From Mayamaea pseudoterrestris (taxonomy: Eukaryota; Bacillariophyta; Bacillariophyceae; Sellaphorales; Sellaphoraceae), in contig BROI01000002.1 of the NCBI GenBank assembly GCA_027923505.1, positions 434,001-498,000 on the forward strand: a stretch of DNA of 64,000 nt, read 5' to 3'. This document shows positions 1 to 64,000 of the stretch, piece after piece. The notes below the pieces were generated by a model. That model had not been told where the DNA came from. It saw only the letters and a program-made list of their open reading frames with translations, and searched no databases. The translations under genes were made by a program, and so were the position numbers. Positions within the stretch are counted from its first letter, which is position 1, and each line of letters opens with the position of its first letter.

Positions 1-3000
1 TCTTCCAGTGCCTCATGGGCAAGGTCACTGATTACTGCAAGAAACTGATTGCTGCAGGTCTTCCACCAAGTCAAGCAGCCTCCGGCGCCATGTATGTCAT
101 CAAGAATGTGATCGACGATCTCCTACTGCTCTCCAATGACCGTCACTACCTTTGCTACGTCTTTGACTGCCTCTGTCAAGCATTCATTCACTTCCGGCTC
201 ACCTTCAAGTTGAAGAAATGCGACTTCTTCTTCAATCGCCTGGAATGGCTTGGTCACGACTGGACTCCCTCTGGCAATGTTCCTGCCCAATCCAAGTTTG
301 ACTTGATCCGCAACTGGGCCTTGCCCACAACGTCGCAAGCCCTCAACTCCTTCGTCAGCTTCTGTGGCTTCTACCGCAATTACCTACCTTTCTTTGAATA
401 TATCATCACACCACTTCGCCAGCTTATCCGACAGCACAAGCACTCATCCATCCCTCATACCGCCTGGTCTCCAGTTCTCCTCAAGCTTTTCAACCAACTC
501 AAAGCCGCCATCACATCTTCTCCCTGCCTAGCCCGTGCCGATTCCTCTACACCCTTCTTCATCAAAACTGACTGGTCTGCCAAGAGTGTTGCCTCCATTC
601 TCATGCAACCAGACAACTCCGCTGCCTCTCGAGCTGCACTTCTCGCCATGGATGCTGGTGCAGCATGCGCCTTTGACAAAACCAAATCTGGTGCCCGCCT
701 GCGTCCTATCAGCTTCAACCAGCGGAATTGCTCGGAAATTGAGACCCACTATCATTCCTTTGTGGGAGAGGCCGCGGCTGGTCGCTACGGCATTCACATT
801 AACCGTCACTTCCTCTGGGGTAAGAAGTTTTACTGGCTCTGTGACTGCAATGCCATCTCTGCACTGCTTTCCTACGAGGGTGACAACCATCTCCTTCGGC
901 GCTGGGCCATGGACCTTCTTGGCTATACCTTCGAGATCATCCATCGTCCTGAACGCATGATGCAAGATGTTGACGCCTTGAGCCGCCATTACGCACACTG
1001 TGATCCCTTGGTCCGGCAATATAACCTGCAGAGTGATGCCTTGCGCGCCGCCAGCTTCACTGCCAACCCAAGTCAGTTTCTTCCCGTTCCCATGAGTGCA
1101 CTTTCTGCACGAGGCTCCTATATTCCACCAAGCCAGCCTCCCTCAGCTACCTCCACCGCTGCCTTCTCCATCATGGATCCCCTGCCCTCGCCTGCCACTG
1201 TGCCTTCTACGCTATCAACATTCAGCACCATTCTCTGCAGTCATGGCATTCGCTCCTCCGCACGTCAATCGCCTACCAGCGTCATACCAGCCAACCCAAC
1301 TGCACCTCCTACCCTTCAGCACCTCCTTCATTGCGGAGTCAATGTTTCCTCCCCTGTGCACTCCTCTCCCTTGCCCGTCTGCAGTGACTCCAGCGCCATT
1401 GCATCCCACCTTGTGCATCAGCACTATCTTCCCTGGTTATCCATCAATAGCCCACCTGGCGTCCATGCCCTCAGCCATGACTGCATTTTGCCATCAAATC
1501 TTCTTCTGCTCCATCAGTGTGATTCTCGCCGTCAACTCTGTCAGCGCCTCCACTCTGCAAGCATTCATCGCACCTACGACCCGACAGCCCCCATCTTGTC
1601 CGATGCATCAACCCTTGCTGGCTTCTCTTCCTTCGCTGGCTGCGACTCTACCTACTCACCACGTGACGGCCTTCTTTCCACATGGTTATCCTCAACTCTT
1701 GCCCTCTTCACTGGCCTCAGTCACTCCCATGCTCTGCGCCACTTTGTCATCATTATTCCAACGACCATGAGCCCTTCACCATCCTCTACATCAAGTCCAC
1801 CTGCCTACCCTGACTTTGTTGCACCATGTCTTCATCTCCATTCCTCCTCTTGGACAAGCCATGCCTCCATCTCCTGGAGCCAGGACTTTGGTGATCGCAT
1901 TTCTCGAGGCACTCTCTACATTTTTGGTGTCTCCACCTCGGTTGCCGACTGCTCTTCCTTGCTCTCTGCCATCAGCACATTGCCTACCCTCGGCGCGGAT
2001 GCACCAGCCTACGGCGTTTTTGTGGACCGTCACCTCCATCAACCTTGTGCCTCTACTTCCGCCTGCGCCTTTCCCGTCACTCCATCTCCAGTTCACCCAC
2101 ACATTGACAGTTTTTCACCTTGCGTCATGGGCACACTTGACTGTCTGGGCACTTCTGTGCCCATCCTTCATCCCAGCCATCCTGCCTACATTCTTCCTCT
2201 CCTACCTGATTCACCCTTCTCTGGTAGCTTCGCTATCCCCTTCTACTCGCCAAACGATGAGCTTCAATACCGACCTTGCGCACCATCCGAGCTTCTGTCT
2301 CTCCTGTCCTTCAACCATCACTCCGCGGGCTACATTCTTACTCAGCCACTCTTGGACCAGCATCTCATCATTCAAGAATGTGCCGGTGTCGTCAGTCTCT
2401 CTACCATACTGCACCATGTTATTTCCACTGTGGCAGCCTCCGTCATGTACCCACCTCCCGCGGGCAGCATTGCTTGTTACACCTCCCCAGTCTCCCTGAT
2501 TCACCCATCTCAAATTCCGACACTCCCTGAATGGACAGCTGCCTACGCCGCTGATCCCTGCTGCTCTGCCATCATTGCCAAGCTTGAGTCTCCTGCACCA
2601 TGGTCATCTTCCGAACTCTCCAAGATCAACTCCTGCTACCGTCAAATGGCTCGCCTTCAAGCCTTTTGCCTCTCCAATGGTCGCCTCACAGTCTACACGC
2701 ACACTACTGATTCCACTCGCGCCCTCCTGTTGATTGTGGTTCCAGAATCCCTGCGCCGTCGCGTCTTTGATGCATTTCACGGCTCTCCTTGCGCCGGACA
2801 TATGGGACCAAAAAAGGTCCTTCTGCGCTTGCGTTTGCTTTTCTTCTGGCCCAACATGAGCTCGTTTGTACACCACGCGTGCAAGGCTTGTCCTGAATGT
2901 CACTTGGCCAATGCAACCTCTCGCCCATCAAGCACTCTTCTTCATGGCACTATCTTACAGCAACCCATGGCCCTTCTTCACATTGATGCCTGGATGCCCG

Positions 3001-4775
3001 GCGTCACCACATCCTTCTTTGGCAAGTACACTGGTATTCTCACTGTCGTCTGTGATTTAACCGGTTTTGTCGTTGTGGTTCCATACACCAAGGCTACATC
3101 TGCCAACTTTGCCCGACTGCTTGTGTCCGACGTACTCCTTCTATATGGCTTCTGCTCTGGTGTGGTCATTGATGACGATAGCAAGTTCAAAGGATTCTTC
3201 AAGTCCATGTGCACTCAACTTGGCCTCGCTTATCACGTCCTCTCCAAAGGCAATCATCAGGCCATGCGCTGCGAACGTGTCCACCGTTATTTTAACAAGG
3301 TTGCCAAGATTGAGTGCGGCAAGCGTGAGACCAACAAGGTGTTTGTGGAAGCCGCTAAGCTTGCTGGATACGCCTGGAATTGCATGCCCATTGACGGCAC
3401 AGACATTGTCCGCAGCTTCGTGGTGACTGGTCGAGTGTTCAAGTTCCCTCTGGAGGTTGCCTTAGAGACGCTCCTTGCTCCTACTGATAACGCCAGTCTC
3501 AGTCTGCAACGCTTCCTTACCAGCATATCGGATACTCATATCTTCTCGCGGGAAATCCTCTCTATCCTTGTGGCCGACCGCCGCGCTGCCCACCGTGAAG
3601 CCATCAATGCTACCCGCACTCCAGTTCATTACCTTGTCGGTGATCTGGTAACAGCCAAGCGACAAGTCTCCAGTGACTCTACTCAAAACCGAGTTGGCAA
3701 ACTCTCCTACGATGTACAAGGACCTTTCAAAGTTGTTGAAGTGACCTCCCACGACTCCTACATGGTTCAAAAATGGGATGATCCCGCTGCCCCTCTGCTG
3801 CGCTTCAAAGGTGGGCTTTTACACCCTCTGCCGCCTGTCCTCCAACCCTGCCTGCCTATCGATACCATTGATTACCACTACCTCAACATTGATCGTGCCC
3901 CTGTCTTGCACCCTTTCAAGAACCACCTCGGTATTGATTCTTACAACTATCTCTGGCTGCATGGCACTCCTCCCCCAGCCCGCAATCCAAATGATCCACC
4001 TCCCGCCATCCCTGCTCCCATCTCTGCCATCAACCCTTCTGTCCCTCGCCTCTCCGATCTGCTTGGTACTTCAGCTACGCCTTCCAACCCCTCCATCCCC
4101 GATGTGGTGCTGCAGCCATCATGTGAAGCAAGACCTACCAGACCTACCAACTTTGTCCTACGACATACCGACCCGTCTGTCTGCTGCACCGATCCAGAAA
4201 GCCTCTGTCACGCTATCCAGCAGTCACGTGACAAGCTTTTCTTTGTGACCTACCTTGCCACTGGAACGATGGTGCCCTCCCTTCACATGGTCCAAGTTGA
4301 TCTCAACTCCTCTGCATTGAGTCGCGACTCGTCAAACTACCGCACTAATGGAACCTACTATTGCAACTTTCAGAAGCGGCCGGAAAGTGACTCTAGCTTA
4401 CCCTGGAGCCAAAGCCGGTGGCGTACACACTGGTGTGAATTTCACAAAAGTACGGATGACGAATTGCTTTACGGCAAGACCGTCGAGTTTCGCCGAGCAA
4501 TCAAGGCCCCAGACTACTCCAGATACACAGCCTTTGCAAATTTCTTCAACCTTACTGACCCAGACACATTTGTCTACGGGCCCTTTGAGTTTGCGGATGA
4601 AGGTATCTTGCCATCTGGAGGCGAGAAGAGCCGAGAACGAGTTGAGAAGCTTCACTGGCTACGTCTGCAGGAAATTATCAAGGACAGGCCAAGCATTCCC
4701 TTCCCAAATCTCCTTCCTACAGACATCCAAGAGCCTCAAGCTATCCCTCCCTCTCTCAAACGAAGAAAGCACTAG
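1..4775 (+). mobile_element. Ty3/gypsy-type LTR retrotransposon, 3' part of pol
   Basis: One long open frame enters from the left window edge and encodes, in order, the end of a reverse transcriptase (VIDDLLLL catalytic motif, then a thumb region of the LGH...GFYRNYLPFF type), RNase H (to about residue 325), a Ser/Pro/Thr-rich stretch of roughly 500 residues, and an integrase. The integrase has an HHCC zinc-binding region (about residues 915-965), a DDE-type core and a GPY/F-like module (KLSYDVQGPF), followed by a long C-terminal extension. RT-RNase H-integrase order places it in the Ty3/gypsy group. The visible part looks whole, which suggests a fairly young insertion. Gag, protease, most of RT and the 5' LTR would lie outside the window. 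Confidence 0.9.
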
Positions 4776-6060
4776 ATTAATCACTCGGATAGTCTATTTG
4801 TTAACTCAAGTCATTCATCCAAGCCTTATTCCCCTCCTGCCAAGTTAGCCTGTCAGCCGCCTTTCAACCATTCGACAGCCATCTGTCAACTCCGCCCTCG
4901 CCTGCCTAAGCATTCCCAGCGTCGCCTTATCAGCCATTTTATCCGGTTAAGCCAGTGTTGTGTGATCTTTGTTGTTTGCCAGTCTTGTTGTATGAAAAGC
5001 CTTGTTGTGTGAAAAGCCTTGTTGTGTGAAAAGCCAGCCATAAAGCCATAAAGCCAGCCATAAAGCCATTCAGCCAGCCATAAAGCCATAAAGCCAGCCA
5101 GCCATAAAGCCATTCAGCCAGCCATAAAGCCATAAAGCCATAAAGCCAGCCAGCCATTCAGCCAAAGCCAGCCAGCCTTGTTCTCCTTCCTTTACTCAGA
5201 TCTTTTGCTATTCAGCCCTTGTCTGTCTCAGCATTATCAGCGTCACCTTGTCAGCATTTTATCCGGTTAAGTCAGTCTGGTGTGATCTTTGTTGTTTGCC
5301 AGCCTTGTTGTGTGAAAAGCCTTGTTGTGTGAAAAGCCTTGTTGTGTGAAAAGCCAGCCATAAAGCCATAAAGCCAGCCATAAAGCCATTCAGCCAGCCA
5401 TAAAGCCAAAAGCCAAAAAGCCAGCCAGCCATAAAGCCATAAAGCCAGCCAGCCATAAAGCCATTCAGCCAGCCATAAAGCCATAAAGCCAGCCAGCCAT
5501 TCAGCCATAAGCCAGCCAGCCTTGTTCTCCTCCCTTTACTCAGATCCTCTGCTGGTCTTGCGTTCACCGGGCTTTCGCGGGGCTGCTTTGTATTTATACT
5601 TACTCAGCCCAAAATATGGCATTCCTATTCAGGTGGCCGCCCGGAACCCTCATTCATGATACTTGCGCCCCAGGAAGAAGGATGTGAAGCAGCCTTTGGC
5701 ATTTGATGCTCGACACCCTGCCGCCCGGCGTTCGAGCGCGACGAGCCTCGCTAAGCAAGGCGTTCCGTCCTAACAAAGCCCTGCGTTTGCCTTGCGCGGT
5801 CGTGACAAGTGCGTCCTGCCTCTAAATAGACTTGGATACTTAGAGAAATGTCACTTGGCGAGCCAGTCACGCCAGCGTGTTGGCGACTCAACAGCTCCTT
5901 CCACGGTGCTGGTTTCGATCCTTTTTGCCTCACACCCCTTGACCGACGAGCATCTCCTGCCTCTTCTGTCTCCTTTTGTTGCTCCTTTGCTCCTTTAACC
6001 ATCTAAACAAGCCTTTATCATGTACTTTGGAAACGCTAGCCAGTCTCTAACTAGTAGCCG
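4776..6060 (+). mobile_element. Probable 3' non-coding tail / 3' LTR of the Ty3/gypsy element
   Basis: This follows the pol stop codon directly and contains no gene. It holds a minisatellite and a roughly 340-bp direct duplication, then GC-rich unique sequence. A TGTTAAC at about 4799 could be the LTR start, because LTRs of this group open with TG. The 5' LTR is not in the window, so the LTR borders cannot be confirmed and the right end is a guess. The attachment to the element is inferred from position only. Confidence 0.4.
4872..5556 (+). repeat. Two tandem copies of a ~340-bp unit, each with an AAAGCCATAAAGCCAGCC minisatellite
   Basis: Copy 1 (about 4872-5215) and copy 2 (about 5216-5556) share the same order: a TTTTATCCGGTTAAG block, TGTGATCTTTGTTGTTTGCCAG, several GCCTTGTTGTGTGAAAA repeats, an array built from AAAGCCATAAAGCCAGCC words (about 5030-5175 and 5349-5518), and a CTTGTTCTCC...TTTACTCAGATC end block. 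The copies differ by point changes and array length. Minus-strand readings of the array give meaningless MAGWLYGF repeats. It lies in the tail of the Ty3/gypsy element. Confidence 0.9.
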
Positions 6061-6600
6061 CTCGCTCGGAGCACCCCAAGCTTCAAACGAAGGGTGCGCC
6101 AATGCGCCAATGTTCGCAGTTCGCACAAGTGGCATGGACGGAAAGTAACGCTTATGATTACAGCATCAAGTTGGTAGTATAGCATCAACAGATTGCTTCG
6201 CCTATTGTTAAAACTTTCTTTTCATGAAGAACGCAAGCGATGAAGTCGTGGGGATTATGATGTGAATCTCCATGGTCGCGCGTTGGCGATTCCTGTGAGT
6301 AATGCTGCGACATGATCAGCGACTTTAGCTATCCTGTCCAGACGTCAACAAGCTAGCGAGGCATACACTCAAGCAAGCATGGAAGCGCAACCAGTTTCAC
6401 TAACGAGTCAATATATCCCATTCTTCATTTTTTACATTCCAATGACAGGCTGGACATGCAAATAATTGCAGAAGAATGCAAATGATATTCTATCATGAAG
6501 TCTTCACAACTTTTTTCTAGTGCGCTGTTCGGTCCATTCACTCCAACCCATTTTGCGTGCCTCTATTCATTCACCTATTGCATTCCCCTACTACTCCATT
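6061..6600. other. Intergenic, nothing recognised
   Basis: No gene, RNA or repeat was recognised between the retroelement tail and the 3' end of the UCHL5-like gene. The sequence is AT-richer than its flanks, as expected for intergenic or 3' UTR sequence. Confidence 0.5.
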
Positions 6601-7575
6601 TTAAATATTTTTTTTCGCCGCGCGCCTTGTCACATCTCGCTCTCTGGCTTGCTCCGCAAATTCCATGAGAGTCTTTTGACGCGCCAGCTCCTTCAACATT
6701 TGCATGCACAGTGGCACGTAGCTGTGGCGGCGCCGCTCATTCTCCAGTTTGTACTGCGCGCGCTTGCGTTGTTCGTGTTCCAATGCAAGTTGCAGCTCCT
6801 GCACGTGTTCCGGTGATGACGACTCGTCCAGCGACTCGAGCTCGCGCCGAAGCGCCACGCGCTTGTCCTGCACGACGGCCATGAGATTGAACTTGATGTG
6901 ACTATCGCCCGCCTGCCGCATGCGCTCCTGCAGCGCCGCCGTGGCAATTTCGAGCCAGGCCGCGTCATTGTTATTATCGTCGCTATCCGGCACGGTCCCA
7001 ACGACAATTGGTCCTTGCTGCAAGCCATCCAGTTCGTACACGACCTGATTGTGCGGCACGTACGCGACAAAGTGAAAGGCTTCCCCCTCGTCGCTACTGA
7101 CTGCCACTTTGTCACTGAGAATCAAGTCGGGCTTGCGAAAAACGTTGTGGGCCGCCTTGATGGTTTCGCTGCTGCTAATGGCCACTCCCTTGAGCTGCGG
7201 CGAAAAGCTTTCCGTGAACGACTTGAATTCCGTCAAGACTGGTCCCAAATCTAACGTATTGTTACTGTCGGCAGAGGACGCATTCATCAAAACACTGAGC
7301 ATGGCTTGCGTGGCGCAGGCGTTGGTGGTGACTTGATGCGCAAAGAATAGATTGGGTGGAATGGCCGACTCGTCGAGCGGTTCACGCGCATGACTTTTGC
7401 CCATGTACTGAAACAAGAATACCAATCCATAAATCTTGTTACTCGTGCTACTCAATTCGCCGAGACTGTAGACTTCGTCCAGCTCGACGCCTTGGACGCC
7501 GAGCGTTTCGAGGAGTTCGGTAAAGACGCCCGGATCACTTTCGATCAAGCACCAATCGTCTTCGCTACTTGACAT
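6601..7575 (-). CDS. UCHL5: UCHL5/UCH37-type ubiquitin C-terminal hydrolase
   Basis: The 324-aa protein matches proteasome-associated UCH37. It begins with the W-C-L-I-E-S-D-P-G-V-F block and has the catalytic cysteine in TTNACATQ (about C87) with the oxyanion glutamine six residues before (Q81). The catalytic histidine is in AFHFVAYV and the aspartate in YELDGL. After the UCH fold comes a charged, coiled-coil-like tail, the region known in the family to bind the proteasome (Rpn13) or INO80. UCH37 trims ubiquitin chains at the 19S regulatory particle. The ATG at 7575 was chosen because the conserved fold starts immediately after it; upstream in-frame codons are non-ATG. It is a single exon, divergent from the SNAPC3-like gene about 220 bp away. 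Confidence 0.93.
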   Translation of the reverse strand: MSSSEDDWCLIESDPGVFTELLETLGVQGVELDEVYSLGELSSTSNKIYGLVFLFQYMGKSHAREPLDESAIPPNLFFAHQVTTNACATQAMLSVLMNASSADSNNTLDLGPVLTEFKSFTESFSPQLKGVAISSSETIKAAHNVFRKPDLILSDKVAVSSDEGEAFHFVAYVPHNQVVYELDGLQQGPIVVGTVPDSDDNNNDAAWLEIATAALQERMRQAGDSHIKFNLMAVVQDKRVALRRELESLDESSSPEHVQELQLALEHEQRKRAQYKLENERRRHSYVPLCMQMLKELARQKTLMEFAEQARERDVTRRAAKKNI

Positions 7576-7795
7576 GCTTTGTAATGATATTGACAGAGTG
7601 AGAGTGAGGAGCAAATTATGTTCTGCGTATATTATGATGGGACTTGCGCATTGTGATGAAAGTCCGCGGTCGAAGGATTGCAATGACGCGCGACGGACTG
7701 ACCGTTATATCTGTCGCATCGGTACACACACACATCAAACGTTCCGCCGCGCCGCGCCGCAGCACAAATCCATTGTCACGGCATGATAATGAAAC
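7576..7795. promoter_or_regulatory. Short shared upstream region of a divergent gene pair
   Basis: About 220 bp separate the start codons of the UCHL5-like (-) and SNAPC3-like (+) genes, so both promoters must fit here or overlap. No TATA box or initiator could be identified confidently. The role is inferred from gene layout only. Confidence 0.4.
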
Positions 7796-9427
7796 ATGAA
7801 TGACGAACCACTACTCACGTTAAAGGAGTTTGAACGTGAGTGGCGACTAGCCATTGCGTTGAGTGGTAGTAGTGAATCGTCATTCATTGATGACTTTGCA
7901 ATCAATCGACGCGGCGATCCTGCTGGCTACGATTCTTCCGATGCTTCCGCCTCCGACGATCCGTTCGACTGCAGTTCGCTGATCATTCCTCCCACGCATA
8001 AGCTCATTGACAAAGCCATTCAGCCATATGTGCAAGCATGGAGGGAACTGGATGAGCGAAGAATTCTTCATGCTGATACTGCAACAACTACGTCTGCTGA
8101 TGCGGCTGCTGCTGTGGACGAAGCCGATGATGATGCTGCAGACGACGACGAGGCAGATGCAAGCAGTAACGTGAATCGACGGCCACGCAAAATGACAAAG
8201 ACGACCAAGCTCCCCAAGTGGTACACGAATCGCGTGCGACTTCCGGAGCAATTCGACTACGCCTCCAGGCAATTGCATGCGCCGCCGGACGATGGATTCT
8301 CGGGCGATCGCGTCGTGTCGCTGACGGATGCATCGCAAACACTGTCGTACGAAACGGAACTGTGGAAGCTGTTTCAGTCCGTTCCAACGGCGCCGCAACT
8401 GGAAGCGAGGGCGACGCGAAATGTGCAACTGCCGCACATGCAGGAGTTATCCAAGCAACTGTCGGCAGCGAAACCATCGCCTGAATCACTCGACGCCCTG
8501 TCGCAGCTGCGCTACAGCGACCGACACGATCCAATACCGCAACCAACAAGTGACAAGACGACGACGGACACTACATCATTCGTGGCAACGATTCAGCTCG
8601 AGTGCTGGAGGAGGAAACTCAAGCGAGGAGCATCTCCAGAGTAAGTATTTTCTATGGACGCACTCACTTATTCACTGTGCGCCAACATGCTCTCTTTCTC
8701 ACTCTCTCTCTCTCTTTCTCTCTCTCTCTCTTGCAATAGTGCCAATCGCATGTCGATTGAGCTTCTCGGCTCGCAGACACTCCTGGACTTTCACTTGGCC
8801 ATTGTCGAGCTGACGGACGACGAACTTTGGTACAAGACACTAAATGACGACGAAAACAACCAATCCGCTGATGAATCGGGCTACTTTTTCGTCGAGGGAA
8901 TATTTTACACGCACGGCTCGGTCGACTACGTGACGCCGATTCAAACGTGGCTGGCGTCGGGGACCAAATCCCAGCGTCGCAAACGATACGAACATTTGGG
9001 CTTGGCATCCTTCTACAACGACCAACAACACGATTTGCCAGTGCAGAAAATGGCCGAGACTCGCTTGCAAGATGTATCCATGCGCTTGGGCTATCGCTAC
9101 CTGCACGTTTGTCACGGCGACGTGGAGTGCAGCGTCTTTGGCGTGGACCGCAAGCTTGGCTTGCCTGCAACGACGCCATATCCCGTGCTGCACGACGTTT
9201 GGACACCAAACTATGTACTACCCGACTGCGAAGCCTGCCGGAGCTGCCCCGCCACGATTGCCACATCGACCGACTGCGCAGCAACACTGGGACATGCGGC
9301 CGTTTGCGAAGCGTGCAGCCGGCAGTTGCAGCTGCAAACGCAGGCGCCGCGTGACATGGAGCGCTACACGATATGGCGGAGCCAGGGGGATTTGTCGAGT
9401 GGAGCGTCAAACGAAAAGTACTTTTGA
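7796..9427 (+). CDS. SNAPC3: SNAPC3/SNAP50-like subunit of the snRNA-activating protein complex
   Basis: Two exons, 7796-8640 and 8740-9427, are joined by a 99-nt GTAAGT...AG intron with a long CT tract. The product is about 510 aa. The N-terminal half is acidic and low-complexity. The C-terminal half carries the SNAP50 signature: a conserved GYRYLHVCHGDVEC block followed by paired cysteines (CEACRSC, CEAC) that form the family's zinc-finger-like region. SNAPC binds the proximal sequence element and drives snRNA transcription by Pol II and Pol III. The splice keeps the frame exactly (GA|T). The family call is from these motifs; the N-terminal part is not recognisable. Confidence 0.85.
8693..8732 (+). 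repeat. CT microsatellite in the SNAPC3 intron
   Basis: An almost pure CT run of about 40 nt lies directly before the 3' splice site (AG at 8738-8739), where it serves as an unusually long polypyrimidine tract. Confidence 0.9.
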
Positions 9428-9788
9428 TACTATCATACGTCGTGGCATGTTTCACAAATTACTGTTTCCTGAAGGCGTTTGCGCGGCTGCTTAATTCTTT
9501 CACCGCTACTCGGTTGATGGATTCGACTATTCGCTCTCCTCTTGGAGTGGCAATGGTAAAAAATTCGATATGTCAGAGGGAGTAACTGATTAGTCATCCT
9601 TGACTTGCATTTGTGTGGCGACAACAATAGAGCAATCACTAGGCGATGATTTTCATACGACATCTTTTTCTATAGTATTATATTATTGGTACACGAGTAA
9701 CGTACTCGAAGCAGGGATCCGATACACACGACACATGGGCTTGAAGGTCAAAAAATCAAGCGAACAACAAGAACGTTTGCCGGTAGTT
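9428..9788. other. Intergenic between convergent genes, nothing recognised
   Basis: About 360 bp lie between the 3' ends of the SNAPC3-like gene (+) and the silaffin-like gene (-). They presumably hold both 3' UTRs. No feature was recognised. Confidence 0.5.
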
Positions 9789-10367
9789 TTATGCCCGAGC
9801 GACTCGCAGCGTCAGCGCCCGCCGCTGCTGGCCTCCACCGCTGCCACTGACAGTCTCGCTCTTTGGTGCCTTGGTACCCTTTGTTTTCTTGCTGCCTCCC
9901 TTTGGCGCCTTGGTTGCTTTGGGGCCCTTGGTGCCCTTGGTTTTGCGTGACGGTACGACCAGTCCCTTGGAGCTCTGCTGCAGGTTGCGGCGCGTTGTAA
10001 ACTGCTCGGCGGACGTCGATCCCTTGGTCTTCTTGGATGATGGTGCCTTTGATGCTTTTGGAGCCTTTGTGCCCTTTGCCTTTTTGCTTGCTTTTGGCGC
10101 TTTGCTTGCCTTTGGTCCCTTGGTTCCCTTGACTTTGGAGGATGCCTTTGCTTGTGGAAGTGGCGAAAGTGGAGGTGAAACAGATCCACTAACCAAAGGT
10201 CCCTTGCGGTCTTGACGTTTGGTCATTAGCTTGCGGTTGTGTTGGTCGATTCTGAGTTTGGATAGTGTACCTGTTTGCTGTGACGAGTCACTGTCATTGG
10301 TAGATGCCGCACCAATGTGGGCCGACGACAGGAAAAGGCAGACGCATGATAGGATAAAGCTCTTCAT
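9789..10367 (-). CDS. Secreted lysine-lattice, silaffin-like protein
   Basis: The 192-aa protein starts with a clear signal peptide (MKSFILSCVCLFLSSAHIGA). The rest is Lys/Ser/Thr/Pro/Ala/Gly-rich, with lysines spaced every third residue (KGTKGPKASKAPKASKK, KGTKAPKASKAP), so it has many K-x-x-K motifs and no globular domain. Three R-x-L tripeptides (RKL, RNL, RAL) occur; R-x-L is the processing site described for silaffins and cingulins. Diatom silaffins and related cell-wall proteins are secreted to the silica deposition vesicle, where modified lysines promote silica formation; that role is inferred here. The upstream in-frame start at 10433 was rejected because the signal peptide starts at 10367. 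Another extracellular Lys-rich protein is possible. Confidence 0.7.
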   Translation of the reverse strand: MKSFILSCVCLFLSSAHIGAASTNDSDSSQQTGTLSKLRIDQHNRKLMTKRQDRKGPLVSGSVSPPLSPLPQAKASSKVKGTKGPKASKAPKASKKAKGTKAPKASKAPSSKKTKGSTSAEQFTTRRNLQQSSKGLVVPSRKTKGTKGPKATKAPKGGSKKTKGTKAPKSETVSGSGGGQQRRALTLRVARA

Positions 10368-10589
10368 CTTGATGTTTGATTGTTTGGACCTCGAAGCAAA
10401 TTGGAATTGTGAGACAATGAATGGATGAGCCACTGACGGCCAAGTTCATTTGCAAGAGCTACGAATCCTGTGGGGTCGGCAAAAAATCCCGCCGTCGCCA
10501 ATTTCCAAAAGATCGAATAGACGACTCGTCCAGCGAGAACGTCATTGAGTCGTAGCGGTACGGAAAAGCTGTCAACGCGCGCCTCCACC

Positions 10590-11798
10590 ATGGCGAAGTT
10601 GTGCGTTCATGACGAGCGAATAGTGCCTCGAACAACGATGCCAACAAGGTCGTTAAAATGCTTTCGCCTGATATTTTACCTTCCATTGTCATTTCTTGTC
10701 GTTCAATTGATCGTCTCGCCCTTTATGTCCGATTTCAAGTCGAACTTTCCTCGAGATGGAGATGTTGCAAGCATGCATGGGTCAATGTCATCAGCAGACG
10801 TACAAACACCTTTGCAGCAGGCAAGACCGTCATTGCCTTCGCTTCATGATCTAACAAGGTCATCTCGTGGAGAATATTCATGTCCCAATGGTTTAGTCTA
10901 CATAGAAGATATAATTCAACCTGCATCAGACGAAACAAACGTGCGATTTAAAGTCAAGCAACCATCAGCTGCTGCACCAAGCCACACTGCTGACATCAAG
11001 ACCATTCCGCGCATGATACATCAAACAAGCAAGTCTCGCTGCGTGACGCCTGAATTTGCGCGAGCCATTCACCAGTGGCAAGTTTTTGCCACGCGCCACA
11101 ACTACAGTTACTACATGCATGACGATGAGGCCGTCCTGAAACTGCTGCTGCATGATGTGACGGCAACTGAATTTTCCACCTTGCGGCAAATCGTTCAACA
11201 CTGCATTTTGCATGGCACTATGCGATCCGACCTGTGGCGCTACGTCGTCTTGTACTACTACGGCGGAATATACGCCGACCTTGACGCCGCGCCAACCGAA
11301 CGATTCCACAGCGACTTGATGCGCAACGCTTCCGGCGTCTTTGTCGTGGAGCAGTATCACTTGCTGTCGCAATACTTCATGGCGGTAGCTCCGCAGCACC
11401 CGCTCATGTGGTACGCGATTCAAGTGTCACTACACGCTTTGATGGGTGCATTTGACGTTGGGTCGGCGCCGGCGGCCATGACGACGGGCCCACACGCCCT
11501 GCACAAGGCGTTGATGGCGTTTTGCAACGACCATCCAAACGCTCCTGCCATTAGCGCGGCAGGTGCTGGGCGCAAGCCAGTCAAAGCGGGAGTGTATTTC
11601 GGTACGCGCAACTACAGTGTGGCAGTCTACGGCGTGGCGGAACGGCAAAACGAAATAGTCAACCGCGACGTGCTTGGTGGCATCGCCAAGAGGCAAGACT
11701 ACTTGAAGATGAAGATGCGACACTTTACCGAGGACAAGCGTTACGCCACTGGTCAATCGTGTCTCTCGGCCATGTACGCGGCGCAAATGAAGCAGTGA
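10590..11798 (+). CDS. OCH1-like (GT32-type) Golgi glycosyltransferase
   Basis: The 402-aa single-exon protein has type II membrane topology: a short basic N-terminus, one hydrophobic anchor at about residues 22-42 (LIFYLPLSFLVVQLIV), a stem, then a catalytic domain. Family motifs are IPRMIHQTSK at the domain start and RSDLWRYVVLYYYGG followed by the DxD motif in YADLDA, which binds the metal-nucleotide-sugar. Such enzymes transfer hexoses (for example in N-glycan mannan initiation in yeast) in the Golgi; the sugar and acceptor here are unknown. The start ATG at 10590 sits in a strong ACCATGG context; the upstream in-frame codon is not ATG. Confidence 0.85.
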   Translation: MAKLCVHDERIVPRTTMPTRSLKCFRLIFYLPLSFLVVQLIVSPFMSDFKSNFPRDGDVASMHGSMSSADVQTPLQQARPSLPSLHDLTRSSRGEYSCPNGLVYIEDIIQPASDETNVRFKVKQPSAAAPSHTADIKTIPRMIHQTSKSRCVTPEFARAIHQWQVFATRHNYSYYMHDDEAVLKLLLHDVTATEFSTLRQIVQHCILHGTMRSDLWRYVVLYYYGGIYADLDAAPTERFHSDLMRNASGVFVVEQYHLLSQYFMAVAPQHPLMWYAIQVSLHALMGAFDVGSAPAAMTTGPHALHKALMAFCNDHPNAPAISAAGAGRKPVKAGVYFGTRNYSVAVYGVAERQNEIVNRDVLGGIAKRQDYLKMKMRHFTEDKRYATGQSCLSAMYAAQMKQ

Positions 11799-12024
11799 AT
11801 TGTAATGCTTGATGTTGCCTTTGCGTGCTAAATAGAAAGAGGACCTAGCAGTGAATTGCTACAACGCAATGAAAGCAAGCATTTACTTAAAGGATTTCAC
11901 CGCCAAAATTGCAAGAGCTATTCCATAATCTAGTTGTAAGCTTCATTGCTGACTTTTCTATTAATGCGGCGTCGTCGTCCCTAAAATGGTGAAGCGCGCC
12001 AATTCTATGATTTTGCTCGCTACT

Positions 12025-13714
12025 CTATACCGCTGCCGTTTGCGTGGCGCCAAGCATTTGGTTCGCCGGTGTCTTGCTGTCGTTGCGAATGGCGCCAATC
12101 TGACCCACTCTACCGCGTGACAGTGGTGCACCCGGCACGGCGTCCGCTTCGGCGACTTGCTTGTACAAGTCCCAATTCATTTTCAGAATCTCCCACTCGT
12201 CGCTTTCGCGGTATCCACCAGGAATGTTGTTGTCAGCGGCGAACTTGATGAGTCGCTCCCGCAGTTGCGGGTACTTGTTGCGGGGCATGCTTGGAAACAA
12301 GTGGTGCTCCAACTGGTACTGCATGCCGCCCCAGATCCACTCGGAGAATGGGTTTCGCGTCACGGCGTTGCGCGTCGACATGAACTGCGCCGTGACGAAA
12401 TCGGGTTGGTAGTCGTCAAACATGGCTTCCGACTGATGCGTCGGTGTGACAATCAAGGCGGACACTAATCCACTCACGAAAATGGCTGGAATCCATATTT
12501 GAACGGGAAACACGGTAAATAGAAACAAGTAATGCGCCAGCAAGGCGTAAAGTTCGTCCTTTGCATTTGGTCGCTTGTCTTCCACTGCCTTGATGGCAAC
12601 CACCATACTATCAAATCGCCATAGCGCAAAAAGAAAGGAAAATGGAACAAAGAAAATGTAATGCTGAATTTTGCGAAGTGGTGAGTCCTGGGATGGATCT
12701 GGGGCCCACATGAAGAGAAACGGATCCGTCGCCAAGTCTTCGTCGACGCCAACTTCGTTGGTGAGCGCATGGTGCTTGTTGTGCTTGTCGCTCCACCAGT
12801 TTGGACACAAGCCGGCTGTTATGCAAGACATAGCGCAAGTATAGAATGAGTAAGGACGCTGTGTACAATAGCATCTAGCCATGTGCCACTTTTCACTCAC
12901 CCGAGTAAGCTGCAAACAGTCGCCACTTGTTGGCAAACTCGTCGACGCCATGAATATAGTCATGTCCCAGCCAGCCAGCCGCACTCATGGAAATGGCCAA
13001 GCAACTCGTCGAGAGGAGTGGCATGTCTCTGGTGACAATGGCTGCCAAGACAAAGGATCCCCACAATCCAATCTGCGTCGCCTCATGCATCAAGTCTCGC
13101 TTCCAAAAGCCTTGATCCAACAGTTCCTTTCGTAGCTTGCGAAAGTTAATTTGCGTCTGCGAGTCTGGTTCCACCGTTTGCTTCAAATACACTTGCGTTT
13201 CCGGTTTCGTCTTTGGCAGTCGCTCCAACATTTTCATGGCGCGATCCGAGTGAAAGCCATCCATGACTTCGGTAGCGTCGCGGCCGTCGTACCAGTCGAT
13301 CCAGTGCGTGCCGGCGGGATGCGCCTTGCGCCAGCCGCTCAAATCGTACCACGTGTTGTGTATGCGCACGTCCAGGGATGTCCGACAGTTTTGGTCGTCG
13401 CAGGCGGAAACTTGGACGCAGTTGGCGTCGTCGTCGCAGTCCCAGGCAGTGGGGTTGCTCATGATTGACATGTTGTTGTGGCTTTCGTTGGTGGCAGTAG
13501 TTGATGCAGTTGGTGCTGCTGCTCCATTGATAGCTCCATTCACACTTGCAGCTCCATTGACGGCAGTCACTTCCTCTACTAGCGCCGAGAATCGACGTGA
13601 ATTTGACAACGTCTGGAAGGATCGAGGTGAAAATGCCGAAACTGATTGCTGCAGCGAAAATACCAAAAGTAGCAGAACTGACGCAGTGTTCATCATCATC
13701 GTGCGTGCTACCAT
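12025..13714 (-). CDS. Plastid-targeted cytochrome b5-fused front-end fatty acid desaturase
   Basis: Two exons (13714-12901 and 12815-12025, 85-nt GTGAGT...AG intron) give about 534 aa. The N-terminus is a signal peptide ending SVSAF-SPRSF, an ASAFAP-like plastid motif. A cytochrome b5 domain follows, with the heme loop written HPAG rather than the usual HPGG and a second heme histidine in DGFHSD. The desaturase has all three histidine boxes: HDYIH, HNKHH and QLEHH, with glutamine as the first residue of box 3, the mark of front-end (delta-4/5/6/8) enzymes. These insert a double bond between an existing one and the carboxyl end, using electrons from the fused b5. Regioselectivity cannot be read from sequence. 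ATG 13714 was chosen because earlier in-frame starts are non-ATG. Confidence 0.88.
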
Positions 13715-14091
13715 GATTAATCTCCGTGTTTCACGAAAAAAATCGAACAAGTACAGTGACAGACGACGTTCCAGCAGCAGTCAAACGACTGACTGCAACG
13801 AACAATGGGGAGGTGAGACAGATGAAGGGGTGGTGATGCCGATGAGTGTGTGTTTCAAAGAAAACGAAACGTCAGTCGGCCACATGGCAAGAAAGGTATC
13901 TTGAAGTCGCAGCGACACCGATTTAAGAAATAACGATACGACGCCATGACGTTTTTTACATTAGCGACCCGAATTGTTCCACCATGGCGCGCCACAACGA
14001 GCAGCCGTGCCGGTTGACCAGGTCATTTCGATAGCAGTGAATTGTTCCATGTAATCCGATAAGATATTGGTGCATCGCGAAAGAGTACATC
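13715..14091. other. Intergenic upstream of the desaturase
   Basis: This is the upstream region of the desaturase (-) and of a doubtful small gene (+). No promoter element, RNA or repeat could be identified. Confidence 0.4.
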
Positions 14092-14520
14092 ATGTCATTG
14101 TCTAAAGTCCCAAAGCCATTGACAGCAGACAACAACAGCACCATTTTGTATCACGAGGAGGAGCGACCCTGGTGGCTTTGGATGCTTTTACTTGCCTTTC
14201 CGTTGATCCCAAGCTTTCGGTACGAAGCGACTGCTCGATGGAAGCATGCTGCTGATGAAAAATTTTGGTGTTTCAAATCACTTTCGCCTCGTGTCTAACG
14301 ACTCATGTTTCTCCATTGTGTCACTACAACTTTCGCTTCATTCAGCGATGGAACAAAATGTTACTATACCTTTAACGCGGAACAGCCGGAACGGTTTCGA
14401 AGGAATTACTGGAGGTGCCGGATGCGGCGGCTCGCAGCAAGGAGGATTAAACTACAGTACTTGCATTCACGAGCAGTTTGCTATGGCAAGTCAGTTCACC
14501 TTCTAGTACTGCTTGAGTAG
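14092..14520 (+). CDS. Doubtful small two-exon protein with one membrane segment
   Basis: A possible gene of 100 aa: exon 14092-14219, intron 14220-14345 (GTACGA...CAG), exon 14346-14520. The product would have a hydrophobic stretch (WWLWMLLLAFPLIPSF) followed by a very basic, aromatic C-terminus (FRRNYWRCRMRRLAARR). The splice keeps the frame, but no family is recognised and the coding signal is weak. It may equally be intergenic sequence. Transcript data would decide. Confidence 0.28.
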
Positions 14521-14624
14521 AGCTCGATGATTCACGATTGGTAGCAGTGATGATAATGAAACTAGAACTATGTGTGCGTGCGTATCTATGCTATTCATTA
14601 TGGACAGTGCAGCAGCCCCTGTTT

Positions 14625-16292
14625 CTACACTGACCTGGATAGACTAATAGATGCCGTCGCCTCGGCCGTTGATGGTTGCGCCTGGAGCATTTCATCGCTC
14701 GGCACCGACTCAATGTCCAAGTCGTCATTGTGCCAAGCTAATGGCGACTTGACCTTGGATGTGCTTGGGACTTGCTCCAGTTCGGTAATTTCAATGGATA
14801 AAATGTTTTCATCCATTGGATGCTGTGCATCATCTTCGTTGCTGGGCTCGCCAATGATGCATTCCTTCATTGTCCTTGGCATTGTTGCAACTTGTTCGTC
14901 GCTAGTCTCGCCAATAATGTATTCTGTCATTGTATTTGGCTTTGTTTCTTCGTGGTCAGTCTCTAGCGTGACGATTGTAGGAGAAGTGGACGCCATTTGG
15001 TTTTCTCCATCTGCCTCCTCCCTGGCGGCGGCCTCGTCAGTGATAAATTCCGTCACTGTCTGTGGCCTCGTTGGATCCTCTTTAGTCTCTGGCGAGACGA
15101 TTGTGGGAAAAGTTGACGCCATTTCCTCCTCTCCATCTGCCTCCTCCTCGGCGACGGTCTCGCCAAAGATGCATTCCGTCAATGTCTGTGGCCTGGTTCC
15201 TTCCTCTTTAATCTCCGGCGCGACGACGGTCGGATCATTGGACGCCATTTGATCCTTTCCATCCGTATCCTCCTGGGCGACATCATTGTCATCAACACTT
15301 TCCGCTTCCACCAAACTAAAGGCTTCCGACGATGCGCAGCGACAGTCCAAAATTTCGTCATGAGCACTTGGCGAAAGTTCTTGTTGACAAGTGTCATCGT
15401 CGTCGTCATCACTCAGCAGGCTCTCACCCTCCTCCGGCACGGTGGGCAATGCACCAATCACCATGAGCTTGTTCGTGTCGAGTTCCATTTCCAGCTCGAG
15501 TCGCGTATTGTTGGGACCATAGGCATATATGACATCGTCGTCGTCGTCGTCATCCGTGTCGTTCGAATTGTTTCGCGGTGGACTGGTGGTTGTCGCATCA
15601 TTGTCAAAGCACAAGCCGCCGCCACTTGCATGCTGCGACGCTTTGGGCATCATGCAGTCGAGTGGTGACTCGTCGCCGCCGCCGCCAAGTGTTTCCATGA
15701 CGCAGCAGTACCAGGAGAGGGGTGGAACGCTCGTATAGTCTTCGCGCATCATGAGTTGTTGCTGCTGGTCAGGTGACTGCTTCTTCATCAACTGTCCGAC
15801 GCGCCATGTGGTCGTTGACGCAGTGGCCTTGAATGCTTTTGGAGTTGTCGCAGCAAAATGGTAATCGGTTGTAGCTTCTTGCTGCTGTTGCTCTCGCCTT
15901 GCGTCTCCATGATGCATTCGCTGGTCGTCTCCTGCAACATGAACATCAATCTCCCTTGCTTCACTCTCACATGCACCGCTAGCTGCTGCCATGGGACTGT
16001 GATAGTCGTCAAAGGTGAACTTTTTAGCCGAAACTCTTGGCGACGGTAGTTCACGGTAGCCGTTGCCATCATGGTGTTGCTGTTGCTGCTGCTGTTGCTG
16101 CAGTCGAATACTCAATCGTCGCTCGTCTGTCGGACACTCAAAGAACTTGACGGATGGCGGCGTTTCGCACGACTTTGATACCGTCATGATGGAGCGGTCG
16201 TCGTCGTCGTCTTCACGAACAAATATTTCGTGGGGAGGAAGGTGCGACTGTATTTGCTGCGGCTGCAGCGAAAATAGCGGGGAGGAGCTCAT
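14625..16292 (-). CDS. Disordered acidic protein with a ~42-residue C-terminal repeat
   Basis: The 555-aa single-exon protein has no recognised domain. The first two thirds are low-complexity: Q runs, D runs (two aspartate tracts) and S/T-rich parts. The last third has about four imperfect copies of a ~42-residue unit (encoded about 14830-15270) with the pattern DGE-x-x-MAS...PTIVSPETKE...TRPQT-x-TE-[CFY]-I-x-[GD]E. The last copy is short. The unit contains likely phosphorylatable S/T next to acidic residues. Start 16292 is the first in-frame ATG; the upstream one is GTG. It is divergent from the SET gene. Function unknown. Confidence 0.7.
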   Translation of the reverse strand: MSSSPLFSLQPQQIQSHLPPHEIFVREDDDDDRSIMTVSKSCETPPSVKFFECPTDERRLSIRLQQQQQQQQHHDGNGYRELPSPRVSAKKFTFDDYHSPMAAASGACESEAREIDVHVAGDDQRMHHGDARREQQQQEATTDYHFAATTPKAFKATASTTTWRVGQLMKKQSPDQQQQLMMREDYTSVPPLSWYCCVMETLGGGGDESPLDCMMPKASQHASGGGLCFDNDATTTSPPRNNSNDTDDDDDDDVIYAYGPNNTRLELEMELDTNKLMVIGALPTVPEEGESLLSDDDDDDTCQQELSPSAHDEILDCRCASSEAFSLVEAESVDDNDVAQEDTDGKDQMASNDPTVVAPEIKEEGTRPQTLTECIFGETVAEEEADGEEEMASTFPTIVSPETKEDPTRPQTVTEFITDEAAAREEADGENQMASTSPTIVTLETDHEETKPNTMTEYIIGETSDEQVATMPRTMKECIIGEPSNEDDAQHPMDENILSIEITELEQVPSTSKVKSPLAWHNDDLDIESVPSDEMLQAQPSTAEATASISLSRSV

Positions 16293-16643
16293 GGTGGTGG
16301 TGGTTGATTTCGTTGGTTCCGTCACTAATAGAATACACTTGCAGCTGGCTCCATGGAGTGCAACGTAGATAAAGGTGCCGCTGTTGCCGTAGTACGTCGG
16401 CTGCTAGTGTTGATTATCGATGTTTCTTCGTTTGGCGGCGGCGGCGGTTTCGACTGGCGAGCCTTCGGAAACGCAGTTGAGCGTTTCGGCGATGATGCGC
16501 GGTCGTGCGTCACATCAAGCGGTAATGAAAACACAAAAAGACTGCCATGCGCGCCAGCGACATGGCGTTGCAGGCGCGCGCAAGCGTCTCGTAATGGATT
16601 CCAATCACCCTCGACGAGTGCCATTGCAACTTCCTCGTTCGCC

Positions 16644-18783
16644 ATGATGGTTACAATATTATTGCGGCTACCTTTGCTGCTGACAGCGTTACTGTTATTA
16701 CTAGTAGCTGCTCATGGCCAATCTGAATCAACTGTTTCTGCTGCTGGAAGCAGCAGCGACGGCATCAGCGATACTACTAATACTGACAATTCGGAATGCG
16801 GCCTCTACTTGGCCGTCTCCTCCACATCCACGGACGACAATACGATATGGGGCATTTACGCGGGAAAACACTACGCGGAAGGCGAAACGGTGGGCGTCCC
16901 CGAGCTGGCCGTCAATACGCACAATTTACGCTTCAACGTGGTTTCGCTGCGCCATCCGCCGCAAACAAGTCTAATAAAGTCGCTGGGGTTTTTGGAGGAG
17001 TGAGTAGAGAGAGATTAAATAGAGAATGAATCATTTGAAAAATATTGATCACTGTCTCACTTCACAATCTTCTTTCAGAAACTTTTGGGTCGGAGAATTG
17101 GTGGGCGCCAAGTACGAATTGAGCAAGGGACGCTCCATTAGTTTAGTGAGTGGCAGCGGCTCGCTGGGCGCCGCCTCGCCCAAGGCGACCAACGCCAATT
17201 GGCATCAACAAAAAACGTGGCAGCGACAGCCGCTGGGGGAGCAAGCTGGAGTGGCGCATCCGTCGCGGGGAGCCATTTCGCCCTTTTATGGTATGTAGGC
17301 AGAGCTGCTCGAAGCAGAAGAAGCGATCGATCATGTAAATGACAACTCCCCTCTTGCACAAACTCACCAATATATAAACATCTCTTATACTTTAACAGAC
17401 GCTGTGTTGCGCACGCTGACGCCTGTCAAAGCAGGCTCGGAAATCTTTGTCGACTATGGCAATACCTTTGACGAAAAGTCGGAGGACGGAGAGGATGAAC
17501 TCACCAAGGACGACTACCTGAAACTGGATGAAACGGTGCAGCAAATGATTCACTTTTTCGACAAGCACAGAGCGGAGCTTGATCCAGATTCCAAGCGCGA
17601 AATTTACAGTTTCATTACGAAAAACGTCATGACAGCCGCCGTTGGCGCCACCAAGGCGCTCAAAATTGCAGCCATGTTGCCGCCTTCTGCGGACGAGCTT
17701 GCCGACGTTGTTTCCGCCGGCGGCGTCTTGCAATATGTCGCTCCAACGTCGTCGCAACCCACCGCGTGGCTGCAGGAGCATGGCAAGTGCATGGACAACT
17801 TGCGCGCTGGTGCTTCTACCATAGTCAACGCGGGACGCGGAGCCTTTGCCACACGACATATAAAACAAGCCAGTACGATTGTTCCAGTGCCCTTGCTGCA
17901 GATTCCAAACAAGTCGATTTTGAACATTTATCCACTCAAGCCAAATAGTTCCGGCGAACTATCGCGCATCAATGACACTGTGACTGGAACGCAGCTATTG
18001 ATGAACTACTGCTTTGGTCATCCCGACTCCACCATGCTTTTAGCGCCGACGGGAAGCAACGTTGGTTTAATCAATCACCACGAAACGCCAAACGCCAAGC
18101 TCGTTTGGTCGAATCACACGTTACACGAAAAGCACTGGCTGCAGCTGCCGCCGGAGCAACTGGTGACCAACGATTACGCCTACGTTGGTTTGGTGCTGGA
18201 AGTGGTGGCGCTGCGAGACATTGCGCAAGGAGAGGAGGTGTTTTTGGACTATGGCGTGGAGTGGGTCGAGGCATGGAACAAGCATGAACAAGTGTGGCAG
18301 GAGCGATTGGCATCGGGTGACTTGCCAAGCAAATGGCCACTTCGCGCGCTGGATATGAATGCCGCGTATGCCAATAAACCGTTTTTGACCAAGGAGGAGC
18401 TTGCACGTAGCCCCTATCCCAAAAATGTGGGGCTTGCTGTATTCTTAATGCTGGCAAACGACGGCGCGAGTGGAACCATCGACGATCCAAAGACTTGGAC
18501 GGCGCCAGCATCGAATCTAGCCTTTACGTGGGAGTACCTGGTGGAACCGGACTTTATCGAGAGCGTAGCAACAAATGCAGATGGCTCGTTTTCTTATACA
18601 ATTAAATGGACCAAGGACGAGAACGAGGCGTTTTACGTCAAGGACGTTCCGCACAGCGCCTTTGTGTTTGTGGATGCTTCCGAAACGTCGGACCAATTCA
18701 CCAAGGATCCGTTCCGCCACTACATTTCAATTCCAGATGATGTCTTTCCCCAAGGTCCTTGGCGTAATGCAAAGAAACAGTAA
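16644..18783 (+). CDS. Secretory-pathway protein with two SET-like domains
   Basis: Three exons (16644-16999, 17079-17290, 17399-18783; introns of 79 and 108 nt) give 650 aa. It starts with a signal peptide (MMVTILLRLPLLLTALLLLL). A first SET-like half ends in GSEIFVDYGNTF. A second runs from GRGAFATRHI through GLINHHETPNAKLVW to GEEVFLDYGVEWVEAW, the pattern of SET folds (GxG start, NHxxxPN, YxxDYG end). SET domains transfer methyl groups to lysines, but a secretory-pathway SET protein would not be a histone enzyme. Catalysis is unproven; the first half looks degenerate. The last third is duplicated in tandem just downstream. Confidence 0.8.
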
Positions 18784-18818
18784 CGTCATCTATTATATTT
18801 AAAAAGTTGCTCTTGCAT

Positions 18819-19838
18819 CGCTGGTGCTTCTACCATAGTCAACGCGGGACGCGGAGCCTTTGCCACACGACATATAAAACAAGCCAGTACGATTGTTCCA
18901 GTGCCCTTGCTGCAGATTCCAAACAAGTCGATTTTGAACATTTATCCACTCAAGCCAAATAGTTCCGGCGAACTATCGCGCATCAATGACACTGTGACTG
19001 GAACGCAGCTATTGATGAACTACTGCTTTGGTCATCCCGACTCCACCATGCTTTTAGCGCCGACGGGAAGCAACGTTGGTTTAATCAATCACCACGAAAC
19101 GCCAAACGCCAAGCTCGTTTGGTCGAATCACACGTTACACGAAAAGCACTGGCTGCAGCTGCCGCCGGAGCAACTGGTGACCAACGATTACGCCTACGTT
19201 GGTTTGGTGCTGGAAGTGGTGGCGCTGCGAGACATTGCGCAAGGAGAGGAGGTGTTTTTGGACTATGGCGTGGAGTGGGTCGAGGCATGGAACAAGCATG
19301 AACAAGTGTGGCAGGAGCGATTGGCATCGGGTGACTTGCCAAGCAAATGGCCACTTCGCGCGCTGGATATGAATGCCGCGTATGCCAATAAACCGTTTTT
19401 GACCAAGGAGGAGCTTGCACGTAGCCCCTATCCCAAAAATGTGGGGCTTGCTGTATTCTTAATGCTGGCAAACGACGGCGCGAGTGGAACCATCGACGAT
19501 CCAAAGACTTGGACGGCGCCAGCATCGAATCTAGCCTTTACGTGGGAGTACCTGGTGGAACCGGACTTTATCGAGAGCGTAGCAACAAATGCAGATGGCT
19601 CGTTTTCTTATACAATTAAATGGACCAAGGACGAGAACGAGGCGTTTTACGTCAAGGACGTTCCGCACAGCGCCTTTGTGTTTGTGGATGCTTCCGAAAC
19701 GTCGGACCAATTCACCAAGGATCCGTTCCGGCACTACATACAAATTCCAGATGATGTCTTTCCCCAAGGCCCTTGGCGTAACACCAAGAAACAGTAACAT
19801 AGTCTATTATATATTTGAAAAGATGCTCTTGCATTTAT
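18819..19838 (+). pseudogene. Tandem headless copy of the last third of the SET gene
   Basis: Bases 17805-18818 are repeated directly at 18819-19838, an offset of 1014 bp. The join lies at a shared CTCTTGCAT word. The copies look identical for about 900 bp. Differences cluster in the last ~70 coding bases (for example HYISIPDD versus HYIQIPDD and WRNAKKQ versus WRNTKKQ) and the 3' UTR. The copy has the second SET half only, no signal peptide and no upstream exons, so it should not make a normal protein. It could be a real recent unequal-crossover product or an allele mis-joined in assembly. Confidence 0.85.
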
Positions 19839-20377
19839 CAAATTGTACCATTTTCTCAGCAGGTAATTTACGTCCGTGGTTTATGTATGGACACAATCAT
19901 ATTAAATAGGCGAATGCTTGCAGGCTCAGCCGGTGGCTGGTTGCGGTGTTGCTCCAATGTCCAGAAATTTGGCTCCAGCTCTCTGAAGTAGGGTTTATTC
20001 GTATATTCGTACATTGGCTCCAGGCGACCCGTTGCTAGCTAAGCAGCATCATATCGTAACGGTACTCGCAGTCAAGTTTGGCCGCGCCGTCGCGCCATCC
20101 ACAATTGCATCCGCAACTAACCTTTCGCCCCAACTTTTTTGAGACTCTGAAGCAATTCCCGCGTTAGCCCTTGTCCAACATTGTTACATTTCGACACTAC
20201 CGCGATTATTGCATCTTCGCTCTATTAGCTACGACGTTTCGACCTCCCGCCTCCGCTCGCTCGCTGTTGCTGCGATTGCATCGTCATCATCCATTCAACA
20301 CTATTGTGTGCCAAGGAAATCTGCGATTTGCTCCACGGCTAGAACATTCCGTCCACTACTGTTCCACTTATAGAACC
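19839..20377. other. Intergenic, nothing recognised
   Basis: About 540 bp between the SET duplication and the sirtuin start. The frame upstream of the sirtuin ATG stays open from a TTG at 20171 (Arg/His-rich, 69 codons) but has no ATG, so it was taken as 5' UTR. Confidence 0.45.
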
Positions 20378-21556
20378 ATGCCTCCGGACGAGAATGAATC
20401 GTCTGTAGCAGTTGTAGCAGCTGTCCCAGCTTCTGTGGAATCACCGATTGTCACGACGAAACAACATGACGACACAGACCAGCATCAGCAACAGCAAGTC
20501 AACGACAACGGCAATGATGATTCAGTCGAGGAAATCACTCAGCGAGTGCAAGGGATTCACATTGTCACTGATGAAAAGGATGATGACGACAAGGGCGACG
20601 ATGCAGTCAAGAATGGAGTGAAGGAACGCGACAAGATCAAGCCAACTGCTGCTGCAGCAGCAGCCACCAAGCCCAAGCCCACCATACGAAAAGAAATTCG
20701 TACACTTGCCGACTGGATCGACAAGGCCCAAAACATTTTAATCGTCACTGGCGCTGGCGTTTCCTGCGCCGCCGGCATTCCCGACTTTCGGTCGCCCGGC
20801 ACGGGTTTGTACGACAATTTGCAAACCTACGACTTGCCGTTTCCCGAGGCCGTCTTTGACTTGGACTTTTTTCGGCATAAGCCACTCCCCTTTGTGCAAC
20901 TGGCGCAGGCACTGTGGCCGTCGCAGCACTTGCCAACGTATACGCACTCGTTTCTCACGCTGCTGGCGAAGCGCTCTAAGCTGCTCCGCAACTACTCGCA
21001 GAATATCGATGGATTAGAGTATCTAGCGGGTTTGCCCGCGGAGCGACTGCTGGAATGCCACGGTCACTTTCGAACGTCCACCTGCATTGACTGCAGCAAG
21101 CAGCATCCACAGGAATTGGTCGAGGCGGATATTTTGGTGCATGCTCGTCCGACGCACTGTCTCAAGTGCCACGGCCTGGTCAAGCCGGACATTGTTTTCT
21201 TCGGCGAAGGCTTGCCGGATCGATTCCACAGTTTGGTGCACGGTGACGTGAAACAGGCGGACTTGTGCATTGTCATGGGAACCAGTCTGCAAGTGGCACC
21301 AGTCAGCATGATTCCCAACATGGTGGGACGTAAGACGAAAGTGGCGCTTGTGAATCGGGAGGCTGTTGCTGGAACCAAGATTGACTTGTTTTGTCGAGGC
21401 GACTGCGACGACATTGTGCAAGAGTTGGTGCAGGCGTTGGAGTGGCAGGTGGAGTTGGACGAGCAACATGAGGAAATGCTTCAATTGCGAAGGGAGGAAA
21501 GAAGCAAGTCGAAGCAGGGTAAAAATAAGAATGAAAAAGTAAATGGCAAAGCATAG
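20378..21556 (+). CDS. SIRT2-type NAD-dependent protein deacylase (sirtuin)
   Basis: The 392-aa single-exon protein begins with a ~105-residue acidic, disordered region. The sirtuin core follows: GAGVSCAAGIPDFRSP (NAD binding), SQNID in place of the more usual TQNID, the catalytic histidine in ECHGHF, a zinc site made of CIDC and CLKC, then PDIVFFGE and MGTSLQVAP. It ends in a basic Lys-rich tail. The class I (SIR2/SIRT2) pattern fits. Sirtuins remove acetyl or acyl groups from lysines using NAD. The basic tail could aid nuclear localisation, which is inference. ATG 20378 was chosen as the first ATG in frame. Confidence 0.93.
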   Translation: MPPDENESSVAVVAAVPASVESPIVTTKQHDDTDQHQQQQVNDNGNDDSVEEITQRVQGIHIVTDEKDDDDKGDDAVKNGVKERDKIKPTAAAAAATKPKPTIRKEIRTLADWIDKAQNILIVTGAGVSCAAGIPDFRSPGTGLYDNLQTYDLPFPEAVFDLDFFRHKPLPFVQLAQALWPSQHLPTYTHSFLTLLAKRSKLLRNYSQNIDGLEYLAGLPAERLLECHGHFRTSTCIDCSKQHPQELVEADILVHARPTHCLKCHGLVKPDIVFFGEGLPDRFHSLVHGDVKQADLCIVMGTSLQVAPVSMIPNMVGRKTKVALVNREAVAGTKIDLFCRGDCDDIVQELVQALEWQVELDEQHEEMLQLRREERSKSKQGKNKNEKVNGKA

Positions 21557-22060
21557 TGTAACGCTTGGTGGTTTTAAGGAACCTGTACTGTTGTTGAAAT
21601 GGCTCTTACCATAATGAAGTAGGTTTCTTTATCCCCAAGCCTGTTGCTCAGAGCGCTACCCAAAGCCTGCTTACAAGCTCCTCGTTCAATTTGATCCGAA
21701 ACGAAATGAACATTTGTCGTTGTCGCGAGGCAGTACGGTTGTTGAACCTATCTTGATATCTTTGTTGTCCACTACTACTATCACACAGTGTTACATTGCT
21801 TGATCGTCATTGCAAAGCTTGATGACATCTCACTGGCATTAATTTTTGTCGCACCACGAATGACAAGCGTGACGATCTTCGATGGAACGGCTTCACATGA
21901 ACGACCCAAGGAAAAAGCCAACAAGAAAGCAGGACCACTTGACTCTCGCTCATCACGATAGCCATTGAACGACTCATACTTCATTGTCTAGCTGTATAGA
22001 TTGAAAGATAGAGAGACGAGGAAAGCAAGATAGGAGTTTAACTTCAATTACTACAGCATC
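21557..22060. other. Intergenic, no convincing gene
   Basis: About 500 bp. A 67-codon minus-strand frame with an ATG at 21984 (to 21781) was seen; it has no family and no supporting feature and is probably chance. The remainder would be the sirtuin 3' UTR and the promoter of the membrane-protein gene. Confidence 0.4.
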
Positions 22061-25000
22061 ATGAAGCGACAAAATCAGCAGCCTCCACCATCACCAAGGA
22101 CTCCTCCTCGCTCCTCGCAAAGTTACCCCGTCACTCACTTGGCGCTGCACCAAGCTTCCAGTCGGGACGGCGACGAATCCTTCATGTCGGACATTACCGG
22201 AGACGTTGGCATGCACTCCACGCCGCCGCCCAAGCGCAAGCAGCAGCAGCAAGTCAGCATCAAGGCGACGTCAATCCTGAGTGGCGCGGCCAGCAACATT
22301 TATCAGGGAATACTAAACAAGAATACTAGTAACGGAGACGACTATGAAGACTATCATGACGACGACGATGATGCATCCAATGCACTCAACGTGAGCCACT
22401 ACCACGACGGCAACTCGTTCGTCACTGCGGATCAAACGGCCATGCCCAAGATTGCGGAACATGACGACGATGATGCCCGTCGCATGTCGCGCAAGTTTAG
22501 CCGCGGTTTCGACTTTTTGAACGACGCCACGACGGAAATGACGTATTCAAGGAGAATCGCGTTGCATCTCATGCGCCACTCGTGGTACTATCCCAAGCTC
22601 GAGCCGCCTCACGACGACGAACATGACGCTACGACGCCACCAATGAGCGAAAGCAAGGAAGCGGCGTTGCGCATGGAGGCCTATCCCTTTAGCGTCACCA
22701 AAAAGGAGTATCCGTCGCTCGAAAAGGCGTGGGTTTGTAAGTAGTCGTTTGTTGAGTTATGGGGCATTGTCGCTGTTTATGACATGACAATTTGATCTTT
22801 TCGTTTGCCATGTCAATTATCCAATCCATGCCTTGTTCCTCACTCTCTCTCTTTTGCAGACTTTGAGCACGTTGCCTTGCCGCGCCACTTGGTGCAACCA
22901 AAGGCCGACCTTGGTGTCCGCAAGAGCGTTTGCACCCGCATCGTACGGAAAATGACCAAGGCGAACAAGCAGCTATCGCGCGCCGAACCTGGCGAGCGCA
23001 ACCTACCCACCAAGCTCTACGACCATTGGACGCCGCACGCGCAGCTGGGTGACTTTGGATTAGGCATTGGCTTGTACTTTTCGACGTTGCGGGCGCTGAC
23101 TATATTGACGCTGCTGGCGGGCTTGATGAATATTACCAACATTCAATACTTTGCGTCGCTCGAGTACAGCAACGGCCAGGAGGAGGTTTCCCGCAATTTG
23201 ATTCGCGGGTCCACCATTTGCACCAATGTGGCGTGGGTGATTTGCGAATCCTGCACGGTCGACTTGTTTCCCGCCGATCGACTGGCGATTGGCACCAACG
23301 TTGCCACGGGTCAAAACGTGACGTTGGGACGCAAAAACTTGTGCGACGCGGCGACCATGGAGCAAGGGTTTGTCAATTATGCGACGCTGCTCTTTATCAT
23401 TATTGGAATATTCTTTTTGAACATTTACTTGAAGCGCATGGAGGTGGCGTTTGATGAGGATGAGCAAACAGCACAAGACTATTCCATTGTCGTTACCAAT
23501 CCACCGGCCGACGCCAAGGACCCCCAAGAGTGGAAGGATTACTTTGGCGCGGCGTTTGGTGCGCACGTGACGGCGTGCACGGTTGCCGTTGACAATGACT
23601 TGCTGGTGCGTAGCTTGGTGGAGCGACGAGAGGTTTTGCGTCGGATTGAAATGATGGTGGAACCTGGAACGTCGCTGGACAAGCTCACACTGACGCGGCT
23701 TGGTGCCAAGGAGGAACGGGAGCGACGGCTGCTGAACCGTATCATTGCCATGGTGTCGCCTGGTATTCCCGAGTTTGTGGCGCGACTAGTGGTCTTGACT
23801 GCCCGCGTGCAAGGTTTGGCGCAGCAGAATTTTCCAGTCACCAATGTGTTTATCACGTTTGAAACGGAGGCTGATCAGCGCAAGGTGCTTTCGGAGCTGT
23901 CGTTGGGCAGCTTGGATGTGTCACGCAACAATCTAAATGCATTGGCGAGCAGAGATTACGCATTTCGAGGAAATCAAGTCCTGGCTGTGGCGGAACCAGA
24001 TGAACCAAACACTATTAGATGGCAGGATCTTAATGAAACTTTCATGGCGCGCCTGAAGCAGCAATTCATGACGTTTTTGGCTACGATTGCTGCAATTGCG
24101 GTCATTGCTGTTATCATTGCTATTATCAACGGATCGGAGAGTGCTGCAGCTAGTGCGTTTGCCATTTCAATATCCAATGCAATCTTTCCCATGTTTGCCA
24201 AGTTATTAAATAGTTTGGAGTCGCATTCCTCTGAGGGTAGCAAGCAGCGTTCGCTATTTAGCAAAATTGCATTGTTTCGATGGGTACGTTTTGTGAGACA
24301 AGTGCTTGGAACTGTTATTTGACTGGGTGATCTGAACATGTAGCTCATCTCCGCTCATTCAACAACAGTTTAACACGGCGATTGTGTTGACAATTATTAC
24401 TCCCTTTACGCACACCATTTCAAACCGAGAAGGTTTAATTAACAAGGTATATGCGCTCTTCTATGCGGAAATTGTTACAACGAATGTCATTCTTCTAGCA
24501 GATCCCATGGGCCATATCAAGCGCCACTACTTTGCTCCGCGAGCAAAATCTCAGGATGCCATGAACACGAATTTTAGTGGAACGGAGATGGAACTGGCAG
24601 AGCGTTATACAAACATGACCAAGATTCTTTTCTTAGCACTTTGGTACTGCTCAATTTATCCGGCTGCCTTGTTCATGTGTTCGGCCACTTTGCTGATTGC
24701 TTATTATGTCGACAAGTTCGCCCTCATGCGCATTTGGAAGCGTCAGCCTCATTTGGGCGCAACCATTTCGGAATTTAGTCGTCACTACTTCTTTTCGCTT
24801 GCCATTGTGGCTATGGCTATTGCTAGTTCATATTATTGGAGCGCATTTCCGTTTGACAATATTTGCGAGGCCGGAAGCTCTTTGGATGGGGGCCTCGTTG
24901 GTACCTACACTGTCACTTATGCATTGAATAGTCAAGCGCTACCACCGGAGTCCTTTCCGTCTGATACTCCAGCATATAAGTACTGTAATCAAGACTTTAT

Positions 25001-25478
25001 CCGCTACGATACCCGGAGTTTTCCATTCATTCCAAGCTTGCAGGCGCCTGGCGCCGAATGGATGACACCCGAGCAGGAGCAATTGACCGCTGTTTACGGG
25101 TGGAGCGTTGTTGGAGTTGTTGGCTTTATTCTACTGCAGTTCATCTGGGGCTGGATTGGTAGCATTAGAAACATGTTCCGGTCTTCGTACAAGCCCAACG
25201 GGGACGACCAAGGAATTAACTTTAGCGATGTTCCTTCCATTAGCACCTACGTGCCGCAAATCGAAAGCAAGATTTACTCCTATCCGCTACTTGCCTGCAA
25301 CGTGGATAAAATTGACATGGAGCTGCTCGATTGGACGGATCCTGATCGTCCGCATTCGTTTTACGATCTCTCAAAGGATGCCAAAATTTTGATCCAAGGC
25401 ATGGACGTTTCGGCTAATACAGTCTTTTCCCAAGTTGCTCACTGGCCGCCAGCGACGACGAAAAATCAGTATCGATAA
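22061..25478 (+). CDS. Large polytopic membrane protein, OSCA/CSC1/TMEM63-like
   Basis: Three exons (22061-22736, 22860-24283, 24369-25478; introns of 123 and 85 nt) give 1069 aa. A ~220-residue disordered N-terminus precedes a membrane part: two helices (FSTLRALTILTLLAGLM and YATLLFIIIGIFFLNIYL), a ~200-residue cytosolic domain that starts YSIVVTNPP and ends VTNVFITFETEADQRKVL, then several further helices including the YYVDKFALMRIW segment. A long cytosolic domain of this kind between helices fits the OSCA/CSC1/TMEM63 osmo- and mechanosensitive channels. Anoctamin-like scramblases share the fold and cannot be excluded. The splice joins all preserve the frame. Confidence 0.65.
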
Positions 25479-25703
25479 GATGCCTATTAAAGTCTGACTA
25501 TGAAAATAAACATCTCGTCATGTTTTAAGTCAATGCAAATAAAGAAACAATACATTTAATAGATTGCAAATAAATTGTGCCCATGGCAAAAACAGATATG
25601 TCAAGCTCCTTTATTAGTGCAGCTACCTTGCTCAGCTCCATTCGCAAACAATCATTCCGTCATCAATCCCTTTCTCATCATCAGCCCATCATCAACATCA
25701 ACA

Positions 25704-27260
25704 TTACTTTGCCTGAAGCGTCGCCTTGACTTGATCCGCATCATGCTTCAACTTGCGCACCGCCGCTTCCAGCTCCGCCAAGCTAGCATTGTGCTGGTTC
25801 AACGTTTTGCAAATTGTAGCCACTTCTCCAAACAGCAGTTTCTCCTGCGCCTCATCCAACTCGCGCAAACTAGTCTGCAGCTGCTCCTGCACTTGCTGCA
25901 GCTTGTACTCCGTGGCTTCGGCTTGGCGGTAGGCGGCTTCGCGCGTCGCGTCGGCATCCATCACAGCCAAGTGCGACTGCGAATGAAACAACTCATCCAC
26001 TTGCGTCTCGACGGCTTGCAGCTTGGATTCCATTTCCTCCTGCATGTTTGAAATCGACGCGAGCGCTTGTTCCGCCTCGAGTTGCTCCGCCATGTACAAG
26101 GATGTTTGCAGCGTGAGCTGCGAAATGTCTCTCTGCGTGTCGCGCAAAGTAGCGTCGTAGTGAGAGACGCGCTGGGCCTGCTGCACGTAATGGAGTGCGT
26201 CCTGCTCGAGCTCGCGCTGGAAGCGGTTCAAGATTTGTTCGACTGTCAATGATTGGTAGTCGAGCGGAATGGGTTCTTTGAATGAGGGAGTTGTTGTTGT
26301 AGCAGCTGGAGCTGGAGCTGCAGTAGTAGTGGTGGCAGCTGGAGCTGGAGCTGCTGTTCCCGTTGTGACAGGAGCTTGCGTCGTTGTAGTTCCAGTGCGA
26401 AAGGGCGTGGAAACGGGAGGCGGCTGCGTCCCCGGCGTTGGCGCCGCAGGAGTCGTTGTTGTTGTTGTTGGAGTCGGCGACATGAACGAAAAGTTGCTCG
26501 ACTTATTTTCATTAGCTGGAGTTGTAGGTGCAGTCGTAGTTGTGGAGGCCGCCGGTCCTGCGGCAGGAGTAGGAGTTGCGCCAAAGCTGAAGCCTCCAGG
26601 CGCCGCTGAAGCAGTCGCTGTCGTCGTGGCTGAAGCAGTTGCACCAAAGACTGGAGCAATGGGAGGTTTCGTCGCCGATGCATTCGCAGGCGCCGCCGTG
26701 GAACTTCCAAAGCTAAATGCTCCAGTAGCAGGTGCGGCAGGGGCTGTAGATGGAGCGGCAGCACCAAAAGCTCCAGCCGCAGGAGCAGCTGTACCACCAA
26801 AAGCAAACCCTCCAGGCGCTGAAGCCGCGCTAGCAGCTGTCGTGGCCGGAGCGGCAGAGGCTCCAGCCGCCGGAGCTGCTGCAGTACCACCAAAATTAAA
26901 CCCTCCAGCCGCTGGAGCAGTCGCCGCGGCTGGAGCGTTTCCTCCAAATCCGGCAAACGAAACAGCTGGAGCTGGAGTGGTTGCCGGTGCAGCCGCAGTC
27001 GCTGGCGGACTACCAAAGGCTGGCGTCGTTCCTGCAGCAGTGGAAGCAGCGGCTGCCGCTGGTCCACCAAATCCAGTGGCCGCAGGCGCTGGCGCCATGG
27101 AAAATCCTCCTCCTCCAAACGTTGCCGGCGCCGCGGCAGTAGAAGGAGGACTTCCAAACGACAGTGGCGCTCCGGTTGTTGGTGCGCCGAAAGTGAATCC
27201 TCCGCCAGGAGCAGGAGCGGCTCCGCCCGTCGCATTAGTTTGTCCGAAATTGAATGACAT
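25704..27260 (-). CDS. NUP62: Nup62/Nsp1-type FG nucleoporin
   Basis: The 518-aa single-exon protein has an N-terminal ~330 residues of Ala/Thr/Pro/Gly-rich FG repeats (GFNFG, GAFSFG, GGFSFG, FGAP) and a C-terminal ~180-residue coiled coil beginning at PLDYQSLTVEQILNRFQREL, which matches the Nsp1/Nup62 C-terminal domain. Nup62 forms the central-channel trimer with Nup54 and Nup58, and its FG repeats bind transport receptors. The ATG at 27260 begins directly with the repeat-type MSFNFGQT. Its upstream side borders a satellite array that starts only ~225 bp before the start codon. Confidence 0.95.
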   Translation of the reverse strand: MSFNFGQTNATGGAAPAPGGGFTFGAPTTGAPLSFGSPPSTAAAPATFGGGGFSMAPAPAATGFGGPAAAAASTAAGTTPAFGSPPATAAAPATTPAPAVSFAGFGGNAPAAATAPAAGGFNFGGTAAAPAAGASAAPATTAASAASAPGGFAFGGTAAPAAGAFGAAAPSTAPAAPATGAFSFGSSTAAPANASATKPPIAPVFGATASATTTATASAAPGGFSFGATPTPAAGPAASTTTTAPTTPANENKSSNFSFMSPTPTTTTTTPAAPTPGTQPPPVSTPFRTGTTTTQAPVTTGTAAPAPAATTTTAAPAPAATTTTPSFKEPIPLDYQSLTVEQILNRFQRELEQDALHYVQQAQRVSHYDATLRDTQRDISQLTLQTSLYMAEQLEAEQALASISNMQEEMESKLQAVETQVDELFHSQSHLAVMDADATREAAYRQAEATEYKLQQVQEQLQTSLRELDEAQEKLLFGEVATICKTLNQHNASLAELEAAVRKLKHDADQVKATLQAK

Positions 27261-27485
27261 GATATTGTTCGATTGTTAATTAATTTAATTAAGAATGAAA
27301 ATTCTACCGGTAATTGCAGCAAGGAATGAGAGGAGGCGCTGCTGCTGCTGCAAGTCGATGGTCCATTGTGGATTTCACGGTGGCGAAGCGCTGCAGCGAA
27401 AACGTCGTACCACGACTCAGATGGCGTCTCACGAGGAGCTGGGTAGCTAACAAATGGGACATTTAGTTGTCGCAAGGAAACTGAG

Positions 27486-29200
27486 GTGGTACTAACCAAA
27501 GTCTTGCCCAACATGACAGATAATTTCACTGCCTTGGTAGGCAATTCTTATGATTCCTGATGCCAAAAAATGGGGCACTGCTGGCACATTCAACAACTTG
27601 TTGAATGTGCTCCGTCTCTTGGCATATTGATGGGTTCTGCACACATTTTGTGAACTCTATTGGTCCATTACATACATAAGCTTCAATCATGTTTGTTTTG
27701 GATGCTTGTCAGGCCACTCTGGCAGTCTAGGTGCCAACTGGGGTGCGTTGCTTGCAGATTCAACAAGTTGTTGGATAGTCTCACCATGACTGCCATGCAT
27801 GGAGATGGATACAAAGGTACTACTGACCCAACTGCTGCCTTCCAAATGACATAAAATATCAATTGAAAGTCATTGACTGTCTTGGTAGGCCATTCTAAGG
27901 ATCCCTGCTGCCAAAAATGGGGCACTGCTGGCACATTCAACCTTTTGTTGAATGTGCTCAGACTCTTGGCATAATGATGGGTTCTGCATACATTTTGTGA
28001 ACTCTATTGGTCCAGTGCATACATGAACTTCAATCATGATTGTTTTAGAAGCTTGTCAGGCTACATGGGCAGTCTGGGTGCCAACTGGGGTGCACCGCTA
28101 GCAGATCCAGCAAGTTGTTGGATCTGCTCAGTCTCACCGTGGCGTACATGGTGATGGATGCTGAGGTGCAACTGACCAACTTATGGCCCATCATTAACAG
28201 CAAACATTATTTGAATGAAATTGGAGTGCTCAGCGGGCAATGCTGATGATCCCTGTAGCCAAAATGGGAGCAGGGATGGCACATTCAACCATTGGATGAA
28301 TGTGCGGAGTTTCATTGCAAGGTGTTGGCTTTCACGCCCAAATGGACAAGTCTATGAGTCCCAATCAATGTTCAAGTCCATATTGATGGTATTATGGGGT
28401 CTGCAGGACATTTTTGAAGTCCCCTTGTCACTTGAGGTGCACTGCTAGCAGATCCAACAAGTTGTTGGATGTGCTCAGTCTCACCGTGGCGTACATGGTA
28501 ATGGATGCTGAGGTGCAACTGACCAACTTATGGCCCATCATTGACAACAAACATGATTTGAAAGAAATTGGAGGGCTCAGCCGGCAATGCTGATGATCCC
28601 TGCAGCCAAAATGGGAGCAGGGCTAGCATTTTCAACCATTGGTTGAATGTGTGCAGTCTCAGGGCATGGTGATGGCTTCCACACCCAAATGGACAAGTCT
28701 ATGAGTCCCAATCAATGTTCAAGTCCATATTGGTTGTATTATGGGGTCTGCAGGACATTTTTGAAGTCTCCCTTGCCAGTTGAGGTGCACCGCTAGCAGA
28801 TCCAACAAGTTGTTGGATGTGCTCAGTTCAGTCTCACCGTGGCGTACATGGTGATGGATGCTGAGGTGCAACTGACCAACTTATGGCCCATCATTGACAA
28901 CAAACATGATTTGAAAGAAATTGGAGGGCTCAGCGGGCAATGCTGATGATCCATGCAGCCAAAAAGGGAGCAGGGCTGGCACATTCAACCATTGGTTGGA
29001 TGTGCGGAGTCTCAGAGCATGGTGATGGCTTCCACACCCAAATAAACAAGTCTTTGAGTCCCATTGCATGGCATGAATATGGGCAATTGAATGTCAAGGC
29101 GTCTGCAAGCTGAGACTGGTAGTAAGTTTAACAACTTGTTGAATCTGCCGAGTCACACCATGCCATGAATGGGATGGATACTGGTACTGACCTAATTGTT
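27486..29200. repeat. Satellite array with a 27-bp palindrome every ~170-180 bp
   Basis: A tandem array with period near 348 bp in which each unit carries two 27-bp inverted repeats. Type 1 has arms GCACATTCAACCA/TGGTTGAATGTGC (or CAACAA/TTGTTG inside), perfect in several copies. Type 2 has arms GCAGATCCAACAA/TTGTTGGATGTGC. They start at 27584, 27754, 27931, 28101, 28279, 28448, 28626, 28796 and 28979, so spacing alternates about 170 and 178 bp. The sequence between palindromes is also repeated and includes GGCCCATCATTGACAACAAA. The first 600 bp are the most diverged. No gene is present; open frames across it are by-products. Confidence 0.9.
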
Positions 29201-29216
29201 TGTTTACTGAGCAACT

Positions 29217-29716
29217 ACATCATTATCAATTCATAGTTTTATTTGCGTTGTTAACTGCTTTGGAATAATTTGACCCAGGCAGAAAATCGAATTAGGGTAG
29301 CCGCGGAAATCCTGCAACAGCTGTAACGATGATAATGATTTCATAATCTATGTAAAAGCTTTTTGAAAGCACAAACACTTTCATTTCATTCGTTTACGGT
29401 TAGTGCAAACTATTTTCCTCAATCAGTCCCAGTTTGGGACCGTGGTAGGTTGGTCGCACGCGCACACTGGCACTGCGGTGCATCAAGCTGCGTCGGTTGC
29501 CGGCGGCGAAACTGTTGTTGTTGGTGGCACCTGCATGATTGCTGTTGCTTGTACTAGTATTGCTACTCGCCATGATCATATCCTTATCTTGGCGCGGACC
29601 GTCAAAGAGTTTTTGAAAGGCTTGCTTTTGCAGCATCAAGTCGGCGTCATTGTCATTGTTGTCATCGTCATGATCATGGTGATGCAAATAGTCGCCACTT
29701 GCATTGCCATGCTCAT
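29217..29716 (-). pseudogene. Partial copy of the 3' end of the neighbouring unknown gene
   Basis: Reading on the minus strand, this matches the last ~100 codons and 3' flank of the gene at 30995-31759 (shared DADLMLQKQAFQKLFDGP, RRSLMHRSASVRVRPTYHGP, the same C-terminal LIEENSLH). The homology extends left to about 29065, matching about 30645 onward. At about 29717 it breaks abruptly into satellite sequence (CTCCGTCTCTTGGCAT, as at 27610). It lacks the first ~150 codons and a promoter, so it is a dead fragment embedded in the satellite block. Confidence 0.85.
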
Positions 29717-30389
29717 CCTCCGTCTCTTGGCATAGTGATGAATTCTGCATATGTTTTGTGACTCTTTTGGTCCAGTACATACATAAACTTTATTCATGAT
29801 TGTTTTGGATGCTTGGCAGGCCAGTCTGACAGTCTGGGTGCCAACTGGGGTGCGCACATTCAACCATTGGTTGAATGTGCGGAGTTTCATGGCATGGTGA
29901 TGGCTTCCACGCGCAAATCTATGAGTCCCATTCAATGTTCAAGTCCATACTGAGTGTACTATGGGGTCTGCAGGCCATTTTGGATGTCTCACTCACCACT
30001 TAAGGTGCACCACTAGCAGATCCAGCAAGTTGTTGGATCTGCTCTGTCTTACCGTGGCGTACATGGTGATGGATGCTAAGGTGCATCTGACCATCATATG
30101 GCCCATCATTGACAACAAACATGATTTGAAAGAAATTGGAGGGCTCAGCGGGCAATGCTGATGATCCCTGCAGCCAAAATGGGACCAGGGCTGGCACATT
30201 CAACCATTGGTTGAATGTGCGGAATCTCAGGGCATGGTGATGGCTTCCACAACCAAATGGACAAGTCAATGAGTCCCAATCAATGTCCAAGTCCGTATTG
30301 GTTGTATTATGGGGTCTGCAGGCCATTTTGATGTCTCACTCGCCACTTGAGGTGCACCGCTAGCAGATCCAGCAAGTTGTTGGATCTAC
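29717..30389. repeat. Second segment of the palindromic satellite
   Basis: Same units as at 27486-29200, with palindromes starting at 29854, 30016, 30194 and 30363 (steps of 162, 178 and 169 bp). It sits between the partial gene copy and a second repeat type. The copies at 30016 and 30194 are close to those at 28796 and 28979, which points to duplication of a block rather than independent origin. Confidence 0.88.
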
Positions 30390-30720
30390 CAGTCACATTG
30401 CTGTCTACTAAGACTCCAGCCCGGCATACCATCTTGTAGCGCAGCCTAAATTATTATGTTGGCACCATGCTTGTGTAATGTGGATGTATACATGGCATGA
30501 TATATGGGCAATGAATGTCAAGGCATCTGTGGGCTGAGACTGGTGAGAAGTTCTCACCAGTCACATTGCAGTCCGCTGTGACTCCAGCCAGGCATACCAT
30601 CTTGTAGCGCAGCCTAAATAATGATGTTGGCACCATTCTGGTGTGATTTGGGTGTATAAATGGCATGCTATATGGGCAATTGAATGTCAAGGCATCTGCG
30701 GGCTGAGACTGGTGACAAGT
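30389..30720. repeat. Two tandem copies of a ~168-bp unit of a second satellite type
   Basis: Units start at 30389 and 30557 with CCAGTCACATTGC and share GGCATACCATCTTGTAGCGC, TTGGCACCAT and GGGCAATGAATGTCAAGGC-type blocks. They differ from the palindromic units but end in a related AACAACTTGAATCTGCC half-palindrome. Part of this unit is also found before the partial gene copy at about 29065-29150. Confidence 0.85.
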
Positions 30721-30994
30721 TCAACAACTTGAATCTGCCGAGTCGCACCATGCCATGCATGGGATGGATCTTATTACTAACGTTATTTGTTGTCTGAGCA
30801 ACTGCATCATTTTCAATTCATAGCTTCATTACAGCCTTTGGAATAATTCGACCCAGGCAGAACATCAAAATTACGGTAGCCGCTGACAAACTGCAGCAGC
30901 TGTAACAAAGATAATGATTTCATAATCTATAATATATACTACCACCATCGTAAAAGCTTTTTTGAAAGCACAAACACCTTCATTTCGTTGACTG

Positions 30995-31759
30995 TTAATG
31001 CAAACTATTCTCCTCAATCAATCCCAGTTTGGGACCGTGGTAGGTTGGTCGCACGCGCACACTGGCGCTGCGGTGCATCAAGCTGCGTCGGTTGCCAGCG
31101 GCAAAACTGTTGTTGGCGGCAGCTGCATGATTGCTGTTGCTTGTATTGCTAGTGCTAGCCATGATCATATCCTTGTCTTGGCGCGGACCGTCAAAAAGTT
31201 TTTGAAAGGCTTGCTTTTGCAGCATCAAGTCGGCGTCATTGTCGTCGTTATCATCGTCATGATCATGGTGATGCAGATAGTCGCCACTTGCATTATTGCC
31301 ATCCTCGGATCCGCCAAAGGTGCTGGTGGAATTGTCCAGCAAGCACGAGGAGGATGACGAGTCATTGTGATCACCTGCATGACTGTAGTAGTTGCTGTTG
31401 CTGTGCACCGACGACAAGTCGTTCCAGGTGCGAGTCGCCTCGTGCGCCGATAGACTTGATATAGTATGACTTGCCACTGCCCTTTGCGTGTAGTGGCTAC
31501 TGCTGCCGCCGGCAAGGTTGCTGGTGCGGCTGTGGTTGGAGTTGAGGAGCTCGGCCAAGTAAGGGTCATTGGCAAGATATGCCTCGTCCTCTGCCTCGGA
31601 GTGAGTCTCGACGCTTGTATAAGAGCCGTCGTTGCTCTTTGTGGCTGCTCGAGGATTCATGAATAAACTGCTGGATGGTTGCTGGCTGGCGCTTTCCGCC
31701 ATGATGCGGCGATGGTGCGAGGAGGAGGAAAGGTTTTCCATGTCGTCCGTCACTGCCAT
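30995..31759 (-). CDS. Unknown Ser/Asn/His/Asp-rich disordered protein
   Basis: The 254-aa single-exon protein starts at an ATG (31759). No domain is recognised. It is rich in Ser, Asn, His and Asp, including an HHHDHDDD tract near residue 165. The most conserved part is the C-terminus, shared with the partial copy at 29217-29716: a possible amphipathic helix (LMLQKQAFQKLFDG) and a basic, phosphosite-like segment (RRSLMHRSASVRVRP). The duplication covers only this 3' end. Function unknown; a regulatory or scaffold protein is a guess. Confidence 0.6.
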   Translation of the reverse strand: MAVTDDMENLSSSSHHRRIMAESASQQPSSSLFMNPRAATKSNDGSYTSVETHSEAEDEAYLANDPYLAELLNSNHSRTSNLAGGSSSHYTQRAVASHTISSLSAHEATRTWNDLSSVHSNSNYYSHAGDHNDSSSSSCLLDNSTSTFGGSEDGNNASGDYLHHHDHDDDNDDNDADLMLQKQAFQKLFDGPRQDKDMIMASTSNTSNSNHAAAANNSFAAGNRRSLMHRSASVRVRPTYHGPKLGLIEENSLH

Positions 31760-32801
31760 TGCCGTGTATGAAAGTGCTCCTTACAGTTATTCCCCTTGAC
31801 TAGACGCAAAGGAAGACGACTGCTGCTATTAGACGTATAAAGGCGTCGATGAGGGATCAAACCAACGAGAGTCTCTCATCGTCGTCAGTCGCGGAGGGAG
31901 GAAGGCTTCTCAGTCTCGGCGACGACGCGTCGACCCTTGCTGTGGCGTGCATTTCCGTGACGCACCCAACGCGCTTGTTTGAAAACTTCAAGAATGACCG
32001 CATTGACAGTTCTTTTGGCACGACTCGAAGTCAAGCGACGAATTTGACGGGACTCGTGACCATTGCGTGTGTTCGCTAGCTGACCAGCTATCAGACCAAA
32101 GAAAAAAGATCATATCAGCAGTACAAGTAGCACAATACAACTATATCATATTTGCAGCCTCACTGACTTAGCTATGTAGAGTATGCTACAATGGCACTAT
32201 GAGATTGATAAAGTCTCGCGTCGCGACAAGCATTCTGAAACATTTGGACAGTTGAGCAATTTTGGCGAGGTCATTGGCAACCATGAGGCTCCAAAACTTG
32301 AATCTGCACTTCATACGTAAGCTTGGAGAAGCAGTTCGTCGTCTTTTGCCTCTCGTCTTTTATTCGCTTGTTGGAAATCTGTGCCGTCATTGCCGCGGCA
32401 GATTTCTTGCGGCTTCGAGGCTTTGCGATGCGTTTACTACAACGCATGCGTGAGTAGATAAGTCCCTTCTTCTATGAGACTGCTACTTTTACGTAAGGTC
32501 GGATCCTTCTTCTCGCTTGCATGAGGCTGGTGCTTTCATGTTCGCTAGTCGTAAATCTTTGCAGTATTAATATTCACTAACTGGCTTCTATCGCATGATA
32601 CAAGCGCGGTTCTACCGGTACGATTACAAGATACTCTTAGCAATCTACAGCCATTCAACGCATATCAATGTACTTGAAAGATTAAAGTACGTGCGCGTAT
32701 ACGGTATGTATTTCATGGTGGTGGCTTCCTTCCGCATTAAATTACTTGCATGCCGCTATTCATTCATGCATTCATTTCACACTCACACTCTATCATAAAA
32801 T
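31760..32801. other. Long intergenic stretch, no convincing gene
   Basis: About 1 kb between the unknown disordered protein (-) and the 3' end of eIF3G (-). Frames at 31849-32079 (76 codons, Ser-rich) and 32262-32453 (63 codons) are short and match nothing I recognise. No RNA gene or repeat was seen. Confidence 0.45.
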
Positions 32802-33895
32802 CTACCTCGTCAAATTGGACGCATAAGAAACCTTGGCTGTGATATCCTGCGCCAAGACCTCGTCGTAGCCCGATCTAAACTCTATGGCAGCACTAGGATC
32901 ATTGGTGTTGGGTTTGGCAAACTCAATTTTGAGAATCAAATGGTCGTAGCCTGAAGCGCGCGCGCAAGTGGTGAAATAAGAATGCAAGTTAGAACAAGTA
33001 ATAAGGTATGCATGAGGACAGCATACATATGTAAATGCATACCATGTCCCTGCAAACCCTCCATAGCTCGCTCCGCATCCTCCTTATTGACAAATGACAC
33101 GAAGGCAAACCCTCTACTTTCCATCGTTTCCTTATCCTTGATTAAGTAGACGCGCAAAATGGGTCCGTAGCGCGCAAACAGGTCTTGAATGTCCGACTCG
33201 GTGGTGCTCGTCGACAAATTGGTGACCCGCAACGTGTTCAAGTCATCCGTCTGGCGAAAGCCGCCAGTGTCGGGATTGACGAGTTCAACCCGCTGCGTCG
33301 GCGTCATGTACTCGCCGGGGCCAGCAGAGCCTGCTGCACCTGGCGTGGAACCTCCGCCGCTGGCCAATGAATTTTCAACCTGCGTCCAACCCTCGTTGCT
33401 GCCTCCTCCTTCCGCTCCAGGAGTACCGCCAACGTCATACTTGCGCTCCAACTGCCGGCGCTTCTGCTTGGCCCAAAAGGCATTCAAGTTTTCGGCAATG
33501 GCGGCGTCCGCATCCTGATCCTGCAAATCCGTGTTGGCGCGCGGATCCTCCAGTAGAGTTTCCTCCTTGCTTCGCACTGTGTTTTGGTTCTTTTCCTTTG
33601 TGTCAATCGCCGCTTGACCAAACTCCCTCCACTGCCCACGCTCCTGCATACGCTCGGCGTCCTTGGCGGTGACGGTATCCATGTTGCTCTTGGTGATTGT
33701 TTTGATCAATTGGCGCGAGTGCTTGGAGTGACGCTTGTAGGTGGTGGTGGTTTGAATTCCCTGGCTGACGAACCAAGACTCGATTGTGGGTGGCACGACA
33801 TCTTGTTCGTTGGCGTTACTGGAGGAGCCGCGCATTTCCTCGTCATCGGAATCGTCCACGTTTTCGCCCCAGCGGGGAGGAGTAGCTGATACCAT
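32802..33895 (-). CDS. EIF3G: Translation initiation factor eIF3 subunit G
   Basis: Two exons (33895-33043 and 32950-32802; 92-nt GTATGC...AG intron) give 333 aa. The N-terminus (PPRWGENVDDSDDEE) and the central region match eIF3g. The C-terminal RRM has RNP2-like LRVTNLS and RNP1 GFAFVSFV, followed by the family's YDHLILKIEFAKP after the splice. eIF3g helps ribosomal scanning and reinitiation within the eIF3 complex. The C-terminus is extended by ~35 residues beyond the RRM. The ATG at 33895 was chosen because the upstream extension has no conserved part. Confidence 0.92.
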
Positions 33896-34298
33896 GTTTC
33901 TTGCTGGCTTGCTTATCTCGTTAAGAGAGAAACGCGAGCTTGAGAGAAAAGAAACGCCATGGCAGAGGCTCGCAATAAGAACGGTTCGCAAGAAAATCGA
34001 GACTCGTGATGGATGCGTGACCGAAGCAGTGTCATTCCCGTATGACGGTTTCCATGCTCATGTTGAGAACGACCAATGCATGCGAACATGCAAGCATGCT
34101 TACTTAACAAAATGACTGGATTGACATTAAGCGATCTTGCTTGACCAAGGTAAAAGTATCAGGCTTAACTAGATGACTGGATGGATTGGAGTCAAGATTG
34201 AAATAGGTGACCGCGAGAAATGGCAACAGCCTCGAGCGCGATTACAAAAACAAACTCGAGCAAGTCGGCACAAAACAAACGTTTTTGTAAACAATAAC
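33896..34298. other. Divergent upstream region, nothing recognised
   Basis: About 400 bp between the starts of eIF3G (-) and the first secreted cysteine-rich gene (+). The frame upstream of the latter is open but was taken as 5' UTR because the signal peptide begins at the 34299 ATG. Confidence 0.4.
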
Positions 34299-34820
34299 AT
34301 GATCCAACGATTACCCAACATTCTCCTCGTTGCACTTTGTGCCATTTGCAGCAGCACCTTTCTTCCGTCGGTTGCAGCTGCAGCGACGACGGAACCGGAT
34401 GTTTGGATGCTTACGCTGCTGGGCAAGAATGATGAGGACGGCAACTGCAAAGCCCAAGCCGACGAGATTGGAACCTACGTGCAAGACACCTTCAACGCTG
34501 CCATTCCCGGAATCACTCCCTACGATCCAGTCGTTGACGATACAACCAATAGTAATCGCTTTCTGCGCAGCAGCAGTCGCCGCCAGCTTGCCATTAAGCT
34601 ATGCGCCCGCACCTACTGCTCCAAGCCACGCAACTGGGACGAGTGCTACTTTTCCGGATGCTCCTGCAGCTGCGGACGAAGCAGGCAATTGGCGGTCAGT
34701 GCCAGCAGCGACATGGCCCAAGTGCTGAAAGCCAAGCGCGACTTGGACAAGTGGGTGACGGCCAAGGGAGTGGAACTTGGATGTGAGCTTGGACTGGTCA
34801 TGGAGAAAATGAGGGGATAG
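34299..34820 (+). CDS. Small secreted cysteine-rich protein, paralogue A of a four-gene cluster
   Basis: The 173-aa protein has a signal peptide (MIQRLPNILLVALCAICSS...). A ~75-residue pro-region with one cysteine (GNCKAQADEIG) leads to RQL, then a core C-x4-C-x8-C-x4-C-x-C-x-C-G containing YCSKPRNWD and SGCSCSCG, then a second RQL. The C-terminal part is helical-looking and has the last cysteine (LGCELGL). There are eight cysteines after the signal peptide, enough for four disulphides. No known family is recognised. It is closest to paralogue B, with which it is convergent. An extracellular or cell-wall role and R-x-L cleavage are inferred. Confidence 0.78.
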   Translation: MIQRLPNILLVALCAICSSTFLPSVAAAATTEPDVWMLTLLGKNDEDGNCKAQADEIGTYVQDTFNAAIPGITPYDPVVDDTTNSNRFLRSSSRRQLAIKLCARTYCSKPRNWDECYFSGCSCSCGRSRQLAVSASSDMAQVLKAKRDLDKWVTAKGVELGCELGLVMEKMRG

Positions 34821-35362
34821 CTACTGGAGATGAGGATATTGAGACTCGCGTTTAGTCGGTCTCGGGCGCTGTGTACTTTCATAGCTCGCGCGAAGCGTTC
34901 CTGCGATGCGACCGTTGCTGGACGTTCATCTTTGGAAAGTGCTTAACGTTTGTGGCCTCTTTCAAGCTCGAGTGACTGAAACTTTTAATAACGGCGTTTT
35001 GCCATTGATGATAGATTTACATTATGTATATATGCCATCTTTCATCTAGGTAGCGACAACCATTCATCCTGACTGTCCATAGTTCCAGACAACTTGCTTC
35101 GCGTTGTGTAGCAATTTTGCATACTATTCCGTAGTGATCATCCATGCACTCATTCACTACTCGAGTACGTCTTTTGTGATGTACTGTACCTATGTACTTT
35201 CATAAAATAAAGAGTTAATATGACTGCGATAATTCTATCAGCAAGCGGCTTTGTAGCCTTGTTAAGTCTACGTATGAATTGGAAATGCAAGCGGCAACGA
35301 GCGAAGGGATCGTCATGGCCGAGGAAAGAAGGAATAAAAGGTGTTGCATGCATTCTCGTCTC
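34821..35362. other. Intergenic between convergent paralogues A and B
   Basis: About 540 bp, presumably including both 3' UTRs. No gene, RNA or repeat was recognised. Confidence 0.45.
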
Positions 35363-35842
35363 CTAGGTCACCTTTTTCAACACCAATCCAAGCTCACAGC
35401 CGAGCTCCACACCCTTGGTGACAAGCATGGCATCGAGAATTCGCTTGGCTTCCAGAATTTTCGCCTGGTCGCTGGCATTTTCTGACACTAGCTCACGTCC
35501 TCGGCCGCACGTGCATGAGCAACCACTAAAGATGCAAACGTCCCAGTTGCGTGGCTTTGAGCAGTAGGTGCGGTCGCAAACGTTAATGGTGGTAAGCTCG
35601 CGGTGGACGCTGCGTAGAAAGCGGCCAGCATTGTCATCTGGATAGTAGGTGGTAAAGCCAGGGACGGCGGCGTTGAATACATCCTGGACTTGCTGACCTA
35701 TCGCATCGGCTTGGGCGAGGCAAGCACCGTTTACATCGTTTCGCCCGAGAACGTTGAGCGCCCAAAGGTTGGCCGGTTTGGCGGCAGAAACCGAATGAAC
35801 GCAGGCAAATGCAGCAAGGAGGAGTGACAGGATTTGGATCAT
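35363..35842 (-). CDS. Small secreted cysteine-rich protein, paralogue B
   Basis: The 159-aa single-exon protein starts at an ATG with a signal peptide (MIQILSLLLAAFACVHSVSA). It has the same plan as paralogue A: pro-region cysteine (GACLAQADAIG), REL, core with YCSKPRNWD and SGCSCTCG, second REL after CGRG, and C-terminal LGCELGL. All eight cysteines align with A. The identical C-terminal GVELGCELGLV shows that A and B are a recent pair. Function unknown. Confidence 0.8.
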   Translation of the reverse strand: MIQILSLLLAAFACVHSVSAAKPANLWALNVLGRNDVNGACLAQADAIGQQVQDVFNAAVPGFTTYYPDDNAGRFLRSVHRELTTINVCDRTYCSKPRNWDVCIFSGCSCTCGRGRELVSENASDQAKILEAKRILDAMLVTKGVELGCELGLVLKKVT

Positions 35843-36642
35843 GTTGAAAGTCTGGAGGTGAATGGCTTGGACAATTTTGTCGAATTATGAGAGCTTGGAG
35901 ATTGGCGATTGTCGGGAGGCGTTTGATGAGTTTGTGAGTGCATTGCGCAGCATGGCGCCCGGCGAAAGTTTTTAATCGTCGAATCATCGTCGGAAATGGC
36001 CAGTGACTTGAAGGGCCTATTCGTCAATGACCACCGAAACCGTTCGACTGGTTAATTTAAGTAGGCAATGAATCAGTCAAAGTTCCGGTGAAATATCTGT
36101 CTTGAACTGTCGTCATTAAGGCTTAAGCGAGGCAATACACTGACTCCTAATCGTAAAATCTCGACGCCAAGGAATACGAACAATCAAACGAGTATTCCAA
36201 TGGCCTGGCGATCTCTAGCCATTTTGATTGGATCAAAGTCAATGGCACTCTGACATGCACGACTGACCGGCTTAGTCAGTAGAATGAAAACCACTGTTCA
36301 AGCGGACCTGCGAGGCATGTTGACACTTTTGACGAACCAACCTTCGGATACTCCGCGTGGCGCGCCAGCAGGAATTAAATCCATCGTAGCGGTACTAATA
36401 TTTAGCTATTTTATATTCACCGGTACAACCTACCGGTATGGACGATCGTCGCTTATGTTAGCTGATACATGATGAATGCCACGTACAGTGTAAAGTATCA
36501 TTATCGTAATACACTGCTTATGAACAACATTACTACAACGCGGTATCTAGTTAGGCTGGTTGTGGACCTTTTTTAGCATTTTCCTTGTCGTGCGACTCCA
36601 CACAAACTTGATTCACAAGCATTGCGCGTTATCAGATTTGCC
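35843..36642. other. Intergenic, nothing recognised
   Basis: About 800 bp between paralogues B and C. A 62-codon plus-strand frame (36284-36472) matches nothing. It should contain the promoter of B and the 3' UTR of C. Confidence 0.45.
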
Positions 36643-37140
36643 TTATATGCCCAAGTCATTTATCGAGACTTGAGATAAAGTCACTCCAAGTATGCAGCCC
36701 GGAATAGATGCGGTAGCATTAGCCACAAACGTCATCAAAGCTTCGCGGGCAACTCGAATGTCTCCTCCACTCGCTTGGCCTTGTACAATTAACCGCCTCT
36801 TGCCACATGAGCACTTGCATCCGCTATAGTAGCAATAGTCGTAATTGGCAGGCTTAGAGCAGTAGCTTGCAGTGCAAACTTTTACTTGAAGTTCGCGACC
36901 CTTTGAATGCTTTAGATAACGTCGTCGCCCGGAGGCCCCAGTGTAGTCGCTTAATCCAGGAACAAGGCGCCCGAGCTTAGCCATCAAAGTGGGTCCTATG
37001 GAGTCACCCAAAGCGGCACAACGTGATGTTCCTGGAGCATCATTTCCGGCGACTGTAAGCTGGTATACTTCCGCGTCCTTTGCGACAGCAAGGCTCGTGA
37101 CTACAGATAAGAGGATGGCAACTATCTGAAATATGTTCAT
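36643..37140 (-). CDS. Small secreted cysteine-rich protein, paralogue C
   Basis: The 165-aa protein has the ATG at 37140 and a signal peptide (MNIFQIVAILLSVVTSLAVA). Pro-region cysteine in SRCAALGDSIG, then REL, then a core with YCSKPANYDYC and SGCKCSCG, then RRL in CGKRRL, and a last cysteine in PGCILGV. It keeps all eight cysteines and the exact core spacing. It groups with D by the NYDYC and GCKCSCG wording. No known family is recognised. Confidence 0.8.
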   Translation of the reverse strand: MNIFQIVAILLSVVTSLAVAKDAEVYQLTVAGNDAPGTSRCAALGDSIGPTLMAKLGRLVPGLSDYTGASGRRRYLKHSKGRELQVKVCTASYCSKPANYDYCYYSGCKCSCGKRRLIVQGQASGGDIRVAREALMTFVANATASIPGCILGVTLSQVSINDLGI

Positions 37141-37877
37141 TGTGTTCAAGTGTGATGTTGCCTTTGCGTAGATTTGAAGTCCGACCTTCACTTTCCGAAA
37201 GATAATGGTTGCATTCTACCGGTAGGCTGGTCGGCTGGTCCTACTTATTCTTTCGCTGTCACTGGCCGAACTGCTTTTACTCGTAGAATGAATCGCGCCC
37301 AAAGAAGCAAAGTACGGAGTAACTCCAGTACAGTACGTATGTACAGTAGGGCAGTGTCGAACCATCCGAGGAACAATGACAAGAGTCCATGTGTCTGGGC
37401 GTGGTATCTTTTCAGGCCGCCCTCCATTTTTCTCCTCACGTAGTCCTAAAAGACTATTGTGTGTACCCTTGCCCAGTGCCAACAATTCAATTCATGCCTT
37501 CCCAAGATTTTGAGGCTGAATTTTTAAATCTCGAGTATATGCTAACGGAACTCGTACAAATAGCTGTTACCGTATTGGCATTGCGTTTTGCGTGATTTAG
37601 TGCATTGTACATTGTAGCGGTTAAAGGCCTCGAGGCAATCGCAGCGCTATCACACCTAAGTTCAGGAAACCACCGGATTTTAGGCTAGTAGGTGTGATAT
37701 CAGACGTTTAATTTTATTAGTAATTCTAAAATGTCTCACAGCAGCTTTCGGTCGGCGCGGGTCGCACTCAATGTGCTCAATCTTGTTTTTCGGTTGGCCT
37801 TAACATTACACGTTTGCAATGCCCATGAGTATCGTCTGTCGAGCATCCAAAGCCTCGCAACGTTAGAGTCCTGGAAG
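37141..37877. other. Intergenic, nothing recognised
   Basis: About 740 bp between paralogues C and D. No coding frame with a recognisable product, RNA or repeat. Confidence 0.45.
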
Positions 37878-38378
37878 TTACAAGCCAAACTCGTCAGAGT
37901 CCAGTTCCGTCATGACCATTTCCAACGTACAATCTGGAACCGTCGCGGCCGATGTTTTGACCAATTGTTCCATTGCCTTTCGCGCCACTTGAACGTCTCC
38001 TCCGTTGAGCTCCTTCGGTGCGAGCATGCGACCTCTGCCGCACGAGCATTTGCAACCAGAAAAGTAGCAGTAGTCATAGTTTTGCGGCTTGGAGCAGTAC
38101 GTTTTCGTGCAGACTTTTGTTTGCAGCTGGCGGTGCGTCTTTGATTTAGGTTCCTTCAAGTGGCGGCGGCGACGACGAGCGTTATAGTCACTCAGCCACG
38201 AAGCAAGGTTTTGAAAGGTTTCCATCACTTGCGGACCAAGGTTTGCTCCCAAGGTGGCGCACTTTGTTCCGGGTGCAGCGTTCCCGACGATGGACACTTC
38301 GTAGACGTCCACCTTTGCGGCGTCAGTCGCAAGTAGAAGCGACAGGAAACAGACAATGGCAAAGTGCTTGGTCATCAT
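37878..38378 (-). CDS. Small secreted cysteine-rich protein, paralogue D
   Basis: The 166-aa protein starts at the first of two adjacent ATGs (38378) with a signal peptide (MMTKHFAIVCFLSLLLATDA). The pattern is as in A-C: TKCATLGANLG, a basic stretch with RQL directly before the core, YCSKPQNYDYC and SGCKCSCG, RML in CGRGRML, and a last cysteine in PDCTLEM. The pro-region ends in an arginine-rich stretch (RRRRRHLK). It shares the NYDYC version with C. Function unknown. Confidence 0.8.
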   Translation of the reverse strand: MMTKHFAIVCFLSLLLATDAAKVDVYEVSIVGNAAPGTKCATLGANLGPQVMETFQNLASWLSDYNARRRRRHLKEPKSKTHRQLQTKVCTKTYCSKPQNYDYCYFSGCKCSCGRGRMLAPKELNGGDVQVARKAMEQLVKTSAATVPDCTLEMVMTELDSDEFGL

Positions 38379-39186
38379 ATTCGAGCATATGGATATGCAA
38401 GGAGAATGTCGCGGATTATAACAAGTTGCGACAGCAAGATCAAAAGTTGACCACCTGCTAAATTGACGAACAGAAACGGCGCTTGTCATTGGGGCATCAA
38501 ACGAGGGGCTAATGACTGTTGGGCTTCCTTTTGATACGCCGAAAAGGCCTTTCGCAATATCAGGCAATATATATGAAGCTTGCAATGAAAGTCACATGAC
38601 TTTTTCCTATGCTTCGAATTCGGAAGCTTTCGTCTTTGGATGACTCACCGATTGAGTACTCATGTCCCGTTGCAAGGAACGCCAAGCAATTCGGTCGGCT
38701 GCTCGACTGCCATGGCGGCGGCTTTCTTCTCGAGCGTTGTACTCCATGTACAGTACTTCCCTTGCCATCGTAGTTATGACACTTCTACCGTATCTTTAAG
38801 CGCTATCCTCTTAGGTATGTCTAGGAATGTGCAAGTTGTCTCCCGGCTGCTGCCACTGTCCCCCTTGCTTCGGCGATGAATCCAAATTGCAATATACCAT
38901 CTTTCGACTGATCGAACTTAACACGTTCATGAAAGAGTAGCACCCAACATGTACTGAGAAGCAAGTGAAGTCTCTCTTTAGAACGTTGATAAATGTTACA
39001 ACCATTTTATTGACCGTGCCCTCACTTTTCTTTCGCAGGGCGCTTGCAGTAAGCAGTCATCATGGCACATGGCACGGTCACCAGGTCATTTTATCGCATC
39101 AATCGGGAGAACCTTGGCCCTGCTCGTCCAGTCCCTTTATGGACCATTGCTAGTGAGTGATCAAACAAATTTAGACACGAAATCGC
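38379..39186. other. Divergent intergenic stretch, nothing recognised
   Basis: About 810 bp between the start of paralogue D (-) and the sulfotransferase-like gene (+). Only short frames without recognisable product. Confidence 0.45.
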
Positions 39187-40431
39187 ATGTTTTCATCCGA
39201 CAAGTCGACATCCATTATGAACAAGCCTTGCAGTCAATCATCCTTTGAAACGAGCTGCAGTGACGACGATGACAATGAGATTCTGACGAATGATTTATGC
39301 ATGCATCGCTCAATTACGTTCCGAGGAAGATACATGTTTGCGACAATGCTCGTCTTGATCTTGGGTGCCTTTGGAACGACAACCTTTCAGCAATACGCAG
39401 CAGATAGTCAAAAAAGTAACATCATGCGTTCCTCCGATGCATCGATTTCATCATTCACGTCTCTGGAGCTGACAGACGATGGAAAGGTGACTTGGACGAC
39501 GCGGCCGTCGCCTCCCGCAGGTTCCTTGCTTGATCCAGTGATTGAAGCGTTTCGACAAGGAATGACGATTGATGCCGCAAGCATTGCCATTCACGCTCCT
39601 CGTGCCTCCTCCGACTGCTCCTGCTATAATACTACGATAAAATCACCCGATCCATGCTGCGGTCGCTTTTACATTCGCGGCCACAAAATGGGTATTCAGT
39701 TGGTTTCGCTGCTGTTTCCAACCTTCCACTTTGACAATCGCTATTTACCACTCAACGCGAAGCATTACGTTGACTCGGACTTGCGCGTGGCGGTCGTGTT
39801 GCGAAACGTTTACGAGTCCATCGTGTCGGGCTATCTCTATCACAGGCAGGGCCGCGAGTGCTACACGGATCCCAATGGTTTGCCGCTGCGCGACAAGGCG
39901 ACGCATCAGCCAAAAATTGGAAACACTGACTTTGTCAAGTATACAACTTTTCTCAATGATACGACATTAGCAGCATTTAGTAGTAGCAACCAAACAATCA
40001 TTGCTGGCAATCTGTGTCAGTTCATCATGGACGAGCCGGTGGAACGTGGCATGCGCGCCTACATTGACTTTGTCTTTCGCGGCGACTACTACAAAAGCAG
40101 TCTGTTGGCTTGGCGTGCCTTGTCGCAGCACATTGACTGGATTGGCGACTTAACCCACGTTGCGTGCTACGAAGACCTCATGACGAATCGAACGGAAACG
40201 TTGCACGAGCTACTACATTTTTACTATCCATCCGGCGTTCCGCCGGCAATGGCAGCCAAAGTTGGCAGCAAGCTTGCGTCGCGATCAAATGTTACTTACA
40301 GTGGACCGCACGCGACCAACCACGATGCTGACTTGAGGGCGAGCTTGGTGAATGTTGTCAAGGCGCTTGACAGTGAATTCTACCATGGGCAGATTGCTTA
40401 CGAGGATTCCATGACTCCTTGCGGCAAGTGA
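39187..40431 (+). CDS. Golgi-type sulfotransferase-like protein
   Basis: The 414-aa single-exon protein has type II topology: a cytosolic ~47-residue N-terminus, one hydrophobic anchor (FATMLVLILGAFGTTTF), then a lumenal domain. The strand-helix LRVAVVLRNVYESIVSGYLYH resembles the 3'-phosphate-binding segment of PAPS sulfotransferases (R-[DN]-P-x-x-x-x-x-S). RGHKMGIQL could be the degenerate 5'-phosphosulfate loop, and CYEDLMTNRTETL fits the later E-DL segment. Several N-glycosylation sequons are present (NQT, NDT, NRT, NVT). It would sulfate glycans or proteins in the Golgi. The family call rests on short motifs. Confidence 0.6.
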   Translation: MFSSDKSTSIMNKPCSQSSFETSCSDDDDNEILTNDLCMHRSITFRGRYMFATMLVLILGAFGTTTFQQYAADSQKSNIMRSSDASISSFTSLELTDDGKVTWTTRPSPPAGSLLDPVIEAFRQGMTIDAASIAIHAPRASSDCSCYNTTIKSPDPCCGRFYIRGHKMGIQLVSLLFPTFHFDNRYLPLNAKHYVDSDLRVAVVLRNVYESIVSGYLYHRQGRECYTDPNGLPLRDKATHQPKIGNTDFVKYTTFLNDTTLAAFSSSNQTIIAGNLCQFIMDEPVERGMRAYIDFVFRGDYYKSSLLAWRALSQHIDWIGDLTHVACYEDLMTNRTETLHELLHFYYPSGVPPAMAAKVGSKLASRSNVTYSGPHATNHDADLRASLVNVVKALDSEFYHGQIAYEDSMTPCGK

Positions 40432-41209
40432 AAGGTTTCTTCAAGCTTGTACGACCAGCAGTAACAGTCAGGAGTAACGGAAATAAAGTCGGAAGCTCCG
40501 GTGTAGTGGCAGCGAATTTCTTGCTTGCAATGTTGCCTCACTCGTGTGGCTCGTTGCATGTTGGCGACAGCGGCGCGGGTGTAGGTAGGATGAATTGTAG
40601 GTATAACGTCAACAATTTGAAGCTTGTGTATAGTATAAAATTGAGGATATCACGTTACGAGTCGTTGATCGATGAGATGCAGCTACTCTACACGAATTTC
40701 CGCGCAAGTCATTGTTGCGGCGGAGTCTCGTCCTCGTTTGCCTAAAGGCACGTAGAGAGTCGACAGCTCGCAAGGGCAAAAACAGTCCGTGCAATCACCC
40801 TTTAATCATGCGCCTTGTTCAATCGAGACGCACTTTCGTCGTTAATCGTTGCGGAGGACCAAGAGCGCCCTCGTTAGTTTGTCGAGCATTGCGGCAAACT
40901 TGGCAATGATCACGCGCATGAAGCTGTCAGTACAGGTCCGATCTGTGAACCAATGCGACAATCGATTCCAGATCGACGCCCGTCCTCCACCATGAGCAAA
41001 AAATTACCCTTGCCATTGCAACTTTAACTGCAACCAGTCTTTGCTATACAACATATTATATCATCTTGGAATCTACTTACTGGGCTCTTGCTATAGTTTA
41101 TAAAGTATTTACGGAAGAAAGTAGAAGTTGAACCGCAGCGAAATACGTGTTCGATTTTCAAGCCATCAAGCGAGCAGCCATCAATCAGTTAACATCAAGT
41201 TTACCAACA
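40432..41209. other. Intergenic, nothing recognised
   Basis: About 780 bp. The MON2 frame stays open for 21 codons upstream of the chosen ATG but begins at GTG. A 108-codon frame at 40419-40745 overlaps the preceding gene end and matches nothing. Confidence 0.45.
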
Positions 41210-44200
41210 ATGAACTTTGTCCAAACACTGGAGGAATCCCTCCGCGACTTGGCATCCGAGGCTCGCAAAAAGCATCCGGGCGTCAAGGAGGCTTCCGAGC
41301 GCGCCACCTTGCGGCTGCGAATGCTTCAAACGCAATACGTTAGCAAGGTGCGGCAAGCGAACAGTAGTAGTCAAGCCAGTGCGAATGGTTCGAATGATGC
41401 AGCAAAGACGACGACGACGACAAATCACCCAACGACGCAACTATTTGCTCATTCCGAAATTCTTCATCCCTTTCTACTCGCTGCCAATTATCCGAACGCA
41501 TCGGCCGAACTATTGAACATTTCCTTCAACAGCATGCAGCTACTCATGCGCGCCAATGCCGTTCAACCATCCGACGCCATTCAAATGCTGCGGGTATGGA
41601 TGATTCAGGCGCAGAATGTCGTCTCGTGTTACGAAAAGCTGTACGCCAAGGAAATTTACTTGCAGACCGAGTCGCAGCAACATGAATCGGCGGCGGCAAC
41701 CAATCACGCAGCAGGCAGTACCACCAGCAGCTCGTCGTGGTTCTCCTGGGGATCATCCAGTGCAGCAGCGACAACGGATCCAAGCAGCAGCAACTATAAG
41801 CAGTCGAGTAACAATCAGATTCAATCCACAAAGTCATCCTCCACAACACTATCATCCCAGCAGTCGCCGCTACAAATGGAGCATTGCGCCAAGCAAATTC
41901 TCAGTTGTTTACTGCAGCTGCTGGAACTGTTGAAGGAGCACTACGCAAAACACTTGACGGTGGAACTGTGGACCAATGCCATGGCACTTGCCTGCGTCTG
42001 GCTGCACTACACGCCAATCAAGCACACCGTGCACCAGGCGGCAGTGTCAACCTTGAAGCAAGTCATGAATTTATTGTATTCCGCAGCAGCAGCAAACGAC
42101 AAGTTGCTGCAGTCCACCTGGGACGATTTACTGCAATTATGCGACGTGAATATACAAGCAAATATCAACTTGACGGGAGCCTTTTCACTCTGCCAGCGCA
42201 GCGTGGCGCACAATGCCACTGTGTATCCGCCGTGCGCGGAACTGGCGCTGCAACTACTGACGCGACTTGAGCGTGAACACGATGTAGCATTGCCACCAAG
42301 GTTGCTGCAAAAGACGTTTGGGATATCCGTGCAGCTCCTATTGCAACTAGACAAACGCGGCACGTCGTTGGAAAAGTGTTTGCGCATTGCGCAGTGGACG
42401 ACGGTGCTCTTTCAAAAATACTTTGTCAGCTACTCGGGCGAATGTTTGGAACTGCTAGAGTTGCTGTTAAAACCGATTGCAGCGGCCACGGATATTTGTC
42501 GGAGTCATGATGACTTTGAGGATGGTTACGTGTATACGGCGAGTGATGCGGATATAGTGTTGCTGGCGGAACAACATGCATCGAGCGACGGAAAGAAATT
42601 GTCGTCGACGCGAACATTGACGACGTTGATTCCACCGAGTGTGTTGTGGAAGGCGGTGTTTAGCTTGGAGGCAATTTACGTTATATTTGATAGAGATGAT
42701 CCGATGGAACTGTCAGTGATTTTGGAGGATGCAAGGATAGTTTTGGCGCTGTCGGAAACGCTGAGTGACTTTGCAACAATAGGAGCAAGCTGCATGGACC
42801 ATTTGCTGCAGTTCGTCAGCTTCGGCAAGTCGCTTCCGTTTTCTGGCAATGAAGTGTTTGCCAAGTCGTTGACCAAGGTGAAACCAACATTTTTTCGAAC
42901 GGCGGAGCAAGCATGCACGAGTGGAAACGCGCAGTCTCTGCTAGTGGATGGTGCGTCGACCGACAAGTCGACATCGTCTCCAAGCTCTGGGGTTCTTGGT
43001 GAAGCGCTATGGATTACTTTACAAAATTTGTTGCGGCTACCAGAGTGTATGATTGGTTTGAATGGCGTGGAGCAAATGCTGGAGCAAACGTTTGCTCCAT
43101 CTTTGGCAGTTCTGCAACATTATCTAAAGCGATGCATCGGCTCAAGCGATTTGGTGCAACTTTCACTCAAGGGTTTTGCAAATCTTGCTGACGTGTGTCT
43201 ACCACTGGGTACGATACATCGAAAGGCGCTGCTCCTCTCACTTTGTAAGCTTTCGCTGCCAACCTGGGGGCAGCGCGACTCCACTGCTCAGCTACAGGAT
43301 CATCATGTCATGACATTGCTTTATCTATGTCGCATTATTCATACACACTACGAATTCATTATTGATGATTGGGAAATAATTCTTCGGACATTCGACGAAC
43401 TATCCGATATTTCAATTGCATCGAAGCAACTTTCTGACGAGTCTTACCACGCGGCGCTTGCGGTCTCCAACCTTTTCAGTCGCCTGGCCCCTTTTTCGAC
43501 GTGTTTCTCGTCCTCATCCTTGTTAAGATTGGCAGAAGCTCTCACAGAAATCACCAAGACGAGATTAGAGGGCTTGGATGTAGTTGGAAGCAACGATACC
43601 GTGCTAGCACAGCGAACGAAACCAGTCGATGCTCTTGCACGGCAGTCATCGGATGGAGGCGAAAGCAGTAGCATTAGCTCGAAAATAATGAACATTGGCG
43701 TTAGAGCCATTTATGGAAACGAATCGGAAATACAACAAAAGACGGAAGGCTCGAAAGGAACAAGGATAGTCGGCACTTTCTGTGGTGACTACCGACATGA
43801 ATATGTAAAACGGATATCTTCGGCAAAATCAACGATGCGAGTGAACGCTGTCGGCGACATTCCGTACGTTTTGGCTGTACTCACGGATTTGGTCATGGCC
43901 AATTCCTTTCGTTTCGAGAAATGCGGAGATCAGCTTTCAGAACAGCTATCGCGCTTGGCATCAATTTCTCCAGCCGTCCGACCATTCATCATGGATGTCT
44001 TGTCAGTGCTGGCAATGTCCCATTTGTCCAGTGAAAGAGCTCTTCCGGCTCCGTTTGTAGGACCTGGAAGGTCTATTTTTGAGGATCCAATGCAGAGCCA
44101 GCTGTGGGCCGTGGAAGAGTGTAGCGACAAACAAAGTTCTACGGAAGGTGGCATTCAAACCTATGAGTTTGGCGCCAAGTCGCAGTCCGATTTACTCTCG

Positions 44201-45925
44201 CCGCTATGTCTGAGAATTCAATCAGCAGAAAAGCCTGATATGGCCGAATCATCCCTTGGTGCTCTAAGCACTATCATTGAAGGCGTTGGTCATAACATGA
44301 CGGGCGATGTATGGTGCCATGTGATTGACGCTGTGGCTTCCTTGTCGGGTGACCCAACTTACACGGCAGTAGATCGAACTCATGCTCCTTGGATAAACTG
44401 TTCATCATTGGCTTTTCGATGCCTTAAGTTCATTGTCGACGACTTTAGAGACCAGCTTACGCAGTCAGAATCCGCCTCGAAGACATTGACCTCGCTTCTT
44501 GATTGCTGTACTTCTTTTGGGCGATCCAAACATGATGTAAATATTTCATTGACGGCAATAACACTGCTATGGACCATCGCAGACCAAGACCCGGACTCAG
44601 ACTCGGTCGACAGAGCACTATCAAGGCTGTTGGACTTGGCTGCGGATGTTCGAGCAGAGATTCGGAATGCCGCTGTAAACACACTGTTCTCCTGCATTAT
44701 CGGACGCGGCAGTGGCTTCACGCCTGCGCGCTGGAAATCTTGTTTCTTGGATACTATTTTTGGAGTCTATGACATGGTTGCGAATTATGCTGGTACAGAT
44801 GTTGCTAGTGGAGACAGTGGCGCGGGATCGGGAAAGCGATACAGGGTTTCGCTCCACCATTCGCGAGATTCAAGCCAAAAGCAATGGCTTGAAACACAAT
44901 CACTTGTTCTCCGTGGTCTGATCAGGTTGCTTCGGAGTTATTTCTCGCTACTACTCGACGAAGCCGATCACCAAAGCATGACTGTCACAGGACAACCGCC
45001 ACGAACATGGTTTGAGGATGCTTGGTTAAGAATTCTAGACTACAGTTTTGACGCTGCTACCTACGAAGGTGGACGGGATACTTTGGCTATGCGGACAACT
45101 GGGCTTGAGCTAATGGTGCTCTGCTGTCAGCTAGCCAGCAATGATGGAGTTGAAGCAGCGACTGCTCCTGCTCGTGTTTCGACTAATATGGAAGTAATTA
45201 ATGGTGCGCTCCGTACTGTTCGTGAACCACAGTCGGTCAAGATGTTGGAAGAGAGAGTTCTTTCAGTGTCCACTAACGACAGACGGAAGCAGCTGTATGT
45301 TGATGCTTTCGAGGCAATTGAAGCATATAATGAAGCCGTTTCAAAAACGATATCGCAAGGTGGAAATGGTGACGAGACGACGGTCCAGGTGATCCACTCA
45401 TTTGTAACAAGCTTACGTCACTTATACGATTGTTCGATGAGCAGCGAGCTCTCTTCTGATAATGCCAAGGTACTGCACTCGCTCGACCGCTCGGAGGAAA
45501 CGTCAGGTATAGATGTTGGTGTTGGAGATTTGGAGCCTCGGTTTGTTCAAATCGTTAGCGACATGTTGAAAGCAGCTGGTAATTACTCGTCATCACGGTT
45601 TTTGAATCAAGGACAACGTGTCTCGCTCAATTTGTTGCGGACGATAGCGTCGAACGGTTCTGCTGTGGCGTTTACTGCGTTGGTCGATATGGCTGGTAAA
45701 TCTCTTTTCGTACATTCGTCTGAACAGGCGGACGACAAGGGCAGCCAAACCGCTTTGCGCAATGAAGCGTCCGACGCTATCTCGCAAGAGATTGTAAAGG
45801 ATACTGTTTCTTGTGAATGCAAATCCTTAATTCTTTACCGAGTGCTGAATGTCTTTCTTGGACACTGCCTCGCAGATACGACCAATCGTTGCCGACGTCA
45901 GCTGCCCACAGTTCCAGACCGTTGA
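41210..45925 (+). CDS. MON2: MON2-like endosome-to-Golgi trafficking protein, 3' end cut off by retroelement
   Basis: A single open frame of ~1571 codons. The start (TLEESLRDLASEARKKHP followed by VKEASERATLRLRML) matches the N-terminal DCB domain of MON2, the non-catalytic relative of Sec7/BIG Arf-GEFs that scaffolds flippase and Arl1 function at the trans-Golgi. A Ser/Thr/Gln-rich insert lies at about residues 165-230, and the remainder is long alpha-helical HEAT-like sequence. At about 45.8-45.9 kb the gene runs into minus-strand Ty1/copia sequence, and the frame stops at 45925. The protein would therefore lack its natural C-terminus and carry a short foreign tail. Full MON2 proteins are about 1600-1700 aa, so the loss may be modest. 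Domain borders beyond the DCB are inference. Confidence 0.78.
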   Translation: MNFVQTLEESLRDLASEARKKHPGVKEASERATLRLRMLQTQYVSKVRQANSSSQASANGSNDAAKTTTTTNHPTTQLFAHSEILHPFLLAANYPNASAELLNISFNSMQLLMRANAVQPSDAIQMLRVWMIQAQNVVSCYEKLYAKEIYLQTESQQHESAAATNHAAGSTTSSSSWFSWGSSSAAATTDPSSSNYKQSSNNQIQSTKSSSTTLSSQQSPLQMEHCAKQILSCLLQLLELLKEHYAKHLTVELWTNAMALACVWLHYTPIKHTVHQAAVSTLKQVMNLLYSAAAANDKLLQSTWDDLLQLCDVNIQANINLTGAFSLCQRSVAHNATVYPPCAELALQLLTRLEREHDVALPPRLLQKTFGISVQLLLQLDKRGTSLEKCLRIAQWTTVLFQKYFVSYSGECLELLELLLKPIAAATDICRSHDDFEDGYVYTASDADIVLLAEQHASSDGKKLSSTRTLTTLIPPSVLWKAVFSLEAIYVIFDRDDPMELSVILEDARIVLALSETLSDFATIGASCMDHLLQFVSFGKSLPFSGNEVFAKSLTKVKPTFFRTAEQACTSGNAQSLLVDGASTDKSTSSPSSGVLGEALWITLQNLLRLPECMIGLNGVEQMLEQTFAPSLAVLQHYLKRCIGSSDLVQLSLKGFANLADVCLPLGTIHRKALLLSLCKLSLPTWGQRDSTAQLQDHHVMTLLYLCRIIHTHYEFIIDDWEIILRTFDELSDISIASKQLSDESYHAALAVSNLFSRLAPFSTCFSSSSLLRLAEALTEITKTRLEGLDVVGSNDTVLAQRTKPVDALARQSSDGGESSSISSKIMNIGVRAIYGNESEIQQKTEGSKGTRIVGTFCGDYRHEYVKRISSAKSTMRVNAVGDIPYVLAVLTDLVMANSFRFEKCGDQLSEQLSRLASISPAVRPFIMDVLSVLAMSHLSSERALPAPFVGPGRSIFEDPMQSQLWAVEECSDKQSSTEGGIQTYEFGAKSQSDLLSPLCLRIQSAEKPDMAESSLGALSTIIEGVGHNMTGDVWCHVIDAVASLSGDPTYTAVDRTHAPWINCSSLAFRCLKFIVDDFRDQLTQSESASKTLTSLLDCCTSFGRSKHDVNISLTAITLLWTIADQDPDSDSVDRALSRLLDLAADVRAEIRNAAVNTLFSCIIGRGSGFTPARWKSCFLDTIFGVYDMVANYAGTDVASGDSGAGSGKRYRVSLHHSRDSSQKQWLETQSLVLRGLIRLLRSYFSLLLDEADHQSMTVTGQPPRTWFEDAWLRILDYSFDAATYEGGRDTLAMRTTGLELMVLCCQLASNDGVEAATAPARVSTNMEVINGALRTVREPQSVKMLEERVLSVSTNDRRKQLYVDAFEAIEAYNEAVSKTISQGGNGDETTVQVIHSFVTSLRHLYDCSMSSELSSDNAKVLHSLDRSEETSGIDVGVGDLEPRFVQIVSDMLKAAGNYSSSRFLNQGQRVSLNLLRTIASNGSAVAFTALVDMAGKSLFVHSSEQADDKGSQTALRNEASDAISQEIVKDTVSCECKSLILYRVLNVFLGHCLADTTNRCRRQLPTVPDR

Positions 45926-48900
45926 GTTCCGCTAACATCGCTACCATTCGTAGACTTCGCAATGACACAACGCCCGAGTAAACTGAATCCTTCGGCGGCT
46001 CTGTCATATGTCCTCCTGCAACGAGTCGTGCTTTCCGTCGCAAATCGTGCTTGACATCGAATATCATGTGCACGTTTATTCGTTTCCACGGCGCCGGCAT
46101 AACCTTACCGACTCCTTGATCTGCGAACGTGTCGTAATCATTTATCTGATTTAATTCCGTTCGAATCGCATCCGTCCACAGCGTGTTGCCGTTGATCTCG
46201 TCGAGAGCTTTCGCATCTTTATAATTGCGCGGCAACCTTACGCCGAATTTGTAGCGTACGCCGTTTGCTTTCGATTTTCGTTTCGCCGCTGTTACCATCT
46301 GTCGAAACTTCTTTCGCTTCCGAGTGTAATGCTCCAGCGCTGCTTCCATCCTGGCTTGTCGAGTAAGCCGTGCTTGAGTCCATACTCTGCGATCGTTATC
46401 GGATCGTCCTTCTTCATGATCGCGAGAGGCTCCCACGTCGTCGTTCCGTCAGTCCATTCGACGAGAACGTTACTTGAACTTCCTTTGTATGTCGGATCGT
46501 TCGGTTTCAAATTAAGCTCGTGTCCGATTACCTTCGTGAATACCCACTGAGTCGCCGGATCGTTTCGTATATCTTCGTCCATCTGTCGTTCGATTAAATC
46601 CGACAGTTCGTTGTAACTTATTAAGTCTTTCGCTGGCTCCTCTCCCATTTGGATTAGGAAACCTTTCGTCGTTTCCGAGTAGCTCGTTATCGCGTACTTC
46701 GATATATTCGCATACAGTCGCTCGCATTTTCTGACCGTTTTCGTGTTCCACCCTTACGAACGTGCGTCCGATGAGTTCGCTTGGAGAGAACAGAGGGCAT
46801 TTATTCCCTGATTCTTGCTCAGCCCTTCTGAAGAACTTCGCTGGTACGTTGGCGTGGTTCGCCATCGGAATTGTTTCGTCGTCGTTTCCTTCGTAGTTGT
46901 CGTGACTACTTTCTGTCACATGCGTGCTATGGTAGCGTCCTGTCGCGAGATCTGGAGTTTCAAAATTTCGCTCGCTTGCGCGTGTAGCTTCTTCAGAAAT
47001 CTCCCCCTCCAGACTCAGGGAAGGAAGGCAACTCGTGGTAACAAGTAGCTGCGCGAGACCACGTTGGAGCGCGGAATCGCCTGAAGCGTGTCGTCCGTCA
47101 GAACGAGAAAAGTCATGCGGACCGCTATTCTCTGCGATGCCCACGAATCGGCCGTTGCCAGATCGTACCGCCGAGGGAAAGCTCCCCTGCGCCTCAAACG
47201 TGACCGGTTCCCACCACTTGAAATGTAACAAAGGCGGAAATATCCGGCAGATTTCCGAACGCAACTTCCGTTGGCGCGTCGCCATCCCAGCGATTTCGTC
47301 GCGAGGACGTTCAGTATCATGATTACGAATTTAATCAGCAAAACCCAGCAATGGCCTGGCGAACCCGAATCTCGTTGGAGGTTCTCCATCATTATTTAAT
47401 GTGCGACGTGTGACGTTCGCATGGATTTTGTTCTGGATGACCCGGTTCTGTGGTCACTTGAGGAATATTGTACATCCGACAGAGATCCCTCACAGCCTTG
47501 CCAGTCTCCGACTCGGCATTGTCGCTGAGCAGTCCGTTAGGAGCGCCCACTTCGCGGATAAAATCCTCTAACGCGTTTGACATTTCGCTCTCCGACTTCA
47601 TCGGGTAGCCGCGCGTGTAAAAACTTTCTCGTCCAACAAAGAGCTGCATCTTAGTAGCTCCCCATGCCCTAGAAATTCCATCATCCAAAGCTGGCGTGTC
47701 AGAGTGTATCGTGTCCGTGGCGAATAGTTCGCGCAACCGCTGAACGTTCGCGGCCGGAAATCGTGATTTCGTGAGGTGTCGAAATGGTAATCGCGGGTGT
47801 GCGCTGAGATGATACCATGCTTCCGTGTGACGTAAAGTCTGTTGAACGCGCTCAGTCGGGACCCATCCGAGGTAACGGGCCGAAGAGCATTATAGTCCGG
47901 TTCCTTGCTTCTTAGCTTCCGCAAATTAACGCGTGAAAACTGAGCGTGTCGCACGCACCGATTGATCAGTACGTCAAGTTCGTCGCCAGTGCGTGTCGGC
48001 GTGTGACGATTGCGGTGCGTGATACCGTCATCATCGAATCGTTCGTCGAAAGATCCATAATCATGATCTCGTTCGTCGAAATCGTCGTGCGCGTGCTCGA
48101 CATCGTAAACAGTCGAGTCCCACGGCACGTCCGACGTCATGATGACAGTCGGATACTTATCCAAATCATCGAACGTGGGTTTCGTCACGTCCAAGTACAC
48201 CAGGCCATCGCGAATTGCCAATGGCAAAACGTAGCCTCCAATGTTCGTCGTAATTCGTTGCGTTCCGCCAAACATGGTCGGAATATCGTCGACGCGATGT
48301 CCCATTGCGCGCAATTGATTCGGGCAATGAATCGTCGGTCCGTCTCGCTTTAAAAGCATACTGGTGACACAGAAGCAGAATGGTTTCGCCACTAAGGGTC
48401 TTTGCCAGTCCAGCTGCAGTGCCAATCTTGAGAGCTGGGACAATATGATCGTCAATACCAGTCACATCCACCTCGGCGTTCGTTTCCGAAACGACGAGCA
48501 TGTCTCCTCCGCATAAGCCTCCGTTCGCGCCGCTGTCGATGAGCGCGCCTTCGTTGATCCGCTCGTAGTGTGCGCGATTGACGCGCAACGACGATGCATG
48601 TTGAAGCTGAATGTACCTCGTCCGGTGTTATCAGTCGTCAACGATCCTGTCACTTGCTGAGTTGTAGTACTCGCATTGTTCGCTTGCAGAACCGATCGTG
48701 CAGCCGTTTGGACTGACATTCCACTATTGCCGGGCTGAATATTAATCGTGCCAGGAACGCTTGCGTGATCGTTCGCTACAGATTCCGTCGCGTGACGCTC
48801 TTGATGCGCCGCGTTGACTTGCGTCTGCGTCGTAGCCGTGCCTCGTTGGTTGCGCGGTCGCCATCCGTTTTCGGGTGTCTTGGGCGCCGTCGCACGCTTG

Positions 48901-50520
48901 TCCTTCAACTGCTTTCGCTGATCAAACTTCATCTCCAACCAGACTTCATCCTTCACGCTCGCGTGAGGTTTCTTCATGATCGCTGCAAATCGTTCCGCCG
49001 ATAAGCCGCTTGGAGTCGCGCCGCCATTGCCGCCGCCGCCTCCTTTCGTTCCACTAGACTGCGCTTGATTGATTGTGCGCTTAGTCTTCGTCGTCGATGG
49101 GTGTTTCTTGTCATACTTGATGCAGCACTCTTCTAAGTGCGCGTACAACTGCGCGAAATTGTCTTCCGAGTCGTGTTGCCCCATGTGTTTCTTGATGGCA
49201 ATCATTCCGTCAAAACCTGCTAGTGATGCGCTGAATCCTGTGTGCTCGGAGAAAGCGTCGCGTAGCATGTCGTATCGTTGTAAACCTGTCAGAGCTTCTG
49301 CGTCCATTTCGAGCAGCCAGATGACTTTCTTGTAGAACAGTGCGAGAAATTCGATCGTCGGCCGTGACCACTTCTCGGTCAGCCGCATTCCCTGCAGTTC
49401 CGTTCGCGCGCGTTCCTTCTCGATGTGAGCAGTAGCGCCTTCTTCGTATCGCGTTCGCAATCGTTGGTAGACTTCGCGTCCGTCCATCGTCTTCTTGAAC
49501 TGCTGTACTGCGAGTGATGCAGACGGAGTTCGACAGTGCGTGAGAAAGATCCTGTATACAAACACATTCTTCTTTGCATACGCCTTCTGTTCTTTCGGTC
49601 CCTTTTCCTTCGGGTCATAATCGTCGTCAAAGACTTCGTGGAAGTCATGCAATGTAGCGATGACTTTCAACTCGGAAATCCACTGTTTCCACGAGGAATC
49701 CAGCTTCATTTCTTTACAATCCCTCGCCGAGAACTTGATAGACTTCGTAAATTGGTCTGAATACTTCTCGTCGTCTTCGTCGTCGCCGAGGTCCAGTACG
49801 GATGTCGGTGACTGCTTCGTGTCCACGTCCACACTCGTCGGTGGCACCTTGTCGGCCGAGTCAGGCTTCGACTCGTTGCCTTCGTTCGTTAGCGTGGAGT
49901 CCTTGGATTCGTCCTTCTTGGATTCCGTTTCGCTTTCCTTCGCTGGAGGTTTCGCTCCGCTTCCGCTGCCCACGCTCGCAATGTTGCGCGCTTGGACTCG
50001 TTCCTTCGCTCGTGCTGTGACGAACGTCGCCAGCGTTTCGGTGGTCAGTTGCGACCATGTCTTGATGTCCGGCGACTCTTGCGCCAAATACCATTCGATC
50101 GCGTTCGTGATCGTGCGTTGTTTCATCTTCGTTAGCGAGTGTTCGCTCGTTTCCTGCGTGACATTGTCGCCATCGTCAGTCGTCGTCGTTGTCGTCGTCG
50201 TGACGTTCCACTTCGTCGCGAAATCGTCGTACTCCATCTCGATCAGTTGCGTAAGCGATTCTACTCCGAGTTCGTCGAATAACTCCTTGAACTGAGGATC
50301 TTGGAAAACGCCTACGTTCTCTTCGTAAACATGCGCAAACGCCGCGTCTTTCTGCGCGCGAGTTTCCGCCATCGTTGTCGTCGTGACAATGTTCTTGCTA
50401 TCACCTGCGGAACTTTCCGGGCCAAGAACCAACGTGCGTCCACGTTACTTCGTAAATCAATAGTACTCTTCGTCGATAAAGTCTCTATGCCGAGGCAATG
50501 AGTCTCAAGACAGTGTTAAT
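45840..50520 (-). mobile_element. Ty1/copia (CoDi-like) retroelement fossil
   Basis: Reading on the minus strand, the order is gag (about 50.4-48.5 kb; a capsid-like region with an acidic, Thr-rich N-terminus), aspartic protease (DSGAN motif), DDE integrase, and the beginning of a copia reverse transcriptase that reaches the MON2 gene. Protease-integrase-RT order is diagnostic of Ty1/copia. The element is broken, with several breaks in its coding parts and no complete LTR pair seen here. Gag is still long and open, so the insertion is probably not ancient. The left border lies within MON2 coding sequence and the right border is approximate. Confidence 0.85.
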
Positions 50521-50699
50521 CTTGTAACTTGTAAATCAAATCGTTGCACCTTTCGCTTGTAGCTGTCCTTGGATGGCCAATCCAAGCTTGCAGTTGCTAC
50601 AATACGAGAGACGAATAAATCGCTTTCTTAACTCTTCAAGCTTAGTAAGTCTGCTTGTTTCTACTCTATATCGCACTAGTTTCAGCAATATACTTGTTG

Positions 50700-51091
50700 A
50701 ATCGCTTCGAAGCCGTCGCTGCCACGCATCACGCGATCGTGAGGCTGTGGTGAGCCGCGAGTGCCGCTGTGTCACCCTATCGGACATTCGGTGTGACTTG
50801 CCCGATTTTCGCTGTTTTCGTTCGCATCCTGCAATTCGGTACTTCTTTGTGAAGGATCGCGTGGCTGCTGGTGAAGTCAACATTGAGCATTGCCCGACCG
50901 GAGACATGGTCGCGGATTTCTTTACGAAACCATTGCAGGGAGCCCAGTTTGGAAAGCTCCGCAACCTGGTTATGAATCTGGCCTCGAGCAGTAAATACTA
51001 CTCGGACCAAAGGAGTGTGTTGAGCATGGATGAGAACCCAAACCGAAGCGACAGCGGTGACGTCACGAAGACGGTCACGTTTAAGTAAGCG
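50700..51091 (+). mobile_element. Ty1/copia RNase H end, opposite orientation
   Basis: Plus-strand sequence encodes the terminal part of a copia RNase H (IRYFFVKDRV, CPTGDMVADFFTKPLQGAQF), ending at about 51091. It lies head-to-head with the minus-strand element beside it. It is a fragment: no other copia domain precedes it on this strand. It may come from a second insertion or from a rearrangement of the neighbouring one. Borders are approximate. Confidence 0.85.
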
Positions 51092-51309
51092 CGGTAAGCG
51101 GCAACCGAAGGAGTGGATCGAGGACGATCACTTCTTGGAGAAAATAAGTAAAGTGGTTTTATTGACTCTGTTCTGCTTAATCATTAGTGTCGCTTCAAGG
51201 GCGCGCAAGATATATTCTAGATCCAACACTTGGAAACACTTCTTGTTCGACGAGACCATGTCGTACAATATATAAATCACGAGGCAAGTCGATTCGATCT
51301 GCTCGAGTC

Positions 51310-51945
51310 ATGAAATCGTCACCAAATGGCTCAACGAAGAAGGATGATTTGTTATCGCCGAGACGCAGAGTTGCATTCTCGCCTTCGAGCCAGCAACGAT
51401 GGCGAAGGCCCCTCCTCATCGGCATACTGATCGGAGCTGCCATGACGACGTGCATCCAGTCCATCATCTGGTCGATTCGACATGCCAATGAATCATCCAA
51501 AAGTATGTCTTCCTTGTTGATGGCCTTGGAGGAATCCAAACAAAAACATTTACGGTTGACGCGACGAGCAGCGGAAGACTCGCCATATCGACGACGCCGA
51601 CGCGCACTGCCATTGTCACGACACGACGAGAGCGTCAAAAAGATACACACGAAAGCAAACAATGCAACATACAATAACGAAACAGTAACAGACGAGTCTG
51701 CTCCTGACGACGATGACTTGTTGAAGAAGCTTCGAGCATCATCAGTGCACCTTCAAATACAACATGGACGCGTAACCACGTCCTTTCAGCAGCGCATGGC
51801 GGCGCACCAGGAACGATTGCGGCTCGTGCGAGAGCAGCAGCAGCGAAACGTTGCGGAAAACTACGGCCAAAGTAGTAGTAGTGACCAAGCTATTTTCGTA
51901 CTGGCGAGCAGAGCAATGGAAGCACTCGTTCGTGTACACAAGTAA
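51310..51945 (+). CDS. Unknown small single-pass membrane protein with basic and coiled-coil parts
   Basis: The 211-aa single-exon protein with ATG at 51310 has a basic N-terminus, one hydrophobic helix (PLLIGILIGAAMTTCIQSIIW, about residues 34-54), a strongly basic stretch (RRRRRALP), two N-glycosylation sequons (NAT, NET), and a Gln/Arg-rich helical C-terminus (MAAHQERLRLVREQQQ). No family is recognised. The frame continues upstream without ATG. It lies directly after the copia fragment, so its promoter region may include retroelement DNA. Confidence 0.5.
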   Translation: MKSSPNGSTKKDDLLSPRRRVAFSPSSQQRWRRPLLIGILIGAAMTTCIQSIIWSIRHANESSKSMSSLLMALEESKQKHLRLTRRAAEDSPYRRRRRALPLSRHDESVKKIHTKANNATYNNETVTDESAPDDDDLLKKLRASSVHLQIQHGRVTTSFQQRMAAHQERLRLVREQQQRNVAENYGQSSSSDQAIFVLASRAMEALVRVHK

Positions 51946-52209
51946 AATGGGAGAAAACGCCATGCAGAACTTGTGCGTACGAAAGCTTTGACTCAAACGT
52001 CGTATTTCCTCAATGCGCCTGCCTCGCCGATGCATGTCCGCAAGATTCACCTTTACTGCTTAATGGTTTGCGCCTTTGCGGGCTACGGTACGACTGACTG
52101 TAAGAATAATTGCTTGTCAAACGCAACATAATATAATTCGTGGTAAAAAAGTGTAGTAAGACGTTTCATATCCCATGTGGAGCAAGTGCTTGTATCAATA
52201 ACATGGCGC

Positions 52210-53595
52210 CTACGGAAAGACCCATTCCTTGCTCAATCCCTGTCGTTGCTCGTTGCGCTGCGACTGGAGCATAATCGTTCGCAACTGCTGCTGGCTGAGA
52301 GCTTGAGCAGCGGCAAAGCCAGCCGCAAAGTGAGCAGCTCCTGGCTGCTGCATCAAGTTTGGTGGCTGCTGCATCAAGTTTGGTGGCTGCTGCGGCGGCG
52401 ACGGAGGCTGCTGCGGCGGCGACGGAGGCTGCTGCTGACTGCGGTGAACCCCAAAGGCCAACTGATTCGCAGCCGCCAAGGCAGAAACCTTGCTATTGAC
52501 CTGAAAGTGCAAGCCACTTCCTCCATGGTTGTTGTTATTGATGCTGTTCATGGCCATCATATTCTTGTTGACAAGAGCCGGGATGGGAATCGGCTCAAAG
52601 CAGTCAAGGTTGAGCCCAGCTGACGCACCATAGTTGAAGTTTCGCAACTGGCTCTCGGCCGCTCCAAGACTCTGGTGAAACGCATTGAGCGCATCATGGT
52701 CACGCGGCGTGAGTCCTGAGCTCGCCACCGGTTTGGTGCTCAAGGTTGGCTTGACCGCGTTCTGGTAGGAACCAGAGTAAATGGGCATGCGCGCCTTTGG
52801 TCCGTGCTGGAGCGTAAAGTGGAGCAACACCGAGTCGTCTTCGACTGGCTTTTCCGGAGTCGGGTACATTTCCGAAATCTTGTAAAAGTCCGGCTCTTGT
52901 TCGGGGTCGGCGGCTTGCTTCTCAGAGACACCCGGACGCTTCATCTCCTTGCACAAGTGGGGAATCCCACGCAAAAAGAGAGGGTGGTAGTACGAGTTGC
53001 GGTCGCGTCCTTGGGTGCTGCAAAAGGTTCAAAGTGAAAGATCGTCAGTAAATCAATCATGGTTTGGACAAATAGACGATAAAGTTAATCAAACTTACAT
53101 TCGGCGAAATCCCCATCCATTCGCTTGACGAATGAAACTGCTAAACTTGGAATGCTCAAAGAAGCGGGGAATCACGCGAACCTCAAACTCACGCGGCTTG
53201 AGGACCCTCCAGCTGCGGCCATGCGGCATCCAAGCAACCACGTCAACAAGCTCCGGCATGCTCAAGATGCAATGCATCTTTGCCACAAAATTCGCAACTC
53301 GGCCAGGCGGAGTCAGCGGAATCAACGGGTCATTGTCCTTGACGCGAGAATAGTCGCGGTAGTAAAAGAACGGATACGGCTTGAGCTCCGTCTCTTCCGT
53401 CGGGTTAGGATCATGCTGCGGCTCGGCCGCAGGAGGGAGCGGCAAAGAATCAAAGAAATCGTGACTGGTTGGTTTAGGCCTCTTGGAATAGGCCTCGTCC
53501 CCTGCAAGCTCGACTGGGCTGTCGCGGTTGCGCTTGTAGGCGAGCGCCGCGAAGGCAGACGCCGCTTCATGCTCGTCCGCGTTAAAGATATCCAT
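52210..53595 (-). CDS. Heat shock factor-type transcription factor
   Basis: Two exons (53595-53099 and 53017-52210; 81-nt GTAAGT...AG intron) give 434 aa. The HSF DNA-binding domain occupies about residues 100-180: FVAKMHCILSMPELVDVVAW, then PRFFEHSKFSSFIRQANGWG (recognition helix) and, after the splice, GRDRNSYYHPLFLRG. The intron interrupts the domain just after GWGFRR. Downstream there is no obvious heptad trimerisation array; the tail is Gln/Pro/Asn-rich with tandem QPPSPPQ and QPPNLMQ units. HSF families are greatly expanded in diatoms. Target genes are unknown. Confidence 0.9.
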
Positions 53596-54257
53596 GGTCA
53601 GTCTACAACGATTGTCTCCGGATCAACAAGCGTAATGTTGAAAGAAAGGATGCGAGCCGCTCACACGTCGACCTCTCTCTCCTTGGGTTTGTGCGAGATC
53701 ATCGCTGTCCGGAGGTGCCGGAATTCGCGGAGTACCACGCGTTTCAACATTGACAAATTTAGCTTACAAATCCTAAAGAATGCAAATTCGACTTCCGGGT
53801 ATTCTAGTCACGCCTGGAAAAGAAAGATGCTTGGTTCTTGAAGTTGGCTGGACGAATGGCAAGCGGCGAATCGTCTGCCAGCTCAAAGAACTGGTTCGGT
53901 CATTGGGTCACAGTTGTGTCACGCTCTTCATCACGCTCGCGCGAGTCAAGTCGTCGGATGGTTCAAGGAAGCGATAACCGAAGGGGGAAACGCACGAGAA
54001 GGAATCCCGTCGAAGCGGCCTTGATGCGCGAAACCGCAAGGAAGGATGATCAAGATGCATTCTTTCCATCCTGGTCTATGCTTGGGCGAATTCTGTCTAC
54101 GATTGAATGGGTCCCCTTAAATTGAGCGCCCAATGGATGGTTCGATCGAAGTACAATAGTGAATGACGCCACTGCAACAGCACGTTTAGCTATGTGCTTC
54201 TACAAAGGTGAGCAATGCACTGGATCAACGTGCTATGCAGGTGGTGACGTTTAGCAG
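53596..54257. other. Intergenic, nothing recognised
   Basis: About 660 bp upstream of the HSF gene (-) and downstream of the hydroxylase gene (-). Basic, Arg/Ser-rich frames of 65 and 95 codons (53780-53977, 53838-54125) overlap each other and match nothing. Confidence 0.45.
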
Positions 54258-55322
54258 TCATGGTCTGGTCTCGTCTGCCAGATACACAAAATCATCTGGC
54301 AAGCCAAGAGGTGGAGGTACGCGACTTGTTCGTCCAAACATTTGAACGATCCACTTGGTACCTTGCGGCGGGAGTGATTCGTGTATAGTTCGGTCGTCCG
54401 CGACTGCAGACAGCGAGTCGGCGGGAAAGAATATGAGCGCCTTGCCCGGCTCCGGTTCGACGCCAAACTTTAACACATTAAAGTAGGTTTCTCCTCCACC
54501 TTCAACAATGTCATTCAAGTAGCAAATGCAGGTAATGACACGCTGTCCACCCGCATCCATCCATTCACTTCCGCGCGTTGGCGAGGCATCGCCATGCTTA
54601 GCAAAGACTGCTCCCGGATCATACCGCGTTATTACGGGAGCCTCCCACTTGTCCCATGCATGATTCGTACTGGTTGAAACGCGATTTACCAAATCCTTTA
54701 CAAACATCATATCATCTGGTTGATTGAGTGCAACAGCAACGCTGGTGCGAGATGAGTGATTTGCTTGGAAGCGAACTAAGGGAAGTATGAACCCGAAAGC
54801 GAGTAGTAGGCTCGTCGATAGTGCAATGCCAATGTTTGGGAGAGCTGCTTGTGCAATGATCTGCATGGAATGATCAGCACTGCCTCCATCCTGCAGGACT
54901 CGAGCAACTGGTGGGACTCCGGCTAACATAGAGAGAATTGAAAGCGGCCATAGCTTGCCAATGTCCAAGCTCACTTCTGGTGGATTCGATCTTGTCATGG
55001 GTCGATTGATCTTTTCGGCATATTGCTGGTATGCTCGGCATTCTTTTGCTGAGAGCAAGTGGTGGATTGTGTAGATCAACGGATCTTGGGACAAGACATT
55101 CGTTCGTGGATCTTTTAAAGTCTCTGCTTGCATGGCAACTAAATTGTATGACTCATTTGTAGCTATTTTGGTGCTGGAGGAGACAGTAGCGTATAGAGAC
55201 GTCGTCGATGCCGTCCATCCTTTGACAGTTGTTCGAGGCAAACAGAACCCACCAGTCTTGCGCGCAGTAGTGATAAGGATTATAAGCGTAAGGCTAAGAT
55301 CTACGTATACCGTCCATTTCAT
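54258..55322 (-). CDS. Prolyl 4-hydroxylase-like 2-oxoglutarate/Fe(II) dioxygenase
   Basis: The 354-aa single-exon protein starts at an ATG with a hydrophobic N-terminal signal or anchor (LSLTLIILITTA). The C-terminal P4H catalytic domain (about residues 220-335) keeps the iron triad: H-x-D in FAKHGDASP and the distal histidine in TIHESLP, plus the 2-oxoglutarate lysine in GTKWIVQMF and the family's YLNDIVEGGGETYF. A second hydrophobic segment (IGIALSTSLLLAFGFILPLV) precedes the domain, which is unusual. Such enzymes hydroxylate proline in secreted glycoproteins in the ER/Golgi; the substrate here is unknown. Confidence 0.85.
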   Translation of the reverse strand: MKWTVYVDLSLTLIILITTARKTGGFCLPRTTVKGWTASTTSLYATVSSSTKIATNESYNLVAMQAETLKDPRTNVLSQDPLIYTIHHLLSAKECRAYQQYAEKINRPMTRSNPPEVSLDIGKLWPLSILSMLAGVPPVARVLQDGGSADHSMQIIAQAALPNIGIALSTSLLLAFGFILPLVRFQANHSSRTSVAVALNQPDDMMFVKDLVNRVSTSTNHAWDKWEAPVITRYDPGAVFAKHGDASPTRGSEWMDAGGQRVITCICYLNDIVEGGGETYFNVLKFGVEPEPGKALIFFPADSLSAVADDRTIHESLPPQGTKWIVQMFGRTSRVPPPLGLPDDFVYLADETRP

Positions 55323-55539
55323 GTCAGGTTTGAATGCATTTCTAAAGTAGAATGAGTGAGCCAGAGACGCGGCGGAAGATCATGGCCTCGTGGCAAATCG
55401 TCGCAATCCTGCGAGTACCGGTACGATTTTGACAACCATCATTTTTGCGACCGACTCGGCACATTGCCAATCGAGCGACTTTAATTACCCGTTATTACAA
55501 AGACAACTGCGACGATAGTTTGTGCCAGTATCAAGGGTC

Positions 55540-56502
55540 ATGTTAAGGTGGAATAGTGCAGTCCTAGTTTTAATTTCTCTGCATCAAATACAGAATGGAC
55601 TTGCGTTCACACTGGCATCATCGTTCGCTCGCCCAACTTGGCTGCATTCACATCTCGAGTCAGCAGAAGCACCTGATGATGCCGAAAAACAAGGTGCCAT
55701 AAGAGATATCGATGTATTAAGCTCCGAACCAATTCGCACCCGAGAGCTGACACCGAATGAAATGATGAAGGCACTCAACACGTCTCCACGAAGGATACTT
55801 CTTTCTGGACTCGCTTCCACCACCATTGCACTGTCTGCCAACTTTCTAGGAGTTACTAGTAAAATACTGGAAGCTTTTCCAGAATCTGCGGTTGAAGCTT
55901 CTGGTCTAGAAGCATTGTATCCGAGAGGCAACTACAAGCGGTTTCGTGGCCAAGGCTACACTTTTCTATTTCCAAAGGAATGGGTGGCCGATAGTGCGCT
56001 GGAGCTGGCAAAAGCCACTCGACGAACGGCGAGTCTGGATTATCAAATGAACAAGAGGAGGAGTTCCGATGCTGCTAATAATGTCGTTCCTGATGCAGCA
56101 TTAGGGCCACCTGGCCGCTTGGATGGGCGTGGCGTTTCTCAAGCCGACACGAACGTTTCTGTCGTCTTATCGACTCTGCTACCGGGGTTTTCCTTGAGAG
56201 GGACCTTGGGAACTCCGACTGTGGCGGCAGAGACATTTTTGCGTGTCTCGCTGGCTCCCGAAGGATTGGGCAGAACTGCTTCCTTAATTGACGCATCTGA
56301 AGACGAGAGCCGACAGGTCTACGAGTTTGAGTATACCATTGATCGAGGCGATAAGGGACCTCCGTTGCGGGCTATTTCAATCATTGCCAGTATGCCGGGA
56401 GATACCCTGTTGACTCTGACTGTTGTGGCACCAGTCGAGGCATGGGCAACGAGTGACAAAAAGTTGCGGAAGATTGCGTCAAGCTTCCATTCAACCTATT
56501 AA
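55540..56502 (+). CDS. PsbP-like thylakoid lumen protein with three-part targeting
   Basis: The 320-aa single-exon protein has stacked signals. First a signal peptide ending in an ASAFAP-like site (NGLAFTLAS). Then, after a ~60-residue stretch, a twin-arginine signal (SPRRILLSGLASTTIALSA) for thylakoid lumen import. The mature part starts near GLEALYP and has the PsbP fold signatures GYTFLFPKEWV, a central variable loop, and a late R-x-Y-x-F-E-Y strand with a C-terminal LRKIASSFH helix. PsbP-domain proteins assist photosystem II or other lumen complexes. It is a PPL/PPD-type relative rather than clearly PsbP itself. ATG 55540 is the first ATG in frame. Confidence 0.8.
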   Translation: MLRWNSAVLVLISLHQIQNGLAFTLASSFARPTWLHSHLESAEAPDDAEKQGAIRDIDVLSSEPIRTRELTPNEMMKALNTSPRRILLSGLASTTIALSANFLGVTSKILEAFPESAVEASGLEALYPRGNYKRFRGQGYTFLFPKEWVADSALELAKATRRTASLDYQMNKRRSSDAANNVVPDAALGPPGRLDGRGVSQADTNVSVVLSTLLPGFSLRGTLGTPTVAAETFLRVSLAPEGLGRTASLIDASEDESRQVYEFEYTIDRGDKGPPLRAISIIASMPGDTLLTLTVVAPVEAWATSDKKLRKIASSFHSTY

Positions 56503-57011
56503 CTGCTATGTATGCTAACTTTCACCCATTACTATTCTGTATCAGTAGTTACGAACGCTTACAGTAGCAATTGGAAACTTGATGTTTATCGCAAACAGAT
56601 CTTACGATAGATGCTGCCGTGTCGGGGAATCTATCGTCACAAGCGATAGGGACAGCAAACCGCAAACGTCGCATGGTGCATCATCACAGCCCATCGCATG
56701 CGTCAATCAGTCAGTCGTCTGTAATTTCTGGAACTGAGTAAGCGAGGCAATATATAAACGAAACCCTTGACGCGTTTGATATTTACTCATGACAACACTG
56801 GCATAGTTCAAGGATGACATCATCCACGTCAACCTTGTTTCCACTTAAACCACTTATAGTGCTCTATGATGAAAGCAGTATTTGTGACACGTTGGTCATC
56901 GGCTTCTGACGTACTGAATCTTTTTCGTCAAGTTGCCGATTGGCCTTCCTATATTCGCCCGCAGCTCCATAATCTGCATCCAGATAAGCAACAACTGCAT
57001 CAAACGAGAAA
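56503..57011. other. Intergenic, nothing recognised
   Basis: About 510 bp. No RNA or repeat. A minus-strand frame from 57277 to 56864 overlaps the next gene and is discussed among rejected items. Confidence 0.4.
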
Positions 57012-57776
57012 ATGATGTGCAAGGCTGGATCCCAGAGTTTACTGGCCAAGGGCTCGTCCATCAGCTCTCTAAAATCTCTGTCTCCGTCATCCTCCGTTTC
57101 CGAATCTGGCGGACGACGACTTGGCCAAGGTCTGTCGCGGATGCAACGATCGTCATCATCGCTGTATTTGCATGGCATGTCCTTTGAATCATCGGCTTCG
57201 AGCAGAGGCAACTCATTCTCATCACAGCTACAGTCCAGTAACAAGTTTAAGCTACAAAGCGATGCTTCCGACACCAAGAAAAATCACTCGATATTTCACG
57301 AAGCAGGAGGAGCCAAATTGGCACCATACATCCTTCTACTGGCACTGGCAATTCAGATTCCGACAATCTTTGACGAGCTCGTTGAAGCCATTGACCAGCA
57401 TCTCCACTCAATCCCACTTCTTGTCATGTTTGGAATTGTTCCTTCAGTGTTTTGGATGCGAGGAAAGAAGCATTCGTCAATGAATGCGGAAGACGATGCA
57501 CCAAGGTCACGAGAGGAATTCTTGTCCATGATCCGGTCCATGGCTTCTGTAGAATCTGTCAACCAATACGAGGAAACTCAACCAACACCGAGGTTTCGGC
57601 CGTCCTCGGACGCTCCCGCATTTGACGAATGGGGCCATTTTGCCGAGCTCGACGAGACCGCATTGGAGGAGAAGGATGTTTGCTTCATCATGAGCCCATC
57701 ATCCAGTCGTCGCTCCTCCACAAGCCTTGGCACCCTTCCCGAAGAGCTTGACGAGGAGGACGACTTTAGTTTCTGA
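57012..57776 (+). CDS. Unknown Ser-rich protein with two hydrophobic segments
   Basis: The 254-aa frame starts at an ATG (57012). The N-terminal 90 residues are Ser-rich and disordered. Two hydrophobic segments follow (YILLLALAIQIPTIF and PLLVMFGIVPSVFWM), separated by a ~15-residue acidic/His loop, then an acidic C-terminus with SSSRRSSTS and EELDEEDDFSF. It resembles a small membrane protein. No family is recognised. An upstream exon is possible. A 137-codon frame lies antisense to its 5' part. Confidence 0.5.
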   Translation: MMCKAGSQSLLAKGSSISSLKSLSPSSSVSESGGRRLGQGLSRMQRSSSSLYLHGMSFESSASSRGNSFSSQLQSSNKFKLQSDASDTKKNHSIFHEAGGAKLAPYILLLALAIQIPTIFDELVEAIDQHLHSIPLLVMFGIVPSVFWMRGKKHSSMNAEDDAPRSREEFLSMIRSMASVESVNQYEETQPTPRFRPSSDAPAFDEWGHFAELDETALEEKDVCFIMSPSSSRRSSTSLGTLPEELDEEDDFSF

Positions 57777-58203
57777 GTCAACTTTTGACCTCTGCTGCCA
57801 CAAACGAAATACTTCCTTGCAACGATCCACTTGTTGCTGCCAAGTACACTGCACATACACTACCAACTGCACAAATTGCTACTCCATTTTCGCTATAACT
57901 GTACATACATAATCAGCTACGCTATAAAATACGTTTTTTACTTCTTTGTGAGCATTGCAAAGGGCCGGTCAACACAGTACAAGTTCCGGTACCGTAGCTA
58001 TTCAATCGTGTACGATTAACCAACCAAAAGCCGATGCGATGTCTATCGGATATTTATGCGACATGGCATGTGAGGGCAGCGCAGTCGCGCACCGATCAAC
58101 AAGCTGACCACGATGAACCCGCAGATCTTCGAATGCAAGCAAACTAATCAGCACGTAATAATGTACAGACAGACAGCAAGGTTATAAAGGGTTTGGGGAT
58201 ATA
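57777..58203. other. Intergenic, nothing recognised
   Basis: About 430 AT-rich bp between two plus-strand genes. No coding, RNA or repeat feature recognised. Confidence 0.45.
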
Positions 58204-59625
58204 ATGCGATCCATGCAACTGCCACATCGACTTCAAAAGGAGACAAATCCAAGCATTCGAATTCTCGCCATTGCATCCATGATAATTTCCTCCTCCCAGT
58301 CCTTTACTGTTCTGAGTCACTATCGACAACGTCTATCTCTGCTTGCTCGGTCGCTTTCGTCCGATATGGACGAGTTAATGAATGACGTTCTGAACGGCAA
58401 TAATTTGATGAACATGAACGAGCAAGCGCAGATTGATTCAGATAGTGGTAAGGGATGGATGACCATTGATTGGGAAAAGGCTTCGACGGCAATGAATCAG
58501 CAATTCACGAAACCATCTCCAGTGGAAGCACTCATGATTGACGATCGACTCGTGCACCTCAAGCGCGACGACCAGTTGCGGCTGCCGGGTTCGCAAATTT
58601 CAGGCAACAAGGCACGAAAGATGCTGGCTCTCAGCAATTTGGCATCAACAGACTTTCCTCAATGCATTGTGAGCTACGGAGGTCCTCAAAGTAACGCCAT
58701 GGTGGCTCTCGCCGCCGTGGTTCGCTATCGAAACGATGAAGATCGTGGAATCGGCTTGGATCCAAAAAGGTTCGTCTACTACACCAAGAAACTTCCTCGA
58801 TTTCTAAAGAATCAACCGAGCGGGAATCTATTTCGGGCCATGTCTTTAGGAATGGAGCTTGTGGAGCTTTCACCATCTGATTACAATCAACTGTTTGGTG
58901 GCGAGTGGGGAGGCCGTCAGAGCGCACCGCAAGCGTTGAATCCACCCGTTCCAGGCAAGTCACTTTGGATACCACAGGGAGGCGCATCAATCATGGCACT
59001 GGATGGAGCCCGGCAGCTTGCAACGGAGATTCGAGATTTTTGGTCAAGGCGAGGAGAAGGCCAGCCGCTCTTGGTGTTTGTTCCTGGGGGTACATGCTCG
59101 ACGGGCGTGCTGCTTCATCGAGCGATCAAGCAGCAATCGAAGGAGCACGGCGACACGGAATGTGACATTGAGGTGGTAGTTGTTCCGTGCGTCGGTGATG
59201 AAGAATACGCCCGCCGTCAAATGATGATGCTGAATGCTGCAATAACTGCGGAATCGGCGGATGACATACCAATCATTTTGCCACCCACTCCCATTCCATC
59301 AATTTGCAATGATGAACCTGCACTATCTACCTCTGATAGTCAGTATTTTCAGTTTGGAGAGCCTCATGCTTCAATTCTCGAAACTTTTCGCCGCATGGAG
59401 GAGGAGCATGAGGTTCCTGTTGACCTCCTCTACAACGCACCAGCGCTGACCATCATGTTTCGTCACTGGCGCACTACTTTTGCCTCGGATGCAAGATATG
59501 CAAACAAGGCCATTATGTACGTGCATAGTGGCGGATTGGAAGGCGTCAACAGCCAATTGCTGCGTTACCGACACAAGGGTTTAGTGGAACTTGACGACAT
59601 TCAACTCCCAGGACGCAAACAATGA
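58204..59625 (+). CDS. D-cysteine desulfhydrase / ACC deaminase-like PLP enzyme
   Basis: The 473-aa single-exon protein has a leader with a hydrophobic stretch ending SSSQSFTVL, an ASAFAP-like site that suggests plastid import. The fold-type II PLP core has GNKARKML, with the PLP lysine in the family position, and SYGGPQSNAMVALAA for the substrate/phosphate region. A glycine-rich PGGTCSTG binds the PLP phosphate. The family includes ACC deaminase (cleaving 1-aminocyclopropane-1-carboxylate to ammonia and 2-oxobutanoate) and D-cysteine desulfhydrase; sequence alone does not separate them here. A ~60-residue insert around SADDIPIILPPTPIPS is unusual. Confidence 0.82.
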   Translation: MRSMQLPHRLQKETNPSIRILAIASMIISSSQSFTVLSHYRQRLSLLARSLSSDMDELMNDVLNGNNLMNMNEQAQIDSDSGKGWMTIDWEKASTAMNQQFTKPSPVEALMIDDRLVHLKRDDQLRLPGSQISGNKARKMLALSNLASTDFPQCIVSYGGPQSNAMVALAAVVRYRNDEDRGIGLDPKRFVYYTKKLPRFLKNQPSGNLFRAMSLGMELVELSPSDYNQLFGGEWGGRQSAPQALNPPVPGKSLWIPQGGASIMALDGARQLATEIRDFWSRRGEGQPLLVFVPGGTCSTGVLLHRAIKQQSKEHGDTECDIEVVVVPCVGDEEYARRQMMMLNAAITAESADDIPIILPPTPIPSICNDEPALSTSDSQYFQFGEPHASILETFRRMEEEHEVPVDLLYNAPALTIMFRHWRTTFASDARYANKAIMYVHSGGLEGVNSQLLRYRHKGLVELDDIQLPGRKQ

Positions 59626-60259
59626 GCGAGAGGTGCGCTGCCTTCTTCTAAACCCTTTTTTGTGCAGTTGTACATCATGTTGATTTGCAATTAGAATGGT
59701 GGCAGGCTTGCAATAGTCCATCTCACTTTGGCAATTATTACGTCGTATTCTCGATGTTTGCGAGATGAACGATTGGTGCAGCGGCGGGAGAATGTTCTGC
59801 GCCGCGGTTGCAAAAAGTCGGTGAATGTTGGCTTGATTCGCACTTGGCTTACCTACCACCTGTTCGTTCCGTATGTACATAGGCAATTTGTGCAAATCCT
59901 GTATGCAGTGTATACAACGATTAGATAACCGACTAAACAATCCAGTGAAGACAGCGTAGTCGCATTGGTCATTGAAATGAGTCATTCTTTGTTCAGTCGG
60001 TCATAGAAAAGCACGACACTGAAACAAAGTGTACACATCTATGATGTTGCACGTGACTCAACGAACAGCTTCAAGTGGCAAGGACGACATCGAGTGACCG
60101 GAGTTGCGCCGTCAACGATGATGATCACACCGAAGGCCAAACTGCCTGAAGAAACAACTGTTAGCCTTGCAATCAAATACATCTCTGTAGAGACTAGTTG
60201 AAGGGGTTGGTATTTGCCTGCAAAAGTTAGCTACCATAACGTCACGGTCCGGTTCCACC
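59626..60259. other. Intergenic, nothing recognised
   Basis: About 630 bp between the PLP enzyme and the DUF6824 gene, both on the plus strand. A 66-codon plus frame and a 134-codon minus frame overlap the 3' end and match nothing. Confidence 0.45.
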
Positions 60260-61865
60260 ATGATTCTTCTCCCAGAGGATTTTCAGCCTGGCGAAGATGA
60301 TGGTGCGTCGTCGCATGTGTTCCATTGGCATCATTTTGTTGAAGTTTCGTCATCATATTTTCACTTGTGTGTTGACACCGACATTGCGTGAATGATGAGC
60401 TTATTGCATTCCTGTTTCTTACGCTGTCTGAACTGCTTTGCCGTCACATTCAACAGTGATCTGCGGTCGCGGAAAGAAATGTTACAACCACCTTGGCAAC
60501 GAACGATTTCGTATACACGTCATGGGTATGCTGGATGAGTACTCGAGAGCAAAGTCGAAACTCGACAAGTCGGGCGTTCTTGCGACAGTCGTTGCTCAAA
60601 TAAGATCCAAGACGCCGAATGGGGGATTTGTAAAGCAAGATCAGTATGATCGATGGTATGAAGTAGGAGATTTCTTGGCCAAGGAGAAAACATCGCAAGC
60701 TTTTCGCGATGCTTTGCATGAGCGATACAAGTCCAGTAACGTTTCGAAAAAGAAGCGACGACAGGAGGAACAGACGCGAGCGATCGATCGATTCAGAGGG
60801 ATTTCGCGGTCACACTCCGACGGCCCGGGGATCGAATGGCTAGCTCTTTCGGGAAGTGGCGATGGATCCATGTCTACTAGTAAGTCAACGTACGGTTTGT
60901 GTTGGTCTTGTTTGTTAATCATTGGCATTACGCATGATGCTCAGCTGCTGTCTTGTAACTATCGAGCAGGAACAACAGGTGCCGACATGTATCAGACCGC
61001 AAACATGGAAGCTTTAGCCCGGCTTAACAGAATGAACGATCTTAGCTTGTCGGCAAATCGTTTAGACAGACCCCAAGCACCCATGCGCGCACACAGCTCG
61101 TTAGGCTTCAGTAGTAGTTTTTACTCGGAAACAATTGGAAGTAACAGCGATCCTCTCATTGGCGATTTCGCGCAAAACAACTCATATTTGCCCAGCATGG
61201 CATTCTCAAGCGGTAGCTTGACACAATCACATGCATCGTCGTCATCTGTTCCTCCTTCGCCAATGATGTATGGGTCAATGCCAAGCAGCAGAAACGTTGG
61301 ATCGCAGGAGCCTTTGGATGCCTACCAGACATCAACGGCGCAGAATGATTTGGAAATGTTTGACATAATCTCACCACCAAGCAGGGCAACACAATTTGTT
61401 GGTCGATCCTTTTCTGACCAGTCGCATCATTCCATGCCCGACTTGACTCGGTCTTCCGACTGGGGCCCGACGGAACCGCGACCCGGAAATCGAAAGCGAC
61501 ACAACTCGGCGCCAGACTTGAATTACACTGGCGACGATGATGACTCGATTGACGACGTGGAGCTTGATCCCATTCCTTATGAGGAGTTTACCCCGCGGCC
61601 ACCGTCGCCGAGAAAGACAATCGGCATGGAGCAGTTCAAGAAACCAATCTCCATGACGCTCAGTCCAACGTCTCCATCCGTGGCTGTTTCGGCTGACCTT
61701 TTGGCATGTTTAGAGAAGCTGAATGGTTCCGCCATTACCGACAATAATCCATTTGAACCAATGCCCATGAGAAATGATCGCAGTACAGGAATGATGGATG
61801 AAGAAAAGGTGAACAGGAAAATGCATCAGTCGGCCTTTGACAGGCTCCAGCCGCCACTTACCTAA
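60260..61865 (+). CDS. DUF6824-type diatom protein, possible regulator
   Basis: Three exons: 60260-60302 (43 nt), 60457-60879 and 60970-61865; introns of 154 and 90 nt. The product is 453 aa. The first exon is essential, because the splice completes DDVICGRGKKCYNHLGNERF, the opening of the domain I know as DUF6824, found in many diatom proteins. The domain continues through GGFVKQDQYDRWYEVGDFLA to about residue 105. A basic KKKRRQEEQ segment (nuclear-signal-like) and a long Ser/Pro-rich disordered tail follow. The second intron is a multiple of three, so it can be read through in frame. Function unknown; a nuclear or regulatory role is inference. Confidence 0.82.
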
Positions 61866-61938
61866 TGGCTGTGATATTTATAATAAGAGTAAAAAGTAGG
61901 TTTTTTCACATAGACGAATTGTTCATCCATCTACCGGT

Positions 61939-63465
61939 ATGGGTATTTGCTTTCCTGCCAACACCTTGATACGTCCTCGGCAGGAATCACATAGCGTGTC
62001 GCATCGGTCTCATTTTATCCATCGACGTCGCTGCAAAAATGTGACCATGGCACAAACTTGCATTCAGCGACTTCCATCTGGAGCAGGCATGAACCATCCT
62101 TCGCCAAACGATATTGTCAGTGATGATGAAGGAGAAGAGCTCGTGCTGGTCGCAATGAAAGAAATACATTTAGACAGCCAAAACGGCAACATCAGCGTAA
62201 CGAACGCCTCTGAAACTGTCACTGATAATGCGCAGCATTTCGTTCTTCCGCCTTGTCCGGTCACAATCCTCAGCGGCTTTCTCGGCAGCGGCAAGACGAC
62301 GCTCATTAGCTACATTTTAAAGTCGCCAGATCATGGGAAACGGATTGCTGTCATTGAGAACGAATTTGGAGACGGCCTCGACGTTGAATCCATGATTGCG
62401 CGCGATGGTTCGCAAAACAATGCCAGTCTTCAGGAACTGATCGAGTTACCAAATGGATGCGTTTGCTGCACTGTCAAGGATTCTTTGGTGTCTTGTCTTG
62501 AAAATTTGATTACGAAACGCAAGGATCTGGATTATATTCTAATTGAATGTTCCGGAATGGCGAATCCCGGTCCGATCGCGAGCTTGTTTTGGTTGGATGA
62601 TGCTCTCGAGTCAAGGCTGCGCCTGGACGGCATTGTCACCTTGGTGGACGCCAAGCATATAAAGCAGCAGTTACAAGAAACGGAGGAAGCGGCGCAGCAA
62701 ATTGCGTTTGCGGATCGAGTGCTTCTGAACAAGACGGATCTTGTCGAGTCGACGAGTGAGGTGCGAGTCGCGATTGAAAAAATACACCCCACAGCTAACA
62801 TAAAAGAGACGACTTATTCGCAGGTCCCAGATCTTGACTGGATATTGGACGCCAACTGCTACTCGGCGGATCGTTTGGAGGAACTGGAGCGTGCATCCGG
62901 TGCGTTGCATGCAGGTCAACATCATGGCAGCAATGGGCACCATCACTCGCATGACCACGATGATGCAGCTTGTAGCATTTGCATGACACATGGCCATCGA
63001 CATACATCCGATATATCAACCATATCGCTGGTAGAGTCTGGAACCATTGTTTTGATACGCCTTGACCGGTGGCTGGGCTCGATTCTTTGGCCCAATCAGG
63101 ATGAGCAAGTAAGCAGCTCGGATGATGGTTCCAAAGGCAAGTATTCCTCTAATACTAGCCAGCAAGTCTCAGCGCATTTCAAACAAACAGGTCCACAAAT
63201 CTATCGCATCAAGGGTATACTATCTGTCAAGCACTGTCACGGCTACGATCACGAAGATGAAAGTTCCGAGTACATTGATGCGGCAACTGGAATCGATTCG
63301 AGGCGACACATTGTCCAAGCCGTGCATGACTTGTGGGAAGTTCGTCCAGCAAGTGATGCTTTGCAATGGAGCAAAAACGAGGAACGAGTCTGCAAGCTTG
63401 TCGTGATTGGGAAGCGCTTGGAGAAGGAGAACTTGCGGAAAGGGTTTCGAGCGTGCTTTGATTAA
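61939..63465 (+). CDS. CobW/CBWD (ZNG1-like) G3E GTPase metallochaperone
   Basis: The 508-aa single-exon protein has a P-loop GFLGSGKTT at about residue 113, the metal-binding CxCC motif in NGCVCCTVK, an IECSGMANP switch region and the NKTD guanine-specificity motif, so it is a G3E GTPase of the CobW family. A His-rich stretch (HHGSNGHHHSHDHDD) and further H/C residues (CSICMTHGHRH) suggest zinc storage. The CobW C-terminal domain is at the end (IYRIKGILSV...DLWEVRP). ZNG1 proteins deliver zinc to client enzymes. The N-terminal ~40 residues are basic and could be a leader; MAQTC (about residue 37) is an alternative start. Confidence 0.92.
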   Translation: MGICFPANTLIRPRQESHSVSHRSHFIHRRRCKNVTMAQTCIQRLPSGAGMNHPSPNDIVSDDEGEELVLVAMKEIHLDSQNGNISVTNASETVTDNAQHFVLPPCPVTILSGFLGSGKTTLISYILKSPDHGKRIAVIENEFGDGLDVESMIARDGSQNNASLQELIELPNGCVCCTVKDSLVSCLENLITKRKDLDYILIECSGMANPGPIASLFWLDDALESRLRLDGIVTLVDAKHIKQQLQETEEAAQQIAFADRVLLNKTDLVESTSEVRVAIEKIHPTANIKETTYSQVPDLDWILDANCYSADRLEELERASGALHAGQHHGSNGHHHSHDHDDAACSICMTHGHRHTSDISTISLVESGTIVLIRLDRWLGSILWPNQDEQVSSSDDGSKGKYSSNTSQQVSAHFKQTGPQIYRIKGILSVKHCHGYDHEDESSEYIDAATGIDSRRHIVQAVHDLWEVRPASDALQWSKNEERVCKLVVIGKRLEKENLRKGFRACFD

Positions 63466-63687
63466 CTTTTACTGTGGACAATAAATTATCAGACGATCGG
63501 ACAAACAACATCATGACTACATGGCAACAGTTGGACTGTATTTAATGCAGAGTTTCAGCAGCAGCGGGTGAAACTCCTCAACAGATTTGTTTAAAGTGAC
63601 GATTAAGAAGTGTTTATATTTATACTTCTAGCTTGCCCAAGCATATTCTGTGGCGGCGAGACAACTGCACGTTACTTTTTGCACTCA

Positions 63688-64000
63688 TCAATGGTTTAAT
63701 TTCTTTACATAGTAGCTAATGTTAGCCGAGTTTCCCGCCCAGAATGGCCGCCAGCGAAATCCAGCATCCTTGTATCCCAGGCTTGCGTAAAGTTTCACAG
63801 CCGCCTCATTGTCCGGATCAACGTGAAGGTAAAGCCGGGATGCCTTCCAACGCGTCGCTGCAATGGACTCGACACACTGTACCAGCGCTCGACCAATACC
63901 CTTTCCGCGAATCGTTTCGTCCACGGCAAGGTTGCTCAAGTAAGGTTGCAAAATGTCATTTTGATGCGAGTCACGGCCTATTCCAAACGTTTTTGCAAGC
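63688..64000 (-). CDS. GNAT N-acetyltransferase, C-terminal part (runs off the edge)
   Basis: The frame is open from the window edge to the stop at 63688, about 103 codons. It shows the GNAT acetyl-CoA site RGKGIGRALV (R/Q-x-x-G-x-G/A), followed by the LYLHVDPDNEAAVKLYASLGY segment typical of the fold's end. The N-terminal half is beyond the window, so the start is not here. The substrate cannot be told. Confidence 0.85.
   Translation of the reverse strand, partial: LAKTFGIGRDSHQNDILQPYLSNLAVDETIRGKGIGRALVQCVESIAATRWKASRLYLHVDPDNEAAVKLYASLGYKDAGFRWRPFWAGNSANISYYVKKLNH

What the first reader, a model, noticed from the sequence alone, without database searches (positions are those of the whole stretch)
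34299..38378. Four-gene cluster of secreted cysteine-rich proteins whose core is bracketed by R-x-L sites
Paralogues A (34299-34820, +), B (35363-35842), C (36643-37140) and D (37878-38378, all -) each have a signal peptide and exactly eight later cysteines. Six form an invariant C-x4-C-x8-C-x4-C-x-C-x-C-G core with YCSKPxN[WY]D and SGCxCxCG. In all four, an R-x-L tripeptide sits just before the core (RQL, REL, REL, RQL) and another just after it (RQL, REL, RRL, RML). R-x-L is the endoproteolytic site described for diatom silaffins and cingulins. I infer precursors from which a ~30-residue disulphide-rich peptide may be released. I recognise no known family; a role in the cell wall, adhesion, defence or signalling is open.
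Basis: partly seen in the sequence, partly recalled or inferred. Interest (0 to 1): 0.85.

Follow-up and report, generated by a model that had tools for sequence, protein, structure and literature searches.

The report
Diatom R-x-L-bracketed cysteine-rich secreted proteins
A diatom carries a small family of apparently secreted proteins whose compact cysteine-rich core lies between short motifs known from diatom cell-wall proteins as likely cutting sites; the motif pair persists in distant relatives, but cutting and function have not been shown.

Summary
In detail: four paralogues, eight later cysteines, a six-cysteine core, R-x-L on both sides. One correction: each has two R-x-L sites before the core, not one. 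The genome is a diatom's (silicon transporters). The cluster lies in a 15.3 kb segment that also exists on contig C6 at about 90% DNA identity, all four genes open. dN/dS between copies is 0.07-0.13 for A, C and D; no core codon differs in meaning.

Two divergent, intron-containing relatives on C13 (E, F) also have R-x-L on both sides: 10 of 10 readable members. F lost two core cysteines yet kept both motifs, and is in frame with a domain that has bacterial relatives. Two more core matches on C15, each with an in-frame stop, could not be read.

Low-confidence models put every R-x-L of A and D in segments with pLDDT under 50. R-x-L processing is plausible, unshown; the core may instead belong to one domain. 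No relative found in Pfam, PDB, or the viral, prokaryote and phage collections scanned. Other diatoms could not be searched.

The parts
34299..34820 (+). Gene A, 173 aa
34557..34565 (+). A upstream R-x-L (RFL, followed by R)
34581..34589 (+). A R-x-L before core (RQL)
34602..34676 (+). A core, first cysteine to the G after the last
34683..34691 (+). A R-x-L after core (RQL)
35363..35842 (-). Gene B, 159 aa
35615..35623 (-). B upstream R-x-L (RFL, followed by R)
35594..35602 (-). B R-x-L before core (REL)
35504..35578 (-). B core
35489..35497 (-). B R-x-L after core (REL)
36643..37140 (-). Gene C, 165 aa
36913..36921 (-). C upstream R-x-L (RYL, followed by K)
36889..36897 (-). C R-x-L before core (REL)
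36802..36876 (-). C core
36790..36798 (-). C R-x-L after core (RRL, shifted by one residue)
37878..38378 (-). Gene D, 166 aa
38157..38165 (-). D upstream R-x-L (RHL, followed by K)
38124..38132 (-). D R-x-L before core (RQL)
38037..38111 (-). D core
38022..38030 (-). D R-x-L after core (RML)
30556..45887 (.). Segment also present at C6:1174426-1189858 at 90.2% DNA identity; carries second copies of all four genes

Best explanation
A family of secreted diatom precursor proteins. An N-arm (strand, helix, one cysteine) and a C-arm (helix, strand, one cysteine) are probably tied by a disulphide. Between them a cysteine-rich hairpin core sits on flexible linkers that carry R-x-L sites. The still unknown R-x-L endoprotease of diatoms would cut there on the way out, removing or nicking the N-arm and possibly freeing a core of about 30 residues; the product goes to the extracellular matrix (wall, mucilage or adhesive). 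Shown: sequence, architecture, purifying selection, R-x-L on both sides in all 10 readable members. Inferred: secretion, disulphide pairing, cutting, destination.
For: R-x-L on both sides in 10 of 10 readable members, chance 0.07-0.70% for each. R and L of the upstream site are the only invariant residues between the conserved Tyr and the first core cysteine in the alignment of A-D and their copies (the second site is misaligned there by the placement of gaps in B). F keeps both motifs though it lost two core cysteines. All three R-x-L of A and of D lie in segments with pLDDT under 50. No core codon of 100 differs in meaning between the C2 and C6 copies. R-x-L is described as a processing site of secreted diatom proteins (passages of PMC4557024, PMC5647440). 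No furin/kexin P domain was found in the genome. F is in frame with a domain related to bacterial proteins, a hint at an extracellular role.
Against: No proteolysis, transcript or localisation data. Low pLDDT is also found in the core itself, so it does not mark the linkers off. E and F have one pre-core R-x-L, not two; E has two more R-x-L elsewhere, one of them inside the core, so not each R-x-L can be a cutting site. R-x-L is short and common: 0.75-0.89 expected per mature window protein. One paper calls R-x-L processing unproven (passage of PMC5647440). F shows no signal peptide in the frame read.
Confidence: 0.45

Rival explanations
1. One compact disulphide-bonded domain, perhaps ferredoxin-like (beta-alpha-beta-beta-alpha-beta), of which the core is an integral part. 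Only the upstream R-x-L is cut (pro-region removal), or none is; the product is an intact extracellular binding protein.
For: Order of elements in model D: strand, helix, strand, strand, helix, strand. Several weak Foldseek hits of model A are ferredoxin-like proteins (fold names partly recalled). A cysteine in each arm in all 10 readable members.
Against: Mean pLDDT 56-57, pTM 0.5. No Foldseek match at E 0.001 or better; best 0.49 for A and 6.9 for D. Model A has an extra strand. It does not explain the R-x-L after the core.
Confidence: 0.3
2. The released core is a diffusible defence or signalling peptide, not a matrix part.
For: Size, net positive charge of 1-2 in the core, disulphide-rich pattern, tandem and segmental duplication.
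Against: No family match. The core is conserved, not fast-evolving. The F module sits in a larger frame.
Confidence: 0.1
3. Processing by a furin/kexin-type protease at basic residues; R-x-L is incidental.
For: RFLR in A and B, arginine runs in C and D upstream, R-x-R or RR just before the trailing site in A-E.
Against: No PF01483 match in the genome at E 0.001 (searched without regard to introns, so a split domain may be missed). Pairs of basic residues occur at the pre-core site in only A and F of the six types A-F, R-x-L in all six.
Confidence: 0.07
4. The C-x-C-x-C core binds metal ions.
For: Clustered C-x-C-x-C in A-D and their copies.
Against: Predicted secretion favours disulphides. F has no C-x-C-x-C. 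R-x-L is left unexplained.
Confidence: 0.05

Closest known systems
Silicanins / SiMat7-like proteins (PMC5501833 section 7; PMC5525289 passages)
   Same: Diatom; signal peptide, R-x-L site, eight conserved cysteines in the SiMat7-like family
   Different: Those have a C-terminal transmembrane helix; Sin1 has 426 aa, an NQ-rich domain and 18 cysteines. Here about 145 mature residues, 5.5-10.8% N+Q, no clear membrane helix. Sequences could not be compared
Silaffins, cingulins, silacidins (passages of PMC4557024, and PMC5525289)
   Same: Secreted diatom precursors with R-x-L sites
   Different: Described as having one or no cysteine and random-coil structure; here eight conserved cysteines and predicted arms
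SAP proteins of the silica vesicle membrane (passages of PMC5647440)
   Same: R-x-L near the N-terminus in all, and in SAP1 and SAP3 another after the conserved domain
   Different: Transmembrane, serine-rich, cytoplasmic conserved domain
Diatom adhesive trail proteins said to come from bacteria (title only, in reference lists)
   Same: F is in frame with a domain whose relatives are in bacteria
   Different: Paper not held; whether the domain is the same is unknown

Membership tests
Silicanin / SiMat7-like | N-terminal signal peptide and an R-x-L site | tested here: met
   Hydrophobic N-terminus by Kyte-Doolittle, no predictor; R-x-L
Silicanin / SiMat7-like | C-terminal transmembrane helix | tested here: not met
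   Best 19-residue mean after the signal 0.63-1.15 in A, B, D and their copies; 1.55 and 1.64 in the C pair, which is borderline
Silicanin / SiMat7-like | Eight conserved cysteines at the family's positions | tested here: inconclusive
   Number agrees; positions not comparable, no silicanin sequence at hand
Silicanin (Sin1) | Long NQ-rich domain with 18 cysteines | tested here: not met
   N+Q 5.5-10.8%, 8 cysteines, 139-145 mature residues (window proteins)
Diatom R-x-L-processed precursor (functional class) | R-x-L after the signal peptide and at the edges of the product | tested here: met
   10 of 10 readable members on both sides of the core
Diatom R-x-L-processed precursor (functional class) | Cleavage at R-x-L | not testable with these tools
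   Needs mass spectrometry
Oomycete RXLR effector | R-x-L-R after the signal peptide (definition recalled) | tested here: not met
   Present in A, B, F; K at the fourth place in C and D; absent in E. EER motif not tested
Ferredoxin-like fold | beta-alpha-beta-beta-alpha-beta with significant structural match | tested here: inconclusive
   Order seen in model D, extra strand in model A, no significant Foldseek match

The most novel reading that the evidence does not exclude
A secreted 'excisable loop' design: two arms tied by a disulphide hold a cysteine-rich core between diatom R-x-L cutting sites, so that the wall-protein protease frees a folded disulphide peptide instead of a random-coil silica precipitator; one relative carries the same module in frame with a domain of bacterial ancestry.
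Probability: 0.28. Interest if true: 0.75.

Novelty: new variant of a known kind. Interest (0 to 1): 0.47.

Why it matters
One paper states that R-x-L cleavage sites had so far been found only in biosilica proteins, and the protease is unknown (passages). A small, apparently folded family that keeps the sites on both sides of its core in widely diverged paralogues would be a compact substrate for finding that protease, and would extend R-x-L processing to disulphide-rich proteins. It also gives a profile with which other diatom genomes can be searched.

Tried and rejected
Whole-genome duplication or an allodiploid genome as the cause of the second cluster: rejected for this region, because window 17000-25600 matches only itself apart from a 135-base stretch at 73%. 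Relatives in the viral, prokaryote and phage collections: none (33; 96). Relatives in the PDB: best E 0.21, circumsporozoite protein, taken as chance; E protein best 1.8; profile none up to E 10. The only Pfam match, DUF1088 to D at E 0.025 and below the curated cut-off, was taken as chance. Two other weak genome hits: the C14 hit covers signal and N-arm only, the C1 hit lies opposite a silicon-transporter frame; both taken as chance. Pattern searches: of 11 YCSKPxN sites 8 are the family and the 3 others show no core; of 16 SGCxCxCG sites 8 are the family and 8 were not read (the backward control pattern gave 7). An IgGFc/vWD identity for the domain before F, guessed from memory: no Pfam match up to E 5, dropped. 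I first took the C15 matches as intron-bearing; on checking, each is 120 continuous bases for 41 residues with a TAG inside, so no intron of the C13 kind fits and they may be decayed. Splicing: the automatic filter listed four other introns for E and none for F, because it barred the acceptor that I then chose by hand; chosen for the GTAAGT donors and because C-x8-C is restored in both.
Full report
Setting. The window is contig C2:434001-498000 of an unnamed 30.6 Mb genome in 41 contigs. It is a diatom by its silicon transporters: PF03842 gives 10 matches, 9 over the cut-off, best E 2e-197; of 14 control genomes one rings, below the cut-off. The species was not identified.

Observation. In C the trailing site is shifted by one residue. 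A and B have an extra R-x-L in the C-arm. Shuffling the residues outside the core gives both flanks in 0.41-0.53% of trials for each window protein; shuffling the linkers alone gives all three sites in at most 0.06%, and single sites in 4-7% (before), 4-6% (after) and 11-23% (upstream). Paralogues share ancestry, so these are not independent.

Second copy. Searches of the whole genome with A, C and D return each of the four genes twice: in the window and, in the same order and orientation, at C6:1178171-1182297. The shared segment is window 30556-45887 against C6:1174426-1189858 at 90.2% DNA identity. Identity falls to 72-85% in some 250-base bins between the listed frames and is 97-100% in all ten bins of 34806-37305, which suggests gene conversion. 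Window 17000-25600 has no such second copy, so this is a segmental duplication. Between copies dN/dS is 0.11 (A), 0.13 (C) and 0.07 (D); B has one silent and one amino-acid change, too few for a ratio. Codons that differ in meaning: core 0 of 100 (4 differ silently), signal 7 of 88, N-arm 4 of 213, linker 1 of 63, after the core 6 of 197. The numbers are small, but the genes are under purifying selection.

Distant relatives. A weak hit on C13 (E 0.047) proved to be a relative when protein C was aligned to it. Searching with that stretch found a second one 3 kb away. I inferred a GT-AG intron of 94 (E) and 79 bases (F) at the same place and phase in the core, by hand (see Tried and rejected). 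E (254 aa, C13:627313-626455, hydrophobic N-terminus) then has C-x5-C-x8-C-x4-C-x-C-x2-C-G, with RNL 7 residues before and RSL after. F (ending at C13:623338) has C-x3-C-x8-C-x4-C without the last two core cysteines, with RYL before and RSL after. A profile of A-D scores E at 8.4e-9 and F at 1.8e-5 for an assumed 12,000 proteins. A genome search with E returns all eight cluster genes at 3.3e-6 to 4.4e-4. The same search gives two core matches on C15 (53% over 41 residues, E 2e-5), each 120 continuous bases with one TAG inside; they may be decayed copies, and their letters could not be fetched. So 10 of 10 readable members have R-x-L on both sides. E and F have one pre-core R-x-L, not two. E also has RFL inside the core and RNL further on, a reminder that not each R-x-L need be a site.

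The F fusion. F's first exon lies in one 585-codon open frame with an upstream domain containing WDHWEDGYE. That domain has relatives at 16 loci of bacterial records (16 of 28 pattern matches confirmed; Ilumatobacter, Verrucomicrobia, Bacteroidota groups such as Segetibacter and Saprospiraceae, Desulfobacterales) and at three more places in this genome, on C25 and C16, which the module searches did not hit. A profile of A-F found no module in the 16 bacterial loci, which hold the match and about 1 kb on each side. Plasmids gave no match. No transcript proves the fusion, and no signal peptide was seen in the frame. The title of a paper on diatom trail proteins acquired from bacteria appears in two reference lists; the paper is not held, so this is only a lead.

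Structure. AlphaFold2 on mature A and D with the four window proteins gave mean pLDDT 57 and 56, pTM 0.52 and 0.51. Both have strand and helix before the linker, a short hairpin in the core, helix and strand after it; A has an extra strand. All three R-x-L sites of each lie in segments with pLDDT under 50, but much of the core does too or is little better, so confidence alone does not set the linkers apart. The order in D is that of a ferredoxin-like fold; Foldseek gave nothing significant (best E 0.49 for A, 6.9 for D). Each of the 10 readable members has one cysteine in the N-arm and one in the C-arm. The C-arm one is an invariant column; the N-arm one of E and F is displaced by some residues and not aligned with that of A-D. 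I infer that the two pair.

Interpretation. R and L kept in diverging linkers point to a recognition motif. R-x-L is described as a processing site of secreted diatom proteins, with the protease unknown and the role called unproven in one paper (passages). No furin/kexin P domain was found here (blind to introns). I favour R-x-L processing of a secreted precursor; whether the core is freed or kept in one domain is open. The destination is inference.

Comparison. The SiMat7-like family shares eight conserved cysteines, signal peptide and R-x-L (PMC5501833, section 7 read), but its members are all predicted to have a C-terminal transmembrane helix, and Sin1 is long, NQ-rich and has 18 cysteines (PMC5525289, passages). 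The present proteins fail these features, the C pair being borderline in hydropathy, so I do not file them there, though no sequences could be compared. Ten paper searches listed nothing that I could see to describe this family; that is weak evidence, since sequences cannot be searched so and many journals are not held.

Noticed in passing
window 41210-45925 (+) and 45887-50836: A Mon2-like frame (PF16206, PF16213) of 1571 aa ends where a 4.95 kb dispersed repeat begins, 99.5% identical to two places on C6; the C6 counterpart lies in a longer open frame of 1871 codons. No direct terminal repeats were found within window 45701-51100.
   Followed up: partly
window 51200-59700 (C2:485200-493700) and C2:505039-513539: 100% identical over 8501 bases, 19.8 kb apart: a very recent tandem duplication or an assembly artefact.
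   Followed up: partly
G000:C1:2970661-2974680 (-): Three silicon-transporter domains in one 1445-codon open frame.
   Followed up: no
G000:C13:624191-625117 (-); C16:164169, C16:169485, C25:113206: Diatom proteins with a WDHWEDGYE domain whose relatives are in bacteria; possible horizontal transfer, no tree made.
   Followed up: partly
window 34806-37305 against C6: Tract of 97-100% identity inside a duplication of 90% overall, suggesting gene conversion over B and C.
   Followed up: partly
window 17545-18783 and 19015-19797 (+): Two neighbouring frames of 412 and 260 aa share a long near-identical protein stretch, a recent tandem duplication (read in the list).
   Followed up: no
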